This document shows positions 1 through 64,000 of a DNA stretch of 64,000 nucleotides, piece by piece. The stretch is from assembly GCF_020510685.1 (NCBI RefSeq), contig NZ_CP075185.1, positions 930,001 through 994,000 on the forward strand, read 5' to 3'. Positions within the stretch are counted from its first letter, which is position 1; each line of letters opens with the position of its first letter. The DNA comes from Dechloromonas denitrificans. GTDB taxonomy: Bacteria > Pseudomonadota > Gammaproteobacteria > Burkholderiales > Rhodocyclaceae. The position numbers and the translations under genes were made by a program. Below the pieces are notes generated by a model, which was given only the letters and a program-made list of their open reading frames with translations, ran no database searches and was not told the origin of the DNA.

Positions 1-57
1 CTGGACCTTGGCTCGATGGGGCAATTTGCTTTCTCGGACGTCCAGGAAGTTATTTAA
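1..57 (+). CDS. flgD: FlgD C-terminal end (partial)
   Basis: The first 57 bases read in frame as LDLGSMGQFAFSDVQEVI followed by TAA. This resembles the C-terminal tail of the hook-capping protein FlgD (in E. coli a LDLG...DEVRQII tail), and it sits directly upstream of flgE as in flgBCDE operons. FlgD caps the growing hook and is needed for FlgE polymerisation. Only 18 residues are visible and the start lies left of the window. The assignment rests on this short tail plus gene order. Confidence 0.8.
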   Translation: MDLGSMGQFAFSDVQEVI

Positions 58-70
58 GAGGGGTTGAAAA

Positions 71-1531
71 ATGGCATTCCAGCAAGCACTTAGCGGTCTT
101 AACGCCGCCTCCAAGGCTATCGACGCGACCAGTCACAATATTGCCAACTCCAGCACGGTCGGTTACAAGTCTTCGTCCGCGCATTTTTCGGATGTTTACG
201 CTGCATCGCTGAATGGGGCAGGCGCCAGCCAGATCGGTATCGGCGTTACGCTTTCCGGCATTCAGCAGCAATTCACTCAGGGCAACCTGACGTCGACGAA
301 CAATCCGCTGGATATATCGATCAACGGCAATGGTTTCTTCCGGATGGATCAGAACGGCGCCACGACTTTTGCCCGCAATGGCCAGTTCCATCTCGACAAG
401 AACGGTTACATCATCAACGATCAGTCGCTCAAGTTGACGGGTTTTGCTGCGCAGGCAGGGGTTATCGTTCCGTCTACGCCCAAACCTCTGCAAATATCGG
501 CTTCCGACTTGCCGCCGATTGAAACGGGGACAAGCACGACGGCGGGTTATCAGGGCGTCAAGGCCAATCTCAATTTCGATTCGCGGCAGACAGAACCTAA
601 ATTGGCGTGGACGGGTGCCACCGTCCCAACCGCCGCCAGCATCATCGCCGCCGTCCCCGGCATTACTCCGGCGATCTCCGCTGCAATTACCGGAGCCTTT
701 GGCGGAACCCCGAGTGCTATAGCGCTCGCCGTTACCGGCGCCGGCGGTACTGCAACTCAAGCGGCAGCGGCGCAAGCTGCTGCCGCTGCAGGCTCGGTCT
801 ATACCCCCGATCCGCTGAGCTACAACTACTCCACTGCGCTCTCAGTTTATGACAGCCTGGGGAATGCCCACACGTTGACGATGTATCTTGAGAAGACGGC
901 TACTGCCGGTGAATGGAAACCGCACTACACCGTCGATGGCACGAGCGATGCGTATGTTAGCGTCACCGGTGGTCCATTGAAGTTTGACACTAATGGCAAG
1001 CTTGACCCCGCATCCAATCCGATCAGTCTAACGATCAATCTGAATAGCGTGGCCACCGCATTGGGTTCGACCAATAATGCGAATCCGACGATGACATTCA
1101 ATGTCGATTACACCGGTTCATCACAGTTTGGCAGTGCCTTCGGGAACAATCGCCTGGAACAGGATGGCTACACGGCGGGTCATCTGGTCGGCCTCTCGGT
1201 CGGCAGCGACGGCATCATCCAGGGGCGTTACAGCAATGGCCAGACTTTCGCCCAAGGTCAGATAGTTCTTGCCAACTTTACCAATCCGAACGGTTTGCAA
1301 TCGCTGGGTAATAACCAGTGGAGCGAAACCTCGGTATCCGGACCGCCACTGGTTGGTGCGCCGAATACCTCGAATCTGGGGTCGTTGTCGGCATCGAACG
1401 TGGAGGAATCCAATGTCGATTTGACCGCCGAATTGGTTAACCTGATCACCCAGCAGCGCAATTACCAAGCCAACTCCCAATCGATCAAGACCCAGGATCA
1501 GATCATGCAGACCCTGGTCAACCTGCGCTAA
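71..1531 (+). CDS. flgE: Flagellar hook protein FlgE
   Basis: Subunit of the extracellular flagellar hook, exported by the flagellar type III apparatus. The 486-aa product starts with the rod/hook family signature MAFQQALSGLNAASKAIDAT followed by HNIANSSTVGYK (about residues 20-35), and ends with the matching C-terminal helix SNVDLTAELVNLITQQRNYQ. Both ends form the D0 coiled-coil part, and the middle is the hook surface domain. An Ala-rich insert (about residues 180-240) makes it longer than the E. coli protein (about 400 aa). The ATG follows an AGAGG-type ribosome site 14 bases after the flgD stop. Confidence 0.96.
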   Translation: MAFQQALSGLNAASKAIDATSHNIANSSTVGYKSSSAHFSDVYAASLNGAGASQIGIGVTLSGIQQQFTQGNLTSTNNPLDISINGNGFFRMDQNGATTFARNGQFHLDKNGYIINDQSLKLTGFAAQAGVIVPSTPKPLQISASDLPPIETGTSTTAGYQGVKANLNFDSRQTEPKLAWTGATVPTAASIIAAVPGITPAISAAITGAFGGTPSAIALAVTGAGGTATQAAAAQAAAAAGSVYTPDPLSYNYSTALSVYDSLGNAHTLTMYLEKTATAGEWKPHYTVDGTSDAYVSVTGGPLKFDTNGKLDPASNPISLTINLNSVATALGSTNNANPTMTFNVDYTGSSQFGSAFGNNRLEQDGYTAGHLVGLSVGSDGIIQGRYSNGQTFAQGQIVLANFTNPNGLQSLGNNQWSETSVSGPPLVGAPNTSNLGSLSASNVEESNVDLTAELVNLITQQRNYQANSQSIKTQDQIMQTLVNLR

Positions 1532-1552
1532 GCGACGAACTGAGTCACTGAC

Positions 1553-2296
1553 ATGGATCGCCTGATCTACACCGCAATGACCGGCGCCAAGCATGTTTTC
1601 ATGCAGCAGGCCGGCACGGCGAACAATCTGGCTAACGCCAGCACCATCGGCTTCAAGGCGCAGGAACACCGGTTTCGTGCCGTGCCCGTGCTGGGCGAGG
1701 GGATGCCGACGCGTGCCTTCGTCGTCGATGCTTCAGTCAGTGACGTGATGGATCAAGGGCCGCTGATGTTTACCGGCCGCAATCTCGACGTGGCGGTCGG
1801 CGGCAAGGGGTGGATCGCGGTTCAACTGCCGGATGGCAGCGAAGCCTATACCCGGGGCGGTAGTCTGGATGTCGATGTCACCGGGCTGTTGCAGACGAAG
1901 AGCGGTTATACGGTGGCCGGCGACGGCGGGCCGATCAATATTCCGCCGGACAACAACATCGAGATCGCGCCGGACGGTACGGTGTCGATCGTTCCCAGCT
2001 TTGGCACGCCAAATAATTCGAATGCGATTGGTCGGGTCAAGCTGGTCAATCCGCCCGATAGCGACCTGGTGCGCGGTGCTGACGGCTTGTTCCGGTTGCG
2101 CGCTGGCGGGGTCGCTCCAGCCGACGAGACGGTCAAGCTTGCCTCGGGAACGCTTGAAGGCAGCAACGTTAACGTGACGGACGCGATGGTCAACCTGATC
2201 AGTCTGTCCCGCCAGTTTGAAATGCAAATCAAGATGATGCAGACCGCTGATACCAATGCCCAGCGCGCGGACCAACTGCTGTCGCTCAATGCCTGA
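1553..2296 (+). CDS. flgF: Flagellar proximal rod protein FlgF
   Basis: One of the rod subunits that cross the periplasm. The 247-aa length is normal for FlgF. It has the N-terminal family motif (ANNLANASTIGFKAQ, about residues 23-37), the central NPLD-like stretch of the FlgE/F/G family (GRNLDVAVGGKGWIAV) and the C-terminal coiled-coil segment SNVNVTDAMVNLISLSRQFE. It lies 21 bases after flgE and 13 bases before flgG, consistent with one operon. Distinction from FlgG rests on the order and on the shorter N-terminus. Confidence 0.95.
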   Translation: MDRLIYTAMTGAKHVFMQQAGTANNLANASTIGFKAQEHRFRAVPVLGEGMPTRAFVVDASVSDVMDQGPLMFTGRNLDVAVGGKGWIAVQLPDGSEAYTRGGSLDVDVTGLLQTKSGYTVAGDGGPINIPPDNNIEIAPDGTVSIVPSFGTPNNSNAIGRVKLVNPPDSDLVRGADGLFRLRAGGVAPADETVKLASGTLEGSNVNVTDAMVNLISLSRQFEMQIKMMQTADTNAQRADQLLSLNA

Positions 2297-2309
2297 TAGG
2301 ACCTAGATC

Positions 2310-3092
2310 ATGATCCGTTCCCTGTGGATTGCCCGTACCGGCCTCGATGCCCAGCAGACCCAACTCGATGTCATCGCCAACAATCTGGCCAACGTCAGCA
2401 CCAACGGCTTCAAGCGTTCGCGGGCGGTCTTCGAGGACCTGCTGTATCAGAACCTGCGCCAGGCTGGTGCCCAGTCCTCGCAACAGACGCAGATCCCCGC
2501 CGGGTTACAGCTCGGTACCGGTGTGCGTCCGGTGTCGACCGCTCACATCTTTACCCAGGGCAACATCCAGAAGACCGACAACGCGCTCGATATCGCCGTG
2601 CAAGGCAATGGTTTCCTGCAGATACTGTTGCCGGACGGCACCACCGGCTATACCCGCGACGGTTCGTTCCAGAAGGACAATCAGGGACAGATCGTCACCT
2701 CCGACGGCTATCCCCTGCAGCCCGCCATTACCATCCCGGCCGACGCCCTGAGCGTCTCGGTCGGTACCGATGGCACGGTTTCCGTTACGCAACCGGGCAC
2801 CGCCGCCGCGACACAGATCGGCAGCATCCAACTGGCGACCTTCATCAACCCGGCCGGCCTGCAGAGCATCGGCCAGAATCTGTTCCTTGAGACGGCGGCC
2901 AGCGGCACGCCGACCCCGAACACGCCGGGAACGAACGGCGCCGGCAACGTCAATCAGGGTTACGTCGAAACCTCCAACGTCAATGTGGCCGAGGAACTGG
3001 TGACGATGATCCAGACCCAGCGTGCCTACGAGCTGAACTCCAAGGTGGTTTCAACCTCGGACGCCATGCTTGGCCGCTTGACGCAATTGTGA
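2310..3092 (+). CDS. flgG: Flagellar distal rod protein FlgG
   Basis: Main subunit of the distal rod. The 260-aa product is the expected length and begins [16 protein letters not shown], with the strongly conserved [19 protein letters not shown] segment near residues 24-42. The [13 protein letters not shown] motif is at about residues 89-101, and the C-terminal [20 protein letters not shown] helix is typical of distal rod proteins. It sits between flgF and flgH as in most proteobacteria. I see no unusual features. Confidence 0.97.
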
Positions 3093-3101
3093 GGTGACAT
3101 C

Positions 3102-3758
3102 GTGAAACGTATTGTCTTGTTTGCCTTGGTGGTGACGGCTGGTTGTTCGACTGTGCCGCCGACCAATGTGCATCAACCGATGAGTGCGCGGCCGATGCAG
3201 CGTTTCGAGATGGCCGGCGGCAATGGCTCGATTTTTCAGACGGGGCAGATGCGGCCGTTGTTTGAAGATCGCCGGGCGCGCTTCGTTGGTGACACGATCA
3301 CGATCAAGATTACCGAAAGCACCACGGCGTCCACCAAGTCCAATAACAAGCTGGATAAAACCAATACCGCTTCGGCATCGGTTACCGGACTCAGCGGTTT
3401 GCCCGGCAAGGGCCTGCTCGGCCTGAATCTCGACGCCGGCAGCGCGAATGCCTTCAGCGGCAAGGGCGAGGCGGCCAATAACAACATCTTCACCGGGAAC
3501 ATCACGGTGACGGTCATCGACGTGCTGCCCAACGGCAACCTGCTGGTCTCCGGCGAGAAGCAGTTGGCGATCGGCCAGGAACAGGAATTCGTCAGAATTT
3601 CAGGCGTGGTCAATCCGAGCTTCGTGGACTTCTCCAATACCATCGATTCCTCGAAGGTGGCGGACGCCCGTATCGAATACAAATCGGCCGGTCAGATCAG
3701 CGATGGCCAGATCATGGGATGGCTGGCACGTTTCTTTCTTAATGTGATGCCATTCTAG
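3102..3758 (+). CDS. flgH: Flagellar L-ring lipoprotein FlgH
   Basis: Forms the L ring in the outer membrane around the rod. The protein of 218 aa starts at GTG and has a lipoprotein signal peptide ending in VTAGC, so Cys15 is the predicted lipidated residue. The mature part has the FlgH-type stretch FEDRRARFVGDTITIKI followed by a Ser/Thr/Asn-rich segment, and it ends in a typical GWLARFFLNVMPF-like tail. A GAGGTG ribosome site precedes the GTG, and the gene starts 9 bases after flgG. Confidence 0.96.
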   Translation: MKRIVLFALVVTAGCSTVPPTNVHQPMSARPMQRFEMAGGNGSIFQTGQMRPLFEDRRARFVGDTITIKITESTTASTKSNNKLDKTNTASASVTGLSGLPGKGLLGLNLDAGSANAFSGKGEAANNNIFTGNITVTVIDVLPNGNLLVSGEKQLAIGQEQEFVRISGVVNPSFVDFSNTIDSSKVADARIEYKSAGQISDGQIMGWLARFFLNVMPF

Positions 3759-3780
3759 TCGTATTCCCCAGAGGCGCATC

Positions 3781-4875
3781 ATGAAGACAAATAGTGGCAA
3801 ATGGTTCCGGCAAGCGGCAATTGTCGCCGCGTGCGTGTTGCCGCTCTGCGCGCAGCCGGTATGGGCCGAGCGCATCAAGGATCTTGCCTCGGTCCAGGGT
3901 GTGCGCAATAACCAGTTGATCGGCTACGGTATCGTCGCCGGTCTCGATAACACTGGCGATCAAACGACACAGACGCCGTTTACCACCCAGGCGATTGGCA
4001 ACATGCTGTCGCAGATGGGGGTCAATCTGACCGCCGAGCAGGCCACCAAGCTGCAACTCAAGAACGTTGCGGCGGTGATGATTACCTCGACCCTGCCGGC
4101 CTTTGCCCGGCCCGGGCAACAGATCGATGTAACGGTTTCTTCGCTGGGTAATGCCAAGAGTCTGCGCGGCGGAACCCTGCTGCTGACCCCGCTCAAGGGG
4201 GCTGACGGGCAAGTTTATGCGATGGCTCAGGGCAACATATTGGTCGGCGGGGTTGGCGCTTCCTCCGGGGCTTCCAAAGTGACGGTGAACCATCTGTCGG
4301 CTGGCCGGATTGCCGGCGGTGCGACGGTCGAGCGCGCCGTGCCGACGGCGCTGGGACAGGGCGGGTTCGTCTATTTCGAATTGGCCAGCACAGATTTTGG
4401 TACGACCCAGAATGTGGTCGATGCGATCAACCGCGGCATGGGGCCGGGAACGGCGTCGGCGATTGACGGCCGACGCGTCGCCGTGCGGGCGCCGGAGAAT
4501 ATGGATGCGCGAGTTGCCTTTCTCGGACGGATCGAGAATCTCGACGTCAAGCCGGTGGCCGGTATCGCCAAGGTGATCGTCAATCCGCGTACCGGGTCGG
4601 TGGTCATGAACCAGAAAGTGACTCTCGAAGCCTGTGCCGTCGCGCACGGCAGCCTCTCGGTAGTAGTCGATGGGGGGCAGCCGCAGTTGGGGCAGGGCGC
4701 CGATATCCAGGTCAAGCAGGAGAGCGGCAGCCTGATGAATGTGAAGGCCGGGGCCAACCTGTCCGATGTCGTCAAGGCACTGAATGCCCTGGGGGCGAAT
4801 CCGCTCGACCTGCTCGCCATCCTGCAGGCGATGAAAGCATCCGGCGCATTGCGCGCCGAGCTCGAAATTATCTAA
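3781..4875 (+). CDS. flgI: Flagellar P-ring protein FlgI
   Basis: Forms the P ring around the rod in the peptidoglycan layer. The 364-aa product has a Sec signal peptide with a likely cleavage after residue 29 (QPVWA before ERIKDLAS), and the mature start RIKDLASVQGVRNNQLIGYG is the FlgI hallmark. GLDNTGDQTTQTPFT follows near residue 55, and the C-terminus has the LSDVVKALNALGANPLDLLA segment. Length and position between flgH and flgJ are standard. Confidence 0.97.
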   Translation: MKTNSGKWFRQAAIVAACVLPLCAQPVWAERIKDLASVQGVRNNQLIGYGIVAGLDNTGDQTTQTPFTTQAIGNMLSQMGVNLTAEQATKLQLKNVAAVMITSTLPAFARPGQQIDVTVSSLGNAKSLRGGTLLLTPLKGADGQVYAMAQGNILVGGVGASSGASKVTVNHLSAGRIAGGATVERAVPTALGQGGFVYFELASTDFGTTQNVVDAINRGMGPGTASAIDGRRVAVRAPENMDARVAFLGRIENLDVKPVAGIAKVIVNPRTGSVVMNQKVTLEACAVAHGSLSVVVDGGQPQLGQGADIQVKQESGSLMNVKAGANLSDVVKALNALGANPLDLLAILQAMKASGALRAELEII

Positions 4876-4882
4876 CGCCGCC

Positions 4883-5848
4883 ATGTCGGTCAAGGTTCAG
4901 AACCATCCGAATCGGGCGGCCTACGACGTCAAGTCAACTCAGGACTTGCGCTCGGATTTAGCCAAAAATCCGCAAGAAGGGCTCAAGGCCGCAGCGCAGC
5001 AGTTCGAGACGCTGTTCCTGCAAATGGTCATGAAAAGCATGCGGGATTCGGTGCCGCAGGATGGCTTGCTGGACAGTGAGCAATCCCGCTTCTATACCGG
5101 CATGCTTGATCAGCAATTGGCCCAGAATCTGACGACGACCGGCCAGGGGGTGGGATTCGCCCGACTGATCGAGCAGCAGCTAGGGCGAACCATGGCGGGA
5201 GCGAATGGGGCGACCGTGTCGGGCGAAACGGCAAACCCTGCCGGCAATGCCTTGCCGCTTGCCGCCTCGGATGGTCGCCACCTTTCCTCCAAGACGGTGC
5301 TGAGTTCATTGCCGACCTCGGCCGCCTATGCCGCGCAATCAGCCTCGGCGACAGCGGCGGGCAGTTCGGAAGTGCCGGCCAGCGCCAAGGACTTCGTCAA
5401 TCGGGTGTGGCCGCATGCGGTCGAAGCCTCGAAGTCGACCGGGGTGCCGCCTCAATTTCTGATCGCGCATTCCGCGCTGGAAAGCGGTTGGGGTAAAAAT
5501 GAAATCCGCAAGGCCGACGGGTCGTCCAGTTACAACCTGTTCGGCATCAAGGCCGGTAAGAACTGGACTGGCGCTACCGTCGAAGCGACGACGACCGAAT
5601 ACATCGACGGTCAGCCGAAGCAAGTGGTTGAGAAATTCCGGGCCTATGCTTCCTACGAGGAAGGTTTCCGCGATTACGCCAACCTGTTACGCGGTAATTC
5701 CCGCTACGGCGCAGTCATCGGCTCACAAGATGGCACGGAGTTTGCGAGACGTTTGCAACAGGCGGGTTATGCCACCGATCCGATGTACGCCGACAAACTC
5801 TCGCGCATCATCAATGGTCCAACCCTGCGACAAGCACTGATCGGTTGA
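4883..5848 (+). CDS. flgJ: Rod cap and muramidase FlgJ
   Basis: Dual-function protein: the N-terminal domain (about residues 28-100, including FETLFLQMVMKSMRDSV) scaffolds rod assembly, and the C-terminal domain (about 165-320) is a glucosaminidase-type peptidoglycan hydrolase that opens the cell wall for the rod. The probable catalytic Glu200 lies in IAHSALESGWGK, followed by SYNLFGIKAG. A low-complexity Ala/Ser linker separates the halves. Length (321 aa) fits the two-domain FlgJ of beta- and gammaproteobacteria. It starts 7 bases after flgI. Confidence 0.96.
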   Translation: MSVKVQNHPNRAAYDVKSTQDLRSDLAKNPQEGLKAAAQQFETLFLQMVMKSMRDSVPQDGLLDSEQSRFYTGMLDQQLAQNLTTTGQGVGFARLIEQQLGRTMAGANGATVSGETANPAGNALPLAASDGRHLSSKTVLSSLPTSAAYAAQSASATAAGSSEVPASAKDFVNRVWPHAVEASKSTGVPPQFLIAHSALESGWGKNEIRKADGSSSYNLFGIKAGKNWTGATVEATTTEYIDGQPKQVVEKFRAYASYEEGFRDYANLLRGNSRYGAVIGSQDGTEFARRLQQAGYATDPMYADKLSRIINGPTLRQALIG

Positions 5849-5855
5849 TCGGAAC

Positions 5856-5882
5856 TAAACTTTACGGTCGAGCGGTCGTTAA
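5856..5882 (+). promoter_or_regulatory. Sigma28 (FliA)-type promoter upstream of flgK
   Basis: TAAACTTT, 11 bases, then GTCGTTAA. This is close to the FliA consensus TAAAGTTT-N11-GCCGATAA (one mismatch at -35, two at -10) with exact spacing. It lies in the 48-base gap between flgJ and flgK, and flgKL is a classical sigma28 target. The leader to the flgK start would be very short (about 10 bases), which is the main reason for caution. Confidence 0.6.
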
Positions 5883-5896
5883 CCTCACTGAGGTGA

Positions 5897-7966
5897 ATGA
5901 TGAGTTCAGGAATTTTCAGTATCGGTGTCAGTGGTATCGCAGCAGCCCAGATGGCCTTGCTGGCGACCGAGCACAACGTCGTCAATGCAAGTACGCCGGG
6001 CTACTCCCGCCAAACCACGGTCCAGGCCACGAATGTCTCGGTTAATACCGGCGCTGGTGCAATTGGTCAGGGCGTGCACGTCCAGACCGTCAAGCGGATG
6101 TACGACAGCTATCTGACCCAGCAGGTCAATAGCGCCCAGACGCAGGTTAGCGAGCTCGATACTTACTACAGCCAGATCAAGCAAATCGACGATATGTTGG
6201 CTGACCCGAATGCCGGCCTGTCGCCGGCGCTGCAGAGCTTTTTTTCGGGGGTTCAGTCAGTCGCCTCGAATCCGTCCTTGATATCGGCTCGTCAGTCGAT
6301 GATTTCGTCGGCCCAGACCCTGGCCGAACGCTTTCACAGCCTCGACACGCGTCTGGTCGACCTGTCCCAGCAGGTTAACGATCGCATCGTTGGCGCAGTG
6401 GCTGAGGTCAATGTATACGCGGCACAAATTGCCGATGTCAATCAGCGCATCATCATCTCCGAATCCGCTTACGGCCAGCCGGCCAATGATTTGCTCGATC
6501 ATCGCGACCAACTGGTGGCCGAACTGAACAAGCTGGTCAAAGTGACGACCAGTACCAATTCGAATGGCAGTTACAACGTCTTTATTGGTACGGGGCAGCA
6601 ACTTGTCGTCGGGACGCAGGTCACGGAGATGGCGGCGATGACTTCATCTGCAGACTCTTCGAAAATTGTGGTCGGTCTGAAAACCGCGGGGGGGGCACAA
6701 GAGCTCCCCGAGTTCCTGATCAATGGCGGCGAGCTTGGCGGCCTGATCACTTTTCGCAGTGAGTCGCTTGAGCCGGTGGCCAACGAACTCGGTCGTGTTG
6801 CCGCCTCGCTTGCGCTAACGTTCAACGCCCAGAATTCGCTTGGGCAGGATCTGCTGGGCAAGATTTCTGGCGACACTGGTTTTGTCGGTAACTTGTTTAC
6901 GATCCCCGATCCGACTGTTTTACCCAGTTCAAAGAATATTGGCTCAGGTGTGCTTTCGGCCACCCTTGAAGCACCTACAGCACCTACCCCTCCGAATTAC
7001 AGCGGTAATTTCTCGACCAACCTGACGAACAGCAATTACCAGGTCAAGTTTGGTGCAGCGGGTACCTATACGATTACCCGGATGACCGACAATCAGCCTG
7101 TTGTTCTCACGGCGACTCCGCCGGCGACTCCCGGTGTGGGTCCGGGAACGGTCAGCTTTGATGGGGTCAGCCTGAATATCTCGGCCGTCGGAACTAGCGG
7201 TGATAGTTTTGTCATCAAGCCAACAGCCGAAGTCGGCCGGAATATCGAGATTGACAGCCGGGTTGTCGCTGATCCAAGGCTGGTTGCTGCTGCCGCACCG
7301 GTGACGGTGACCCAGGTTACGACCAATACCGGAGCAATGACTGTCTCCCAGGGCGTGGTTGGCGTCGGCTATGACGTTTCCGGTCTTCCCGTGACCTTGA
7401 CCGCCGCAACGGCCACCGCGCCGGCTACCGGAAAGGCTCTGGTCGGTGTCGCCGGCGCCTGGACGGCGGTGTATTCGAATGGCACTACCGCCAGCGGTAC
7501 AGGAGGCGAGATCAATCTGGCCAATGGCACCGCGACGCTTAGCAAACTGTCATTCTCCGGCATGTCCTTCGACATCAATGGCAGTCCGGCGGTTGGCGAT
7601 CAGTTTTCCGTGCAGACAAACAAAAATCCCGTTACCGGGGTGGTTGGCGTCCAGGATGGCAGAAATGCCGTGTTGTTCGCCAAGTTGCAAACGCAAAACA
7701 CCGTCGCCGGCGGCACGGCAACTTTCCAATCGACTTACGCCCGCTTGGTGGCGGACAATGGTATTCGTACCCGCGAAGCGAAAATCCAGCTTGATGCCCA
7801 AGGGGCGGTTCTCGATCAGGCCCAGTCGACGCGAGATGGCCTTTCCGGCGTCAATCTTGATGAAGAGGCAGCCAATATGCTCAAGTTTCAGCAAGCCTAC
7901 ATGGCCTCTTCCAAAATATTGGAAATCGGCAACAAGCTTTTTGACACTATCTTGGCTTTGGGCTAG
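5897..7966 (+). CDS. flgK: Hook-filament junction protein FlgK (HAP1)
   Basis: First junction protein between hook and filament. The 689-aa protein begins with GIFSIGVSGIAAAQMALLAT and the HNVVNASTPGYSRQT motif (about residues 27-41), and ends with the coiled-coil segment GVNLDEEAANMLKFQQAYMA, both diagnostic for FlgK. It is longer than enteric FlgK (about 550 aa) because of Ala/Thr/Val-rich inserts between about residues 355 and 590. Two adjacent ATGs (5897 and 5900) compete; the GAGG site at 5890-5893 is better spaced for the second. Confidence 0.95.
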   Translation: MMSSGIFSIGVSGIAAAQMALLATEHNVVNASTPGYSRQTTVQATNVSVNTGAGAIGQGVHVQTVKRMYDSYLTQQVNSAQTQVSELDTYYSQIKQIDDMLADPNAGLSPALQSFFSGVQSVASNPSLISARQSMISSAQTLAERFHSLDTRLVDLSQQVNDRIVGAVAEVNVYAAQIADVNQRIIISESAYGQPANDLLDHRDQLVAELNKLVKVTTSTNSNGSYNVFIGTGQQLVVGTQVTEMAAMTSSADSSKIVVGLKTAGGAQELPEFLINGGELGGLITFRSESLEPVANELGRVAASLALTFNAQNSLGQDLLGKISGDTGFVGNLFTIPDPTVLPSSKNIGSGVLSATLEAPTAPTPPNYSGNFSTNLTNSNYQVKFGAAGTYTITRMTDNQPVVLTATPPATPGVGPGTVSFDGVSLNISAVGTSGDSFVIKPTAEVGRNIEIDSRVVADPRLVAAAAPVTVTQVTTNTGAMTVSQGVVGVGYDVSGLPVTLTAATATAPATGKALVGVAGAWTAVYSNGTTASGTGGEINLANGTATLSKLSFSGMSFDINGSPAVGDQFSVQTNKNPVTGVVGVQDGRNAVLFAKLQTQNTVAGGTATFQSTYARLVADNGIRTREAKIQLDAQGAVLDQAQSTRDGLSGVNLDEEAANMLKFQQAYMASSKILEIGNKLFDTILALG

Positions 7967-7981
7967 TAGGGAGTCCGGATC

Positions 7982-8941
7982 ATGCGTATTTCGACATCAA
8001 TGATTTTCAACAATGGGACGAACGGGATCCAAAACCTGCAGTCCGATTGGTACAAGTTGCAGAACCAGATGTCTACCGGGCGGCGGATTCTTTCGCCGGC
8101 GGACGATCCGATCGGCGCATCGGAAGCGCTTCTGGTCAGTCAGTCGCAAGGAGTTAACCAGCAATTCCTCGATAATCAGGCAACAGCAAGGTCACAGCTT
8201 AATTACGTTGAGACGACGCTGGGCAGCGTTACCGACAACATGCTGAGTATCGTTGAACTGGCAAGCGATGCCGGCAATACGACTTACAGCGCGGCGCAGC
8301 GCAGCATGGTCGCCGAAGAGCTCAAGCAGCGCATGTCGAGCCTGGTTGGCCTGGCCAATACACGCGATGGTACCGGCCTCTACATTTTTTCCGGATATCA
8401 GTCGACAACAGAACCCTTCCAGATCAACACTGCGGCAGCCGCAGGGGTGGCACACTCGCTGGGGGCCAATACTTACGTCAATTACAGCGGCGATGCCGGC
8501 AAGACAGAGCTGCAGGTTAGTGCATCGAAGACGATGGCAACGTCCGAGAGTGGGCTGGATGCGTTTGTCCAGGTAAAGGACGCGCAAGGTGTGGTGACCA
8601 CGAAAAGCATATTCGATGGCGTGCAGAACATGGTGGAAATCCTCGATGGTACGCGTCCTTATACGACCGCCGACTACACGCAGGCGCTCAAGGACATCAA
8701 CACCTCGCTGAATCATGTTGCCACGGTACGCGCATCGGTGGGTGCCCGACTCAATGCGCTCGATAGCCTTACCTCGTCCGGCGAGGACGTTGGTCTTCTC
8801 TACGATACGCGGCTCAGTGAACTGCAGGATCTCGATTACACCAAGGCCATCTCGGATTTCTCGCGCGTTCAGATGCAGCTTGAAGCGGCACAACTGACTT
8901 TCAAGCAGACCAGCCAAATGAGCCTGTTCAATATTCTATGA
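7982..8941 (+). CDS. flgL: Hook-filament junction protein FlgL (HAP3)
   Basis: Second junction protein, related to flagellin. The 319-aa product starts MRISTSMIFNNGTNGIQNLQ and carries NQMSTGRRILSPADDP (about residues 29-44), the FlgL/flagellin N-terminal signature. The C-terminal helix ends in TFKQTSQMSLFNIL. It follows flgK by 15 bases and overlaps the next gene (lipoprotein) by 4 bases. Confidence 0.95.
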   Translation: MRISTSMIFNNGTNGIQNLQSDWYKLQNQMSTGRRILSPADDPIGASEALLVSQSQGVNQQFLDNQATARSQLNYVETTLGSVTDNMLSIVELASDAGNTTYSAAQRSMVAEELKQRMSSLVGLANTRDGTGLYIFSGYQSTTEPFQINTAAAAGVAHSLGANTYVNYSGDAGKTELQVSASKTMATSESGLDAFVQVKDAQGVVTTKSIFDGVQNMVEILDGTRPYTTADYTQALKDINTSLNHVATVRASVGARLNALDSLTSSGEDVGLLYDTRLSELQDLDYTKAISDFSRVQMQLEAAQLTFKQTSQMSLFNIL

Positions 8942-9414
8942 AGAGCGGTGCGCTATTGATCTCCGCCTGCGTAGTTTTGGCCGGGTGTGGCTCGGTAGGT
9001 GGTGCCGGTTCGGCAACGCCCCTGGTTTCGGACAAGGTGATCCAGCTCACAGCAAAAACGTCCGTGTCGCTGTCTACGCTGGCCACTGCGGCTGTCGTCG
9101 GGGCGGCGATTTACCTGGTGTATGACCCGTTGGCACCCAACTGGGAAATTGAAGAGTCGCGCCTCAACGAAGACACCTACCGTTTTTCGCTGAAGATGAA
9201 GCGTTACCATACCGGGGGGGCTGGCGAATCGATGCAGGCGCTCAAGCGTCGGGCCAGCCAGATACAGTACGAGCAAGGCTTTGCCGGATACCAGATTCTC
9301 GAGTACACCGAGGGCATCGATTCGCAAACCATCGGCGCGCGCCGCATGGCCGAGGGCGTCATCAAGCTGGTACAGCGTCAACAGGCCGATTCGTTCCTGC
9401 AGAATCCGCCCTAG
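8938..9414 (+). CDS. Uncharacterised lipoprotein coupled to flgL
   Basis: I do not recognise the family. The 158-aa product has a lipoprotein signal peptide with lipobox VLAGC (Cys17). The mature part has a short hydrophobic stretch (about residues 46-65, ATAAVVGAAIYLVYDPL) and then a charged domain with ESMQALKRRASQIQ and GARRMAEGVIKL. Its ATG overlaps the flgL stop by 4 bases (ATGA), so it is probably translated with flgL. Its stop overlaps the fliR stop on the other strand. An envelope role linked to the flagellum is only inferred from position. Confidence 0.85.
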   Translation: MKSGALLISACVVLAGCGSVGGAGSATPLVSDKVIQLTAKTSVSLSTLATAAVVGAAIYLVYDPLAPNWEIEESRLNEDTYRFSLKMKRYHTGGAGESMQALKRRASQIQYEQGFAGYQILEYTEGIDSQTIGARRMAEGVIKLVQRQQADSFLQNPP

Positions 9415-10193
9415 CGTCCCGGTACGGCGAAGCCGAGCATGGCGCTCATGGCGAATTCAAAGACCGCCTGAATCGGCCCGGCAAGATAGTTGAGGCTAAC
9501 CGCCAGGGTGACGAATCCCCCGATCAGCGTGATGGGAAAACCCAGCGCGAAAATATTCAGTTGCGGTGCGGCGCGGGTCAATACGGCCAGCGCAATGTTG
9601 GTGATCATCAGGGCCACCACGACCGGAAGGGCCAGCAGCAGGCCGGCCGAAAACACCTTGCTGGCCAGTTCGACCACGTTCAACCAGGAGCCTGCGGCAA
9701 GTGGGGTGGCGCTGACCGGAATGGCCGAAAAGCTCTGAGCCAAGGTGGCGAAGTAGAGCAGGTGGCCATTCATCGACAGGAAAAGCAGCAATGCGATCAG
9801 GCTGAAGAATTCGGTAATAACGGGGGTTTGTGACGCGCTCAGCGGATCGTAGAAGGTGGCGAAACTGAGGCCCATCTGGAACCCCATGAACTCGCCGGCC
9901 AGATCGAAGGCGGAAAATACGATACGGGCCGAGAAGCCCATGCCGATGCCGATCAGCATTTGCTGGGCCATGATCCACAAACCGCCGAGTGAGCCAGGTT
10001 GAACCTGCGGCATGGCAGGCAGGACAGGGGCGATGGCGATGGTGATGGCAATGCCCAAAATCAAGCGGGTCTGCCGCGGAATGCCGACCGAACTCCACAG
10101 TGGTGCCGTTGCGATGAACGCCAGGATGCGGGCGAGCGGAAAGACATAGGCAACGATCCAGGCATCGATCTGGGCCGATTCTATGCTGATCAC
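9411..10193 (-). CDS. fliR: Flagellar export gate protein FliR
   Basis: Integral membrane subunit of the FliPQR export gate. I place the start at the GTG at 10193, giving 260 aa, the usual FliR length. The longer frame to 10268 would overlap fliQ by 70 bases with a non-membrane leader. The protein has several hydrophobic helices and typical segments such as GIPRQTRLILGIAITIAIAP (about residues 38-57) and GFQMGLSFATFYDPLSA. It is the last gene of the fliK-fliR run, 5 bases downstream of fliQ. Confidence 0.95.
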   Translation of the reverse strand: MISIESAQIDAWIVAYVFPLARILAFIATAPLWSSVGIPRQTRLILGIAITIAIAPVLPAMPQVQPGSLGGLWIMAQQMLIGIGMGFSARIVFSAFDLAGEFMGFQMGLSFATFYDPLSASQTPVITEFFSLIALLLFLSMNGHLLYFATLAQSFSAIPVSATPLAAGSWLNVVELASKVFSAGLLLALPVVVALMITNIALAVLTRAAPQLNIFALGFPITLIGGFVTLAVSLNYLAGPIQAVFEFAMSAMLGFAVPGR

Positions 10194-10198
10194 GATGC

Positions 10199-10468
10199 CT
10201 AGCCGATCAGCTGCGGAATGCTTCCGAACAGACGCTGAATGTAGTCGATCAGGTACTGCAGCATCCACGGGCCGGCGAGCAGGAGGACGACGAACATGAC
10301 CACCAGCTTCGGGACAAATTGCAGCGTCGATTCATTGATTTGCGTTGCCGCCTGGAAAATACTGATGATCAGGCCGACAACCAGTGCCGCAATGAGGGCC
10401 GGTGCCGACATCAGCAAGGTGACTTCGATCGCCTGCCGGCCGATTTCCATGACGGTTCCCGGCGTCAT
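10199..10468 (-). CDS. fliQ: Flagellar export gate protein FliQ
   Basis: Small two-helix membrane subunit of the type III export gate. The 89-aa length is exact for FliQ, with helix 1 around [20 protein letters not shown], then [17 protein letters not shown], and helix 2 [20 protein letters not shown]. The start overlaps the fliP stop by 4 bases (ATGA). Confidence 0.96.
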
Positions 10469-11211
10469 CGCGTGAAACTCTGCATCAGGGAACCGATAAC
10501 CAGGTGCCAGCCATCAACCAGCACAAATAGCATCAGCTTGAATGGCAGCGCCACCATGACCGGCGACATCATCATCATGCCCATCGACATCAGCAGGCTG
10601 GCAACGACCATGTCGATGACCAGAAAAGGTATGAACAGGATAAAGCCGATCTGGAATGCGGTTTTCAACTCGCTGATGACAAAAGCCGGGACCAGAATGC
10701 GGAGCGGTACGTCTTCCGGTTTTTCGATCTTGTCGACTTTGGCAATGCCAGCGAACAGGGCAAGGTCGGACTCCCTGGTCTGCCTGAGCATGAAGCCGCG
10801 CATCGGTATGGCCGCCCGTTCGGCCGCCTGCATGATGTTGATCTTGTTCTCGGAAAGCGGCAGGTAGGCTTCCGAGTAAACTTGGTCGAGGACCGGACTC
10901 ATTACGAAAAAAGTCAGGAAAAGCGCCAGGCCGACCATCACCTGATTGGGCGGCGAGGTCTGCGTGCCCAGGGCATGCCGCAACAGGGAGAGCACGATGA
11001 TGATGCGGGTGAAACCGGTCATCATCAGCACCGCTGCCGGGATGAAGGTCAGGGCCGTCATCAGCAACAGCGTCTGAATGGTCAACGAGTAAGTCGTTCC
11101 GCCGCCGGCCGCCGGTGTGCTGGTAACCGCCGGCAACCCGCCGCTGGCTTGGGCGATGGCGAGTCCCGCCGGCAAGAGCAGGCTGAGGGCGATCAACAGG
11201 CGCCTAGTCAT
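10465..11211 (-). CDS. fliP: Flagellar export gate protein FliP
   Basis: Core subunit of the export gate. The 248-aa protein has a cleavable signal peptide ([20 protein letters not shown]), as is usual for FliP, then membrane helices and the family signature [19 protein letters not shown] followed by [19 protein letters not shown]. The C-terminal half has [20 protein letters not shown] and the [20 protein letters not shown] helix. It overlaps fliO by 8 bases and fliQ by 4. Confidence 0.97.
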
Positions 11212-11611
11212 GATTGCGTCGCTCGCTTATGGCCTGCAGCCATTGCCGAAAAGGCTTTTCCGCAGAAGATGGCGAATCGTCAGCAGGAATGGTCGTACCC
11301 TTTGCCATGCGATGCAGTGTGCGGATTTGCCCCGGAACAATGCCGATGACCAGCCATTGATCGCCGACTTCGAGCAACACGATGCGTTCGCGTGGTCCCA
11401 AGGCGACGCCACCAATAACTTTCATGTCGCCTTGACCAAACTTCTTGCCGCCGGAGACTTTTCGGGCCAGCCATGCCGCGCCGACCAGAATGGCGACGAT
11501 GAGTGACAGGGCCAGCGCTGTCTGCAAATAAGTTCCTGCCGAAACCGCTGGACTGGCTGTTTCAGCAGCGTTGGCGGCAAACGGGATGAGCAGTAAGATA
11601 AAACGTAACAA
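11204..11611 (-). CDS. fliO: Flagellar biosynthesis protein FliO
   Basis: Accessory protein that helps assemble the FliP ring. The 135-aa product has an N-terminal signal-like segment ([12 protein letters not shown]), one membrane helix (about residues 30-48, [18 protein letters not shown]) and a cytoplasmic domain with [20 protein letters not shown], typical of FliO. The best start I can find is TTG at 11611, with no clear ribosome site, so the N-terminus is uncertain. It overlaps fliP and follows fliN after 62 bases. Confidence 0.9.
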
Positions 11612-11673
11612 GAAAGGCGACCCGCAGCATCAAATAGACAGGTCGCTATCTTAAAGCAAACCAGACGGGGCGT

Positions 11674-12120
11674 TTAGCGATTGAGTTTCCGCATCCGCTC
11701 GGACGGCGTGATGATGTCGGTCAGTCGGATGCCGAACTTGTCATTGACCACGACGACTTCGCCTTGGGCGATCAGTGTGCCATTGACCAATACATCCATC
11801 GGTTCCCCTGCCATTGCGTCAAGTTCGACGACCGAGCCATGCGCCAACTGGAGAAGATTCTTGATGGTGATCTTGGTTCGCCCGAGTTCTACGGCAAGCT
11901 GGACCGGAATGTCCAGAATCATGTCGAGTTCGTTCATCATCCCGCTGTTGCCGGCATTGCCGCCGAATGACGGGAAGATGTCGGCAGGTTGCGCCGCTTC
12001 ATGGGCCAGCGCCGAATCAGTGACCGTCTGTTCGGCCATCGCGGCCGCCCAGTCGTCATCGTTGATCTGGCCGTCGTCCTCGGTTACCTGATTTTCCAAA
12101 TTGTCCATTTCGTCAGCCAT
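11674..12120 (-). CDS. fliN: Flagellar switch protein FliN
   Basis: C-ring component of the motor switch. The 148-aa product has an acidic, poorly conserved N-terminal third, and from about residue 65 the SpoA/FliN domain: LDIPVQLAVELGRTKITIKN, then LAHGSVVELD, GEPMDVLVNG and GEVVVVNDKFGIRLTDI. Its start overlaps the fliM stop by 8 bases. Sixty-two bases of non-coding sequence separate it from fliO; I see no hairpin there. Confidence 0.96.
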   Translation of the reverse strand: MADEMDNLENQVTEDDGQINDDDWAAAMAEQTVTDSALAHEAAQPADIFPSFGGNAGNSGMMNELDMILDIPVQLAVELGRTKITIKNLLQLAHGSVVELDAMAGEPMDVLVNGTLIAQGEVVVVNDKFGIRLTDIITPSERMRKLNR

Positions 12121-13129
12121 TTTTTTCTCCCATCGCCGGCTCGGCGGCCGGCGTGTCGGGCGATGATGCGATGAATCGCTCGACTTTCAATGCGTATTGG
12201 CCATTTTGCTGACCATAGGAACATTCCATCAAGGGCACATTATCAACCAAGGCCTCAATATGCTCAGCGATATGGAATGGAATGATGTCGCCAGCCTTCA
12301 GCTTGAGTATCTGGCCGAGCGTGATTTTGCCGGTTCCCAGATGGGCGACAATTTCGACCTCGGCGCCCTGCAGCTGTTTCCGCAATGTACCGATCCAGCG
12401 CTTGTCCGAGGAGAGTTGATCGCTCTGCATCGTACTGTACAAAAGGTCTCGAATCGGCTCCAGCATCGAATACGGGAAGCAGATGTGCATGTCGGCGGTT
12501 GCCCCGCCAAATTCAAGGGTGAACGTTGTTGAAACAACGATTTCAGACGGCGTTGCGATATTGGCAAACTGCGAATTCATCTCCGAGCGTACGTATTCGA
12601 AGTTGATTTCATGCACCGGTTTCCACGACTTGCTGTATTCGGTGAAGACGACATTGAGCAAGCCCTGAATGATGCGCTGCTCGGTCGCCGTAAAATCGCG
12701 GCCTTCGACCCGGGTATGGAAGCGCCCATCGCCACCAAACATGTTGTCGACCACGAGAAAGACGAGGTTGGGGTCGAAGACGAACAGCGCCGTGCCACGC
12801 AAGGGTTTTGCGACAACCAGATTCAGATTGGTTGGTACGACGAGATTACGGATGAATTCGCTGTACTTCTGCACGCGGATCGGTCCGACCGAAATTTCGG
12901 CGTTCCGGCGCATGTAATTGAACAGGCCGATCCGCAGGTAACGGGCGAAGCGTTCGTTAACCAGTTCGAGCGTCGGCATGCGGCCGCGCACGATACGCTC
13001 TTGCGTACCGATGTTGTACGCACGTATGTCGCCGCCTTCGCCCTGGCTTTCCTCGGACTCGTCGGCCTCGCCGGTGACGCCCTTGAGTAGGGCGTCAACC
13101 TCGTCCTGGGAAAGAAAGTCGCCTGCCAT
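12113..13129 (-). CDS. fliM: Flagellar switch protein FliM
   Basis: C-ring protein that binds phospho-CheY and FliG. The 338-aa product has the N-terminal CheY-binding peptide near MAGDFLSQDEVDALLKGV, the middle domain (about residues 50-230) including LELVNERFARYLRIGLFNYM, and a C-terminal SpoA domain (GTGKITLGQILKLKAGDIIP). Length matches FliM (about 335 aa). It lies 6 bases downstream of fliL. Confidence 0.97.
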   Translation of the reverse strand: MAGDFLSQDEVDALLKGVTGEADESEESQGEGGDIRAYNIGTQERIVRGRMPTLELVNERFARYLRIGLFNYMRRNAEISVGPIRVQKYSEFIRNLVVPTNLNLVVAKPLRGTALFVFDPNLVFLVVDNMFGGDGRFHTRVEGRDFTATEQRIIQGLLNVVFTEYSKSWKPVHEINFEYVRSEMNSQFANIATPSEIVVSTTFTLEFGGATADMHICFPYSMLEPIRDLLYSTMQSDQLSSDKRWIGTLRKQLQGAEVEIVAHLGTGKITLGQILKLKAGDIIPFHIAEHIEALVDNVPLMECSYGQQNGQYALKVERFIASSPDTPAAEPAMGEKNG

Positions 13130-13135
13130 GGCTCC

Positions 13136-13702
13136 TTACTGGATAATGAAGGAAGTAAACAACACGGATTTTACCGGCCCCTCGGACGGGATGATCTCGC
13201 CCTTCTTGTTTTTCACGGGCGGTTCAATCGCATTATTGATTTCCTCCTTCAATACCTCTGCAAGGTGCTCCTTGCCTTCCTTGGGTAACAGCTCAGATGC
13301 CTTCTTGGAGGAGAGAAGCAGCGTGATGTTGTTGCGGATCTTCGGCATCAGCGCTTTGAGGGTCGGTTCCGAGTGAGGATCGACAAGTTCCAGCGATAGC
13401 GCGACCTGGAGGTACTGGTCGCCGGTTTCCGGCACCAGGTTTACCGTAAAGGGATCCAGATTGACAAAAACGGGCGGGATTTCAGCCTCTTTTTTCTTGT
13501 CCTTTTTCTTCGGCTTGACTGCTTCCTCGGCGACATCTTCATCGTCGCTGGCATGGTCGGCATTCTTCATCAGCATGTAGACCGCGCCACCGCCACCAAA
13601 CACCAAAACGAGTACGGCAGCCAGGATGATGATCAACAGTTTCTTGCTCTTCTTCTTGGGGACTTCAGTCCCTTCTTCGGCTGGCTTGGCATCCTTTGCC
13701 AT
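13136..13702 (-). CDS. fliL: Flagellar basal body protein FliL
   Basis: Single-pass inner membrane protein around the stator. The 188-aa product has a charged N-terminus, one membrane helix (about residues 21-43, KLLIIILAAVLVLVFGGGGA), an acidic/Lys-rich linker (VAEEAVKPKKKDKKKEAE) and the periplasmic domain PVFVNLDPFTVNLVPETGDQ. Position between fliK and fliM is standard. Confidence 0.95.
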   Translation of the reverse strand: MAKDAKPAEEGTEVPKKKSKKLLIIILAAVLVLVFGGGGAVYMLMKNADHASDDEDVAEEAVKPKKKDKKKEAEIPPVFVNLDPFTVNLVPETGDQYLQVALSLELVDPHSEPTLKALMPKIRNNITLLLSSKKASELLPKEGKEHLAEVLKEEINNAIEPPVKNKKGEIIPSEGPVKSVLFTSFIIQ

Positions 13703-13734
13703 GTCGTTTCCTCTCTAGATGATCTCGTGTCTGG

Positions 13735-14802
13735 TCAGGCAAACAGGTCTACCAGACCTCGTCCCCTGTTCAATACGGTGCTGGCGCCCGTGCTGGGCGC
13801 ATTGTCATTGGCCGGGAGTATAGCGTTTTCGCCTGCTGAGCGGTTCTCGTTCGCTGACTGGGAGGGATTGTTGGGGTTCTGTTGCGCCAGGTTCGCACCA
13901 ACGTTGGCTTGTCCCAGATTGATGCCGGCTGACGCTAGCAGATCCTTCAGTTGGGGCATTGCGCTTTCGATTGCTTGACGAACTTCTGCGTGAGGCGAGG
14001 CAAAAGCCAGCGTGGCCTGGTCTCCGCTCAAATTGATGGTGATTTGTACCGGACCGAGTTGCGGAGGATTGATGTTGATTTGGGCCGTTTGCTGATCGTT
14101 CTTGGCCAGCCATACGATCTTGTCGCCAAATTGCTGAGGCCACGAGGCGTCACGTAGATGCGTGCTGACGTTCTGCGGCGGAGCGGCTTCAGTGCCCTGC
14201 GCCTGTCGTCCCGCGGCAAGGGGGGCGAGGTTATTGGTCAGTGTTGTGGCACTCGTTTCCAAACCGGGGGTTTCGACGGCAATATTTGCCGGCCCGCTCT
14301 GCAGTAGGGGGTTGGCGTTGGCCGCATTGTTGCCGGTCGGGTTCAGCTTCTCAAATAGGCCAGCGGCGGCTTTTTCTGCAGCGCGCGAGGTTGCCTGCTC
14401 CGAGGATGCGCTGCCGGCTTGGCCATTGAGCGTGGCCAGCGCAGCCCCCGCGATCGATTTTTCGGTTTGGTCAGCGGTCGGCTGGAAAACGGTGTTCCCA
14501 CGGGCTGAAGTATCGGGCTGGAACTGGGCATTGCCGGTCAGCGAGGCAATCAGGGCCGGGTCTACCAAGTCCGGGATGGTGTCGGCGCTATCCGATGCGG
14601 TTTTGCTCTGGCCTGCCTCAAGATCAGCCAAACTCTTTTCCGAGGTGCCGGGAAGTTGACTCAAGAGATTTTTCAGCTCACCGGAGAGCAGCGCGGCAAA
14701 TTCTCCCGGCAAACCGTCGCCACCGGTTGCGTTGCTTGCGCCGGTGGCGGCAACGGCAGCGTTGGTTCCACTGGGCATTGAAGAGATGACGGTTACTGAC
14801 AT
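13735..14802 (-). CDS. fliK: Hook-length control protein FliK
   Basis: Secreted molecular ruler that stops hook growth and triggers the export switch. I use the ATG at 14802 (355 aa) because GAAGGAG lies just upstream; an upstream ATG at 14829 falls in the 5' leader. The N-terminal two thirds are low complexity (Ala/Gln/Ser/Thr-rich). The C-terminal Flg_hook domain is clear: NPPQLGPVQITINLSGDQAT, AFASPHAEVRQAIESAMPQL, then LLASAGINLGQANV. A sigma54-type promoter and a hairpin lie upstream. Confidence 0.93.
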   Translation of the reverse strand: MSVTVISSMPSGTNAAVAATGASNATGGDGLPGEFAALLSGELKNLLSQLPGTSEKSLADLEAGQSKTASDSADTIPDLVDPALIASLTGNAQFQPDTSARGNTVFQPTADQTEKSIAGAALATLNGQAGSASSEQATSRAAEKAAAGLFEKLNPTGNNAANANPLLQSGPANIAVETPGLETSATTLTNNLAPLAAGRQAQGTEAAPPQNVSTHLRDASWPQQFGDKIVWLAKNDQQTAQININPPQLGPVQITINLSGDQATLAFASPHAEVRQAIESAMPQLKDLLASAGINLGQANVGANLAQQNPNNPSQSANENRSAGENAILPANDNAPSTGASTVLNRGRGLVDLFA

Positions 14803-14821
14803 TGTGACTCCTTCGGGAATG

Positions 14822-14841
14822 CAGGGCATTGTTTTGCCCTG
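14822..14841 (-). other. Hairpin in the fliK leader
   Basis: A perfect 7-bp inverted repeat (CAGGGCA / TGCCCTG) with a 6-base loop lies between the predicted sigma54 promoter and the fliK ribosome site. On the transcribed strand no T-run follows, so it does not look like a rho-independent terminator. If transcription starts about 12 bases after the -12 element, the hairpin would fall at the very 5' end of the mRNA. Confidence 0.5.
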
Positions 14842-14846
14842 ATATA

Positions 14847-14862
14847 AGCAATGGCCATGCCG
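14847..14862 (-). promoter_or_regulatory. Sigma54 (RpoN)-type promoter upstream of fliK
   Basis: On the minus strand CGGCATGGCCATTGCT matches the -24/-12 consensus TGGCACG-N4-TTGCW, with GG and GC exactly 10 bases apart. It lies in the 68-base gap between fliJ and fliK. In Vibrio and Pseudomonas the flagellar genes of this class are RpoN-dependent and activated by FlrC/FleR, and a FlrC-like gene is present here. Confidence 0.7.
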
Positions 14863-14870
14863 GCTATTGT

Positions 14871-15323
14871 TTATTCCTCGGAAGCGATATCCACACTGTA
14901 TTTGCGGCTCGAAAACTCATCCTGCAGTTTTTGCTCTTGCTTGTTTTCACGATAACGTTCGCGTGCGTCGTGGCGCAGGGAGAGGGTGTCGATGGCCTTG
15001 AGTTTCTTGTTTTGGTCCTGCCATTGATCCTGGCCGGCCTTGGTGTTCCGTTCCGAGCTTTCGACGGCATTGCGCTGCTGCGCGACGGCCTCGTCGATCC
15101 GGGCGAGGAAGGCCTGGTAGTTCAGCAGGATCAGCCGGGTTATGCCATCGGCCGTCGCCTCAAGCATGCGCTGGGCGTATTCGTCTCGGTATTGTTCCAG
15201 CATCTGCAGGCGGCTGCGCTGGCTTTGTTCGGCGGCGATCAACTGGCCCAATTTGCGCGTCGCTTCGTCGGCGCGGGTCTGCATGACTTCAAGTAATGGC
15301 TGCAGGGAAAAGGCTTGGGTCAT
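14871..15323 (-). CDS. fliJ: Flagellar export chaperone-like protein FliJ
   Basis: Soluble component of the export apparatus that links the FliI ATPase to the gate. The 150-aa product is almost entirely helical and charged with no membrane segment, as expected for the coiled-coil FliJ fold (QPLLEVMQTRADEATRKLGQ near the N-terminus, LKAIDTLSLRHDARERYREN near residues 108-127). It follows fliI by 3 bases. Sequence conservation in this family is low, so order and coiled-coil character carry the call. Confidence 0.9.
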   Translation of the reverse strand: MTQAFSLQPLLEVMQTRADEATRKLGQLIAAEQSQRSRLQMLEQYRDEYAQRMLEATADGITRLILLNYQAFLARIDEAVAQQRNAVESSERNTKAGQDQWQDQNKKLKAIDTLSLRHDARERYRENKQEQKLQDEFSSRKYSVDIASEE

Positions 15324-15326
15324 GGG

Positions 15327-16745
15327 TTATACGAACAGTTGTTTGAGGGCTGTCAGGCTGGAGGCGAAGTCGGCTTGTTCCGAAAATTGTTGCTGCAGAA
15401 AACTCTCCATCCGCGGGTAGAGCCCGATTGCCTGATCAAGCACTGGGTCCGAACCGGGGACATAGGCACCTACGGATATCAAATCGCGCGAGCGCTGATA
15501 ACGGGCAAACAATACCTTGAATTTGCGGATCTGCTCAAGATGCGGCATGTCAATCAAATTGACCATGGCGCGGCTGATTGACTGTTCGATGTCGATGGCT
15601 GGGTAGTGCCCGGCATCAGCCAGGGTTCGCGACAGCACGATATGGCCGTCAAGGATGGCGCGAGCAGAGTCGGCAATCGGGTCCTGCTGATCGTCGCCTT
15701 CAGCCAGAACGGTATAGAAGGCGGTGATCGAGCCGCCTCCCTCCTGACCATTGCCGGCGCGCTCGACCAACTGTGGCAGGCGGGCAAAGACTGAAGGCGG
15801 GTAGCCCCGGGTTGCCGGTGGTTCGCCGATGGCCAGCGCGATTTCCCGCTGGGCCATTGCGTAGCGGGTCAGCGAATCCATGATCAGCAAGACCTGCTTG
15901 CCCTGGTCGCGGAAGTATTCGGCGATGGTCGTCGCGTAGGCGGCACCCTGCAGGCGCAACAACGGTCCGGTATCGGCCGGTGCGGCGACCACGACTGCCC
16001 GGCGCATGCCTTCTTCGCCGAGTATTTGCTCGATGAACTCCTTGACCTCTCGACCGCGCTCGCCAATCAGCCCGACCACGATCACTTCGGCTTCCGTGTA
16101 GCGTGCCATCATGCCAAGGAGCACCGATTTGCCTACCCCGGAGCCGGCGAAAAGCCCCATGCGCTGGCCCCGCCCGACAGTCAGCAAGGCATTGATGGCG
16201 CGGATGCCAACGTCCAGCGGCTGGTCGATGGCTGCTCGCGCCATCGGGTTCACCGGCCGGCTCTGCAAAGGGCGCGAAGTGCTGACTTGAAGTGGACCTT
16301 TGTTGTCGAGCGGGCGCCCTACGCCGTCCAGAATGCGGCCGAGCAGGCCGTCGCCAACCGGCGCCTGTTTGACCCGGTCGATGGCGCGGCGGCGGAACGG
16401 CGTTGGGTCGTCGATGTGCGGCGGGGGGCTGGCGGTTTCAAAGGCGACTACCTTGGAGCCGGGCGCCAGGCCATACATGTCGTCGGATGGCATCAGGTAG
16501 AGCTTTTCGCCGGAAAAGCCGACGACTTCAGCATCGACCGGGGCTCCGGTCGGCGGAAATATTCGGCAGGAACTACCAAGCGGCAATTTCAAGCCGGCGG
16601 CTTCCATGACCAGGCCATTGATTCGGGTCAGCCTGCCGGTCGGCCACAACGGCTGGGCATTGCTGGCCGCTATGCCGCAGTTATGCAGAAAGTTATTCCA
16701 GCGCGCGGCGTGGTCCGGTCGTTCGGGGGTTATGGATTCAGCCAT
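15327..16745 (-). CDS. fliI: Flagellar export ATPase FliI
   Basis: ATPase of the flagellar type III export apparatus, related to F1-beta. With the ATG at 16745 ([10 protein letters not shown]) the protein has 472 aa, close to the usual length; the longer frame would overlap fliH by 109 bases. Walker A is GSGVGKS at about residues 201-207, Walker B is the [11 protein letters not shown] stretch, and [20 protein letters not shown] is the family signature. The start overlaps the end of fliH by 16 bases. Confidence 0.97.
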
Positions 16746-17431
16746 GCCTGGGGCTCGGTGCCGATCGCTTCCAGTACTCTTTTCCATCGCGTTTCGATGG
16801 TCGCATCGATCTCGCTGGAGCCGGCCTGTAGCAGGCAACCGCCGGGGCTGATTTCGCTATCGTCAAGGATTTGTGTGCCCGTCTGCGCGAACTCCTCACC
16901 GAGAAGGGTGCGAACTATGTCGCCGTCAGCCGGATTCAGACGAATTACGATATGGGCGCGATGCAGGGGCAGCGCGGCGAGGGCTTCGCGAATGATCGGC
17001 AGTAATGCGTCGTTCTGCGCCGCAAAGACGCCACGAGCTAGTTGCGCTGCGATTTCGATGGCCAGCGCCAGCATTTGCTCGGCAACCGATTGATCGAATT
17101 CATTTAACGCGGTCTGCAGACTGCCGATCAGTGTGTTGAATCGGTCGGCCTGCAAAGCCAGTGCTTCATTTGTTGCCTGCTCGCCAGCCGCCTTGCCTTC
17201 CGCCAGACCAGCCTGGTAGCCGCTGGTCCGAGCCTCTTCGTAAACCCGTTCGATATCTTCGGCGGTTGGCAAGGCGATTGGTGGAACGACTTCGGGCGGC
17301 TCCATGGCCGTGACGATCGGCTCTTCAATTGCTGCGACAGGCGTCGGTGTCGGTGCTGGGGCCGGCCGTTTATCGAACGAACCGGCTTGCCAGCGTTGAA
17401 AACTGACGAGGTCTTCCTTGGGGATGATCAC
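16730..17431 (-). CDS. fliH: Flagellar export regulator FliH
   Basis: Negative regulator of FliI that tethers it to the C-ring. The 233-aa product starts at GTG. It has a Pro-rich stretch ([15 protein letters not shown]), an Ala-rich helical middle ([20 protein letters not shown]) and a C-terminal domain with [19 protein letters not shown] and [20 protein letters not shown], which is characteristic of FliH. It lies between fliG and fliI, 18 bases after fliG. Confidence 0.93.
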
Positions 17432-17449
17432 GGATGTGCCCAGCCTGGC

Positions 17450-18454
17450 TTAGATCATTTGCTCGCCACCGGCACCGCCGAGGACGATTTGACCTTCGTC
17501 GGCCAGGCGACGAACGACCTTGAGGATTTCCTTCTGCTCGGCCTCGACTTCGGAAAGGCGTACCGGGCCCTTGGATTCGAGATCTTCGCGCAGCATTTCG
17601 GCAGCGCGCTGCGACATGTTCTTGAAGATTTTTTCCCGAAGATCGGGGGAGGCTCCCTTGAGTGCCAGGATCAGCGAGTCCGACTGGATCTCGCGCAGAA
17701 TAAGCTGGATCGAGCGGTCATCAATATCCATCAGGTTCTCGAAGACGAACATTTCGTCGAGAATCTTCTGCGCCAGGTCGGGGTCGTATTCGCGGATCGC
17801 ATCGACGACCGAGGTTTCGTTGGTGGCGCCAATGAAATTGAGAATCTCGGCAACCGTTCGCACGCCACCCATGGCCGTATGTTTGACGCTGGCCGAACCG
17901 GAGAGGATGCGCATCATCGTTTCATTGAGTTCGCGCAGGGCGGACGGCTGGATGCCTTCAAGCGTGGCAATACGCAACACGACATCGTTGCGCAGGCGTT
18001 CGGTGAAATGGTTGAGGATCTCACTGGCCTGGTCATGTTCGAGGTGCACCAGGATCGTCGCAATGATCTGCGGGTGTTCGTTTTTGATCAGGTCGGCAAC
18101 GGTTGGCGCATCCATCCACTTCAGGCCTTCGATACCTGAGGTCTCGCCGCCCTGCAGAATGCGTGAAATCAGGTTCGCTGCCTTGTCGTCACCCAGTGCC
18201 TTGGTCAATACCGAGCGGATGTAGTTGTCGGTATCGACGTGTACCGCCGCATGTTCCTCGGCAATCGTGTGGAACTCGTCGAGTACCGCCTCGACCTTGG
18301 TTCTTGGCACGGATTTGAGCATCGCCATGGCATGACCGAGCTTTTGCACCTCCCGCGGGCCGAGGTGTTTGAGTACTTCGGCCGCATGGTCCTCGCCCAG
18401 CGTGATGAGCAGGGTTGCGCTCTTTTCCAGGCCTTCCTCTGGGCTACCCGCCAT
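17450..18454 (-). CDS. fliG: Flagellar switch protein FliG
   Basis: Rotor protein that meets the stator and generates torque. The 334-aa product has three armadillo-like helical domains. Visible segments are KSATLLITLGEDHAAEVLKH at the N-terminus, ENPQ/EHPQ-type middle motif (IKNEHPQIIATILVHLEHDQ), and the C-terminal torque helix region MFVFENLMDIDDRSIQLIL with alternating charges. It overlaps fliF by 11 bases. Confidence 0.97.
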   Translation of the reverse strand: MAGSPEEGLEKSATLLITLGEDHAAEVLKHLGPREVQKLGHAMAMLKSVPRTKVEAVLDEFHTIAEEHAAVHVDTDNYIRSVLTKALGDDKAANLISRILQGGETSGIEGLKWMDAPTVADLIKNEHPQIIATILVHLEHDQASEILNHFTERLRNDVVLRIATLEGIQPSALRELNETMMRILSGSASVKHTAMGGVRTVAEILNFIGATNETSVVDAIREYDPDLAQKILDEMFVFENLMDIDDRSIQLILREIQSDSLILALKGASPDLREKIFKNMSQRAAEMLREDLESKGPVRLSEVEAEQKEILKVVRRLADEGQIVLGGAGGEQMI

Positions 18455-20186
18455 TTGCGCCTATCCAGTCCTTGATAATGTTGGCAACAGCCTTCGAGTC
18501 GGTCTGTGCAAAGTCGCGCGCTTTCTGGACCTTGGCGGCGTAGGAGTCGATCCGCACGTCGGTCGCCCCTTCCTCGCCCTCTTCGCCGAGCACGTCGCCG
18601 ATCCCGGTGAACATGCCGGTACCGCCTTCTTCTTCCGCCTTCGGTGGCGGCGGGAACATCGTTTTCAGTGTGGGCTGGATGATCTTCAGGTAGAGGAAGG
18701 TAATGATCGCGGCAATAATCAGATATTTGAAAATATCCTTGGCGTAGCCGATATTTTCCGGGTCTTTCCAGATCGGCAGACCGGTTTCGCTCTTGTCGTC
18801 CGCGGTGAATGGCGCGTTGGCCACCGAAATGGTGTCGCCACGCTCCTTGCTGAAACCCATCGCTTCGCGAACCAGATCGTTGATCTGTTTCATTTCAGAG
18901 TCGGCCAACGCCTTGGTCGTGGGTTTGCCGTCTTTGCCGATATCCTTGCGATGATTGACCACTACGGCGGCCGAGAGGCGACGGATGCTGCCGATCGCCT
19001 GCTTGGTGTAGCGGATGGTCTTGTCGACTTCGTAGTTGATCGTCGCGTTCTTGCTGGTGCTGATTGGCTGGCCGGCGGCATTGAGCGGCGCAGTGATGCC
19101 GCTGACATCGATCTTGCCTTGGGCGTCGCCCGGTTTGGTCGGCGGGGTGGGCGTGGTTCCGGTGGCCGGCTGCGTCAGCGGCGCGGTCGCCGGTACCGGG
19201 GGCTGGTTGGTCAAGGCGCCGGGAACGCCGCCGGCTGCCTGATTGACGCTGGCGGTCTCATTGTTTTGCTGGCTACGGATACTGCTGCTATCCGGCGTGC
19301 TGTTGGGGCGGAAGCTTTCGGCGGTTTGCTCGCTCTGCGAAAAATCGAGGTCGGCGGCTACCTGGACCTTGAAATTCTCGTTGCCCAGCAGGGGTTTCAG
19401 GATTTCCTCAATGCGTTTGATGATGCCGTCTTCGACTTCCCGCACATATTTGACTTGTACCGGGTCAAGTCCGGCTTCGGTCAGCTTGCTCTTGAGCTGC
19501 GAGAGCAGCGCGCCGTTCTGGTCGATGACCGTCACGTTGGCCATCGGGAGTTGCGGCACGCTCGACGAAATCAGGTGAGCGATGCCGGCGATCTGCCCAT
19601 TGTCCAAGGTCCGGCCGGGGTAGAGGTTGAGCATGACCGAGGCAGTCGGTTTTTGTTCTTCGCGAACAAAAACCGAGGGCTTGGGAATCGCCAGATGCAC
19701 CCGTGCCGTCTGGACCGAGCCGATCGATTGAATGGTTCGGGCCAGTTCGCCTTCAAGGCCGCGCTGGTAGTTGACCTGCTCGGCAAACTGGCTTGTGCCG
19801 AATTTCTGGTTTTCCATCAATTCGAAGCCGACCAGTCCGCCGCGCGGCAAGCCCTGGGTGGCCAGTTTCAGACGTACTTCATGAACGCGTTCGGCGGGCA
19901 CCAGCAAGGAGCCGTTGTCGCTGTAACGGTGCGGAACATTCTGTGTTTCAAGAATGGCGACGATGGCGCCACCGTCTTTTTCCGTCAGGTTGGAAAACAG
20001 GACTTTCCAGTCCGGCTGCCGACTCCAGAGTATGGAACCGACAATAACGGCAACAATGGCAGCCACCGCCACCATGAATATGATCTTTTGCTGATCGCCT
20101 AGCCGGTTAAACGCCTCGCGCAGACGCTCGGCCGGGTTTGCGCCCGGTGCGGTTCCTGCCGTCGTTTCAGTTGTTGCTGCCATCAA
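18444..20186 (-). CDS. fliF: Flagellar MS-ring protein FliF
   Basis: Builds the MS ring in the inner membrane, the base for rod and C-ring. The 580-aa product has membrane helix 1 at about residues 34-54 (KIIFMVAVAAIVAVIVGSIL), ring-building domains with LPRGGLVGFELMENQKFGTS and ARVHLAIPKPSVFVREEQKP, a Pro/Thr-rich linker (about 300-350), membrane helix 2 near residues 470-487, and a C-terminal FliG-binding tail (AKVQKARDFAQTDSKAVANI). It is the first gene of this minus-strand run. Confidence 0.97.
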   Translation of the reverse strand: MMAATTETTAGTAPGANPAERLREAFNRLGDQQKIIFMVAVAAIVAVIVGSILWSRQPDWKVLFSNLTEKDGGAIVAILETQNVPHRYSDNGSLLVPAERVHEVRLKLATQGLPRGGLVGFELMENQKFGTSQFAEQVNYQRGLEGELARTIQSIGSVQTARVHLAIPKPSVFVREEQKPTASVMLNLYPGRTLDNGQIAGIAHLISSSVPQLPMANVTVIDQNGALLSQLKSKLTEAGLDPVQVKYVREVEDGIIKRIEEILKPLLGNENFKVQVAADLDFSQSEQTAESFRPNSTPDSSSIRSQQNNETASVNQAAGGVPGALTNQPPVPATAPLTQPATGTTPTPPTKPGDAQGKIDVSGITAPLNAAGQPISTSKNATINYEVDKTIRYTKQAIGSIRRLSAAVVVNHRKDIGKDGKPTTKALADSEMKQINDLVREAMGFSKERGDTISVANAPFTADDKSETGLPIWKDPENIGYAKDIFKYLIIAAIITFLYLKIIQPTLKTMFPPPPKAEEEGGTGMFTGIGDVLGEEGEEGATDVRIDSYAAKVQKARDFAQTDSKAVANIIKDWIGANGG

Positions 20187-20219
20187 AGCCCGGTCAAATT
20201 GCGGTGAAACAGAAGAAGA

Positions 20220-20235
20220 ATCAATTGAGAAGCCA
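20220..20235 (-). promoter_or_regulatory. Possible sigma54-type promoter upstream of fliF
   Basis: On the minus strand TGGCTTCTCAATTGAT resembles TGGCACG-N4-TTGCW but has GA in place of the usually invariant GC at -12. It lies 34 bases upstream of fliF in the 105-base divergent gap to the kinase gene. fliF operons are RpoN/FlrA- or FlrC-controlled in Vibrio-like hierarchies. On the + strand the same gap holds a weak TTGAGA / AATATT pair that could serve the kinase gene. Confidence 0.35.
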
Positions 20236-20291
20236 AATTACCCTAGAAATATTCTACTATTACCAGCGCTGAATTCCCCCTATCTTTTTCA

Positions 20292-21494
20292 ATGCCCACC
20301 CCGCAGGCTGCTGCCGCCACTCTAGATTCCGAAGCCAAGACCGCCGAGTTGCAGCGGGCCTTTGCCATGTTCAACCAAGTCTCGGTCGAGTTGACGCAGG
20401 CATATGAAGCTTTGCAGGCCCGCGTTACCTCGCTGACCGAGGAGTTGGCCATCGCTAATGGTGAGTTACGGCGGCAGTATCAGGAAAAGGAAGCGTTGTC
20501 CGAGCGGCTTTCATCGCTGCTCGATGCGTTGCCGGCGGGGGTGGTGTTGCTTGATCCGTCGGCCGGTGTGGTTGCTGTCAATCCGGCGGCGATGTCTCTT
20601 TTTGGAACGGATATGGTCGGCCGCCATTGGGGTGACGTGGTTCGCGCCTGTCTCGAGCCGACATTGACGGTCGGTGAATGGCAGCTGGGTGAGCGGCGTG
20701 TCTCGATTGCCGAAAGCATGCTCGCGTCGGCAGGCGGAAAGATTCTGCTGATTCATGATGTAACCGCTGCGCACCGGATGAAAACCGAGCTTGAGCGCAA
20801 TCAACGGCTGGCGGCGATGGGCGAAATGGCTGCGTCGCTGGCGCACCAACTGCGCACGCCGTTGGCGGCGGCCCTGCTTTATACCGCCAATCTCGGGCAG
20901 GCCGGGGTGCCCGATGAGGCGCGGGTCCGCTTTTCCGAAAAAGCGAGCGGGCAACTGCGGCGCCTCGAACGGCTGATTCAGGATGTGCTGTTGTTCGCGC
21001 GCGGCGAAAGCATCGGTCGCGACGTGATTCCGGTCAGCGACTTGCTTGCCGAGGCCGCTCAAACCGTCGAGCCCTTGATGCGCGAGCATGGCCTGGTGTT
21101 TGCTCTAGTCGACAGTTGCGATGGGGCGCAAATGGTCGGCAGTCGCAAGGCGCTGTTCGGCGCCTTGGTCAACCTGCTGGAGAACGCCATGCAGGCGACG
21201 CCTGCCGGCGGCAAAATTTGCCTCACCGGCAATCGACGCGGCGATCTGCTGGCTCTGGGGGTGCGCGATAGCGGCCCGGGGATTTCCCGGGAAACGCAGG
21301 CGCGTATTTTTGAGCCATTCTTCACCACCAAGGGGCAGGGGACCGGCCTTGGTCTGGCCATCGCTCTTGGTGTGGCACGTGCTCATGGCGGAGCGATTGA
21401 GGTGTTTTCCGAACCCGGCGAAGGGGCCGAGTTCATAGTTACGCTGCCGCTCGGTTCGGCAGAGATCGGGATTGAGGAAAATGGCGGAACATAG
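20292..21494 (+). CDS. flrB: FlrB/FleS-type sensor histidine kinase
   Basis: Cytoplasmic kinase that phosphorylates the adjacent sigma54 activator in the flagellar hierarchy. The 400-aa product has no membrane segment: a helical N-terminus (to about 70), a PAS-like domain (about 72-160), the H-box ASLAHQLRTP with probable phospho-acceptor His185, then NLLENAMQAT (N-box), DSGPGIS and GLGLAIALG (G-boxes). This fits FlrB of Vibrio and FleS of Pseudomonas. The stop overlaps the next gene by 14 bases. The start lacks a clear ribosome site. Confidence 0.9.
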   Translation: MPTPQAAAATLDSEAKTAELQRAFAMFNQVSVELTQAYEALQARVTSLTEELAIANGELRRQYQEKEALSERLSSLLDALPAGVVLLDPSAGVVAVNPAAMSLFGTDMVGRHWGDVVRACLEPTLTVGEWQLGERRVSIAESMLASAGGKILLIHDVTAAHRMKTELERNQRLAAMGEMAASLAHQLRTPLAAALLYTANLGQAGVPDEARVRFSEKASGQLRRLERLIQDVLLFARGESIGRDVIPVSDLLAEAAQTVEPLMREHGLVFALVDSCDGAQMVGSRKALFGALVNLLENAMQATPAGGKICLTGNRRGDLLALGVRDSGPGISRETQARIFEPFFTTKGQGTGLGLAIALGVARAHGGAIEVFSEPGEGAEFIVTLPLGSAEIGIEENGGT

Positions 21495-22851
21495 CTTGCC
21501 GATTCTGGTGGTCGAAGACGATCCCAGCCTGCGCGAAGCAATTGGCGATACCCTGGAACTGGCCGGGCGCCCATACGTGGCGGTTGACGGCGGGGCTGCC
21601 GCGTTGAAGGTGTTGGGAGAGCAGGCTTTTTCCATCGTTGTCAGCGACGTCCGCATGATGCCGATGGACGGAATCGCGCTACTCAAGGAAATTCGTTTGC
21701 GCTTGCCGCATCTGCCGGTGGTGCTGATGACGGCGTATGCCGAAGTCGACAAGGCGGTCGATGCGATGCGTTCCGGCGCCTGCGACTTCCTGCTCAAGCC
21801 CTTTGAGCCACAAGCCCTGCTGGCGCACATCAACAAATACGAGTTGCCGGAAACTGGCGAGTCGGCGGGTGTCGTCGCCATCGATCCGGTTAGTCGCGAG
21901 TTGTTCGCCATTGCCCAACGCGTCGCGCAAACTGATGCAACGGTATTGCTGACCGGTGAATCGGGGGTTGGCAAGGAGGTGGTGGCGCGTTTTATCCACC
22001 GCAATTCGGCGCGCAAGGACGGCCCGTTCGTTGCCATCAACTGCGCGGCGATTCCCGATAGCCTGCTCGAAGCGACACTGTTCGGTTATGAAAAGGGCGC
22101 ATTTACCGGTGCGCAGCAAGCTCAGGCGGGCAAATTCGAGCAGGCGCAGGATGGCACGCTGTTGCTCGATGAAGTCACTGAAATGCCGATGAGTCTGCAG
22201 GCCAAACTGTTGCGTGTCCTGCAGGAGCGCGAGGTGGAGCGGGTCGGTGGCAAGAAGCCGGTGCCGCTGAATATCCGCATCATTGCCACCTCCAACCGCG
22301 AAATGGCTGAGGCCGTTGCCAAAGGCGTCTTTCGTGAGGATCTCTACTACCGCCTCAATGTTTTTCCGGTGGCGATTCCTGGGTTGCGGCAGCGGCGCGG
22401 GGATATCGTTGCCATCGCCCGACATTTCGTTGTCGAACATGGTGGCCGCTTCGGGCGTTCCGGGGTTTCGCTTTCGCCAGCCGCCGAGCTTGCTCTGACG
22501 GCCCATGACTGGCCCGGCAATGTACGCGAACTGGAAAATGTCATCCAGCGGGCATTGATTCTCTCGACTGGTCCGACGATTGGCACCGAACATCTGAATC
22601 TCGTGGCGAAAACGTCGCCGGGGGCTGCGATGATTCAGGTGCCGCTTGGCGATGTGGGGTCTGCAGCCGGGCTAACGGAAGTCGAGAAAAGGGCCGATAA
22701 TATGAAAGACTTGGAGCGCGACCATATCCTGCGTACCCTCACGGAGGTCGGTGGTTCGCGCAAGATGGCGATTGAACGATTGGGGATTTCCGAACGGACT
22801 TTGCGCTACAAGTTGCAGCAGTACCGTGATGAAGGATTTTTCAAGGACTGA
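21481..22851 (+). CDS. flrC: FlrC/FleR-type sigma54-dependent response regulator
   Basis: Enhancer-binding activator of class III flagellar genes. The ATG at 21481 (456 aa) has GAGG just upstream; a TTG nine bases earlier is less likely. Domains: receiver (residues 8-120) with probable phospho-acceptor Asp56 and KPFEP; AAA+ domain (about 135-365) with Walker A GESGVGKE (159-166) and the sigma54 loop GAFTGA (206-211); and a Fis-type HTH at the C-terminus (SRKMAIERLGISERTLRYKL). The neighbouring sigma54-type promoters at fliE and fliK are its likely targets. Confidence 0.93.
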   Translation: MAEHSLPILVVEDDPSLREAIGDTLELAGRPYVAVDGGAAALKVLGEQAFSIVVSDVRMMPMDGIALLKEIRLRLPHLPVVLMTAYAEVDKAVDAMRSGACDFLLKPFEPQALLAHINKYELPETGESAGVVAIDPVSRELFAIAQRVAQTDATVLLTGESGVGKEVVARFIHRNSARKDGPFVAINCAAIPDSLLEATLFGYEKGAFTGAQQAQAGKFEQAQDGTLLLDEVTEMPMSLQAKLLRVLQEREVERVGGKKPVPLNIRIIATSNREMAEAVAKGVFREDLYYRLNVFPVAIPGLRQRRGDIVAIARHFVVEHGGRFGRSGVSLSPAAELALTAHDWPGNVRELENVIQRALILSTGPTIGTEHLNLVAKTSPGAAMIQVPLGDVGSAAGLTEVEKRADNMKDLERDHILRTLTEVGGSRKMAIERLGISERTLRYKLQQYRDEGFFKD

Positions 22852-22854
22852 TTC

Positions 22855-22870
22855 TGGCCTGAAAATTGCT
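22855..22870 (+). promoter_or_regulatory. Sigma54 (RpoN)-type promoter upstream of fliE
   Basis: TGGCCTGAAAATTGCT matches TGGCACG-N4-TTGCW with GG and GC correctly spaced. It starts 4 bases after the flrC stop and ends 30 bases before the fliE ATG, leaving room for a start site and the AGGAGC ribosome site. fliE is an RpoN-dependent gene in Vibrio and Pseudomonas. Confidence 0.75.
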
Positions 22871-22900
22871 GGTAGTTGGCCAAGGTTTTAGGAGCTGAAA

Positions 22901-23221
22901 ATGGATACCCAAGGGATTGAACAAATGTTGAGCGTGTTGCGGACGACCGCCGCACAGGCCTCCGGCAAGGCTGCGGAAAGCGCGCCAGCGGCTAGCGCTG
23001 CCGACTTTGCCCAGGTTCTGCAAAGCTCCATTAACAAGGTTAACCAGACCCAGCAACAGGCTGATCAGATGGCGGAAAAACTTGCCGCCGGCGATACCAG
23101 TCAGAATTTGCATGAAGTGATGATTGCCTTGCAGACGGCCAGTATCTCTTTCCAGGAAATGGTCCAAGTGCGTAACAAACTCGTCACGGCCTATCAAGAC
23201 GTGATGAACATGCAGGTCTAG
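22901..23221 (+). CDS. fliE: Flagellar hook-basal body protein FliE
   Basis: Links the MS ring to the proximal rod. The 106-aa product has the FliE profile: a variable Ala-rich N-terminus (DTQGIEQMLSVLRTTAAQAS), ADFAQVLQSSINKVNQTQQQ, and the conserved C-terminal half with LHEVMIALQTASISFQEMVQ and VRNKLVTAYQDVMNMQV. AGGAGC lies 6 bases before the ATG. It appears to be a single-gene unit behind its own promoter, and its stop overlaps the stop of the opposite PilZ gene. Confidence 0.96.
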   Translation: MDTQGIEQMLSVLRTTAAQASGKAAESAPAASAADFAQVLQSSINKVNQTQQQADQMAEKLAAGDTSQNLHEVMIALQTASISFQEMVQVRNKLVTAYQDVMNMQV

Positions 23222-24012
23222 TCGGCCAGCCCGGAGTCCTTGGCCTTGCGCTCGCGCTCGATGCGCGCAATGTAGCGTTCGATGAACGCCAGGCGGATGC
23301 CTGGCAAATTGACAAATTCGCAGCCGATGCGCAAATTGTGCTCGCCGTTGCGGTCAGACATTTCGACTGTTTTGCGGACACGCAAATTTACCTGAATGAC
23401 CCCTTCTTCCGGAATTTCCAGGCGGCATTGCTGAAATAGCGCATCGCGACGAAAGTGCTCGGCAAGTGCTGTCGCTCCAACCAGGCAAATGCCGCCACCG
23501 CTGATGTCGGATAGGGTCAGTTCGAAGGTCTTCAGTATTCCATCCGTGCCGTGGGCGGCCAGTTTGCAATGTATCGGGTTGGCCAACGGTGGTTCGAGGC
23601 GAAAGAACTCCCGCCGTTGCAGGCGCAGGATTGCATCGGGAATGGGCGCCGCCAGTACGCTCTGGTCTTGATGCTTGGTGTACTTTAAAGCGGGTAAGCG
23701 TATTTGTATCTTGACGCGATCCAGCTTGGTTACCAATGTGATTTGCCGGGCGCTTTGGGCGCTGTCGTTACCTTTGTCGTCATTGGCCGGGTCGAGAAAG
23801 ATATTGCCGGTCGACTCGTCGATCGCCACTATCGACGTCGGGAAAAATTGCTGGCCCTCGTTGATGTAGGCCGTGAAGATGCTGTGCCGTTTGGCCAGTA
23901 GGTTGAGGTAAAAGAGAACCTCTTGTTGGCTGTCGAGAAGAAACTGGGCAAATACTTCCCGGTGGTCGATTTCGAAATCGGGTGTGGCGAGTTCTTCGGA
24001 AATTGGCGGCAT
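23218..24012 (-). CDS. PilZ-domain flagellar brake protein (YcgR-type)
   Basis: Cyclic-di-GMP effector that slows the flagellar motor. The 264-aa product has an N-terminal YcgR-like beta domain (about residues 15-120) and a C-terminal PilZ domain (about 130-250) with both c-di-GMP motifs: RREFFR (RxxxR) near residue 133 and DISGGG (DxSxxG) near residue 168. It is the last gene of the late minus-strand block, converging with fliE. The name YcgR is by architecture; the N-terminal domain is only loosely similar by eye. Confidence 0.88.
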   Translation of the reverse strand: MPPISEELATPDFEIDHREVFAQFLLDSQQEVLFYLNLLAKRHSIFTAYINEGQQFFPTSIVAIDESTGNIFLDPANDDKGNDSAQSARQITLVTKLDRVKIQIRLPALKYTKHQDQSVLAAPIPDAILRLQRREFFRLEPPLANPIHCKLAAHGTDGILKTFELTLSDISGGGICLVGATALAEHFRRDALFQQCRLEIPEEGVIQVNLRVRKTVEMSDRNGEHNLRIGCEFVNLPGIRLAFIERYIARIERERKAKDSGLAD

Positions 24013-24051
24013 GCGTGTTCACGTCGACGTGGAGCCGCCAATCTTAAACCA

Positions 24052-24381
24052 TCATTCCTTGCTCGGCGGCTGTTTCAAAATATTGCTATCCGGTGGTCCG
24101 TTCAGCGGACTTTCACCATGCTCGATGCGGTACAGCCAGGCGAGCAGCTCAGCAACCGCCATGTAGAGTTCTGCCGGAATATGTTCGTCAATATTAACTT
24201 GGGTAAGCAAGGCGACGAGATCGGGTGATTCGTGCACGTAGATGCCATGCTCTTTTGCCCGGGCGATGATCTGCTCGGCAATTAACCCCTTTCCTTTGGC
24301 AACCACCCGGGGGGCTGCATCGGTTTGGCTATAGGCGAGAGCGATCGCTTCGCGAGCTTGCTTATTCTGCTGGTTGGCCAT
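24052..24381 (-). CDS. fhlB: FlhB C-terminal homologue (FhlB-type export switch protein)
   Basis: A 109-aa soluble protein matching only the cytoplasmic FlhB_C part: APRVVAKGKGLIAEQIIARA, IYVHESPDLVALL, HIPAELYMAVAELLAWLY. FlhB sets export specificity by self-cleavage at NPTH. That motif is absent here (LAYSQTD occupies the region), so this protein cannot cleave in the same way. Small FhlB proteins of this kind are known and can partly replace the FlhB C-terminus. It overlaps the upstream FliK-like gene by 20 bases. Confidence 0.85.
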   Translation of the reverse strand: MANQQNKQAREAIALAYSQTDAAPRVVAKGKGLIAEQIIARAKEHGIYVHESPDLVALLTQVNIDEHIPAELYMAVAELLAWLYRIEHGESPLNGPPDSNILKQPPSKE

Positions 24382-25489
24382 GCAGGACGAGTAGTTGCGA
24401 AAGATTCAGTCCGGCAGCTTCAAACTGTTGGCGCAATTGTTCGGCGCTGTCGCGCAGTCGCGACTCGCTGGTTTCCGATTCGGTATTCGCCGAAACGCTG
24501 ATGTTGCCGCCAGGGCGCAAGGCGAGCGTGATATCGATACCGCCCAAGGCCGGTAGTGAGAGTTTTAGTCTCGTCTGCCACTGAGTGGTGGCATTGACCT
24601 CGCTTGATCTGCCATCTTCAGGGGCTTGAGCAATCTCCCACCACATTTTCTGTCCTGGCCATACCTGGCCCTGCCAAGCAAAGCTTTGCGTCGCCAGGCC
24701 GTCGAGTTGCTGCTGTACGAGTGCTCGCAAATCGTTGGGGACCGGACTGGAGGTCTGAATATTCTGATTGGCCAAGGTGGCTTGCTCGGAACGCGGGGCG
24801 GCTGACCCTAACTCGGCGCTCAATGGCGCTTTTGTCGCTTCACCAATAATAGCCCCTGGGGCTGCTGCAAGCTGTGGCGTCGAATGTTTGCCTTGCGGCT
24901 CCTGGCGCAGGGCATCGGTGGGGAGATCTCCGGAAACCCAGCGCGCCTGGTGAGCTTCATAGAACATCCCGCTTTGCGCTAGTGCCTGCTTGAGAACCGG
25001 AGCAAGGTCTGCCGCCATTTTTGGCATGGTTTCGACCAATGCCTGATTGCCATTCAAGGGCGCCGGGGGGGCTCGTTTGCCCTCGCCGTCCAGGCCGTTC
25101 AGCAGATTGCCAATCATTTTGCCGGCTGAACTCAGGGAGGTAGTAACCGATTCCTGTGTATTTTTGGCGACAGCCGCGTCGGAGCGGTTGGCGACAACTG
25201 CCAGGGTGACTTTGCCATCGCTTTCCGCCACCTCAAGCTCAAGGCTGTCCCCCGGCTTGGCGGCGAACGGCAGGGCCAGCGTAACGTCGCGTTGCGCCAC
25301 CGTGGCCCGATAGGTGCCATTCGGCAATACCGCGAGTATTTCGGCAAAGATGCGTTGCCCGGGAACGAGATCGCTGAGCGCATCGGCAATCCGTTGGGCC
25401 GCCGGGACGGGCTGCGTCTGGCCGCCCGTCGCCAAATGCTGGTCGGGCAGGATCTGTCGCAGACTACTGGCGACATCCGGCGGGATCAT
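24362..25489 (-). CDS. FliK-like hook-length control domain protein
   Basis: The 375-aa product has low-complexity Ala/Gln-rich middle segments and a C-terminal Flg_hook-like domain (LKLSLPALGGIDITLALRPG, then RLRDSAEQLRQQFEAAGLNL). It therefore resembles FliK, but a separate canonical fliK lies at 13735-14802. The overlap with fliT (ATGA) and with fhlB suggests a co-translated unit. FliK talking to FlhB_C is known, so a FliK-like/FhlB pair may be a second substrate-switch module; that is inference. Confidence 0.75.
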   Translation of the reverse strand: MIPPDVASSLRQILPDQHLATGGQTQPVPAAQRIADALSDLVPGQRIFAEILAVLPNGTYRATVAQRDVTLALPFAAKPGDSLELEVAESDGKVTLAVVANRSDAAVAKNTQESVTTSLSSAGKMIGNLLNGLDGEGKRAPPAPLNGNQALVETMPKMAADLAPVLKQALAQSGMFYEAHQARWVSGDLPTDALRQEPQGKHSTPQLAAAPGAIIGEATKAPLSAELGSAAPRSEQATLANQNIQTSSPVPNDLRALVQQQLDGLATQSFAWQGQVWPGQKMWWEIAQAPEDGRSSEVNATTQWQTRLKLSLPALGGIDITLALRPGGNISVSANTESETSESRLRDSAEQLRQQFEAAGLNLSQLLVLHGQPAE

Positions 25490-25812
25490 GATTTAACGGA
25501 GGGGAGTTTGGCGCCCGAGAATGCGTTGATCAACGGGGTAATTTGATCCATGCGATCTTTGCATAGACTCATCACAACCTTGTGTACCGTCAGGAGTTCC
25601 GTGACTCGATTGCGGTAGGTCGCGGTATATCGGAGAGCCGGGGGCATTTCCTGAACGGCCTCGGAGGCCGTGCGAAATGCCGCCTCCAGCCCTTCGATCT
25701 GCTCCCATTTTCCGTTCTCTGCAGCATCCTGCAAATTTTTCAGTACGCTAGCAAGTTGATCAAGTGCGGAAGTCTTGCTTGCCGAGAGGCTAGAGATTTT
25801 GGCCACCCCCAT
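25486..25812 (-). CDS. fliT: FliT-like flagellar chaperone
   Basis: Small helical protein in the FliT position behind fliS. I use the ATG at 25812 (108 aa) because the longer frame would run deep into fliS. The sequence is mostly helical (SALDQLASVLKNLQDAAENG, VTELLTVHKVVMSLCKDRMD) with no other recognisable motif. FliT binds FliD and regulates class III genes in enterics; FliT proteins are weakly conserved and the name rests mainly on size, helicity and gene order. Confidence 0.65.
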   Translation of the reverse strand: MGVAKISSLSASKTSALDQLASVLKNLQDAAENGKWEQIEGLEAAFRTASEAVQEMPPALRYTATYRNRVTELLTVHKVVMSLCKDRMDQITPLINAFSGAKLPSVKS

Positions 25813-26200
25813 TTTTGATGTTCTGGCCCATCTCGCGCCAGGCGCCACCAATTTCTTCGAGCAGGGCTTGCACTTCATCGACGGCGGGCACATCCATGTG
25901 CACATTGGCATGGATGAGGCGCTGGATCATGTAGTCGTAAATCGCCTTCAGGTTGATCGCCAGTTCGCCGCCGGCTTCGACGTTCAGACTGGCGGACAAT
26001 CCATCGGCGATGATGGCGATGGCCTTGACGATGGCGTCCGATTTGCCCGGGTAGTCATTTATCCCCATCTTCGCCTTGGCCTGATCCAAGGCAACATTGG
26101 CGCCCTCAAACAGTAGAAGGATCAGTCGATGGGGATCGGAGCCGCGAATGTCTGCTTCACTGTCCATTTGCTTGTATGACGCGATCGGGTTTGAAAACAT
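25790..26200 (-). CDS. fliS: Flagellin export chaperone FliS
   Basis: Cytosolic chaperone that binds flagellin and keeps it export-competent. The 136-aa product has the N-terminal YKQMDSEADIRGSDPHRLIL pattern (Y-x-Q and SPxxLI-like) and GANVALDQAKAKMGINDYPG, typical of FliS. It lies 11 bases after fliD and overlaps the fliT-like gene by 23 bases. Confidence 0.94.
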   Translation of the reverse strand: MFSNPIASYKQMDSEADIRGSDPHRLILLLFEGANVALDQAKAKMGINDYPGKSDAIVKAIAIIADGLSASLNVEAGGELAINLKAIYDYMIQRLIHANVHMDVPAVDEVQALLEEIGGAWREMGQNIKNGGGQNL

Positions 26201-26211
26201 GGTTTCGTAGC

Positions 26212-27567
26212 TTATGAACTGGTTTTGCTCAACTGTTGTGTAAGGTAACTGCTCGTCGTGTTCATTTGGCTCATCAGCTTATCGAGGGCGGTAAACTGAG
26301 CGGTGTAGCGTTTTTGGACGGCAGCGACCCGGATTTCGAGCGCCGCTATATTGTCCTTGTCGTTTTTCACGGACGAACTCAAACCGTTCATTCGTCCCGC
26401 GATTACGCCTTGCGCATCAAGCAAGCCGCTAATCGTGGTTTTCATGGCCGAGCCATAGGCGGTCAGGGTCTTTTGCACTTCGCCCGACGAATTGGAAATC
26501 GCGTTTGAGAGCTTTGTCGAATCAACCGATAAGGTGCCGTCCTGCTTGAACGATATGCCCAGTGACGAGAGTGTCTGATAAGCGGCACCGGCCAACTCGG
26601 CGGGGACCGTTGTCCGGCTACTGTGCAGCGCACTCTGGACGCTTCGTACCGACGACTCGCCGTTCAGCGGTTTGGCTGTCTTCGTGGTCGCATCATAAGT
26701 GTTGTTTTGCTTGATGACCGTGTTCAGGGCGTTGTATGCACCGACAAAAGCGCTTACTGCCTCATTTATCGCTGCAGTGTCGCCCTTGATCGAGATGGTT
26801 GACGATCCGGTGCTCTGCAGCTTGAGGGTTACCCCGTTGATGGCGTCGGTGATGGTGTTGCTGGCAGATGTCACCGTTACGCCGTCAATGGTCAGGCTCG
26901 CATCCTTTGCCGTACTCCTGGCCAAGCCGGAGGTGGTCTCGTCGAATCCGGCAAGGCCAGAAAGGCTGGTGGCCGGTGCCGTTGTGCTCCCTGTCGTTAC
27001 GGCGAGAGAGAAGGCGCCTGCCGCACCGGTGGTGGTTCCGGCAAAAACAAGCCGGTCGCCGTCGCTGCCGGAGATGACAGAGGCTGTGACGCCGATGTTG
27101 GCGGCATTGATTTTTGACCGGATATCCTGCAGCGAATAACTCGCCTGGTCGTTGAGCGCAATCGACTGAGTTGTTCCGTTTATGCTGAATTCAAGTGACC
27201 CTTGGCCAAAGGTCGTGCCGGTCGCGAATGCGCCGGAGAAACTTTTTTGCGCCGCGGCAAGGTCAGTAACGTTGATTGCGTAGCTGCCCGCGGACGCACT
27301 GACCGAGGTCGAGGCGGTCACTTTCGTGGCATCGCTTGAGGTGGCGGCCAAGGCTGCCAGTTTGCTGGGATTGCTTAGCGTTTCCACGGCCGTCTGTAGT
27401 GTCGACAACGCGGATTTAAGCACGCCAAATGTTGTTAACTTGGTCGTGGTGCCGGCGACTTTCGTGTTCAGGGCATCAATCGGCTGTCTTTCGGCAGCCA
27501 TGAGTTTGGTGAGCATCGAATTCAAGTCGACGCCAGTGCCAATCCCCAAGCTGGTTGTTGTTGCCAT
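26212..27567 (-). CDS. fliD: Filament cap protein FliD (HAP2)
   Basis: Cap at the filament tip that folds incoming flagellin. The 451-aa product starts with the FliD signature LGIGTGVDLNSMLTKLMAAE and PIDALNTKVAGTTTKLTTFG, has Thr/Ser/Ala-rich outer domains, and ends in a long coiled coil (DNIAALEIRVAAVQKRYTAQ and FTALDKLMSQMNTTSSYLTQ). It lies 23 bases after flaG with an AAGAGG ribosome site. Confidence 0.95.
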   Translation of the reverse strand: MATTTSLGIGTGVDLNSMLTKLMAAERQPIDALNTKVAGTTTKLTTFGVLKSALSTLQTAVETLSNPSKLAALAATSSDATKVTASTSVSASAGSYAINVTDLAAAQKSFSGAFATGTTFGQGSLEFSINGTTQSIALNDQASYSLQDIRSKINAANIGVTASVISGSDGDRLVFAGTTTGAAGAFSLAVTTGSTTAPATSLSGLAGFDETTSGLARSTAKDASLTIDGVTVTSASNTITDAINGVTLKLQSTGSSTISIKGDTAAINEAVSAFVGAYNALNTVIKQNNTYDATTKTAKPLNGESSVRSVQSALHSSRTTVPAELAGAAYQTLSSLGISFKQDGTLSVDSTKLSNAISNSSGEVQKTLTAYGSAMKTTISGLLDAQGVIAGRMNGLSSSVKNDKDNIAALEIRVAAVQKRYTAQFTALDKLMSQMNTTSSYLTQQLSKTSS

Positions 27568-27590
27568 ATCGATTACCTCTTAAATCTAAA

Positions 27591-27965
27591 TCAAACTTTG
27601 TCGCGAAGAAACAGCCCTTGCAGTTTATCCAACGCCTGGGCAATAGCAATTACTTCCTCGGAAGGAAATTGCCGGATGACGTCATTGGTCGAGCTATCAA
27701 TTACTTTGACGACATTGAGTCCAGTCTTCTCATCAATGCTGAAGCTTATTTCACTTGAAGTCTGGGCAACAAAGTCGGCGATACGGGCTACTGCTTCCTT
27801 AACGCTGCTGGCGTCGGATGTGCTTTGAGAGTTTACCCCGACATCCTTGTTTTCTGCGACGGAAGCACTTGATTGATTTTCCGCTCGTGGTGCTGCTCGG
27901 ACTTGTTTTTGTGCCGCGGTATTCGCAGGAGATACGTCACTGGAAACCAAAGGTTGCACGTTCAT
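27591..27965 (-). CDS. flaG: FlaG family protein
   Basis: Small polar-flagellum protein that affects filament length in several bacteria. The 124-aa product has a disordered Ser/Ala-rich N-terminal half and a conserved C-terminal half with ISFSIDEKTGLNVVKVIDSS followed by RQFPSEEVIAIAQALDKLQG, the FlaG motif. TAGGAGC precedes the ATG. It lies between the flagellin terminator and fliD, which is the usual fliC-flaG-fliD order of polar systems. No separate promoter was found in the 82-base gap. Confidence 0.93.
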   Translation of the reverse strand: MNVQPLVSSDVSPANTAAQKQVRAAPRAENQSSASVAENKDVGVNSQSTSDASSVKEAVARIADFVAQTSSEISFSIDEKTGLNVVKVIDSSTNDVIRQFPSEEVIAIAQALDKLQGLFLRDKV

Positions 27966-27983
27966 TTTTTTGCTCCTAAGGAC

Positions 27984-28018
27984 AAAAGGTGCGAAGGCTT
28001 ATACAAACCTTCGCACCT
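27984..28018 (-). terminator. Rho-independent terminator of the flagellin gene
   Basis: An 11-bp perfect inverted repeat (AGGTGCGAAGG / CCTTCGCACCT) with a 10-base loop. On the minus strand it is followed by TTTTG. It begins about 30 bases after the fliC stop and ends just before the flaG ribosome site, so flaG and later genes would be expressed by read-through or from a promoter not recognised here. Confidence 0.85.
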
Positions 28019-28047
28019 CATTCAAGCGCGGTGTCCAGTCTGCTTGC

Positions 28048-28776
28048 TTATCGCAGGAGCGAGAGAACGTTCTGCGGAATCTGATTCGCTTGAGCCACCA
28101 TTGCGGTACCTGCTTGCTGGAGGATCTGCGAGCGGGCCAGGTTAGCCGTTTCCTGAGCAAAGTCGGCAGCCACGATCCGGGTCTTCGCAGCCATCTGGTT
28201 TTCGTAGTTGGCTTCTTGCGATTGAATCTGGAACTGCAGATTGTTCATCACGGCACCGGCAGTGGCTCGCGATGCAGCAACCGAACCGAGTGCGGCGGTA
28301 ATGTTCGCCGCCGAAGCGCCCACCGTAGTGGAGACCGAAGCTACGCTGGTGATGCCTTGGGCGAAGGACGTTTGACCGTTCAGCGTGGCGGCAGTCTGGA
28401 TGGTGGCCATCGAGGCCGACAGGGCGGTAAATTCAGAGTTGATGTAACCCTTGTCGGTTGAGGTCAGCGTCGTGCTGCCTGCTTGGGATTCCAGTTCGGA
28501 CATGCGCAGCAGAATGTCGCCAACCACTTGCAGAGCACCGTCGGCGACTTGCGCCTGGGAAATCAAATCGGAATTGTTGCGGATTTTGGCTGAAATGCCA
28601 CGTGCTTCAGCATCCATGTTCAGCGAAACGGCAAGACCGGCTGCATCGTCTTTTGCCGAGTTGATTCGCAGGCCAGACGACAAGCGTTCAATGGCCGATG
28701 ACAAACCCAGGGCATTCTTGTTCAGGTTGCGTTGGGCGTTCAGCGAATACAGGTTGGTGTTAATTTGTTGTGCCAT
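28048..28776 (-). CDS. fliC: Flagellin FliC (short type)
   Basis: Filament subunit. The ATG at 28776 with AGGAG upstream gives 242 aa starting MAQQINTNLYSLNAQRNL. The conserved ends are complete: ERLSSGLRINSAKDDAAGLA (about 29-48) and the C-terminal ARSQILQQAGTAMVAQANQI. Only about 80 Ser/Thr/Ala-rich residues separate them, so the outer D2/D3 domains of enteric flagellin are missing. The frame is open 31 codons further up, but that part lies outside the family. It has a sigma28-type promoter and its own terminator, so it is likely a strongly expressed single-gene unit. Confidence 0.97.
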   Translation of the reverse strand: MAQQINTNLYSLNAQRNLNKNALGLSSAIERLSSGLRINSAKDDAAGLAVSLNMDAEARGISAKIRNNSDLISQAQVADGALQVVGDILLRMSELESQAGSTTLTSTDKGYINSEFTALSASMATIQTAATLNGQTSFAQGITSVASVSTTVGASAANITAALGSVAASRATAGAVMNNLQFQIQSQEANYENQMAAKTRIVAADFAQETANLARSQILQQAGTAMVAQANQIPQNVLSLLR

Positions 28777-28874
28777 TTTGTTTCTCCTATCCTCTTGAAT
28801 AAAGGGGCGCTTACTTGCCGTCTCCGGCTTTCCGCTGGCCCATCCACGATGCGATTGGGTCGCCGTCAAGTTAT

Positions 28875-28901
28875 ATTACGGCGCGCCGGGAGGAATCTTT
28901 A
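28875..28901 (-). promoter_or_regulatory. Sigma28 (FliA)-type promoter of the flagellin gene
   Basis: On the minus strand TAAAGATT, 11 bases, then GCCGTAAT. The -35 differs from TAAAGTTT by one base and the -10 keeps GCCG of GCCGATAA; spacing is exact. It leaves a leader of about 90 bases before fliC. Confidence 0.8.
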
Positions 28902-29158
28902 GCAATTATTTTCGCTTGTTGTAATGCAGCTCCTGGATTCGGATTTCGACTCTTTACTACTTCGTTTTCCTTCCTTTGCCGAGCGTCCGGAAACCGATCA
29001 TTGGCGGGGCCGGCGCTCGAAGTGCTTGCTGAGGCCGTTGCTTATCGTGCTCGGTGCAGTATTCTCCGCGTGATCCGGGTTTTGTCGTTCGGCCCGCCTT
29101 TGTGGCGGGCTGCCGACAAGCTCTTCACAAATGTCTTTCATTGATTCAGTGAGTCGCG
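28902..29158 (-). other. Divergent intergenic region between flagellin promoter and fkbM, with a hairpin
   Basis: No convincing gene lies in this stretch; an open frame on the + strand (28815-29144) has no family features and crosses the flagellin promoter. At 29092-29110 there is a perfect 7-bp inverted repeat (GCCCGCC / GGCGGGC) with loop TTTGT, but no T-run follows on either strand. I found no sigma28 or sigma54 element facing the fkbM gene. Confidence 0.5.
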
Positions 29159-29998
29159 ATGTTTTCTTTGCTTGAACTTCTGCCCGAGTCCACTCTGTTC
29201 AACATCATTGATGTTGGCGCTTCGTTCAATCCCGGTGAGCCAGCCCCCTACCAAGGGTTCGTGGATGCCGGGAAGGCCAGAGTCATCGGCTTCGAGCCCG
29301 ATCTGGCTGAGTGCGAGCGACTGAATCAGACTTTTGGATCGCCGCATCGCTTCCTGCCGCATTTTGTCGGCGACGGTGGCCCGGCGACGTTTTACGAAAC
29401 CAACTGGGTGCTTACGGGGTCCTTGTTTCCCGCCAACACCGCCTTGCTCGAGAAGTTCCAGAATCTGGCGGAAGTGGTTACGCCGGTGGCCGAGCATCCG
29501 GTTGAGACCTCTCGTCTGGATGATCTGCAAGAAATCGCCGATGTCGATTATTTGAAGATCGATGTGCAGGGCGCCGAACTTGCCGTTTTTCGCGGCGCGC
29601 CGCGCTTGCTGGCTGAAACACTGGTTATCTGCACGGAAGTCGAGTTTGTCGAGTTGTACAAGGGGCAGCCCTTGTTTGCCGATGTCGACGCATTTCTTCG
29701 TCAGTCCGGTTTCCAGTTCCATCGCTTCGACGGATTTGCCTCGCGCGCTTTCAAGCCGCTCATCTATAACAACGATATCAATGCCGGCGGTGGGCAGATC
29801 TTGTGGTCGGACGCCATTTATGTCCGGGACTGGATGCGCCTCGATGAACTGAGCGCCGACAAGCTCCTCAAATATGCCGTTCTGGCGCATGACTTGCTGC
29901 ATTCCTACGATCTGGCACATCTGGTGCTGTCGGCGCTCGATTGCAAAGCGGGTTCGGAACTGGCGGATTTATATCTTGGCCGCCTGACCAATCAATGA
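29159..29998 (+). CDS. FkbM family methyltransferase next to flagellin
   Basis: Predicted SAM-dependent O-methyltransferase, probably acting on a sugar. The 279-aa product has the SAM-binding NIIDVGASFNPGE near residue 17, GFEPD near residue 42 (acidic residue for the SAM ribose), and the FkbM hallmark YLKIDVQGAE near residues 138-147. The last 50 residues (after LSADKLLK) form a helical tail. It sits immediately beyond the flagellin gene on the other strand and upstream of the OGT pair, so methylation of a flagellin glycan is a reasonable guess, not a demonstration. Confidence 0.85.
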   Translation: MFSLLELLPESTLFNIIDVGASFNPGEPAPYQGFVDAGKARVIGFEPDLAECERLNQTFGSPHRFLPHFVGDGGPATFYETNWVLTGSLFPANTALLEKFQNLAEVVTPVAEHPVETSRLDDLQEIADVDYLKIDVQGAELAVFRGAPRLLAETLVICTEVEFVELYKGQPLFADVDAFLRQSGFQFHRFDGFASRAFKPLIYNNDINAGGGQILWSDAIYVRDWMRLDELSADKLLKYAVLAHDLLHSYDLAHLVLSALDCKAGSELADLYLGRLTNQ

Positions 29999-30077
29999 TT
30001 GCTGTGCTTTCTTGTCGGTCCAGGTCTTCTTCCGGCCGCGCCGGTGAGCGGGCAACCGGCAACGGCTGAGTGAACGA

Positions 30078-33000
30078 ATGCAACCGACAGCGGATGAATT
30101 GGGATGTTTGGCGGGTTTCTATTCGCGCGCCGATTTTATTGGCCTCGAAGCCGAATCCAGGCAGCTGCTGACGCGCTACCCAGACGTCGGCTTCTTGTGG
30201 CAGGTGCTGGGCGTTGCGCTCAATGCGCAGAAGAAGGACGGGCTGGCCGCACTGCAAAAGGCCGTAGGCTTGCTGCCGTACGATGCCGAGGCGCACAACA
30301 ACCTGGGCAATGCGCTGAAGGATGCCGGGCGGCTGGGCGAGGCGGAAGCGAGCTATCGGCAGGCGTTGGTGCTGAAGGCGGGCGATCCGGTGACCCACTA
30401 CAATTTGGGGGTGGTGTTGCAGGAACAGGGGCGCTGGGCCGAGGCTGAGGCCGCTTACCGGCAGGCCGTGTTGCTGCGGCCTGACTTCGCCCAAGCGTAT
30501 TACAACTTGGGAACCGTGCTCGAAGATCAGGGCCGGCTTGCTGCCGCCGAGCGATGCTACCGGCAGGCGATCAACCTGGCGCCCGAGATGATCGACGCCC
30601 ATTACAACTTGGGCACGACGTTGCGCGAAATGGGCAATCTCGACGCTGCAGGGGCGGCATTCCGGCATGTGCTGCAGCAACAGCCCGACTACCTTGATGC
30701 ACTGGGTAGCCTGCTGTTCATCGAGAACTATCGTCCGGGCTCGGTTGCAACTGGGCAGTGCCAGGATGTGCGCCGCTATGGTGCGCTGGTATCGGCGAAA
30801 GCGCAGGGTGGTTACACGGCATGGCAGTGCGCGGCGGCGCCGCAGCGGCTGCGGGTCGGGCTGGTGTCGGGGGATCTGCGCGACCACTCGGTTGGGCATT
30901 TCCTCGAAGGCTTCCTGCAGCAAATCGATCCAGCCCGGATCGAACTGCTGGCCTACCCGACGCACCGGGAATTCAGCGACCTGAGCGTGCGCATCAAACC
31001 CTATTTCGCCGGCTGGTATTCGCTGGTCGGGCTCTCCGACGAAGCCGCCGCCCGGCGCATCCACGCCGACGGCGTGCACGTCCTGGTCGACCTGTCCGGC
31101 CACACCGGGCACAACCGGCTGCCGGTCTTCGCCTGGAAACCGGCACCGGTCCAGGCCAGCTGGCTCGGCTACTGCGCCAGCACCGGCGTCGCCGAAATCG
31201 ACTATTACATCGCCGACGGCGAAACCCTGCCGGTTGCGCAAGAAGCCGCCTTCACCGAACAAATCTGGCGGCTACCGGCCAGCTACCTGTGCTTCTCGCA
31301 GCCGGCCGAGCCGGTCGAAGTCAATACCCTGCCGGCGCTGGCCAACGGCCACCTCACCTTCGGCTCGTTCAACAACCTGAGCAAGATGACGAGCGAAGTC
31401 GTCGCGCTCTGGGCGCAGCTCCTGCACGCCCTGCCGGACAGCCGGCTGCTGCTCAAAGCCAAGCAACTCGGCGAAGCCTCGACGCGCGACCAAGTGCTCG
31501 CCCAGTACGCGGCGCATGACATCGGCCCCGAACGACTGCTGCTGGAAGGCCCGATTCAAGGGCGCAGCGGGCATCTCGCCGCCTACCAGCAGGTAGACAT
31601 CGGACTCGACCCCTTCCCGTACAACGGCGTCACGACGACGATGGAAGCGCTGTGGATGGGCGTGCCGGTCCTGACGCTGAGCGGCGAACGCTTTCTCGCC
31701 CGGCAGGGCGTCGGTATCCTGACGCATGCCGGCCTGCCCGAGTGGATTGCCGCCGACGGCGCCGAACTGGTCGCCAAGGCGCGGGCGCAAAGCCGCAATC
31801 TGCCGGCCCTGGCAGTGCTGCGCACCGGCCTGCGCGAGCGGCTGCTGGCCTCGCCGCTGCTCGACACCCAAGGCTTCGCCCGGGATTTCGAGAACGCCCT
31901 GTGGGGCATGTGGCAGAAACGCCAGGACGCAACCCCGGTCGGTCGCCCCGACGCGCTGCCACTGGCCGACGCATCGCCGCTCTATCCGGCCGAACTCAGT
32001 GCCCTGTCCAGCCTGTTCGCTGCCGGCCGCTATCGCCCGCTGGAAAACCGGGCGCGGCTGTTGCTGCGGCAGAACCCGACGGCCGGCCCGGTCTGGAAAG
32101 CACTCGGTCTGGCGCTCGATGCGCAAGGCCAGGATAGCCTGAGTGCGATGCGCCGGGCGGTGGAGCTACTGCCCGATGACGCGGAAGCGCATAACAACCT
32201 CGGCCTGGCCCTCAACAAGATCGGTTGCCTTGATCAGGCCGAGAGCATGTATCGAGCGGCCATCGCCATCTCTTCCGATTACGCGATGGGCCATCTCAAT
32301 CTTGGGTCCCTGCTCCGTGGCCGGGGGCACTTTGCCGAGGCGGAAACCTGTTTTCGACAAGCCCTGCAAGCCCGGCCGGATTACGCCGAGGCGCACTATG
32401 CCCTTGGCTTGGTCCTGCATGAACAAAATCGTCTGGATACAGCTGAAGTCAACCTGCGCCAGGCGATTCGGCTCGACCCCGGGCATGGCGAAGCCTATAG
32501 CTGTCTGGCCGTGATACTTCAGGGAAAAGGCCGCCTGGAAGAGGCGGAAGCGGCTTGCCGGAAGGCGCTGGCCATCAATCCGCGACTGGTCGAAGCGCAC
32601 AATAATCTGGGCCTTGTCTGCATCGTCAGTGGTCGCGTTGCCGAGGCCGTGGCGGCCTTTCAGCATGCCCTGGAACTTGACCCGGGGTTCTCGGACGCGT
32701 TCAGCAATCTGCTGTTTGCCTACAACTACAGTCATCTGTACGGTCCGGAGCGGTGCCTGGCAGAAGCGCAGCGTTACGGCGCGCTGGTCGCCGGCAAGGC
32801 CCGGCCGTATGTCGCCTGGTCGTGCCCGTCGACGCCGACCCGTTTGCGGGTCGGCCTGGTCTCCGGAGATCTGCGCGACCACCCGGTCGGGCATTTTCTC
32901 GAAAGCGTGGTCAAGGCCCTGGATAGCGAGCGTATCGAGTTGATCGCCTACCCGACGCATCACGAAGTCAGCCCTCTGACCCGCCGCATCCAGCCCTGCT

Positions 33001-33941
33001 TTGCCGCCTGGAAACCGCTGCACGGCCTGAGCGACGAAGCCGCCGCCCGGCTGATCCATGACGACGGACTCCATCTCCTGATCGATCTGGCCGGCCACAC
33101 GGCACACAACCGGCTGCCGGTCTTCGCCTGGAAGCCGGCGCCGGTCCAGGCCAGTTGGCTCGGCTACTTCGCCACGACCGGCGTTGCCGCCATCGACTAT
33201 CTGCTGGCCGATGCGGTCGGGGTGCCGGCCGACCAACGTGGCCAATTCACCGAAGAAATCGTCTATCTGCCCGACACCCGGCTGTGCTTCACGCCGCCCG
33301 ACCGGGCCCCGGCCGTCGCCCCATCGCCCGGTCTGGCCAATGGCTACGTCACCTTCGGCTGTTTCCAGAACCTGACCAAGATCACCGATCCGGTACTCGC
33401 CGTCTGGAGCCGCATCCTGTCGGCCCTGCCGACGGCGCGACTGCGCCTGCAGAACCGGCAACTCGGCGATGCCGTGGTACGCGAGCAACTGCAGCAACGG
33501 CTGCGCCAGCAAGGCATCGAGCCAAGCCGGGTGGCACTGCTCGAGCCGGTATCGCGGGCCGAATACCTGGCGGCGCACGGCGACGTCGATTGCCTGCTCG
33601 ACACCTTCCCCTACCCGGGTGGGACGACGACCTGCGAAGCCTTGTGGATGGGGGTGCCGACGCTGACGCTGGCCGGTGACGGGCTATTGGCCCGGCAAGG
33701 GGCCAGTCTGCTGACGGCTGCCGGGCTGCCGGGCTGGGTGGCGGCCACGGCCGACGCGTATGTCGCCAAGGCTATCGCCCAGGCCGACGATCTGGCCGGC
33801 CTGGCGGCCTTGCGGGCCGAACTGCGGGGGCGGGTCGGCGGCTCGCCGCTGATCGATGCCCCCCGCTTCGCCCGGAATCTCGAGGCCGCCTGCTGGGCTA
33901 TGTGGCAGAAATACAAGAATACAGAGAGGAACGGCCAGTGA
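30078..33941 (+). CDS. Double-headed TPR-OGT glycosyltransferase 1 (GT41-like)
   Basis: A 1287-aa protein with order TPR - OGT-A - TPR - OGT-B. TPR blocks lie at about residues 35-235 and 665-875 (repeats such as AEAHNNLGNALKDAGRLGEA). OGT-A (about 254-615) and OGT-B (about 920-1277) each have the SPINDLY/OGT pattern: VGLVSGDLRDH then VGHF, PVQASWLGY, TFGSFNN or TFGCFQN with a following Lys, and GVTTTMEALWMG or GGTTTCEALWMG. GT41 enzymes transfer a sugar to Ser/Thr of proteins, with TPRs choosing the acceptor. Two intact-looking catalytic modules in one chain are unusual. No signal peptide, so cytoplasmic. Confidence 0.93.
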   Translation: MQPTADELGCLAGFYSRADFIGLEAESRQLLTRYPDVGFLWQVLGVALNAQKKDGLAALQKAVGLLPYDAEAHNNLGNALKDAGRLGEAEASYRQALVLKAGDPVTHYNLGVVLQEQGRWAEAEAAYRQAVLLRPDFAQAYYNLGTVLEDQGRLAAAERCYRQAINLAPEMIDAHYNLGTTLREMGNLDAAGAAFRHVLQQQPDYLDALGSLLFIENYRPGSVATGQCQDVRRYGALVSAKAQGGYTAWQCAAAPQRLRVGLVSGDLRDHSVGHFLEGFLQQIDPARIELLAYPTHREFSDLSVRIKPYFAGWYSLVGLSDEAAARRIHADGVHVLVDLSGHTGHNRLPVFAWKPAPVQASWLGYCASTGVAEIDYYIADGETLPVAQEAAFTEQIWRLPASYLCFSQPAEPVEVNTLPALANGHLTFGSFNNLSKMTSEVVALWAQLLHALPDSRLLLKAKQLGEASTRDQVLAQYAAHDIGPERLLLEGPIQGRSGHLAAYQQVDIGLDPFPYNGVTTTMEALWMGVPVLTLSGERFLARQGVGILTHAGLPEWIAADGAELVAKARAQSRNLPALAVLRTGLRERLLASPLLDTQGFARDFENALWGMWQKRQDATPVGRPDALPLADASPLYPAELSALSSLFAAGRYRPLENRARLLLRQNPTAGPVWKALGLALDAQGQDSLSAMRRAVELLPDDAEAHNNLGLALNKIGCLDQAESMYRAAIAISSDYAMGHLNLGSLLRGRGHFAEAETCFRQALQARPDYAEAHYALGLVLHEQNRLDTAEVNLRQAIRLDPGHGEAYSCLAVILQGKGRLEEAEAACRKALAINPRLVEAHNNLGLVCIVSGRVAEAVAAFQHALELDPGFSDAFSNLLFAYNYSHLYGPERCLAEAQRYGALVAGKARPYVAWSCPSTPTRLRVGLVSGDLRDHPVGHFLESVVKALDSERIELIAYPTHHEVSPLTRRIQPCFAAWKPLHGLSDEAAARLIHDDGLHLLIDLAGHTAHNRLPVFAWKPAPVQASWLGYFATTGVAAIDYLLADAVGVPADQRGQFTEEIVYLPDTRLCFTPPDRAPAVAPSPGLANGYVTFGCFQNLTKITDPVLAVWSRILSALPTARLRLQNRQLGDAVVREQLQQRLRQQGIEPSRVALLEPVSRAEYLAAHGDVDCLLDTFPYPGGTTTCEALWMGVPTLTLAGDGLLARQGASLLTAAGLPGWVAATADAYVAKAIAQADDLAGLAALRAELRGRVGGSPLIDAPRFARNLEAACWAMWQKYKNTERNGQ
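30786..32217 (+). repeat. Direct repeat A, copy 1 (OGT-A module)
   Basis: About 1.43 kb covering OGT-A and the first repeat of the next TPR block. It matches 35369-36800 at a constant offset of 4583 bases with no indel found by eye and only a few scattered mismatches (for example GAC versus GGC, giving Asp or Gly after QYAAH). Outside these limits the two genes diverge clearly. Confidence 0.9.
32688..33905 (+). repeat. Direct repeat B, copy 1 (OGT-B module)
   Basis: About 1.22 kb covering OGT-B. It matches 37373-38590 at a constant offset of 4685 bases with only a handful of mismatches seen by eye. The match begins at TTCTCGGACGCGTTCAGCAA and stops a few codons before the end of each gene. 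Confidence 0.9.
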
Positions 33942-36900
33942 AGATGACGCAACCGACAGCGGAAGAATTGGGAAGTTTGGCGGGTTTGTACTCGAGCGGG
34001 GATTTTATCGGTCTCGAAGCCGAGTCGAGAGGGTTGCTGGCGCGCTACCCGGAGGTCGGTTTCCTGTGGCAGGTGCTCGGCGTCGCGCTCAATGCGCAGA
34101 AAAAAGACGGGCTGGACGCGCTGCAGAAGGCCGTCGCCTTGCTGCCGTATGACGCCGAAGCGCGTAACAACCTGGGCAATGCGTTGAAGGATGCCGGGCG
34201 GCTGGACGAAGCCGAAACCAGTTACCGGCAGGCGCTGGCGCTGAAGGCCGGCGATCCGGTGACGCACTACAACCTGGGCGCGGTGTTGCAGGCTCAGGCG
34301 CGCTGGGCTGAGTCGGCGGCGGCTTACCGGCAGGCGGTGTTGCTCCACGCGGATTTCGCGCCGGCGCATTACAACCTGGGTACCGTGCTCGAAGAACTTG
34401 GCGACGCCGCTGGCGCCGAAGCCTGTTATCGGCGCGTCCTGCAATGTCAGCCGGACGATGTGCTGGCCTGCTACAACCTCGGGCGGCTGTTGCAGCACGG
34501 GAATCGACCGCAGGATGCGGAAGCGTGCTACCGGCGGGTGCTCGCGTTGCAGCCGGACTTCGTCGATGCGCATCACAATCTGGCGCTGGTGCTCAAGGAG
34601 CTGGGCGCATTGGCCGAGGCCGAGGCGCATTGCCGGGGCGCTCTGGAACTCGAGCCGGGGAGCGCGGCGGTCCTGAACAGCCTGGGGCTGGTGTTGCATG
34701 CCGAGGATCGGCTGGCCGAGGCCGAGCAAGCATTGCGCACTGCGGTCGCGCTGGATCCCGGTTTTGCCGATGCTTACGGCAATCTTGGCAAAGTCCTGCA
34801 CGACCAGGAGCGCTTCGCCGAGGCGGAAAACTGTCTGCGGCAGGCGCTCGAACTCAAGCCCGATTCAGCCGAGATGCATACCAATCTTGGAGCGACGCTG
34901 GTCGCCCTGAGTCGGCCCGAGGCGGCCGAGAAAAGCTACCGGATCGCCTTGCAACTGCAGCCCGGCAATGCGGACTATCTCTACAACCTCGGCTATGCCT
35001 TGCAGGAACAGTCACGCTACGGCGAGGCGGAGGCGATTTACCGGCAAGCGCTGACGATCAAGCCGGACTTTCCCGTTGCCCTCAACAATCTCGGCTTGGT
35101 TCTCGGCTTGCTCGGGTTTTCGGCCGAAGCCGAGGCCAACTGCCTGCAGGCGCTCGAGCAGGATCCGGACAGCGCCAAGTTCTACGCCAATCTGGGTGGC
35201 ATCCGAACCGGACAAGGGCGCCACGCCGAGTCGGAAGCCGCTTTCCGCCGGGCGCTTGAACTCGATCCGGAGTTCCACTATGCCCTGAGCAATATTCTCT
35301 ATTCGCATACCTTTGACGGGCGGCGCAGCGCCGCGGAGCGTCTGGAGGACGTCCGTAGTTACGGTCGGCTGGTATCGGCGAAAGCCGCGGGTGGTTACAC
35401 GGCATGGCAGTGCGCGGCAGCGCCGCAGCGGCTGCGGGTCGGGCTGGTGTCGGGGGATCTGCGCGACCACTCGGTTGGGCATTTCCTCGAAGGCTTCCTG
35501 CAGCAAATCGATCCAGCCCGGATCGAACTGCTGGCCTACCCGACGCACCGGGAATTCAGCGACCTGAGCGTGCGCATCAAACCCTATTTCGCCGGCTGGT
35601 ATTCGCTGGTCGGGCTCTCCGACGAAGCCGCCGCCCGGCGCATCCACGCCGACGGCGTGCACGTCCTGGTCGACCTGTCCGGCCACACCGGGCACAACCG
35701 GCTGCCGGTCTTCGCCTGGAAACCGGCACCGGTCCAGGCCAGCTGGCTCGGCTACTGCGCCAGCACCGGCGTCGCCGAAATCGACTATTACATCGCCGAC
35801 GGCGAAACCCTGCCGGTTGCGCAAGAAGCCGCCTTCACCGAACAAATCTGGCGGCTACCGGCCAGCTACCTGTGCTTCTCGCAGCCGGCCGAGCCGGTCG
35901 AAGTCAATACCCTGCCGGCGCTGGCCAACGGCCACCTCACCTTCGGCTCGTTCAACAACCTGAGCAAGATGACGAGCGAAGTCGTCGCGCTCTGGGCGCA
36001 GCTCCTGCACGCCCTGCCGGACAGCCGGCTGCTGCTCAAAGCCAAGCAACTCGGCGAAGCCTCGACGCGCGACCAAGTGCTCGCCCAGTATGCGGCGCAT
36101 GGCATCGGCCCCGAACGACTGCTGCTGGAAGGCCCGATTCAAGGGCGTAGCGGGCATCTCGCCGCCTACCAGCAGGTAGACATCGGACTCGACCCCTTCC
36201 CGTACAACGGCGTCACGACGACGATGGAAGCGCTGTGGATGGGCGTGCCGGTCCTGACGCTGAGCGGCGAACGCTTTCTCGCCCGGCAGGGCGTCGGTAT
36301 CCTGACGCATGCCGGCCTGCCCGAGTGGATTGCCGCCGACGGCGCCGAACTGGTCGCCAAGGCGCGGGCGCAAAGCCGCAATCTGCCGGCCCTGGCAGTG
36401 CTGCGCACCGGCCTGCGCGAGCGGCTGCTGGCCTCGCCGCTGCTCGACACCCAAGGCTTCGCCCGGGATTTCGAGAACGCCCTGTGGGGCATGTGGCAGA
36501 AACGCCAGGACGCAACCCCGGTCGGTCGCCCCGACGCGCTGCCACTGGCCGACGCATCGCCGCTCTATCCGGCCGAACTCAGTGCCCTGTCCAGCCTGTT
36601 CGCTGCCGGCCGCTATCGCCCGCTGGAAAACCGGGCGCGGCTGTTGCTGCGGCAGAACCCGACGGCCGGCCCGGTCTGGAAAGCACTCGGTCTGGCGCTC
36701 GATGCGCAAGGCCAGGATAGCCTGAGTGCGATGCGCCGGGCGGTGGAACTCCTGCCCGATGATGCGGAAGCGCATAACAACCTCGGCCTGGCCCTCAACA
36801 GGCTCGGCTGTCTTGATCAGGCCGAGCGCGCCTTTCGCCAGGCCATCGCGCTGCAGCCGGCCTTCGCCTTTGCCTGCAACAATTTGGCGATGTGCTTGTC

Positions 36901-38617
36901 GGCGCAGGGACGACTCGATGAGGCCGAGCGTGCCTCTTTTCGTGCCATTGAACTGATGCCGGATTACGCGGAAGGACTCTGCAATCGCGGGGTCATCCTC
37001 AAGTCGCTGGGGCGGCTAGGCGAGGCCGAGAGCAGCTATCGCCTGGCCCTGCAACTACGCCCGGACTACGCCGAAGCGCACTACAACCTGGCGGTTGCCG
37101 GACAAGAGCAGGGGCGCTTGAGCGAAGCGGAAGCCGGTTATCACAAGGCGCTGCAGTGCCGGCCGCAGTATGCCGAGGCGCTGTGCAATCTCGGTGCGCT
37201 TTACCGGGAGCAAGGCCGGCTGGTGGAAGCCGAGGATAAGTTGCGGCAATCATTGGCGATCAATCCGAACTACGCCGGCGCCTACTGCAACCTCGGTGTT
37301 GTCGAAAAGGATTTCGGGCGGCTGGAGCAGGCCGAGGTCAGTTACCTGCGTGCGCTGGAACTTGAGCCGGGATTCTCGGACGCGTTCAGCAATCTGCTGT
37401 TTGCCTACAACTACAGTCACCTGTACGGCCCGGAGCGGTGCCTGGCAGAAGCGCAGCGTTACGGCGCGCTGGTCGCCGGCAAGGCCCGGCCGTATGTCGC
37501 CTGGTCGTGCCCGTCGACGCCGACCCGTTTGCGGGTCGGCCTGGTCTCCGGAGATCTGCGCGACCACCCGGTCGGGCATTTTCTCGAAAGCGTGGTCAAG
37601 GCCCTGGATAGCGAGCGTATCGAGTTGATCGCCTACCCGACGCATCACGAAGTCAGCCCTCTGACCCGCCGCATCCAGCCCTGCTTTGCCGCCTGGAAAC
37701 CGCTGCACGGCCTGAGCGACGAAGCCGCCGCCCGGCTGATCCATGACGACGGACTCCATCTCCTGATCGATCTGGCCGGCCACACGGCACACAACCGGCT
37801 GCCGGTCTTCGCCTGGAAGCCGGCGCCGGTCCAGGCCAGTTGGCTCGGCTACTTCGCCACGACCGGCGTTGCCGCCATCGACTATCTGCTGGCCGATGCG
37901 GTCGGGGTGCCGGCCGACCAACGTGGCCAATTCACCGAAGAAATCGTCTATCTGCCCGACACCCGGCTGTGCTTCACGCCGCCCGACCGGGCCCCGGCCG
38001 TCGCCCCATCGCCCGGTCTGGCCAATGGCTACGTCACCTTCGGCTGTTTCCAGAACCTGACCAAGATCACCGATCCGGTACTCGCCGTCTGGAGCCGCAT
38101 CCTGTCGGCCCTGCCGACGGCGCGACTGCGCCTGCAGAACCGGCAACTCGGCGATGCCGTGGTACGCGAGCAACTGCAGCAACGGCTGCGCCAGCAAGGC
38201 ATCGAGCCAAGCCGGGTGGCACTGCTCGAGCCGGTATCGCGGGCCGAATACCTGGCGGCGCACGGCGACGTCGATTGCCTGCTCGACACCTTCCCCTACC
38301 CGGGTGGGACGACGACCTGCGAAGCCTTGTGGATGGGGGTGCCGACGCTGACGCTGGCCGGTGACGGGCTATTGGCCCGGCAAGGGGCCAGTCTGCTGAC
38401 GGCTGCCGGGCTGCCGGGCTGGGTGGCGGCCACGGCCGACGCGTATGTCGCCAAGGCTATCGCCCAGGCCGACGATCTGGCCGGCCTGGCGGCCTTGCGG
38501 GCCGAACTGCGGGGGCGGGTCGGCGGCTCGCCGCTGATCGATGCGCCCCGCTTCGCCCGGAACCTCGAGGCCGCCTGCTGGGCTATGTGGTCGAGGTACC
38601 AGTCGAAAGCGGATTGA
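33938..38617 (+). CDS. Double-headed TPR-OGT glycosyltransferase 2 (GT41-like)
   Basis: Paralogue of the preceding protein, about 1559 aa from the GTG at 33938, which overlaps the previous stop (GTGA) and has AGGA 7 bases upstream; ATG at 33944 is the alternative. Order is TPR (about 37-455, longer than in protein 1), OGT-A (about 495-855), TPR (about 907-1147), OGT-B (about 1196-1551). Both OGT modules are almost identical in DNA to those of protein 1, while the TPR blocks, probably the acceptor-recognition part, differ in number and sequence. The stop lies 2 bases from the stop of the opposite fkbM gene. Confidence 0.93.
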   Translation: MKMTQPTAEELGSLAGLYSSGDFIGLEAESRGLLARYPEVGFLWQVLGVALNAQKKDGLDALQKAVALLPYDAEARNNLGNALKDAGRLDEAETSYRQALALKAGDPVTHYNLGAVLQAQARWAESAAAYRQAVLLHADFAPAHYNLGTVLEELGDAAGAEACYRRVLQCQPDDVLACYNLGRLLQHGNRPQDAEACYRRVLALQPDFVDAHHNLALVLKELGALAEAEAHCRGALELEPGSAAVLNSLGLVLHAEDRLAEAEQALRTAVALDPGFADAYGNLGKVLHDQERFAEAENCLRQALELKPDSAEMHTNLGATLVALSRPEAAEKSYRIALQLQPGNADYLYNLGYALQEQSRYGEAEAIYRQALTIKPDFPVALNNLGLVLGLLGFSAEAEANCLQALEQDPDSAKFYANLGGIRTGQGRHAESEAAFRRALELDPEFHYALSNILYSHTFDGRRSAAERLEDVRSYGRLVSAKAAGGYTAWQCAAAPQRLRVGLVSGDLRDHSVGHFLEGFLQQIDPARIELLAYPTHREFSDLSVRIKPYFAGWYSLVGLSDEAAARRIHADGVHVLVDLSGHTGHNRLPVFAWKPAPVQASWLGYCASTGVAEIDYYIADGETLPVAQEAAFTEQIWRLPASYLCFSQPAEPVEVNTLPALANGHLTFGSFNNLSKMTSEVVALWAQLLHALPDSRLLLKAKQLGEASTRDQVLAQYAAHGIGPERLLLEGPIQGRSGHLAAYQQVDIGLDPFPYNGVTTTMEALWMGVPVLTLSGERFLARQGVGILTHAGLPEWIAADGAELVAKARAQSRNLPALAVLRTGLRERLLASPLLDTQGFARDFENALWGMWQKRQDATPVGRPDALPLADASPLYPAELSALSSLFAAGRYRPLENRARLLLRQNPTAGPVWKALGLALDAQGQDSLSAMRRAVELLPDDAEAHNNLGLALNRLGCLDQAERAFRQAIALQPAFAFACNNLAMCLSAQGRLDEAERASFRAIELMPDYAEGLCNRGVILKSLGRLGEAESSYRLALQLRPDYAEAHYNLAVAGQEQGRLSEAEAGYHKALQCRPQYAEALCNLGALYREQGRLVEAEDKLRQSLAINPNYAGAYCNLGVVEKDFGRLEQAEVSYLRALELEPGFSDAFSNLLFAYNYSHLYGPERCLAEAQRYGALVAGKARPYVAWSCPSTPTRLRVGLVSGDLRDHPVGHFLESVVKALDSERIELIAYPTHHEVSPLTRRIQPCFAAWKPLHGLSDEAAARLIHDDGLHLLIDLAGHTAHNRLPVFAWKPAPVQASWLGYFATTGVAAIDYLLADAVGVPADQRGQFTEEIVYLPDTRLCFTPPDRAPAVAPSPGLANGYVTFGCFQNLTKITDPVLAVWSRILSALPTARLRLQNRQLGDAVVREQLQQRLRQQGIEPSRVALLEPVSRAEYLAAHGDVDCLLDTFPYPGGTTTCEALWMGVPTLTLAGDGLLARQGASLLTAAGLPGWVAATADAYVAKAIAQADDLAGLAALRAELRGRVGGSPLIDAPRFARNLEAACWAMWSRYQSKAD
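35369..36800 (+). repeat. Direct repeat A, copy 2 (OGT-A module)
   Basis: Second copy of repeat A, inside the second OGT gene. Both copies are read in the same frame relative to their genes, so recombination between them would leave an in-frame chimera. Confidence 0.9.
37373..38590 (+). repeat. Direct repeat B, copy 2 (OGT-B module)
   Basis: Second copy of repeat B, inside the second OGT gene, ending just before its stop. The differing offsets of repeats A and B reflect the different lengths of the second TPR block. Confidence 0.9.
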
Positions 38618-38619
38618 GT

Positions 38620-40032
38620 CTATTTTTGTTCGGCGGTGTGGAAACGTCGTTGCGTCAGGCTCTGCCGGCGCTCCATTTCCTCACTGCCGAAGCCGAGCGT
38701 CATGATCAGCGTCAGTCGTTCGGTGACCGGATCGTTTTTGTAAAACGACGAATAGAACTCTAGCCGTTCAAGTTCCTCCAGAGCCCCGCCAACCAGCCAG
38801 TTTCCGTAGTGTTCGCCCGGGGGCAAGGTGTCGAAATCCTTCCCCGGGGCAAGAAACGGCTCCGAGATGTCTACGTCGAGTTCCTTGAAAATCACCTTCA
38901 GTTGCTGCCCGAGCGCCTCCACCGCAAGTTGGCGTGCGCCGAACTCCTGGGCAACCCGGGCAAAACTGATCCGCCTCAGGTGCAGCGGGTGCCGGAGGCA
39001 CAGATCGCGGAGTTTGTTGAAACAGGTCTGTAGCGCCGCGAAACGCTCTGCCGCCGGCAGCCGAGCGTCGTGACTGCGGGCATGCAGCGCGAGTGCTTCG
39101 GCCAGATCGTCGCTGGCATCGGCCGCCGCCATCGTGGCTTCCCAGCGTTCGGCGAGATGCTGGCCATAGGGCAGGGTGGCCAGGCTGTGGCGCCAGTCGT
39201 ATTCTTCCGAAGCAGGGCTTGTCGGCAGCGCGACATCGTTCGCCGGGGCTGCCGGGAGCGAGAGCACCAGCCAGCCATCGGCGGCCAGGCGGGCGGCCCG
39301 GTCCGGCTTGCAACAGAAAAGGTTGAGCAGGTAAGGATCTGGCGACAGCGGATCGAAGGGGACCAGCAGGTCGAGGCCGGGCACCAGGCGGTAAGAGTCG
39401 TAGCCGCGGGCGGCAAATGCATTGACCAGATCAAGGTGGATTTCCGTGCCGGCCTTTATCTCGTACTGAATCAGCGGCGAGAGTTCGGCAAAGAAGCGCG
39501 GGCCGCCCTTGATGATGTTTTCCTCTTCGCCCTCGGCATCAATCTTCACGAAGGCGATATCCGACCAGCCGTAGCTTGCCATGCACTGGTCGAGAGTCTT
39601 CAGCGGCACCGTTTCCGACAGGGCATCCGGGTTGGCGCCATGGACTACGGCATTGAGTTCCGAGTGCTCATTGATCGAGAACTGGGCGAGGCCGCTCACG
39701 TTCGACAAGGCGCTTTTCTCCAGCGTCACGTTGTTGAAGGCATTGGCCGAGATCGACTGCTCGAGGAAAGCGGCGGTACTCGAGGCCGGCTCGAATGCCC
39801 AGATATGCCCATTTTCCTGGACGGTGCGTGCCATCGACAGCGTGTATACGCCGTAGTTGGCACCGATATCAATGATCTTCTCGCCAGGCTTCAGCAAACG
39901 GCGAAGAAATTTGATCTCATCCTCAAACCAATCGAGCTGTTCTTGCAGGACATAAGGGGTAATCAGGTCCAGCGAGTCCGGAACCACGACGTTTACGCCA
40001 TCGGTCATCGGTAAAGTGATGGTTGGGATCAT
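38620..40032 (-). CDS. FkbM family methyltransferase with C-terminal extension
   Basis: A 470-aa protein. The N-terminal half is a SAM methyltransferase of the FkbM type: KIIDIGANYGVYTLSMA near residues 53-69, FEP near residue 80, and AFVKIDAEGEEENIIKGG near residues 157-174. The C-terminal part (about 270-470) is a mostly helical, charged region I do not recognise. It is the most downstream gene of the minus-strand glycan block, 81 bases after the large glycosyltransferase. The target is unknown; FkbM proteins in such loci usually methylate sugar hydroxyls. Confidence 0.85.
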   Translation of the reverse strand: MIPTITLPMTDGVNVVVPDSLDLITPYVLQEQLDWFEDEIKFLRRLLKPGEKIIDIGANYGVYTLSMARTVQENGHIWAFEPASSTAAFLEQSISANAFNNVTLEKSALSNVSGLAQFSINEHSELNAVVHGANPDALSETVPLKTLDQCMASYGWSDIAFVKIDAEGEEENIIKGGPRFFAELSPLIQYEIKAGTEIHLDLVNAFAARGYDSYRLVPGLDLLVPFDPLSPDPYLLNLFCCKPDRAARLAADGWLVLSLPAAPANDVALPTSPASEEYDWRHSLATLPYGQHLAERWEATMAAADASDDLAEALALHARSHDARLPAAERFAALQTCFNKLRDLCLRHPLHLRRISFARVAQEFGARQLAVEALGQQLKVIFKELDVDISEPFLAPGKDFDTLPPGEHYGNWLVGGALEELERLEFYSSFYKNDPVTERLTLIMTLGFGSEEMERRQSLTQRRFHTAEQK

Positions 40033-40113
40033 TATTCTTCGGCCCTTTTGTTTTGGTGAGGGAGATGGAAATGTGGCAAAGCTGATTCCCCGGAGTATCT
40101 CAGAATCCGGTCA

Positions 40114-43100
40114 TCATGCTTTCGTCCATGTGTGCAGCCAGCCATCGAGATGTTGTTCGAACATCCAGTGGCTGTGGACGTGTTGTTTCAAGACTTGACC
40201 CTGCTGCTTGCTTGCATCGCGGTCGGACAAGTGATTTCTGATCGCGGCGCACCAGTTCTGATCGGTGTTTGCCACCAGAGCGATCGGCAGTCCGGTCTGG
40301 TGGCCGGCAGTATCGCTGGCAATAACCGGGATGCCGAGGTGGCCGTATTCAAGAATGGCCAGATGGCTGCGACATTGGTTTTTGGCCGTTACGGCCAGCG
40401 GTAGTACCGCCAGGTCGAGATCGAGCCCGGCGAGCTTGGCGGGGAAGTCGTCGTAGGCGACCGCCTGATGCCGCTCCGTTGCGTAGGGAATCAGCTCGGC
40501 GGGGACTTCGCCGAGAAGGATCCAGTCGACCTCTTCGGCCAGCTCGATGATCGTGGGGGCAATGACTTGTCGATCGGCTGGCGTGACATGCCAGCCGATA
40601 CGCATTTTTTCGCTGCGCCGGATTGGCTTCCCGGACAAGGAACTCCACCGTCTTCCGTCAAGCGTCTCGGGGACTAGCTGTATGCGTTCGCGCCATTTGG
40701 GTAGCTGATTGACGAGCCAGGCGCTTGAGCAAGTGAATTGATCGACATCGCGGTCGAAATGGTGGAGGCAGGTGCGAATATGGCGCAACGGATCGGCTGG
40801 CTCGAATTCGAGCAAGAACAATTGATCGATATCCATCACGATGCGGCAGCCGAGCAGTTGCCGATACCGCGCTACCTCGCGCAGCTGCCGTGGCGTCAGT
40901 GGCGCGGCGCAAAGGACGGTATCAATGGCCAAGCGTTTGATTTGCACCGGCGCCGGAAAGGACTTTGCCACCCGCCCGCGGATGTGCCCAAGCTCCGTGG
41001 CGCTTTCGATTGTTTGTTCGAGGCGCCCCTTTGCCGTCCAGTTGCCGTCGGTCAAGACTGCGAAAATATTCGGCAGCGGGTGCCAGGTCACCGGGTCGGG
41101 CAGGAAGGTCGGATCGGTTTCCGGTTCGAACTGGTTGCTGTTGATCGTCAGGTGCGGGTTGAAGCATGGATCGTCGGTCAATCGCGATCCCCATTTGGCC
41201 AGCAGCGCATCGTTGTCGTGCCGGTTCCCTTGTGTCGTGCCATCGCTGTCATGTTGCAGCGTGGCGTAGGGGGTCCACATGATCTGGTACCCCGCCGCTC
41301 TGACTTTCAGGCAGAAATCGATATCGGCCACCCGGCTGGGGAAATTCGCCGCATCCATCCCGCCGAGCGCCTCGAAAACGTCGCGGCGGACCAGCATGCA
41401 CGCCGCGCTGATGGCTGCAACCGGGTGGGCGGTGTGCAGCAGTCCGAGCGGGTCTTGGCTGTTCTGGGCCAGGCCGGCGAACGAATTGCCAACGATACCG
41501 ACCTGTAGCGGAACGATTCCGGCCTCCTGTATTTTTCCGTCGGCCGTCAGCAGGCACCCGCCGGCCATTGCCACGCCCGGGCGGCGACACTGGGCGGCAA
41601 GAGTCTTCAGCCAGTCAGGGTGCAGGGCTTCGACGTCGTCGTGCAGGAAGAGCAGTAATTCGCCCGTCGCAACCTGGGCCGCGGCATTGCACATGGTGGC
41701 GAGGTTGAAGGGTTGGTTGAACGAGGCGACCTGAATCGAGGCTGGTGCCGACGCGACGAGATTGTCAATAACGGCGCGCGCACTTTTCTCGGTCGTGCCG
41801 TTGTCGATGACCAGAATCCCCAGATTGGGGTAGTCCGTTTTGTCGTGTAGCGAGCGAAGACAGGCCGACAGTCCGGCCCCATTGTCTTTGGTGAGAATGA
41901 TCGCGGTGATTTTGGGCGGGTTGGGCAGTGCGTGACGGATGTTGCACAGATGCGGCATCTGCCCCGGTTCAATCTCCGCCGCTATGTTGGAACGAAGCAG
42001 GTGGCCCTTGACGATCAGTTTGTGGGTCTCTGTGACGTGATGAGGATCCCGGTCGAGCGGTGGGCAATTGTTCTGGTGACGATGGAGCAGTATTCCCGGC
42101 ACATGTCCGAAGGCATTTTCTCCGGCTGTTTCATGGAGGCGCAGGCGCGCATCCAGCTCCTCCAGCTGGTAGCCAGTTCGCCGCCAGCCGCCGGCCGCCA
42201 TCCACACCGTTTGCCTGGCCAGCAAGAGGCCGCGGGTTTTTCCGGTTGCCAGGGCGGTGTCGAGATCGTCGGCCGGTGTGTACTGCGGGCCGGCCAATGT
42301 CCCGCGCTTGGTGATCAGGTCTTCGTCGGTGCACAGCGCCGAGATGGTCTGGCGGGTATGCAGATATTCGCAAACGGCAAGCAAGGCGTGCGGCACGATT
42401 TCGTTGCCACTCTGGATCACGCCGCACCAGTCGGCCGGTGATTCCCCGATTACCCCGTTGATGGCCAGCGCCGGATGCTGGACTGACTGGAGCCATTGGG
42501 TTGCGCTGCTGACCGGGCAAGCAATTTCCGATTGGCCAAGGGGCGAGACAACGGTAATCAGCAACTTCTCGTAAACAAGATTGCCGAGTGCGCGCAGCGT
42601 GCTGGCGATCAGGGCGGGAGTTCCCGAGACGTCAAGGACAATCAGATGAAAGGCCGGGTTGTCATTTCTCTCGAGTGAGCGACGGTTCAAAATCTGCAGT
42701 TCGGCCGCGCTCAAGGCAAAATCATCGGGATCCCGGGCTGTTTCCCGCTCTGCCATTCCCTTCCTGGCCAGCGAATATCCCGGAGCATTGGCCAGTTCGC
42801 GCATCAAATGGTTGATGTGCAGTGGCCGCTGTTCCTTGGCGATCTGCCACAGCGATTCGTGGTTTTTGTGTAGCAGTTCCGGCGCGCGAGATTGTGTCTG
42901 CCTGACGAAATTGCGTATTTCGTCCCAGGCCATTTGTTGGCGGTTCACCAGGCGCGCCGGCTGATCGCCAATCTCGGCTTTTACTCGCGCCAGCGACTCC
43001 GGACCACTATCGACCGTCACGCCAGGTTCGGTGACCTCGATCGGCAAGACTCGCCAATAGTCGGAGTCGATCAGCAGGACCGGGCAGCCGCAGGCCATCG

Positions 43101-43764
43101 CCTCTTCGATAATTGCCGAGCGCTCGTAGCAGTAGAGCGCTTCCGATTGGCGAAAAATGGCGGCGATCTCTTCCGGCGTTAGCGAGACTTCATGACCAAG
43201 GCTTTTGTACGCCAGATGTTCCGGCCGGATTTTCCTGCCCGAGGCGAGGTATTTGTTGGCATATCGGCAGAAGCCGGAACGCTTGGCATCGTCGGGGTTG
43301 TCATTGTTGTGAAAGATCCGGGTATCGGTACTTGGAATGTAGAGCTGATGGCCGACCACGCCGGCGGGCAGGCACCAGGGCAGATGGTAGAAGATCGGGT
43401 TGTCTGCGTTCAGGGTGTTTTCATTCCCCAGGTTGCCTGGCACATTGAGCAACCACCGCGCGACCACCGGCGCATTCAGCGGGTTGCCGGCAACGACTTC
43501 GGGGTACAGGGCGATTGGCGTTCGGCCGGCCAGGAAATGGCGTCGGACGATCGATTCGTCGAGCAGGGGGGTTCTCAGATACTCCGAGGTGACCGTCGCG
43601 TTGGCGATGTAGGCTTCGTGGCCAAGTTCGTTGAGCGCATGACAGAGATAATGCAGGTTCCGGATGCCGGCCGAAGAATGTCGATAATCGTAGGCGTAAA
43701 TGTAATAGGGCGCCCGTTCCGAGTCGAAAAGACTTAAATCCCTGTTTTCTGGCTGGCTGGTCAA
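40114..43764 (-). CDS. Large multi-domain glycosyltransferase
   Basis: A 1216-aa protein that seems to hold several glycosyltransferase units. Residues 1 to about 300 look GT4-like (ALYCYERSAIIEEAMACGCP is a nucleotide-sugar-site pattern). About 360-600 look like a degenerate GT2 (ALCTDEDLITKRG). About 620-880 are a clear GT2 (TAIILTKDNGAGLSACLRSL, FLHDDVEALHPDWL, ADIDFCLK). About 945-1216 are again GT4-like (HLAILEYGHLGIPVIASDTA). Such multi-unit enzymes build glycan chains in the cytoplasm on a lipid or protein acceptor. Its start overlaps the epimerase-like gene by 4 bases. Domain limits are estimates. Confidence 0.85.
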   Translation of the reverse strand: MTSQPENRDLSLFDSERAPYYIYAYDYRHSSAGIRNLHYLCHALNELGHEAYIANATVTSEYLRTPLLDESIVRRHFLAGRTPIALYPEVVAGNPLNAPVVARWLLNVPGNLGNENTLNADNPIFYHLPWCLPAGVVGHQLYIPSTDTRIFHNNDNPDDAKRSGFCRYANKYLASGRKIRPEHLAYKSLGHEVSLTPEEIAAIFRQSEALYCYERSAIIEEAMACGCPVLLIDSDYWRVLPIEVTEPGVTVDSGPESLARVKAEIGDQPARLVNRQQMAWDEIRNFVRQTQSRAPELLHKNHESLWQIAKEQRPLHINHLMRELANAPGYSLARKGMAERETARDPDDFALSAAELQILNRRSLERNDNPAFHLIVLDVSGTPALIASTLRALGNLVYEKLLITVVSPLGQSEIACPVSSATQWLQSVQHPALAINGVIGESPADWCGVIQSGNEIVPHALLAVCEYLHTRQTISALCTDEDLITKRGTLAGPQYTPADDLDTALATGKTRGLLLARQTVWMAAGGWRRTGYQLEELDARLRLHETAGENAFGHVPGILLHRHQNNCPPLDRDPHHVTETHKLIVKGHLLRSNIAAEIEPGQMPHLCNIRHALPNPPKITAIILTKDNGAGLSACLRSLHDKTDYPNLGILVIDNGTTEKSARAVIDNLVASAPASIQVASFNQPFNLATMCNAAAQVATGELLLFLHDDVEALHPDWLKTLAAQCRRPGVAMAGGCLLTADGKIQEAGIVPLQVGIVGNSFAGLAQNSQDPLGLLHTAHPVAAISAACMLVRRDVFEALGGMDAANFPSRVADIDFCLKVRAAGYQIMWTPYATLQHDSDGTTQGNRHDNDALLAKWGSRLTDDPCFNPHLTINSNQFEPETDPTFLPDPVTWHPLPNIFAVLTDGNWTAKGRLEQTIESATELGHIRGRVAKSFPAPVQIKRLAIDTVLCAAPLTPRQLREVARYRQLLGCRIVMDIDQLFLLEFEPADPLRHIRTCLHHFDRDVDQFTCSSAWLVNQLPKWRERIQLVPETLDGRRWSSLSGKPIRRSEKMRIGWHVTPADRQVIAPTIIELAEEVDWILLGEVPAELIPYATERHQAVAYDDFPAKLAGLDLDLAVLPLAVTAKNQCRSHLAILEYGHLGIPVIASDTAGHQTGLPIALVANTDQNWCAAIRNHLSDRDASKQQGQVLKQHVHSHWMFEQHLDGWLHTWTKA

Positions 43765-44813
43765 TTTGGATAAACCGATTTGTAGAAGGCAATTGATCGG
43801 TCGATCGCTGTATCCAGATCGACCTCGACGGTGAGGCCTAGTTCACGCTTGATCCGGGATATCGACGGAACGTAGATATTCGGGCTGGAGGTTTCCAGTG
43901 GCCGATTCTGGTTTTCGATGATAACGCTCGTCCCGGTTCGGGCGGCTATTTTTCGGGCCAGTTCGCCGATCGATACTATCTCGTCCGAACCGACGTTATA
44001 TAAACGTCCGGAAGGGGCTCGGGCCAGCAGGTTTAGCAACCAGACCATCAAATCGCTGGGGTAAAGAAAGGAGCGGAGCGGTGTCCCATCTCCGCGGACA
44101 CGTATTGGTCTTCCGGCGACGGCATCCCTGATGAAATTGCCCGCCGCATAATGAAGGTCGGTCTGCAAATACGGGCCAATAAAGCTGAAGCAACGACAAA
44201 TCTTCGCTTCGAAGCCATAGTCGTTGGCGTAGATGCGCGTCAGCAACTCGGCAGCCCTTTTCCCCTCCCCGAGGGCTGAGGACACCGGGTTGTCGAGATC
44301 GGGTGCGCCCGGATTGTCTTCGGTTATTGCCGTGGTTTCACCGGTCGTCGGCCCGTAGGCATTGCCTGAACTGGTCAGCAGGAATTTCTGTGCGCCGCAC
44401 CGGGCGGCGAATTCGAGAACGCGCTGGGTACCCAAACAGGATGTCGTGAATTTCTCGAGGGGCTTTTCGCCGCTGAACGTCGCTTCCGCCGAAGTCGTTG
44501 CCATGTGGATGACATGCGAAAACTTTTCCTCGGGGAAGGGGAACGTACGAATATCTCCCTGCATGAAACGGACGGCTTCTGTTTCGGCGAGGTGCGGAAG
44601 GTGCTTCAGGAGATGGGACTTGTCGCGCGTCAGCACCACGACCCGCACGCCAAGGGCCAGACGATGGTTGGCCCAGAGCACACTTTCAAGCAGCCACTTG
44701 CCGAAGAAGCCGGTGCCGCCGGTAACGAAGATGCTTTGTCCGCGCAACTCCTCCCACTGGTCGGCGGCCCGCCGGAGTATCTCGTCAAGGTCGTCGGCAA
44801 GGGGATGAGCCAT
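43761..44813 (-). CDS. NAD-dependent epimerase/dehydratase-like extended SDR
   Basis: Predicted nucleotide-sugar enzyme. With the ATG at 44813 (MAHPLADDLD) it has 350 aa. The Rossmann motif VTGGTGFFG is near residue 28 and the fold continues with MQGDIRTF, HMATTSAEAT, LTSSGNAYGP and NVGSDEIVSIGELARKIA. At the position where the YxxxK pair is expected the sequence reads SSALGEGKRAAE, so the catalytic Tyr appears to be Leu; I checked this on the DNA. It may be an altered enzyme. Related proteins include UDP-glucuronate decarboxylases and CDP-sugar epimerases; the substrate is unknown. Confidence 0.85.
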   Translation of the reverse strand: MAHPLADDLDEILRRAADQWEELRGQSIFVTGGTGFFGKWLLESVLWANHRLALGVRVVVLTRDKSHLLKHLPHLAETEAVRFMQGDIRTFPFPEEKFSHVIHMATTSAEATFSGEKPLEKFTTSCLGTQRVLEFAARCGAQKFLLTSSGNAYGPTTGETTAITEDNPGAPDLDNPVSSALGEGKRAAELLTRIYANDYGFEAKICRCFSFIGPYLQTDLHYAAGNFIRDAVAGRPIRVRGDGTPLRSFLYPSDLMVWLLNLLARAPSGRLYNVGSDEIVSIGELARKIAARTGTSVIIENQNRPLETSSPNIYVPSISRIKRELGLTVEVDLDTAIDRSIAFYKSVYPN

Positions 44814-44943
44814 GCTTGGCGGTGGTCTTTCAGGTAACAAGGAACGCGATTTCCAAGGTTAATGCGCGATCGCCTCAAAGAGAAATGAGGATGGACGCGC
44901 AGTGTTTTGACTGGTGCAACGGTCTGTCCAGGGGGCAGTGGCG

Positions 44944-44964
44944 CCCGGCTCTTGTCGAGCCGGG
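44944..44964 (-). other. Strong hairpin between the unknown gene and the epimerase-like gene
   Basis: A perfect 8-bp GC-rich inverted repeat (CCCGGCTC / GAGCCGGG) with a 5-base loop in the 189-base gap 44814-45002, the longest gap in the minus-strand block. No T-run follows on either strand. It could slow transcription or protect mRNA ends. I see no gene in the rest of the gap. Confidence 0.55.
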
Positions 44965-45002
44965 AGCGAACGCGGGATCTGGCTCCTGTGCCCCCGTTCC
45001 GG

Positions 45003-45815
45003 CTATCCGAGAACGACCAGTCCGCTTGCCCAGTATTCGGATACCTGCCCGAAATGGGCGCGCCGATTGAAGGTCAGATTCTGGCCGTATGCCTCGAAAT
45101 AATAATCGACACCTTCTTTCTCGGTTTGCGTTGCAGCAAGCCACAGCAGGTTCGGATAGCCGTCACGCCGTTGCAACAGGCCAGGCGAGCCAACCAATGC
45201 CGCGCAGGTGTCGTAGCCGCCAGCCAGCAGCAGGTTTTCCGGCAAGGTGGCCATCTGCTCCTGCACGGCAGGTAGCGAAAACTCGGTCAGGCAGGGAAAG
45301 TAATAGCCGACCACGTCCGTCTCGGCCATTTTCTCGATCAACCGTTGATGGCGCGAGCCGGGCCGAATCTTGAGCTTGCCTGCCGCCCCCAGCTTGTCGT
45401 GATTGTCGAAACGATATTGCGGGAAGGCTTCCGCGAAAGCGGAGCCGACGGCAGGGACGTGGCATTGTTCGATTGCCTCGCCGAGGTCCGGATGACTGTA
45501 TCTCGGCAAGAAAAATGGCACATGAACGCCCTGCGCCATGTTCGCCAGCGCCAGCGTTTGCGCCAGACCGGCCAGGATCGCTTTGGCCCGTGCGGCGAAC
45601 TGATCGCCGGTCAGCGACAAGGGGCTGCCGAGATGGAGGGAAATGCGCGTAAAGATTGCGCCGTAATCGATCTCCGGCTGCTCGATCCGGAAGTAGCGCC
45701 GGGAAACTTGATTGACGGGCTGGGTTAGCGGCCCGGGGATTTTTCTGCCGTACTCGTCAAAAAGACTTTCGGGCAGATTGCTGTGTGTATCGGTCAAATG
45801 CGAGCTCTCCTTCAT
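45003..45815 (-). CDS. Conserved-looking protein of unknown function
   Basis: I do not recognise the family. With the ATG at 45815, which overlaps the stop of the upstream radical SAM gene (ATGA), the product has 270 aa; a TTG at 45797 with AAGGAG before it is an alternative. It is soluble, with no signal peptide. Notable segments are VHVPFFLPRYSHPDLGEAIE, FPQYRFDNHDKLGAAGKLKI and LLAGGYDTCAALVGSPGLLQ. Its position directly after a radical SAM gene suggests a partner or downstream enzyme in the same pathway. The frame stays open to 46217, but that part is antisense-like noise over the upstream gene. Confidence 0.8.
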   Translation of the reverse strand: MKESSHLTDTHSNLPESLFDEYGRKIPGPLTQPVNQVSRRYFRIEQPEIDYGAIFTRISLHLGSPLSLTGDQFAARAKAILAGLAQTLALANMAQGVHVPFFLPRYSHPDLGEAIEQCHVPAVGSAFAEAFPQYRFDNHDKLGAAGKLKIRPGSRHQRLIEKMAETDVVGYYFPCLTEFSLPAVQEQMATLPENLLLAGGYDTCAALVGSPGLLQRRDGYPNLLWLAATQTEKEGVDYYFEAYGQNLTFNRRAHFGQVSEYWASGLVVLG

Positions 45816-46933
45816 TTTACTGGTCCGGCCAGGCTGTCCTGGTCGGAGAATCCCTGTCCCCATGGCACGGGCAACAAAACCGCGCCCTCGGTCTTCGCGG
45901 CGTGTATCTGCATGAATTTCAGATCTTCGCCGATTAGGCAGTCCGGACGATAAGGCCCGAGCCAGGGATTGCGCATGCCGCGTGCCAGGATCTCCTTCAA
46001 CGGGGTTTCCCGGAGATTGCCCAGCGAGAAATCGATGTAAGGGCAGGGCGTGACCTCGCTGGTCGAGGTCACGGTAATGATCCCTTTGACCGTAATGCAG
46101 CCCTTGTACGAACCATACGATGGCGTCATGTGGGTGAAGACGTTGAACTCCTTCTCCAGTTCCCTGATGATGTCCGCCTCTTCCTTGTCGATGACGAACT
46201 CGGGGTGCACGGTGCACGATCCGGTCGGCTTGGCATAGGAAACATACAGCCCGATACCGCGTTGCGTCGTGAATTCGCAGAAGTCCCGGAATTCCTTCAT
46301 CCTGGCCCGTCCCTTGACCATTACCGTCTGAATGATCAGGTTCAGTCCGACTTCCTGGGTGGCGTCGATGGCCCGCATGGCGCGTTTGTAGGAGCCCGGT
46401 TTGTTCCGGAAAGCGTCATGTTCCTCGGCAATGAAGCTATCGATCGACAGTTGTACCTTTTCGACACCGATTTCCTTCAGGTGCCGCGCTTTTTTCAGAT
46501 CCAGGAACCAGCCGTTGGTATCGGTAATGACATAGTGTTTTTCCGGATCGATCGCCTCGACCACCGCATCAAAATCCTTCATCACCAGAGGCTCGCCACC
46601 GGTAATGACGAATCGCCCCAGACCGAGTTCGTCGGCTTGCCGGGAGAGCGCGCGCACATCGTCGAGATCCATTTTCTGGCGGGTATCCTTGATCTTGAAT
46701 ACCTTTTTCAAGTGGCGGTCCATGTAATACTCGGCCGAACAATGGGTGCACTCGAAATTGCACAGATAGCTTTTTTCCAGCCGGATAATCGGACTTATCT
46801 CGCCGCGGGCTTCCATCTCGGAAATCGCCGCCAGTTTATTGGCGACATAAGGTTTCCGTGCCCGAAGACCATTTCTCCGTTCCTTTTCTGCCGGGGTCAG
46901 CAATTGATCCGCCGGATCCTCCAATTTATTCAT
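45812..46933 (-). CDS. Radical SAM protein with SPASM-like C-terminus (rSAM 1)
   Basis: A 373-aa radical SAM enzyme. The 4Fe-4S motif CNFECTHC is at residues 58-65, followed by RFVITGGEPLVMKDF (GGEP, SAM amino group) and VQLSIDSF. C-terminal cysteines (GCITVKGIITV, TPCPYIDFSLGNL, PDCLIGED) resemble a SPASM/Twitch auxiliary cluster region. Such enzymes use a 5'-deoxyadenosyl radical for epimerisation, dehydration or carbon-bond formation; the substrate is unknown. AGAGGAG lies 7 bases before the ATG. Unlike most of the other radical SAM proteins here it has no extra Rossmann module. Confidence 0.9.
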   Translation of the reverse strand: MNKLEDPADQLLTPAEKERRNGLRARKPYVANKLAAISEMEARGEISPIIRLEKSYLCNFECTHCSAEYYMDRHLKKVFKIKDTRQKMDLDDVRALSRQADELGLGRFVITGGEPLVMKDFDAVVEAIDPEKHYVITDTNGWFLDLKKARHLKEIGVEKVQLSIDSFIAEEHDAFRNKPGSYKRAMRAIDATQEVGLNLIIQTVMVKGRARMKEFRDFCEFTTQRGIGLYVSYAKPTGSCTVHPEFVIDKEEADIIRELEKEFNVFTHMTPSYGSYKGCITVKGIITVTSTSEVTPCPYIDFSLGNLRETPLKEILARGMRNPWLGPYRPDCLIGEDLKFMQIHAAKTEGAVLLPVPWGQGFSDQDSLAGPVK

Positions 46934-47027
46934 GTCCTGCTCCTCTTTAATTCTTCAAACTGCTTTCTGCGGCCGGTGACGATACGCCTTGCGCTTCGCC
47001 GTGCTTGCCTGAATCCTGCCGGCGGCC

Positions 47028-48053
47028 TCAATAAACCGCCTTGAGCCGCTCGGCATCGGCACTCAGGTCATCTTCCGGAAACCAGCGGTATTTGATTATG
47101 TTGCAATCGACGCAGACCGGCGAGGCTTTGCCTACCCCTTCCAGCATCGCGCGGCGGAAGGCTGCAAATGCCGGGCCATTCCATATGTCGGTCACGCTTT
47201 CGTGATTGCAGTCGCCAAGAATGGCCGGGTAGTCCCAGGAATAGCACGGCACCACTTTCCCATCAGGATTGATCTGCAAGTGAAAGAAAGGTTGCGGGCA
47301 GATCGCGACGTTATGCATCGGCAAGCCGAACTGGGTAAGCTGATTGCCCTTCTTGCCGAGAATCTGGCTGAAATCGATCGCCTTGTGGATCGGTACGGTG
47401 TTTTCAACGGCGATCGAGTCGCATAATCCGCCGAATTTCTCAAAAAAGAAGGCGCGATCTGCCTCGTCCTTCAGGGCGGTGTCGATGATCTTGATATAAA
47501 CGTGCGTATCGCCCTTGTTGGCCCACAGATAGGCCAGGTTATCGATAAACTTGTCGAAATCGATTCGGGCGCCGGCCACTTCGAAGTACTTCTCCTGCCC
47601 TGTGCCCTGGATCGAGATCACCAGGCGCGTCAACCCGGCGCCGACCAGGCCATCGACGATTCGCTTGTCGAGCAGGACGCCGTTGGTGACAATTTCGACG
47701 GTCTGGGCAATCTGCCGGTCGACCGTATACGCCACCATCTCGATGATCTTCTTGTGCAGCAGCGGTTCGCCGATACCCACGAAGCGCAGAACCTTGAGCT
47801 TGTTGGGGAAATGCGTCATGTCATCGACGCATTTCCGGTACAGCTCGAAGTCGATCAGATTGGTGTCGGAGATGAAACCGCGCTCCGCTTTGTCCACAGA
47901 AAACAGGCAGTACCCGCATTTGAAATTGCAGGCATAGACCGGGAATATCTGCACCACATAGGGCGTATCGAGGGGCAGCGCCTGGGCCAGGCGTTGTCGG
48001 GTGCCGCCCGGGGCCTGGCCGCTGATATCCTTGGCTTTGATAGATGTCGTCAT
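47028..48053 (-). CDS. Radical SAM protein with SPASM-like C-terminus (rSAM 2)
   Basis: A 341-aa radical SAM enzyme with CNFKCGYC at residues 42-49 and VGIGEPLLHKKIIEM (GEP motif) near residue 97. The C-terminal part has CPQPFFHLQINPDGKVVPCY, the common SPASM pattern with cysteines around GKVVPC, then SPVCVDCNI. Substrate unknown. It lies between the NUDIX gene (13 bases) and rSAM 1 (94-base gap with no recognisable site). It lacks the extra Rossmann module. Confidence 0.9.
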   Translation of the reverse strand: MTTSIKAKDISGQAPGGTRQRLAQALPLDTPYVVQIFPVYACNFKCGYCLFSVDKAERGFISDTNLIDFELYRKCVDDMTHFPNKLKVLRFVGIGEPLLHKKIIEMVAYTVDRQIAQTVEIVTNGVLLDKRIVDGLVGAGLTRLVISIQGTGQEKYFEVAGARIDFDKFIDNLAYLWANKGDTHVYIKIIDTALKDEADRAFFFEKFGGLCDSIAVENTVPIHKAIDFSQILGKKGNQLTQFGLPMHNVAICPQPFFHLQINPDGKVVPCYSWDYPAILGDCNHESVTDIWNGPAFAAFRRAMLEGVGKASPVCVDCNIIKYRWFPEDDLSADAERLKAVY

Positions 48054-48066
48054 GGTCGTCGGGCGA

Positions 48067-48597
48067 TCAAATATATTTCCGGTACACGTGATGGTACGCG
48101 ATCATGTTTTCCGGGTAGGCGTCATGCCAGGCCAGGTAGCCGGCGTCGCCAGGCGTCAAGCCGCGGTTTTCGGGAACGAACGTAGCTTCCAGCCGACAGT
48201 TGTAGAGCAGGGAAATGAAATGGCCGCGCAGCTCCCGATCCCGGTGAATCATCTCGTTGATGGCTAAAGGATCATGGTCGAAGTCGACCATGATCCCCAC
48301 TTCGCGGAGCGCGACCTGCCGAATGCGCTCGTCGATGCTTTCCTTGAACCGGACGATGCCGCCGGGAATATGCCAGCCGGTACCGGCAAGGACGTCGTCG
48401 CGCCAGGCCAGCAGGGTTCGTCCGGCGGCGTCCTTGATCAGCAGGTCGACGTTGATCAGCGGTGTCGTGCGGCTGATGTAATAGAAAATCTCGTCGGGAA
48501 GCCCGGTCGTCGGGTCTGGCACCGCATCGACGAGCGTTTGAACGGCATTGGCCAAAGCGTCATTCATGGCTGTTTTCGCTGCGGTGATATTTGACAT
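48067..48597 (-). CDS. NUDIX hydrolase, GDP-mannose mannosyl hydrolase-like
   Basis: A 176-aa protein whose body matches the Gmm group: RTTPLINVDLLIKDAAGRTL, then TGWHIPGGIVRFKESIDERI and LREVGIMVDF. The Nudix box keeps the first Gly and Glu but has Gln-Val where most family members have Arg-Glu; the sugar-nucleotide hydrolase Gmm also deviates here. It likely hydrolyses or binds a nucleotide sugar. The ATG at 48597 gives a 38-base overlap with the upstream gene; an ATG at 48567 in the ATGAATGA overlap is an equally good start. Confidence 0.85.
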   Translation of the reverse strand: MSNITAAKTAMNDALANAVQTLVDAVPDPTTGLPDEIFYYISRTTPLINVDLLIKDAAGRTLLAWRDDVLAGTGWHIPGGIVRFKESIDERIRQVALREVGIMVDFDHDPLAINEMIHRDRELRGHFISLLYNCRLEATFVPENRGLTPGDAGYLAWHDAYPENMIAYHHVYRKYI

Positions 48598-49783
48598 ACG
48601 GCAAGGGTTTGGCGGTCTGGACGGCGGGCGTGACTTCGTCGCCGGACAATGGGCGTCCCTTGCAGTAATCGCAGATGTCCAGGTAATCCTTGTTCAATAC
48701 ATAGTCCTTGATCTCGCGCCGCAGCGCCATTTCGCCGGATGCCGAGCTAACGGCCAGGATATTGACGTAATCCCCGGGAATGTCGGGAACGGCGGCCAGC
48801 CGGTCGGCGTTGGCGGCAAATGGACAGCGGAAGAGCTTGCCGTCGGAGAGGCTCAACATGTTTTTCGCACAGCATTCCTGGTACACATTCAGGTTCTCTT
48901 CCGGTGTACGGTTATGCTTTTCGATGCTGGCGCAATCGAGCCAGGAGTCCATCGTCAGGATTCTGTGCGGAATGGCGTGGCGGTCGAAATAGGTTTTCAG
49001 CGGAGCCATGTTGCGCGATAGCACCCCGTAGTCGGTCACGACGGTCATGACCTTCGGGTGGCCGAGCAGGGTGGCCTGCTCTTCCTTGGGAACGATGGCG
49101 CCGTTGGTGTAAATGACGACCCGCTTGACCTTGGGTTCGCCGATCAGCCGGTCGACAACCTTGGGCCATTCCTTGTTCATGAAGGCGTCACCGCCGATGA
49201 CCCGCAGTTCCATGATTTCATCGGTCAGCGAGCACAGGGCATCGATCGACTGGTAGATCAGATCGAGCGGAACGTTGCGCGGCTCCTCGTAGTACTGCAT
49301 CAGGTTCGAGCAATCCTTGCATTTCAGCGAACAGCGCTCGGTGATGATGATGTCGACACTGCGCAGGAACACCTTTTCAGGTTCCAGAAAGCCTTGGTGG
49401 CAGAGGATGCAGCTTTCGATCGAGAATTTCCTGAAATCGACTTCCGCCGCGTCTTGCCGGGTGTCGATGTCTTCGAGAAGCGGCCCGGCAGCGATCCAGT
49501 CATCCAGGCCCTGGCTATGCAGCAGGTCGACGACATCTTTGATCGCGGCCACCGAAATCAGGACCAGGGCGTCGTCGAAATGTTGCCCGAGGTCCGCCGT
49601 ATGGATGACCGTATAACCATGGAAATCGGTTCCGGCGACCTTGATGCTGCCATCGCAGACGGCAGCCACCGGCCAACCCCGTTGCCGGCAAAAGGCCAGC
49701 ACGGTTTCGCCAACGATGCCGGCGCCACTGAGCACCAGTGGCTTTGAGGATTGGGCCAGGCGATCAATAAGTTGCTGTTTCAT
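48560..49783 (-). CDS. Radical SAM protein with N-terminal Rossmann-like module (rSAM 3)
   Basis: A 407-aa protein. Residues 14-105 form a small Rossmann-like module (LVLSGAGIVGETV, then PVAAVCDGS and ALVLISVA). The radical SAM domain starts with CSLKCKDC at 151-158 and has GGDAF in place of GGEP. The C-terminus has a Cys pattern (CCAKNML, LFRCPFAAN, CDYCKGRP) shared with the two radical SAM proteins at 55136-57678, probably an auxiliary Fe-S cluster. It overlaps the glycosyltransferase gene upstream by 4 bases and the NUDIX gene downstream. Probable sugar-modifying enzyme; the reaction is unknown. Confidence 0.88.
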   Translation of the reverse strand: MKQQLIDRLAQSSKPLVLSGAGIVGETVLAFCRQRGWPVAAVCDGSIKVAGTDFHGYTVIHTADLGQHFDDALVLISVAAIKDVVDLLHSQGLDDWIAAGPLLEDIDTRQDAAEVDFRKFSIESCILCHQGFLEPEKVFLRSVDIIITERCSLKCKDCSNLMQYYEEPRNVPLDLIYQSIDALCSLTDEIMELRVIGGDAFMNKEWPKVVDRLIGEPKVKRVVIYTNGAIVPKEEQATLLGHPKVMTVVTDYGVLSRNMAPLKTYFDRHAIPHRILTMDSWLDCASIEKHNRTPEENLNVYQECCAKNMLSLSDGKLFRCPFAANADRLAAVPDIPGDYVNILAVSSASGEMALRREIKDYVLNKDYLDICDYCKGRPLSGDEVTPAVQTAKPLPYVKYHRSENSHE

Positions 49784-50886
49784 GTGTTGGCGTTTTCCAG
49801 TTTTCCATAGCGCTGCTTGCCCTTGATCTTGGCCATAACGGCCAGCAGGCGGACCAGCTTGAGTTTGATCAGCGCCGGCAGCAGTCGGCTGTTGCCCGGG
49901 CGCGGCGTGTAGCAGGGCAGCGATTCGCGCAGAATGGGTGCGGAGATGAATGTGCGCAGTTCCCGGATTATCGCGGGCCGGCTCGCCGAGTTGAGTTGAC
50001 GGCAGGTTCTGATGATGAAAATTAGCGCGTAATGGACGAGCGTATGGCCAACTTCATGCCGCACGCGCTGTGCCAGATCTTGCCGGACGCCAATTTCCGT
50101 CATGAAGCGGTCAATAGTCTTCCTGAATGATTGCATGTCCGAAGCAAGGCTGGCTGCGTTGAGGATCGACATGCTGGCCGAAATGTGACGGGTGCGAAGG
50201 ATATACACGTAAACCGGCTGGTTAACAAATACCAGCCGTCGCGTCTTGCCGAGAAACGCCAGATTGAAAGCAAAATCTTCAAAAAGACGCATGTTTTCGT
50301 CCGCCTGAAGCGCCTGTTCAACAATGACCGAGCGCCGGTACAGACGAGCCCAGCAGTAGCTGACAAGGTGGTTGCTCGGATGGTTCAAAAAATGGCGGAT
50401 ATAGTCGAGCAGCGCTGCGTCGGCGAGAACCGTCATCTGGCCGGCAAAAGGCTCCCCGCCGGGACGGAATACCACCGGCTGGCGTACCGGGGAGGCATCG
50501 TTTTCCTGTTTGTAGAAATTTCCGAGCACCATGTCGGCGTGCTCGGTGTCGGCCGCCGACAATAGCTGCAGCAAGGCGTCCGGCGGCAGGCGATCGTCGG
50601 CATCGAGAAAGAAAATGAAATCGCCGGCCGCGATACGAACACCGGCATTGCGTGCCGCGGCCGGGCCGGCATTCTGCTGGGCAATAAGACGGACCCTTGC
50701 GGAGTCCCGGGCATGGTCCGCGCACAGCCGGGCGCTCTCGTCGGACGATCCGTCGTCGACCAGAATCAACTCCCAGTCACCCATCGTTTGGTCGATGACG
50801 CTGCCGATCGAGAGGGCAAGAAAGCGTGCCGCATTGAAGACCGGCATGACGATGCTGACCCGTGGCGGCTTCCGGAGGCTGGTCAT
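49780..50886 (-). CDS. Family 2 glycosyltransferase
   Basis: With the ATG at 50886 (MTSLRKPPRV) the product has 368 aa; an ATG at 50907 overlapping the previous gene is also possible. The GT-A domain is clear: VSIVMPVFNAARFLALSIGS, ELILVDDGSSDES, NAGPAAARNAG and the metal-binding DADD in FFLDADDRLP. The C-terminal third is helical. It should add one sugar residue to a growing glycan in the cytoplasm; donor and acceptor cannot be told from sequence. Confidence 0.9.
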   Translation of the reverse strand: MTSLRKPPRVSIVMPVFNAARFLALSIGSVIDQTMGDWELILVDDGSSDESARLCADHARDSARVRLIAQQNAGPAAARNAGVRIAAGDFIFFLDADDRLPPDALLQLLSAADTEHADMVLGNFYKQENDASPVRQPVVFRPGGEPFAGQMTVLADAALLDYIRHFLNHPSNHLVSYCWARLYRRSVIVEQALQADENMRLFEDFAFNLAFLGKTRRLVFVNQPVYVYILRTRHISASMSILNAASLASDMQSFRKTIDRFMTEIGVRQDLAQRVRHEVGHTLVHYALIFIIRTCRQLNSASRPAIIRELRTFISAPILRESLPCYTPRPGNSRLLPALIKLKLVRLLAVMAKIKGKQRYGKLENANT

Positions 50887-50893
50887 GTTGGTG

Positions 50894-52051
50894 TCAACGG
50901 CTGGCATAGAGCACCGTTTCGATGGCAAAACCGGTGTAATTCCGGAGGTAGAACTTGTATCCGATATCCAGGGCGGCAAGCTGGAGCGGTATTTCCCAGA
51001 CGTGGTCGGCTGAGTGATAGACGCAAATGCCGAGATCGGGCGCCGATTCCCGGATTAACCGCTCGGCTCCCCTGAGCACCTCCGGTTCGGCGCCCTCCAC
51101 ATCCATCGAAATAAAGGTCGGGTGCAGGCCGGGCAGCGCCTGGTCGAGGGTCACGCACTGAACCACAGAGCTGCCCTGGTCGCTGATCCGCGAACCCAAT
51201 CCGTCGCCGCGGCGGAAAGGCATCTGCCCGCTGTGGCCATAGACGGCGCAGGGCCAGGTCAGAATTCTCTCGGCCAGCGCCGCGGCATGGTGCTGCAGAT
51301 ACTCGGTCAGGCGTGCGTAGATATGCGGCTCCGGCTCGAAGCAGGCAATGGTGTCGACCTTGCCGCAAGTCTGCTGCAGCAGGCGCACGGTGTCGCCGTC
51401 GTAGGCACCGCAGCAGACGTAGCTGCCGTGGCCGCGGGACAGGGGGATGTCGCGCGGGAAATATTGCTCGTCGCGGGGCCGCTGCGGCATCGCTGCGGGT
51501 TTGCGCTGCATGTGGGTTTGCAGGAAGCGCAGATAGACCATCCGGCTTTCGTCGTCGGCCAGCAGATCGAAGGCGCTGAGGATGCGCTGACGATTCTCGC
51601 GGAAATAGTCGAGGCCCCGGAGGGCAGCTTCCGGGGGCTGATTGAACGGGTTATGGATTTCGTAGATATCGTGCAGGAAGACGACATGGGCGAAGCCGAG
51701 CCGGGCAAGACAGGCCTGGATTTCGCCATGCAGGGCGCGGTTGCCGACGCAGATCACGACCAGCCCATCCCGCTGCTCTTCGATGCTCGGCCGGTAATCG
51801 TCCGGCGCGAAGGCGGGGATGCCCTGCCACAGTCCACCATTTGCGAAGGAGCGGTCGAGCACGGCGCGCGGCTGGCAACCGTGCATCTTCATGGCGATCT
51901 CGAAGAACCAGTGGCTACACTCTCCGGCGCCGTAGACGACGATTGGCCGGCCAGCGAGGATCCCCGCCCCGATCGAGTTTTCCGACGTGGCGGCGGGAGC
52001 GGCGAATTCGGCTTCCAGGGCAGTGCGCAGTGCGGACGCGGCTGCCCCCAT
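50894..52051 (-). CDS. FkbM methyltransferase with N-terminal Rossmann-like module
   Basis: The ATG at 52051, just after the upstream stop, gives 385 aa. Residues 34-135 form the extra module (IVVYGAGECSHWFFEIAMKM, AVLDRS, GLVVICVGN). The FkbM domain follows: YVCCGAYDGDTVRLL, CFEPEPH and the intact acidic motif ISMDVEGAEPEVLRGAER. The C-terminal segment (YHSADHVWEIPLQL) is shared with the FkbM protein at 57710-58975, so the two look like paralogues. Probable O-methyltransferase of a sugar. Confidence 0.87.
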   Translation of the reverse strand: MGAAASALRTALEAEFAAPAATSENSIGAGILAGRPIVVYGAGECSHWFFEIAMKMHGCQPRAVLDRSFANGGLWQGIPAFAPDDYRPSIEEQRDGLVVICVGNRALHGEIQACLARLGFAHVVFLHDIYEIHNPFNQPPEAALRGLDYFRENRQRILSAFDLLADDESRMVYLRFLQTHMQRKPAAMPQRPRDEQYFPRDIPLSRGHGSYVCCGAYDGDTVRLLQQTCGKVDTIACFEPEPHIYARLTEYLQHHAAALAERILTWPCAVYGHSGQMPFRRGDGLGSRISDQGSSVVQCVTLDQALPGLHPTFISMDVEGAEPEVLRGAERLIRESAPDLGICVYHSADHVWEIPLQLAALDIGYKFYLRNYTGFAIETVLYASR

Positions 52052-52052
52052 G

Positions 52053-53732
52053 TCAGGCTGCTTCCGGCTGGGCATCGGGGAAAACGGGAATCCCGAACAT
52101 CTCGATGTAGGGTGTCCAGAACGTGCTGGTAGCTGCGAAATTTCGCGCCTTTTCCAGGTATTGCGCCGCCTTTTCCGGCTCGCCCATGCGTTGCAGGCAA
52201 GACCCGGCATAGAAGCAGGCGATTGCATGGTCAGGCTTGACCCGCAGGACTTTCTCGAAGCAGTCGAGTGCTTTCCGATCGTCGCCCAGGCGGACGTTCG
52301 AGTTGTGCACGAAATTGAGTTCGATGTTCATCGCGTAACTGATGTGCTGGATGAACTCGGCCGACCAGTCTGGCGTTTCGATTACGGCTCGCTTGTAGTT
52401 CGCGTTCACCGGACTGTTCACGAAATATTTCTTGTCGATCGCTTCGTCGTACATTTCGCTGCCGGGGATCGGGGTGGCGACGAAAACGCGGAACCAGTCG
52501 CCGTAAACCCCTTTCAGAAACTCGCGGCTTTCGTCGATGTCGGCCTTCGTTTCGCCCGGCATGCCGACGATGATATTGCAGTCGGTGAATATGCCGATCT
52601 CCCGGCAGTCGTCGATGACGCGCTTGACGATGTCCAGCTTGAGCGGCTTGTGCATCACGTCCTTGAGGACCCGCGCGCTGCCCGATTCGACCGGCAGGAC
52701 CAGCTCGTCGATCCCGGTGTCCTTCAACAGCTGGAGAAAGCGCCGGTCGAGCGCGTACAGCGCCAGTGCGTTCTGGAAGAAGATCGCGCCGCCGCGTTCC
52801 TTGATCGCGGCAACGATGTTGTAAGGGCGCTCGCGGCCGCCCATGAAGTGATCGTCCTGGATGATGAAACTCTTCATGCCGTAGCGGGCAATGATCTGGT
52901 CTATGTCTTCGGCCACCCGCTGTTCGCTGTAGTAACGCATTTTCCGGCCGTGGGCCTGATAGGAAGCGCAGAAGGTGCATTTGAAGGGACAGCCGCGTGA
53001 GGTCATGATGGCCAGCGCGCCAGCGCTCTCGGCGCCGACCGCATAACGCGACAGCGTCGGGTTCAGGCGGTAGCCATCGAGATCGAGGATGTCGTAGTCG
53101 AGGAAAGGGATGTCGTCGAGATCCTCGATGAAGGTGTGCTGGAAAGGGTTGCCCACGACCGGGACCTTCTCGCGCGAGATCCACGAATTGTGGCTGGCGA
53201 TCAGCGCCGGCCTGTCCGTCGCCAGCAGCAGATCGCGCAGCGGCAGTTCTCCTTCGCCAAAGCAGATGGCGTCGATGCACGCCGAATCGGCAAAGAAATC
53301 CCGATACATTGCGGTCACCAGGTTTCCGCCGGCCAGGATCGTCGCCTCGGGGAAGCGCTCCCGGCACACCGCGGCGATATCGACGACGCTGTGGTAGGAG
53401 GACGTGAATTGGGCGGAAATGGCGACGACCGTGGGGTTGAATTCGTCGTATTTCCCGGCGAGAAAATGCTGGCGGAAATAGCTTCTGAAATCGCCGAACT
53501 CGAAATCGGATTCCTTCAGCAACTGGACGTTGAAGTCGATGGCCATCGACGTCAGTTCCAGGTGTTTCTTCAGATAGGTGCTCAGCGAGATGATGCCGAG
53601 CGGGATGTCGGTGATCACCGAGCCAAAATTCTTGTCGGATTGTCCCAGCCTGACCGTACCCACGTTGCCCGGCGGCCTGACGAAATCGTCAAAGGTGATG
53701 TTCGGCGGAACGACGAAGAGGATTCTTTCCAT
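52053..53732 (-). CDS. B12-binding radical SAM protein with C-terminal TPR
   Basis: A 559-aa class B-type radical SAM enzyme. The N-terminal part (to about 180) is a cobalamin-binding-like Rossmann domain (VAISAQFTSSYHSVVDIAAV, TILAGGN, CFGEGELPLRDL). The radical SAM motif CPFKCTFC is at 248-255, followed by IIQDDHFMG and NIIVGMPGETKADIDESREF. Family members often methylate unactivated carbons or phosphorus. A short TPR-like tail (KALDCFEKVLRVKPDHAIAC) ends the protein, echoing the TPRs of the OGTs. It overlaps nothing and starts 81 bases after the methyltransferase gene. Confidence 0.88.
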   Translation of the reverse strand: MERILFVVPPNITFDDFVRPPGNVGTVRLGQSDKNFGSVITDIPLGIISLSTYLKKHLELTSMAIDFNVQLLKESDFEFGDFRSYFRQHFLAGKYDEFNPTVVAISAQFTSSYHSVVDIAAVCRERFPEATILAGGNLVTAMYRDFFADSACIDAICFGEGELPLRDLLLATDRPALIASHNSWISREKVPVVGNPFQHTFIEDLDDIPFLDYDILDLDGYRLNPTLSRYAVGAESAGALAIMTSRGCPFKCTFCASYQAHGRKMRYYSEQRVAEDIDQIIARYGMKSFIIQDDHFMGGRERPYNIVAAIKERGGAIFFQNALALYALDRRFLQLLKDTGIDELVLPVESGSARVLKDVMHKPLKLDIVKRVIDDCREIGIFTDCNIIVGMPGETKADIDESREFLKGVYGDWFRVFVATPIPGSEMYDEAIDKKYFVNSPVNANYKRAVIETPDWSAEFIQHISYAMNIELNFVHNSNVRLGDDRKALDCFEKVLRVKPDHAIACFYAGSCLQRMGEPEKAAQYLEKARNFAATSTFWTPYIEMFGIPVFPDAQPEAA

Positions 53733-53813
53733 TGGCTTTTCTGTTATTGGGGCAAGGTGGCTGATATTTTTTTAGCGTTTCGGCAATCTTTGAAAAGATA
53801 TGCAGAAATGCAT

Positions 53814-55052
53814 TTATTGAATTGGATTGAACGGATTCACGATCTCGAAACCAAGCCCCGGTTCCGCCGATAGCTCCGCGTAGATTTCTTCATTATGGGC
53901 AACGCTGGTGATGATCAGGACGGATATGGCCTGATTCAAATCCTCAAGCTTGGTTTTGCCGTGGATCGGAATCGGCAGACCCGAATCAGCACTTGGCTTC
54001 TTGTCGAAAACCATGGCCGGCCAAAGGTCTCGCGGCAGAATGGATTCGAGCAGGTTTTTGCAGTATCCGCCGGCGCCATAAAATGCAACATGCGCCGATC
54101 CATGCTTGATTTGCGCTTCCTGCATGATTGATTGCCAGTAAGCGCTGGCAGAATCGACGCGATTCATGTGATAGGTTGCTTGTCGCCTGATGGTTTCAAT
54201 AAAGTAATCGAAGTAATGCGGCGGGTAGTTCATTTTTATGGATTTCGCTGCGTCGTTCAGGTGCTCTTTGCTGGGCAACAATCGCCACGGCAGCATGAGT
54301 GCCGAAAACAAATCCCGAACATAGCGCCGGGTATCTTCGGTGACGGTAAATGATGCAATGTTCGGTGTGTGAAACTTGTTGAATTCTGCGAAGTCCGGAA
54401 CCAGCTTGTCCGCGACGACCGTATCGTGCAGAACCCGGCAGGCAATCATTGCAGATGAGCCGAACAGGCGGGTGTCCGGGCTGTCCACGTCAAAATGATG
54501 AACCTGGTCGTGAATGACGACCGTTGCGCCGTCTTTCAGGTACGGCAGAATGCAGAGAAAGTTGAGAACTTCTCCGGGAAGGTAGTGCGCGGTATCAAGG
54601 ATGCAGAAATCGATATCGCCACCGATATCTTCGAGGTACGCAGAAATGTCGCGTCCGCAATGCAAGCTCAGCCGGTCGAGCAACTCGGGAAATAGTTTCA
54701 AGGTTTGCTTGGCCGGCAAGTCGGCGTTTATGTCAACCGCATGAAGCAGTGCGGTGGACTCCAACAAATCAAGGGTTTTTAACAGAACAGCCGTGCTCCC
54801 CCCTTTGTTTACGCCAACCTCCAGAACTTTCCTCGGGCTGCGCTCGCGAATCAGGCCGCAGACAAAGGCGCTCTCTTCGGAGGCCATCCCGATGGTGTAA
54901 TCAAACGGATCGTCCTGCGCAGGCGGCGGGAGTTTTGCCTGAACGGCTTCCCGCGGTGCATTCCAGAGGATGGCGGTGACATCGGCAAGAAGTGGCTCGG
55001 CGTCAACGATCGGGCGCACAGCGACAATTTTTTTATTGTCAGGGAAATTCAT
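53814..55052 (-). CDS. Class I SAM methyltransferase with C-terminal Rossmann-like module
   Basis: I use the ATG at 55052 because GAGGA lies 7 bases upstream (412 aa); ATG at 55109 is the longer option. The methyltransferase part (about 50-230) has KVLEVGVNKGGSTAVLLKTL, HAVDIN and IDFCILDTAHYLPGEVLNFL, like the Methyltransf_24/CmcI-type group. Residues 318-412 form the extra module (HVAFYGAGGYCKNLLES, MVFDKKPSAD, VLIITSVAHNEEIY). Codon use and A/T content in the first 20 codons look lower-GC than neighbours. The substrate is probably a sugar or a lipid-linked sugar; this is inference. Confidence 0.85.
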   Translation of the reverse strand: MNFPDNKKIVAVRPIVDAEPLLADVTAILWNAPREAVQAKLPPPAQDDPFDYTIGMASEESAFVCGLIRERSPRKVLEVGVNKGGSTAVLLKTLDLLESTALLHAVDINADLPAKQTLKLFPELLDRLSLHCGRDISAYLEDIGGDIDFCILDTAHYLPGEVLNFLCILPYLKDGATVVIHDQVHHFDVDSPDTRLFGSSAMIACRVLHDTVVADKLVPDFAEFNKFHTPNIASFTVTEDTRRYVRDLFSALMLPWRLLPSKEHLNDAAKSIKMNYPPHYFDYFIETIRRQATYHMNRVDSASAYWQSIMQEAQIKHGSAHVAFYGAGGYCKNLLESILPRDLWPAMVFDKKPSADSGLPIPIHGKTKLEDLNQAISVLIITSVAHNEEIYAELSAEPGLGFEIVNPFNPIQ

Positions 55053-55135
55053 CAACCGATCCTCAAGATTTAATGCAGTCAGCGCTGGTTGTTCTACTAA
55101 TAAAGACATGTCTTTACGGTGGCGTACGGCGTGGC

Positions 55136-56398
55136 TTAAGAGCAGCCATCATTCACCGGCTGGATTGGGCGCGGTTGCTTGCGTTTTGATTTCGGCAGCT
55201 GAATTCCGGCGGGAACGAAATTCCTGTTGTCGGCCGGGCAAAAATCGCAGGCGCTCAGCGCGCTTTTCCGGTTGGCCAGGGCGCGGATTTCCGCGGTTAG
55301 TTCCGCACAGCCGGTCTGGTATTTTCCGACATCGACGAAATCCCCAGGCAGTTCCGGAATCAGTTTCAGTTCCTGCGTGAAATTTGAAAATGTGCAGCGA
55401 TGGACTTTGCCATTCATGATCTGGCAGCAGATCATGGTGTTCGCGATGCAGTTGGTGAAAACTTCCGCGTTCTTTTCCGGACTGCGCTTTCTTGGATAGA
55501 TCGGAGTCTGCATTCCCCAGTCATTCCCCTGGTAGCGGTAGTAGTCCACGAATATCTGCCGACCAGCGCAGGCTTCGGCGAGTTGGGCGATCTTGCTGGA
55601 GTAGGGGCCGTAGTCGGAAACAATGACGCATGCCCCGTGCCGCTGCATCGCGTCGAGCACCGACGCCTTCGGGACGAGGGTGCCGTTGGTGACAAAGTCG
55701 ATAAAAAGCAGATTGGGGATTTTTGAAACGCCCTCGACGATTTCCTCGATTTCCTTGTGCATGAAGGGCTCGCCACCCTGCAGTGCAATGTGATGCACGA
55801 CGTCGAAGGCGCTGCAGTACTTGGCGATGTCATCGACGATACGCGATGCCGGGTAGGTTACCGGCTTGGCGTTGTCCGGAACGAAGGCGCCGCAGTCCTG
55901 GCAATTGAGCGTGCATTTCTGCGTGATGACGTAGGACACCGATGGTGAGCGGCAGGGCGCCGGCGATCCGGGCTCCGGGTAGAGCCGGGCGATGGTCTTG
56001 GCCAGTGCCTCCGGGCCGCATGCGCGCCGCGTGACATCGGAAAAATAACTGAACAGGATATCCGGCATCAAATAACGAATATCCCTGGCCCCGGCCGCGT
56101 CCAAGGTGCCGGCGACGGGCGGATAGTTCGCCGCATCGAGAACGCTGGGCAGGAAACAGGCATCGGGAAAGCGCTCGACCGCCTGTGCCATCGGCATGAC
56201 CGGAATATCGAACAGCATGCCGTGCTTCTTCGGGTTGCTGTCCGTCCAGGCGTCCACCGGCACCTGGAAATGAGCCAGAACTTTGGCGGTATACCAGCCG
56301 CCCCGGCCGGCCCCGACGACGACGACCCGCCGCTGGCTGGCCCGCATCTCGGCGACAAAGCGCGCCAATTCGTCACGATAGACGTCGGCGTGGTTCAT
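55136..56398 (-). CDS. Radical SAM protein with N-terminal Rossmann-like module (rSAM 5)
   Basis: The ATG at 56398 overlaps the upstream stop (ATGA) and has AAGGAAGGA before it, giving 420 aa. Residues 24-115 are the extra module (VVVVGAGRGGWYTAKVLAHF, AWTDSNPKKHG). The radical SAM motif CTLNCQDC is at 162-169, followed by HIALQGGEPFMHKEI. C-terminal cysteines occur in CCQIMNGKVHRCTFS and CDFCPADN. It is clearly a tandem paralogue of the next gene (shared GGEPFxHxEI, CCQIMxG and overall order). Reaction unknown. Confidence 0.9.
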   Translation of the reverse strand: MNHADVYRDELARFVAEMRASQRRVVVVGAGRGGWYTAKVLAHFQVPVDAWTDSNPKKHGMLFDIPVMPMAQAVERFPDACFLPSVLDAANYPPVAGTLDAAGARDIRYLMPDILFSYFSDVTRRACGPEALAKTIARLYPEPGSPAPCRSPSVSYVITQKCTLNCQDCGAFVPDNAKPVTYPASRIVDDIAKYCSAFDVVHHIALQGGEPFMHKEIEEIVEGVSKIPNLLFIDFVTNGTLVPKASVLDAMQRHGACVIVSDYGPYSSKIAQLAEACAGRQIFVDYYRYQGNDWGMQTPIYPRKRSPEKNAEVFTNCIANTMICCQIMNGKVHRCTFSNFTQELKLIPELPGDFVDVGKYQTGCAELTAEIRALANRKSALSACDFCPADNRNFVPAGIQLPKSKRKQPRPIQPVNDGCS

Positions 56399-57678
56399 GG
56401 CTGGGTTCCTTCCTTGAGCAGCCGCTTGATTTTCGCGGAGAGTTGTATCGCCGGTTCGACGAGCGTGACCGTGTTCGGATCGCAATACGAGCAGGAGGCG
56501 AACGCAGCTTCCCGGGTCAGGAAGTTTCTGACCGAGCGCCCGAGCGTATCGGCATCGATGTCGTCGCCGAGCCTGACGAAATCGCCTTCGCTCGGCGGGA
56601 TCAATCCTTGGGCCATGCCGTGGGCCGATACCGGGCAGCGGTACAGCCGTCCGTCCATGATCTGGCAGCATACTTTTGTCGCCATGCACTCACTGTAGAT
56701 TTGCTCGGTTGCCGTGCCTGGCCGCTCGTGCAGCTTGATCGGCGCGGAGCGTAGCCATTTTTCGCTCGGGTCGACGAAATGAATGTCGCAGAAGATGTCG
56801 TGTTTCGCGCATGCCGAAAATATTTCCGCCTGCTGTTTGGAGAGCTTGCCGTAATCGCTTTGGTGCAGGTCGGCCCCGGCGCTCGCCAGGTCACGCAATA
56901 TCTGATCGGTGGGCGAGATATTCCCGTTGGTGATCAGGTTGATGAAGATCAGGTTCGGGATGCTCGAGATTTCCCGGCAGATTGCACCGATTTCCGGATG
57001 CAGGAAGGGCTCCCCTCCGTGCAGGCTGATTTCCGGGACCAGCGTGAAAGCGCTGCAGTAGTGCTTGATGTCCCTGACGATTTCGGCCACCGAGAAATCG
57101 AGCGGCGCGTTGTAGTAGGGGATGCGCTGGCCGCAATCGTAGCAGCGGAGGTTGCATTTCTGGGTGACGACCCCGGTAACGAAAGGGGAAACGAATTCGC
57201 CATGACCAACATCGCCATAGCGGTAGCCGTCGAGCGAATAGTAGTCCGACAGCTTGTTCAGGCTCGCGGCGAGCAGTTGATGATCGCACTTTCTTCCGGC
57301 GACTTCGGTGAGGTAGCCATAAAGAAAACCGTAGGCGTCGTGCTCGGGGATCGCGAACCCCCGGTCGCCGAACCCGCTCTTGACCGCCTGTGCGCTGTTG
57401 CGGCGAAATAGGCCGAAGAGCACGACGGCCCCGGGGTATTCCTTTTCCAGATCGGTGGCGGAGAGGACGCGATAGCCGTGGAATCCGTCACTGGCCTTCC
57501 GCGCATCGTTGTCGCAGAAGCAGTCGATCCGGACGCCCCGCGCTTCCAGCGCCTTCATGATGTACCAGCCGGCCTTGGCCGCGCCAAAAACAGCAACGCC
57601 CTTGCCGTTATCTGCTGCCGCTCGCGCGCAGCGGTCGATCATCTCTCGATATTCCCGGGATGCTGTCTGGGTGACCAT
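56395..57678 (-). CDS. Radical SAM protein with N-terminal Rossmann-like module (rSAM 6)
   Basis: A 427-aa paralogue of the preceding protein. Residues 26-115 are the extra module (GVAVFGAAKAGWYIMKALEA, DCFCDNDARK). The motif CNLRCYDC is at 175-182, followed by EISLHGGEPFLHPEIGAICR and a C-terminal Cys set (VCCQIMDGRLYRCPVSAHG, CSYCDPNT). It lies 31 bases after the FkbM gene. Two near-neighbour copies with the same domain order suggest successive or stereo-different steps on one sugar, which is only inference. Confidence 0.9.
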   Translation of the reverse strand: MVTQTASREYREMIDRCARAAADNGKGVAVFGAAKAGWYIMKALEARGVRIDCFCDNDARKASDGFHGYRVLSATDLEKEYPGAVVLFGLFRRNSAQAVKSGFGDRGFAIPEHDAYGFLYGYLTEVAGRKCDHQLLAASLNKLSDYYSLDGYRYGDVGHGEFVSPFVTGVVTQKCNLRCYDCGQRIPYYNAPLDFSVAEIVRDIKHYCSAFTLVPEISLHGGEPFLHPEIGAICREISSIPNLIFINLITNGNISPTDQILRDLASAGADLHQSDYGKLSKQQAEIFSACAKHDIFCDIHFVDPSEKWLRSAPIKLHERPGTATEQIYSECMATKVCCQIMDGRLYRCPVSAHGMAQGLIPPSEGDFVRLGDDIDADTLGRSVRNFLTREAAFASCSYCDPNTVTLVEPAIQLSAKIKRLLKEGTQP

Positions 57679-57709
57679 GAATCTCTCGTGCCTCAGTTAA
57701 CGTAACGGT

Positions 57710-58975
57710 TCAAGGTATGGCGAACAGGTCGGTGTCGGACAGATGGTAGGTGCCGTGCCGCAGATACAGGTCATAGCCGGGGTTGTAGGAGTGTACGAGC
57801 AGGGGGATTTCGTAAATGGCTTCCAGCGAGTGATAGACGCCGAGCGCGAGTTTGGGTCGGTGTCTGGCTATGGTTTTCCTGGCACCTTTGAGCAGTTTGG
57901 GAATGATGTTGGCACCCGGGTCCATTTTGATCAGCGTCGCCGGCTTTTCGTTCAGGAAATTATCCAGGGTGACGATCCTGACTTCATGCTCTCCGGCGGC
58001 GTGCTCGATGCCGACATGGAAGCGGTCCTCCTGGTCAGAGGTCAGGAAGCGAACCGTTCCGTCTTCGTCGCCGAGGCCCATGGCGTGGCATTCGGTGTTC
58101 GGTATGTTCTCGCATACCTTGTGCAGAGCCGCGAAACACGGCGGGTCCGGCTCAAAGGCAATGATCGAATCGTAAGTGACGCCCTGTTTCCGGCAGGCAT
58201 CAACGAAAGTCAGGATGGTGTCGCCATCGAAGGCGCCGACGTCGATATAGATCTCACCGTCCCGCAGGCGCAGGACATCGTTGTTGAAGTAATAGCGGTC
58301 TTCGGTCGTGCCGTCGCAACCGAACATGCCGAACTCGCGGTATGGCTCGCTGAATTCGGTGATGAATTTTTTCAGCAGCGCGAGATTTCCTCCGGAAGCG
58401 AGCAGGGCCAGCTTGGTGACGAACAGATCCTTCGATTTCTGATCGGACAGGAGTTCGTAGGTTTTTTCGACCTTGTCGCCATCCCTGATCAGGATGTCCT
58501 GCATCGATAACGGTTGGTAGTACTTGGCGAATCCCGAAATCAGCGTCTGGCTGCCGACCATCGCGCAGGAATAGAGAAAGTTGGTGTTCGGGTCATCCGG
58601 GCGGCAGAGGATCAGGTGCTCCGGTATGCCCATGGCGGAAAGCTGGCGGTGGATGTCGGCCGCGAATTTTCTCGAGGCGATCAGGATCGGCTCGCCGTGC
58701 CAGTGATCCTTCAGCGTCTCTCCGGCGATGACCGGTATCCCGCCGATGCTGCTGCCCGCTTTCGCCAATCCGTTGTCGCAGACGAAGCGTACGGAAATCC
58801 CCTGGTTCTGCATCGTGTGCAGCAGTTCGGCCCCCAGTCCGCCGGCGCCGAACAGGATCACTGTGGTCGGAATCGCTGATTGATCGTGCAGCCGGGCAAA
58901 GAGTACCGGGAGGAACTCCTGGTCCTTGGGCGCGGCATTGGCAATAGCCAGTATTTCGTCGATTACGCGTGGCAT
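57710..58975 (-). CDS. FkbM-like methyltransferase with N-terminal Rossmann-like module and altered active-site motif
   Basis: With the ATG at 58975 (MPRVIDEILA, AAGG upstream) it has 421 aa; ATG at 59041 is the longer option. Residues 36-130 are the extra module (VILFGAGGLGAELLHTMQNQ, FVCDNG, PILIASR). The methyltransferase part keeps IYIDVGAFDGDTILTF and AFEPDPP, but the usual D-x-E-G-A-E motif is replaced by KMDPGANIIP, so both acidic residues of the motif are lost. It may be inactive or have a changed role. It is a paralogue of the FkbM protein at 50894-52051. Confidence 0.85.
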   Translation of the reverse strand: MPRVIDEILAIANAAPKDQEFLPVLFARLHDQSAIPTTVILFGAGGLGAELLHTMQNQGISVRFVCDNGLAKAGSSIGGIPVIAGETLKDHWHGEPILIASRKFAADIHRQLSAMGIPEHLILCRPDDPNTNFLYSCAMVGSQTLISGFAKYYQPLSMQDILIRDGDKVEKTYELLSDQKSKDLFVTKLALLASGGNLALLKKFITEFSEPYREFGMFGCDGTTEDRYYFNNDVLRLRDGEIYIDVGAFDGDTILTFVDACRKQGVTYDSIIAFEPDPPCFAALHKVCENIPNTECHAMGLGDEDGTVRFLTSDQEDRFHVGIEHAAGEHEVRIVTLDNFLNEKPATLIKMDPGANIIPKLLKGARKTIARHRPKLALGVYHSLEAIYEIPLLVHSYNPGYDLYLRHGTYHLSDTDLFAIP

Positions 58976-59053
58976 GGGGTGACCCTTGAAGTATTGAGAA
59001 CGATTTGCCGCATCCGGCATGCTTGACGTGCTGTCCGCCATTCGGACGGCAGG

Positions 59054-60541
59054 TTAGGCCGGCGGAGGGGCGTCGGGATTTTCTTCGAAAATGGCCAGAT
59101 TGCTGGTCGTGCCAAGATTGTCCGAGACGGTGCGGGCGATGTCGTAGCGATGATGCTCCGGGGCGGCGACGACGATCAGATCCGGGGCCAGGCTGGCCAG
59201 GTCGGCGTAGGGGAAGACTGTCACGCCATCGATTTGCTTGCCATGCAGGACGCTGTCGCGGTCGAAGAACCCGACGATCTCGGCCTCCGCCAGTTCCGGG
59301 GCGGCGCGCAGTCGGCGCGCCAAGGTGCAGGCCGGCGCCAGCGCCAGACGTTTTCCGGCCAGCGACAGGGGCTGCCAGTCTTGGCCCGGGGAACGGCCGC
59401 GCAACGGCGCCACCGACAACCTGGCGATTTCGCCGGAACTCGGCGCGCCAGCGGTATCGCGGAAATCGCCCAGTTGAAGATGGGGGGCGGCGAGATTTGT
59501 TGTCTTCCGCAAGCGGGCAATTTCCGCCTTGGCCGCCTCGAGAAGCAGTTTGCCTTGCAGACTGACCACGGCCAGATGTTTTTCCGGGAAGTGGATGGCT
59601 TGCAGCCCATGCTTTTCAAGCATCAGGTAGGTTTTGGCGTAGGCCGCGATATGCCGCGAGTAATCGTGTCCGCCAAAATCGGCACAGTCACCCGGCAGGT
59701 TGCACAGGGGGTCGAAATCGAAGGTCAGCCAGACCTCCTGCGGCCTGATTGCCAGCATGGCGTAGGTGAAGCCGACAACATCGTCGTCGCTACAGTTGTC
59801 CTGGCAGAAGATGTACTTGACCGATAGCTGCCCGCCGCCGAGGTTGCCGGCATGGGCATAACGGGTGATCGTTTCGAGCACATCGGCGTAGCGTTTGCTC
59901 TTCTTGATCTTGTCGTATGAGGACGGTGTGCCGGCGTCGAGAGAGGCGCATACCCAGCGGATCGTTCCCTTGGCCAGTCCGTCATAGACGGATTGCCGAT
60001 AGATCACGGCGTTGGTATAGAGAAAGACACGGATCCGCCGCGAGGCGAAATAATCGATGTAGTCGTCGAAATCCTTGAGCAGCGTCGGTTCGCCGCCGTT
60101 GAAATCGACCGCGGCATCCCAGACGACATCCTCGGGGGCGAACAGCCGGAGGACGGTCAATGCATCGTATTTCGCTTCGGCGAACGAGTCGAACTGGGTG
60201 TAGCCGCAGAAATTGCAGCGCAGGTTGCAGGTCGTGGTCGCCGCCAGGTCGATATGGCCCAATTGGTCGAAACGCACCTCTTCCGGCTTTTTCAGGACGA
60301 CCATGTGGCAGTGCTTGCAGGGCGTTTCGCTGTGGTCGTCGTTCAGCAGATCGAAAATCCACTGCCGCTTTTCGCTGATCATTTCCTTGGTAATTGTCGT
60401 CTTGGCCGCTTCCGCCGCCGTCCAGTAGATCGGTGAGGAAAAGGGGCCAAGCTGGCAGGCGTGAATGCCTTCCTGGCCCAGGCGCAGTCCGCTTTCCAGC
60501 TTGGGGCAGGATTTGACGAGCTTTGGTTGCTGGATGGTCAT
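59054..60541 (-). CDS. Radical SAM protein with C-terminal Rossmann-like module (rSAM 7)
   Basis: A 495-aa protein with a different layout. An N-terminal part has CKHCH near residue 75, which could bind a metal or cluster. The radical SAM domain has CNLRCNFC at 105-112, DFNGGEPTLLKDF and WVCASLDAGTPSSYDKI. From about 393 to 477 it carries the extra module at the C-terminus (KRLALAPACTLARRLRAAPE, GFFDRDSVLHG, PDLIVVAAPEHHRYD), with GxG partly degenerate. Its ATG overlaps the SDR stop by 4 bases. The reaction is unknown. Confidence 0.88.
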   Translation of the reverse strand: MTIQQPKLVKSCPKLESGLRLGQEGIHACQLGPFSSPIYWTAAEAAKTTITKEMISEKRQWIFDLLNDDHSETPCKHCHMVVLKKPEEVRFDQLGHIDLAATTTCNLRCNFCGYTQFDSFAEAKYDALTVLRLFAPEDVVWDAAVDFNGGEPTLLKDFDDYIDYFASRRIRVFLYTNAVIYRQSVYDGLAKGTIRWVCASLDAGTPSSYDKIKKSKRYADVLETITRYAHAGNLGGGQLSVKYIFCQDNCSDDDVVGFTYAMLAIRPQEVWLTFDFDPLCNLPGDCADFGGHDYSRHIAAYAKTYLMLEKHGLQAIHFPEKHLAVVSLQGKLLLEAAKAEIARLRKTTNLAAPHLQLGDFRDTAGAPSSGEIARLSVAPLRGRSPGQDWQPLSLAGKRLALAPACTLARRLRAAPELAEAEIVGFFDRDSVLHGKQIDGVTVFPYADLASLAPDLIVVAAPEHHRYDIARTVSDNLGTTSNLAIFEENPDAPPPA

Positions 60542-61707
60542 GGCGTGGGCCCTATGCGAATTGGTTGTGAGCAGGCGTCAATGAAGAAGGCCTTGCGGAT
60601 TGCCGCTTCCATCGAGAGTCCGCAATAGTCCTGTGCTGAAAACCAGCGGCCATTGACGTCGGCATCGATAAGTGCGCCGAGAAGCGCCCCCGGCAGCACG
60701 CTGCCGACTGCATGCGGCGCCGCGCTACCGCCCATGTCGGTGCGTAGCCAGCCGGGGTCGAGCAGACTGATCATCACGCCGCTTCCCACCAGGTGCGGGG
60801 CGATGTCGTACACGAATTTGTCGAGCGCCGCCTTGCTGCAGGCGTAGGCCATTTCATCCGGGCGGTGCTGGATGCTGCTCGATAGATTGATGACGCGGCC
60901 GAAACCCTGGCTTTTCATTTTGGGAATGATCGCCTGGCTGATCCGGATCGGGGCGATGGCATTGATCGCATAGCAGTCGGCGAAATCCGTGCTGCCCATT
61001 TTCCAGAAACCGTCCGGGCAAGCTGGCGAGATCCCGGCATTGTTGTAGAGCAGGGCAAGCGGTGGGGCGGAACTGGCCAGCCAGTCGCATAGGTGATCAA
61101 GCGCCTGCGGGTCGGCCAGGTCGGCGGCGATGGGGCGGGTTTCAACTCCCATTGCGCCGACGCTTTCGCATGCCCGCCGGGCGCTTTCCTCGGTTTTTCC
61201 GTGGCAGATCAGATTCAGGCCGCGCTGGGCGAGGGCCAGGGCGATCTGCTGGCCGATGCCGCGACTGGCGCCGGTGACCAATGCCCATTGTCCGCGCAGG
61301 TCAAGCGGTGGCGGTGCCGGTTTGGCGGCATCGTCGGGGTCCAGGCGCCGTAGCCTGGAAACCCGATGGTATCCCCGGTCGAAATTCGCCAAATAAATGC
61401 GCTGGTGCCCGAGCGCCCGCAACTGGGCGCTTACCGCTTCGTAGTTGCGGATGCACAGGACAATCGTGGCGTTGCCCGGTATCTGTTCCGGGGGAAGGCA
61501 CCGAACGCTGTGGAAGGATTTTCCCCATTTCGTTGCGGCATTGTCCGACAGCACATCGGGTCGCTGCCCGGCAGCGAGGACGAGCTGGTCGTAACAGGCG
61601 TCGAACAGTACTCCGACACCAAAAAAGCAGAGCGGCTCCGCTGTTTTCGGCATTCGCCAGTATTCGTCCAGGGCTTCCGCTCCCGCCGCGCAGCGCTTGT
61701 CGCTCAT
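60538..61707 (-). CDS. Short-chain dehydrogenase with N-terminal Rossmann-like module
   Basis: With the ATG at 61707, overlapping the upstream stop (ATGA), the product has 389 aa. Residues 25-110 are the extra module (LCFFGVGVLFDACYDQLV, DVLSDNAATK, NATIVLCIRNYEAVS). The classical SDR domain (139-389) has VTGASRGIG, YNNAG, the catalytic Ser and Tyr/Lys in VINLSSSIQHRPDEMAYACS then K, so it should be an active NAD(P)-dependent oxidoreductase, probably on a keto-sugar. Fusion of an SDR to this module is a new combination to me. Confidence 0.88.
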   Translation of the reverse strand: MSDKRCAAGAEALDEYWRMPKTAEPLCFFGVGVLFDACYDQLVLAAGQRPDVLSDNAATKWGKSFHSVRCLPPEQIPGNATIVLCIRNYEAVSAQLRALGHQRIYLANFDRGYHRVSRLRRLDPDDAAKPAPPPLDLRGQWALVTGASRGIGQQIALALAQRGLNLICHGKTEESARRACESVGAMGVETRPIAADLADPQALDHLCDWLASSAPPLALLYNNAGISPACPDGFWKMGSTDFADCYAINAIAPIRISQAIIPKMKSQGFGRVINLSSSIQHRPDEMAYACSKAALDKFVYDIAPHLVGSGVMISLLDPGWLRTDMGGSAAPHAVGSVLPGALLGALIDADVNGRWFSAQDYCGLSMEAAIRKAFFIDACSQPIRIGPTP

Positions 61708-62777
61708 TGCAGCGGCGTGCTTCCCGGTGGCGGATCGTATGAGACCGAGCGGGTCACCAGATTGTCCCGGGTCTCCAGCGCGGCAACGGCTTGTCGTCTT
61801 TCGGCCGGATCGCCGATCGACCAATAGGCGTTCAGTTGGACGCAGACCTCGTTATTCCTGATCTCCGGAAGCAGGGCCATCGAGAGGTCGTGATACCTCC
61901 GGGCGCTGCGCTCGTCGCCGTTGATCAAGGCGCGAACGCTGTAGCGCAAGGCAAGATTGGCGACTTTTTCGATTGACGCGGGAAGCCGCTCGGTAACGTT
62001 ATGATGGTTGTAAAACGATGCCAACTCGGCAAACTGGTGATTGAGCACGTAAGGCCCGATCACTTCCATCATGTTATCCGCAGCCTTGAACGAGTCGTTA
62101 GCCAGATGCAGGCGGTGCAGCAGCAGTGGATCCTTGATGTAGACAATCGGATACTCGCAGCACATGTTGAAGTCCATCATGCGCGTACCGTACCAGCGTG
62201 CGGCCAGTCCGCCGATCACCGTTTTCCCGGTCGTGAAGGTCTTGCGATACATGATTTGCGACACCGCCGGGTTGACTGCCGCCATCATGTAAACGGCGGC
62301 CTGGCTGGGGCCGGGGATTTTGCATGTCTGATTGTAAAAAGGAGCTTCCGCCACGCGTTCGCCGTATTCATCGAGGATGGCGCGGTGAACGATGGTGAAG
62401 CCAACCGCCAGATCATTTTCCATTGCCTCGACGCAGCGCCGTGTGAAGTCGGGCAGTAATGCGTCGTCGGAGCAGAGTTCGACAAAGTATTTACCGCGGG
62501 CGTTGACCCAGCAGTTTCGGAAGTTGGCATCGGTCCCGAAGTTCTGGCGGTTCCTGGCGACGAAAAAGATATCCGGGAACCGCTGCTGGTATTCAAGCGC
62601 GATTGCCCAGGAATCGTCGGTCGAGGCGTTGTCGGAGAAGCAGATTTCGATGTTGTCGTAAGTTTGCGCCAGGATGCTGTCGAAACACTCCCGTAAATAT
62701 CGACCATAGTTGTAGTTGAACACCGTGATGCTGACGAGCGGTGTCTTGGGATCGTTGAGTCGCGGATTCAGGGCCAT
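61704..62777 (-). CDS. Family 2 glycosyltransferase
   Basis: The ATG at 62777 (MALNPRLNDP) gives 357 aa and avoids overlap with the upstream gene. GT-A features: VSITVFNYNYGRYLRECFDS, NIEICFSDNASTDDSW, NFGTDANFRNCWVNARG and CSDD in the DxD position. The C-terminal third (about 250-357) is helical. It probably adds a sugar to the glycan made by this locus. Donor and acceptor are unknown. There is no clear ribosome site before the start. Confidence 0.88.
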   Translation of the reverse strand: MALNPRLNDPKTPLVSITVFNYNYGRYLRECFDSILAQTYDNIEICFSDNASTDDSWAIALEYQQRFPDIFFVARNRQNFGTDANFRNCWVNARGKYFVELCSDDALLPDFTRRCVEAMENDLAVGFTIVHRAILDEYGERVAEAPFYNQTCKIPGPSQAAVYMMAAVNPAVSQIMYRKTFTTGKTVIGGLAARWYGTRMMDFNMCCEYPIVYIKDPLLLHRLHLANDSFKAADNMMEVIGPYVLNHQFAELASFYNHHNVTERLPASIEKVANLALRYSVRALINGDERSARRYHDLSMALLPEIRNNEVCVQLNAYWSIGDPAERRQAVAALETRDNLVTRSVSYDPPPGSTPLQ

Positions 62778-62799
62778 TGGTTTTCGGAGGTTGGGTGAT

Positions 62800-64000
62800 T
62801 CAGGAGCGGTCGCTGCGACGAGCCCGCATCGATGCATCGGAAAGCGGGATGAGCATTTCGTTCTGCAGATTTTCCAGCGTCAGCAGCGGCGACATGTCTT
62901 CCTGCGGCATCGACAGCATCGATCCATCCGGCTGCGGCAGCGCCGCGACCTTGGGCGCCAGGATTTCGTTCGGGATCAGGCACACTTCGATCAGCTTCGG
63001 CCCCGGCGTTGCCAGCCCGATGCGAAGGCCTTCATCCAGGTCGGCGGCATCCGCGATGCGCTTGAAGGGCAGGCCGTAGGTGTGCGCCACTTTCTCCAGA
63101 TCCGGCAGCATCAGTCCGGCTTCCGGCCCGGTCCCGATGTAACGCTCAGAAAAATAGTTGCGCTGTGTGTTGCGGATCGATGCATAGCCGCCGTTGTTCA
63201 TGATGATCAAGGTGATCGGCAGGTTTTGGGCGACCAGCGTCGCCAGTTCCTGCAGGTTGAGTTGCAGGCTGCCGTCGCTCTCGACCGCGACCATCGGCTT
63301 GCCGCCGTTGGCCAGGCAGGCGCCGATGGCGGCGGGCAGACCATAGCCCATCGAGCCGAGTCCGGAGGTCAGGAAGACGCGCTGTCCAGGCTTGTTCCGG
63401 AATACCGTGTAGAACACTTCCACCGCCAGCCCGGAGCTGCCGGTGCTGACCAGCGTATCGGGCGGAATGGCGTCCGACAATGCGGAAACGAAATGGTAAT
63501 GATTGATCGGTCCGTTGCCTGGAAAGGCGGCGCCATCGTTCACCGGGTAGCGCCGCTTCCAGTCGACGCACCGGGCGATCCACGGCTTGGTGTCCGGGGT
63601 ATTGGCCGGCAGCGGCTGACCGGCCAGGGTCTCGATCAGGATCTTGGCGTCGGCGACGATGGACAGGCTGATGTCCATGTCCAGCTTGGCGATTTCGTTG
63701 GCGTCGACGTCGCAGACCACTTTCTTCGCCGCGCGGGCAAAGCCGCGCGGATTGTAGGCGGTAATGATGTTGTCGAGGCGGCAGCCGATGCTGATCAGCA
63801 GGTCGCAGTTCTGTACCGCGAAGTTGGCGCCGCGCAACGCCACCACGCCGGGGCGGCCAACGCACAGCGGGTGATCCCAAGGCAGCAGGTCAAGCGCATT
63901 CCAGGTTGTTGCGACGGGAATCTGCAGGCGCTCCGCCAGTCCGGCGAAGTCCTGCGCCGCGCCGGCCAGGCGAACGCCGTGGCCGGCCAGCAGCAGCGGA
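62800..64000 (-). CDS. ThDP-dependent acetolactate synthase-like enzyme (partial)
   Basis: The 3' part of a thiamine-diphosphate enzyme; the frame stays open to the right edge, so the 5' end is outside the window. Visible are the central domain (PWDHPLCVGRPGVVALRGAN, LLISIGCRLDNI) and the C-terminal ThDP-binding domain (GLGSMGYGLPAAIGACLANG, VESDGSLQLNLQELATLV, IMNNGGYASIRNTQ). The usual GDGS reads SDGS. In sugar loci such enzymes (for example YerE of yersiniose biosynthesis) add a two-carbon branch to a keto-sugar. A housekeeping acetolactate synthase is less likely in this setting. Confidence 0.85.
   Translation of the reverse strand, partial: PLLLAGHGVRLAGAAQDFAGLAERLQIPVATTWNALDLLPWDHPLCVGRPGVVALRGANFAVQNCDLLISIGCRLDNIITAYNPRGFARAAKKVVCDVDANEIAKLDMDISLSIVADAKILIETLAGQPLPANTPDTKPWIARCVDWKRRYPVNDGAAFPGNGPINHYHFVSALSDAIPPDTLVSTGSSGLAVEVFYTVFRNKPGQRVFLTSGLGSMGYGLPAAIGACLANGGKPMVAVESDGSLQLNLQELATLVAQNLPITLIIMNNGGYASIRNTQRNYFSERYIGTGPEAGLMLPDLEKVAHTYGLPFKRIADAADLDEGLRIGLATPGPKLIEVCLIPNEILAPKVAALPQPDGSMLSMPQEDMSPLLTLENLQNEMLIPLSDASMRARRSDRS

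Follow-up and report, generated by a model that had tools for sequence, protein, structure and literature searches.

Gene content of the island

The window analysed here, 64,000 nucleotides of the Dechloromonas denitrificans genome, contains a contiguous stretch of genes for flagellin, the flagellar cap protein FliD, GT41 proteins, GT2 glycosyltransferases and sugar enzymes (Table 1). RfbF, RfbG and RfbH of the CDP-3,6-dideoxyhexose pathway score above curated cut-offs (score/cut-off in bits: TIGR02623, 470/300; TIGR02622, 463/278; NF011936, 709/423), and together with a YerE-like enzyme they resemble part of a CDP-yersiniose-type pathway; YerE has a role in yersiniose synthesis. The first 206 residues of the YerE-like enzyme lie beyond the window (L001:3-620), and its nearest solved structure is 8rph, JanthE (E 6.3e-73). 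Relative to a CDP-yersiniose-type pathway, the island has in addition a NeuB-like protein and numerous steps of radical SAM and methyltransferase type. The Nudix-like protein at 48067 is conserved with the island (61–77% identity in the related loci L002, L010, L022 and L024), and the radical SAM/SPASM protein at 45812 is 83–87% identical in L002 and L024.

Flagellin and two TPR-GT41 proteins in a flagellar region, together with a CDP-sugar/YerE-like pathway, make the window, judged by its gene content, very probably a flagellin glycosylation island. A generic surface-polysaccharide locus with a lipid carrier is less likely, since the flagellin, FliD and TPR-GT41 genes are contiguous. Flagellin glycosylation islands of Enterobacteriaceae likewise place GT41, FkbM and sugar-synthesis genes at flagellin genes in the accessible text of that study (PMC4875605), to which the present island adds the CDP-sugar/YerE-like route and seven radical SAM genes; the word "Rossmann" is absent from the main text of the same paper. 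The flagellar setting was not part of the earlier note on this DNA.

Table 1. Genes of the island, with the position of the shared module and profile matches (held-out E, profile from the other seven modules; stricter E, profile without window rows and without rows of the same partner class).
Gene product	Location	Strand	Module	Pfam	Held-out E	Stricter E
FliD flagellar cap	26212..27567	-		PF07195, PF02465
Flagellin, probable acceptor protein	28048..28869	-		PF00669, PF00700
FkbM methyltransferase	29159..29998	+	none	PF05050
TPR and GT41 (OGT-type) transferase domains	30078..33941	+		PF13844 (E 2.1e-93), TPR
TPR and GT41 (OGT-type) transferase domains	33902..38617	+		PF13844 (E 6e-94), TPR
FkbM methyltransferase	38620..40032	-	none	PF05050
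Large multi-domain glycosyltransferase	40114..43764	-		PF00535
NAD-dependent epimerase/dehydratase	43761..44840	-		PF01370
Radical SAM/SPASM	45812..46933	-	none	PF04055, PF13186
Radical SAM/SPASM	47028..48053	-	none	PF04055, PF13186
Nudix-like protein	48067..48597	-		PF00293 (below cut-off)
Radical SAM, rSAM_C	48560..49783	-	49439-49786, N-terminal	PF04055 (28.3 bits, slightly under cut-off 29.5)	1.4e-14	1.3e-14
GT2 glycosyltransferase	49780..50907	-	none	PF00535
FkbM methyltransferase 2	50894..52075	-	51635-51988, N-terminal	PF05050	5e-6	1.3e-7
B12-binding radical SAM, C-terminal TPR	52053..53732	-	none	PF02310, PF04055, TPR
Class I methyltransferase (Methyltransf_24)	53814..55109	-	53817-54137, C-terminal	PF13578	5.2e-3	2.5e-5
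Radical SAM, rSAM_B	55136..56398	-	56039-56374, N-terminal	PF04055	1.9e-7	1e-13
Radical SAM, rSAM_A, twitch-dehydrogenase type	56395..57678	-	57310-57645, N-terminal		1.3e-13
FkbM methyltransferase 1	57710..59041	-	58562-58909, N-terminal	PF05050, PF02629	9.6e-13	2.8e-22
Radical SAM, rSAM_59	59054..60541	-	59057-59395, C-terminal, APAC	PF04055	1.5e-3	5.6e-9
SDR oxidoreductase	60538..61707	-	61345-61680, N-terminal	PF00106	6.7e-5	1.4e-11
GT2 glycosyltransferase	61704..62837	-	none	PF00535
YerE-like thiamine diphosphate enzyme, C-terminal part	62800..64000	-		PF02775, PF00205

Likely starts were assigned from position and an in-frame ATG for the genes at 55136 (start 56398), 50894 (52075) and 60538 (61707); a start was also assigned for the GT2 gene at 49780 (50907). 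The protein rSAM_A contains the CX3CX2C motif, the auxiliary-cluster cysteines and the fold of a twitch radical SAM dehydrogenase, and dehydrogenase activity is predicted; its match to the twitch dehydrogenase SpeY spans model residues 154–418, with the module outside the matched part. The structure model of the SDR has a pLDDT of 88.9, and fold searches with this model returned SDR chains. No module is carried by the B12 radical SAM protein, nor by two GT2 glycosyltransferases, the two radical SAM/SPASM proteins and two of the FkbM methyltransferases of the island. A B12 radical SAM protein from another locus (L067:1-1773) bears a module, unlike that at 52053.

Identification and conservation of the module

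The earlier note had picked out by eye eight similar segments at the termini of eight enzymes. Alignment of these segments and construction of an HMM recovered a homologous module of approximately 90–100 residues in all eight proteins, at the ends that had been proposed, and the four catalytic classes named there were also confirmed (radical SAM, FkbM, Methyltransf_24 and SDR). In each held-out run, a profile built from seven modules was searched against 495 ORFs of the window and its upstream region for the eighth, which was detected every time; the best non-module ORF across the eight runs had an E-value of 0.083. In no run did any of 4000 shuffled segments outscore the held-out one. Chance or a compositional pattern is thereby ruled out. 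The stricter profiles, whose outside rows had originally been gathered by a window-derived profile and whose rows marked "other" contain some radical SAM proteins, recovered all eight modules with E-values from 2.8e-22 to 2.5e-5 (best non-module ORF, 0.31). With a profile from an 88-row alignment (drawn from 130 listed module segments, of which 42, mostly additional radical SAM rows, were left out), precisely eight ORFs of the window are matched; the one ranked after them has an E-value of 9.1. For the set of unassigned proteins, 86 of 88 were used, two overlapping L010 entries being left out.

The best conserved positions over the 88 modules are the Gly-rich loop, an Asp and core positions. 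The Asp, at the end of strand β2, is the one near-invariant residue of the module and is present in 86 of the 88, including all eight from the window. The residue beside it varies among the window modules (N, S, G, N, R, N, R and K), so that one common nucleotide is not obvious. In the module at 59054 the GAG motif is replaced by APAC, with the Asp kept, and the motif is lost in all three of this module and its two relatives in the 88-row set. Mean entropy is 1.47 bits for the module versus 1.24 bits for the catalytic domain in the SDR family, and 2.26 versus 1.82 bits in the radical SAM family, where conservation is lower in the module.

Fold and structural relatives

Sequence and predicted fold together place the module in a Rossmann-like, PglD_N-like superfamily with one common fold. 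Relatives found by these two routes include the sugar acetyltransferases PglD, VioB and PerB, the dehydratase-type N-terminal domain of 3nkl, the C-termini of sugar C-methyltransferases and Rex, so that the kinship to PglD_N and C-methyltransferase domains suspected in the earlier note held up. Against solved structures, the 88-row profile has its best match in Rex (chains at 1.1e-12, 3.4e-11 and 1.7e-8) and also matches 3nkl (1.8e-11), VioB (3.4e-8) and 4rv9 (9.4e-5), with weak matches to WbaP chains (0.006–0.007). Rex acts as an NAD(H)-binding redox sensor. The eight proteins have no Pfam match to a DNA-binding N-terminal domain such as that of Rex, and their matches to NCBIfam Rex models fall far below the cut-offs. 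The predicted-fold matches, a re-ranking of Foldseek hits only, agree with PglD-type domains and comprise nucleotide-sugar and CoA proteins.

Only 53814 is listed for PF17836 (PglD_N), with 14.9 bits against a gathering cut-off of 23.4; the module is accordingly filed as a relative of PglD_N, not a member. The protein at 57710 exceeds the cut-off of PF02629 (CoA_binding; 25.9 versus 22.3 bits), whereas that at 55136 scores 22.7 bits as a protein and 24.9 in the genome scan against the PF08484 (Methyltransf_14) cut-off of 23.5. The proteins at 56395 and 57710 fall below the PF08484 cut-off, and the other five are listed for neither PF02629 nor PF08484. A search with PF22674 gave no match in the control genomes or in the genome of the window itself.

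The N-terminal domains of PglD, VioB, PerB and Pcryo_0637 share with the module the Rossmann-like fold, the Gly-rich loop and the Asp ending β2. In PglD-type enzymes, as described in the consulted sections of PMC8040287, this Asp contacts the ribose of UDP-sugars, and alignment to VioB equates it with the module Asp; in Pcryo_0637 the position beside the Asp contacts the base, according to part of its report. In the portions of these sources consulted, the PglD-type domain is fused to a left-handed β-helix acetyltransferase, in contrast to the radical SAM, FkbM, class I methyltransferase and SDR partners in the window. The C-terminal domain of sugar 3-C-methyltransferases (Methyltransf_14; 4rv9) is homologous and likewise sits on a methyltransferase, but none of the eight window proteins matches the zinc-binding domain Methyltransf_13, and the partners differ. 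The FkbM structure 2py6 has an N-terminal module and an FkbM domain in one chain, as do the two FkbM proteins with modules in the window; it is a single protein. A related nucleotide-binding domain (PF13727) is likewise common to the unrelated glycan enzymes WbaP and PglF in the parts of PMC10942596 consulted; these are two types of enzyme, each having a membrane helix bundle, compared with four catalytic types in one locus here.

Distribution in other loci

The earlier note knew of no locus with as many fusions. Searches of other genomes returned further loci with 9–12 modules: L003 has nine (ten on the contig), G166 and G168 at least 12 each on one contig stretch among the matches listed, and L002 and a G164 stretch as many as the window or nearly so. 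Uniqueness of the window locus is ruled out by these counts.

The 79 related loci were gathered with a radical SAM query, and loci with radical SAM proteins are thus over-represented among them. Partners elsewhere include GT2, Gly_transf_sug, TupA ATP-grasp and pyruvyl transferase proteins, and about a dozen catalytic types bear the superfamily domain in the loci examined. Sulfatase-like (also below the Pfam cut-off), HAD and N-terminal Methyltransf_24 partners come from the iterated profile only; among the last, an L043 protein has its module at the opposite end from 53814.

Module clusters adjoin flagellin genes in Pseudomonadota and Bacillota. In a census that defined clusters as module pairs within 10 kb, four of seven lie at most 10 kb from a flagellin gene, against 0.18 expected, three of the four (G080, G084 and G049) belonging to one genus; a looser 20 kb rule adds G061, G116 and G142, without flagellin on those contigs, giving four of ten. 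Since PF00669 may also match hook-associated proteins, some of the "flagellin" matches may be FlgL. The census is fairer than a separate 14-genome test in which the cluster nearest a flagellin gene was chosen per genome, a choice that biases toward flagellin proximity.

Descent of the modules

Mean identity among the window modules is 17%, versus 21% between modules of different loci and 38–66% between window modules and those of their L002 orthologs (seven of the eight have an ortholog in L002). A tree test for locus signal gave 33 changes versus 33.9 in shuffled data, with 80 of 200 shuffles as low, and a column test gave z 0.06 for locus versus 3.26 for catalytic partner. These identities and the lack of locus signal rule out that a single tag was recently copied within the locus. 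As the modules track the catalytic partner, and not the locus, they are, on sequence grounds, old, partner-specific fusions. The module is present in all 120 listed SDR relatives, in 74 of 78 radical SAM relatives and in 44 of 85 class I methyltransferase relatives.

Proposed function and alternatives

Given the homology and common fold of the modules, their conserved nucleotide-site residues, the CDP-sugar genes and the flagellar setting, the best reading of sequence and predicted fold is that the module serves as a nucleotide-sugar handle. That each module holds the nucleotide of its own enzyme's nucleotide-sugar substrate is given about an even chance. The enzyme would grip the CDP (or perhaps another NDP) of the activated sugar with its module, the β1 loop contacting the phosphates and the Asp that ends β2 contacting the ribose; the sugar would meanwhile be worked on by the enzyme's own catalytic domain (radical SAM, methyltransferase or SDR). 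The starting sugar would be CDP-4-keto-3,6-dideoxyglucose, made via RfbF, RfbG and RfbH, with a branch probably added by the YerE-like enzyme. The presumed order of steps places oxidation, reduction and methylation while the sugar is still nucleotide-bound, after which glycosyltransferases, including the two TPR-GT41 proteins, would transfer it onto flagellin as the likely acceptor. Of the roles suggested in the earlier note, the nucleotide-sugar handle gains support from the fold and from the Asp kept in 86 of 88 modules, whereas a docking tag or a carrier shared across the whole locus does not, as no locus signal was seen.

Several observations go against a nucleotide holder: Rex, an NAD(H) binder, is the strongest sequence match (1.1e-12), the residue beside the Asp varies within the window, the Gly motif is lost at 59054, conservation in the radical SAM family is lower in the module than in the catalytic part (2.26 versus 1.82 bits), GT2 and ATP-grasp proteins of other loci bear modules although they should have their own donor sites, and seven island proteins (GT2, radical SAM and FkbM) have no module.

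The module could instead be a regulatory sensor that binds free UMP, CMP or UDP released in the pathway and slows each of the enzymes, a role proposed for the related domain of WbaP. In the sections of PMC10942596 consulted, the WbaP domain is stabilised by UMP, UDP and UTP and destabilised by UDP-Gal, UMP inhibits the enzyme (IC50 4.1 µM) and the authors suggest nucleotide sensing; WbaP chains also match the module profile, if weakly. Such a sensor would be unusual on eight steps of one pathway, however, PglD-type relatives employ the domain for the substrate itself in the parts of their reports consulted, and the SDR module is almost as conserved as its catalytic domain, although the radical SAM module is less so; we regard a sensor as unlikely. 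A handle for docking or assembly, with flagellin, its chaperone, a scaffold or further modules as binding partners and the resulting complex working on a protein-linked glycan, would suit the adjoining flagellin genes, the range of catalysts (glycosyltransferases included) and the dimer contacts borne by the WbaP domain in the consulted text of PMC10942596 and PMC12802240. A shared local partner should, however, leave a locus signal, which neither the tree nor the column test detected, and conservation centres on the Gly-rich loop, the Asp and core positions, so that docking appears no more probable than sensing.

Binding of NAD(H) or another redox dinucleotide as in Rex, as a cofactor store or redox switch, would agree with the best sequence match, but is quite improbable: a module of about 100 residues would correspond to roughly one nucleotide half of a dinucleotide fold, methyltransferases and glycosyltransferases have no need of NAD, and the re-ranked fold matches are nucleotide-sugar and CoA proteins. 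Equally improbable is that the modules are ordinary inherited parts, standard in each subfamily and perhaps structural only, with the eightfold repeat mirroring the gene content of the island. The earlier note had itself named segments normal in each family as a counter-explanation; this applies in part, the module being standard in the SDR and radical SAM subfamilies, and an FkbM protein with a module is already solved (2py6). In contrast, 41 of the 85 class I methyltransferase relatives are without a module, the L043 Methyltransf_24 protein has it at the other end (iterated profile only), and the pocket Asp is kept almost throughout.

Implications

The fold itself is already known; a literature search mostly of journals outside subscription returned no description of its fusion across one pathway. 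The sharing of one nucleotide-binding domain by the unrelated glycan enzymes WbaP and PglF was termed puzzling in a 2024 structural paper, in the part consulted (PMC10942596). For this puzzle the island offers a system of eight enzymes of four catalytic types in an operon-like arrangement, where the intact and the module-less form of every enzyme can be compared on one shared nucleotide sugar. The purpose of the module is therefore testable, given the eight island enzymes and the occurrence of such clusters next to flagellin genes of unrelated bacteria. The module is also a simple marker for flagellin glycosylation islands and for new radical SAM sugar chemistry.

Extending the nucleotide-sugar handle, the nucleotide itself may, more tentatively, be a common carrier handle, analogous to the carrier protein in polyketide synthesis, with gain of a module recruiting unrelated enzymes to a nucleotide-linked sugar. 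If so, widespread flagellin glycosylation islands would fuse one type of nucleotide-gripping module to many pathway catalysts (radical SAM enzymes, methyltransferases, SDR, glycosyltransferases, pyruvyl transferase and ATP-grasp); such islands, spread over several phyla, would work as assembly lines that make unusual glycans for flagellin, and the module count alone would identify them.

Module presence in the eight window enzymes

An earlier note had named eight window proteins that share one module of about 90 residues, a PglD_N-like Rossmann domain. All eight are present, and Pfam confirms their four catalytic classes (see the table) while leaving the module regions nearly without annotation. 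The eight segments were aligned, and each was left out in turn and sought with a profile of the remaining seven in a set of 495 ORFs taken from the window plus the adjoining upstream piece. The proposal of a common module was borne out: the held-out segment always ranked eighth, directly behind the seven profile members, with E-values of 1.4e-14 to 5.2e-3 (best other ORF 0.083). Profiles built without window rows and without the tested partner class (the partner being the fused catalytic domain) also recovered all eight, with E-values of 2.8e-22 to 2.5e-5 (best other ORF 0.31). A profile of 88 module segments matched exactly the eight window ORFs, the ninth-best having an E-value of 9.1. Genome-wide (4.6 Mb), the strong matches are these eight proteins; an ORF of 620 residues comes next, at 1.9e-6, and after it, at 0.012, a true C-methyltransferase.

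Features of the window and of the adjoining upstream piece (window positions unless stated)
Feature	Position	Strand	Remarks
RfbF, RfbG, RfbH	upstream of window	-	all above curated cut-offs
NeuB-like protein	L001 (upstream piece) 623-2203, between RfbH and YerE-like enzyme	-	131 bits, far below NeuB cut-off of 400
Thiamine enzyme	upstream	-	nearest solved relative 8rph, E 6.3e-73 for window part
FlgE, FlgK	start of window		
FliM, FliK, FliI-type ATPase, FliG, FliF, FliD	within window		
Flagellin	28048-28869		
FkbM gene, pair of giant GT41-containing TPR proteins, then glycan genes	30078-38617 (adjacent TPR proteins)		two GT41 units in each TPR protein
Open frame	45003-45731		no Pfam match under 1e-5
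Radical SAM	48560, 55136, 56395, 59054 (starts)		Pfam; 48560 slightly under cut-off
FkbM	50894, 57710 (starts)		Pfam
B12 radical SAM protein	52053-53732		C-terminal TPR repeats
Methyltransf_24	53814 (start)		Pfam
C-terminal module of 59054	59057-59395		APAC in place of GAG
Short-chain dehydrogenase	60538 (start)		Pfam

Conserved pocket residues

An aspartate at the end of β2 is present in 86 of the 88 modules, and the first and second glycines of the GAG motif in 79 and 71, respectively. A domain of this type serves the sugar acetyltransferase Pcryo_0637 as its platform for UDP, with Asp 40 and Ser 11 contacting the ribose and Asp 41 the uracil; the equivalents in the acetyltransferase PglD are Asp 35 and Asp 36 (PMC8040287). 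Because the module aspartate corresponds to that of these two proteins, it is, by analogy, the putative ribose-binding residue. The following position is Asn in about 43% of the 88 modules, as in the acetyltransferase VioB, and differs among the eight window modules. APAC replaces GAG in the module of 59054 and of two relatives (3/3, three species), all with the aspartate retained; judged from sequence, this family carries a distinct pocket variant.

Distribution and fusion partners

A profile of the window modules was run on 81 sequences, namely 79 related loci collected with a radical SAM query, the window and the upstream piece; L003 and L010, which overlap on one contig, are both counted. 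At least one module ORF was found in 63 sequences, at least two in 26 and at least three in 17 (window counted). L003 (a Nitrospirae MAG) has nine modules, and L002 (a Sulfuricella MAG) seven, in the order of the window. A census covered a further 119 genomes sampled across the phylum. A match at 1e-6 was present in 78, many being a lone ORF of 600–700 residues, and three genomes had at least three matches within 20 kb (maximum five). None of 24 genomes of the same genus exceeded four matches at 1e-3, which shows that the genus does not carry the island as a rule. The genomes of L043 (G166) and L061 (G168) contain 42 and 38 matches (E 1e-4) in several clusters each, with one large cluster flanked by flagellin genes in both.

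Partners were named from their Pfam matches or their resemblance to window proteins. With the window-only profile they comprise radical SAM (with and without a SPASM or B12 domain), FkbM, SDR, Methyltransf_23, Methyltransf_24, Gly_transf_sug, TOD1_MUCI70, MptE-like, TupA ATP-grasp, pyruvyl transferase, cytidylyltransferase and, with a C-terminal module, GT2; a HAD hydrolase and a sulfatase-like protein, the latter below its Pfam cut-off, were reached with the iterated profile only. The solved structure 2py6 is an FkbM protein with the same N-terminal domain. An 806-residue protein of a Eubacterium MAG (L030:11227-13644) combines Methyltransf_23, a central module and a terminal cytidylyltransferase, reminiscent of the nucleotide-linked amino acids in the chemistry of certain Clostridia flagellins.

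The objection that the segments are merely N-terminal parts normal to each family holds for the SDR (N-terminal module in 120/120 relatives, best 120 of 3745) and radical SAM proteins (likewise in 74/78 among the matches listed), and in part for the class I methyltransferase, whose relatives have a C-terminal module in 44/85 and none in 41/85 (among the matches listed). Fusion probably arose more than once, because modules occur at either end both of Methyltransf_24 proteins (N-terminal in L043; iterated profile, E 2.6e-11) and of radical SAM proteins, where the terminus varies.

Mean module identity is 17% within the window and 21% between loci, compared with 38–66% between window modules and their L002 orthologs (7/8 compared; 53814 has no ortholog in L002). 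On a weakly resolved tree (88 modules, 106 columns), partner labels (61 named rows) require 9 changes versus 19.6 when shuffled (0/200 shuffles as low), and locus labels (48 rows) 33 versus 33.9 (80/200 as low). Column-averaged association gave z-scores of 3.26 for partner and 0.06 for locus.

Flagellar and sugar-pathway setting

The own genome and 13 reached through the loci all contain Flagellin_N matches; taking the cluster nearest flagellin in each, at least two modules lie within 25 kb of a match on the same contig in 10/14, and clusters are flanked by two flagellin genes in four (G162, G164, G166 and G168). Seven census genomes have a pair of modules no more than 10 kb apart, and in four of them flagellin lies within 10 kb of that cluster (0.18 expected, P ~1e-5); a 20 kb rule gives 4/10 (0.28 expected, P ~1e-4). 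Three of the four positives are from one genus, and fragmented contigs possibly conceal others.

Eight GT41 part-matches resolve into four units (genome 960828-963878 and 965297-968563), and two score identically (99.9 bits), which suggests recent duplication. YerE forms yersiniose from CDP-4-keto-3,6-dideoxyglucose. The NeuB-like protein has a C-terminal extension, cupin-like by eye, and relatives at 51% identity in L010 and 61% in L002 (part present). Structure 8rph is JanthE, which belongs to the YerE-like enzymes that convert alpha-keto acids and ketones into tertiary alcohols (PMC12188165). With RfbF, RfbG, RfbH and a YerE-like enzyme in a flagellar setting, the most likely product of the island is a branched sugar, linked to CDP and destined for flagellin. 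In Enterobacteriaceae, islands for the glycosylation of flagellin also contain GT41 and FkbM genes (PMC4875605). In place of the module found on a B12 radical SAM protein of L067, the 52053 protein has its TPR repeats, which might contact the TPR-GT41 proteins. The 45003-45731 product, at 55–63% identity in L002, L022 and L024, appears to be an unnamed island member.

Possible role of the module

The fold and single fusions are already known; no description of the module spread across one pathway was found in the literature searched. The phosphoglycosyl transferase WbaP, which has a related domain, offers two precedents. A regulatory nucleotide sensor, as proposed for WbaP, would fit its UMP IC50 of 4.1 µM (PMC10942596) and seems improbable here. 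The WbaP domain is also described there as holding the dimer, in keeping with a docking handle, which we consider doubtful; a tag for one local partner should leave a locus signal, and neither the tree nor the columns show one.

Against a nucleotide-holding role stand the top sequence match, the redox sensor Rex, the inconstant base-contact residue, and modules on glycosyltransferases that have their own donor sites. In its favour are the fold, the conserved ribose aspartate, the CDP-sugar genes and the GT41-type transferases, for which nucleotide sugars are direct substrates. Our preferred reading, to which we give an even chance, is that the module holds the nucleotide of an activated sugar: it would grip the nucleotide, and the fused catalyst would act on the sugar so held.
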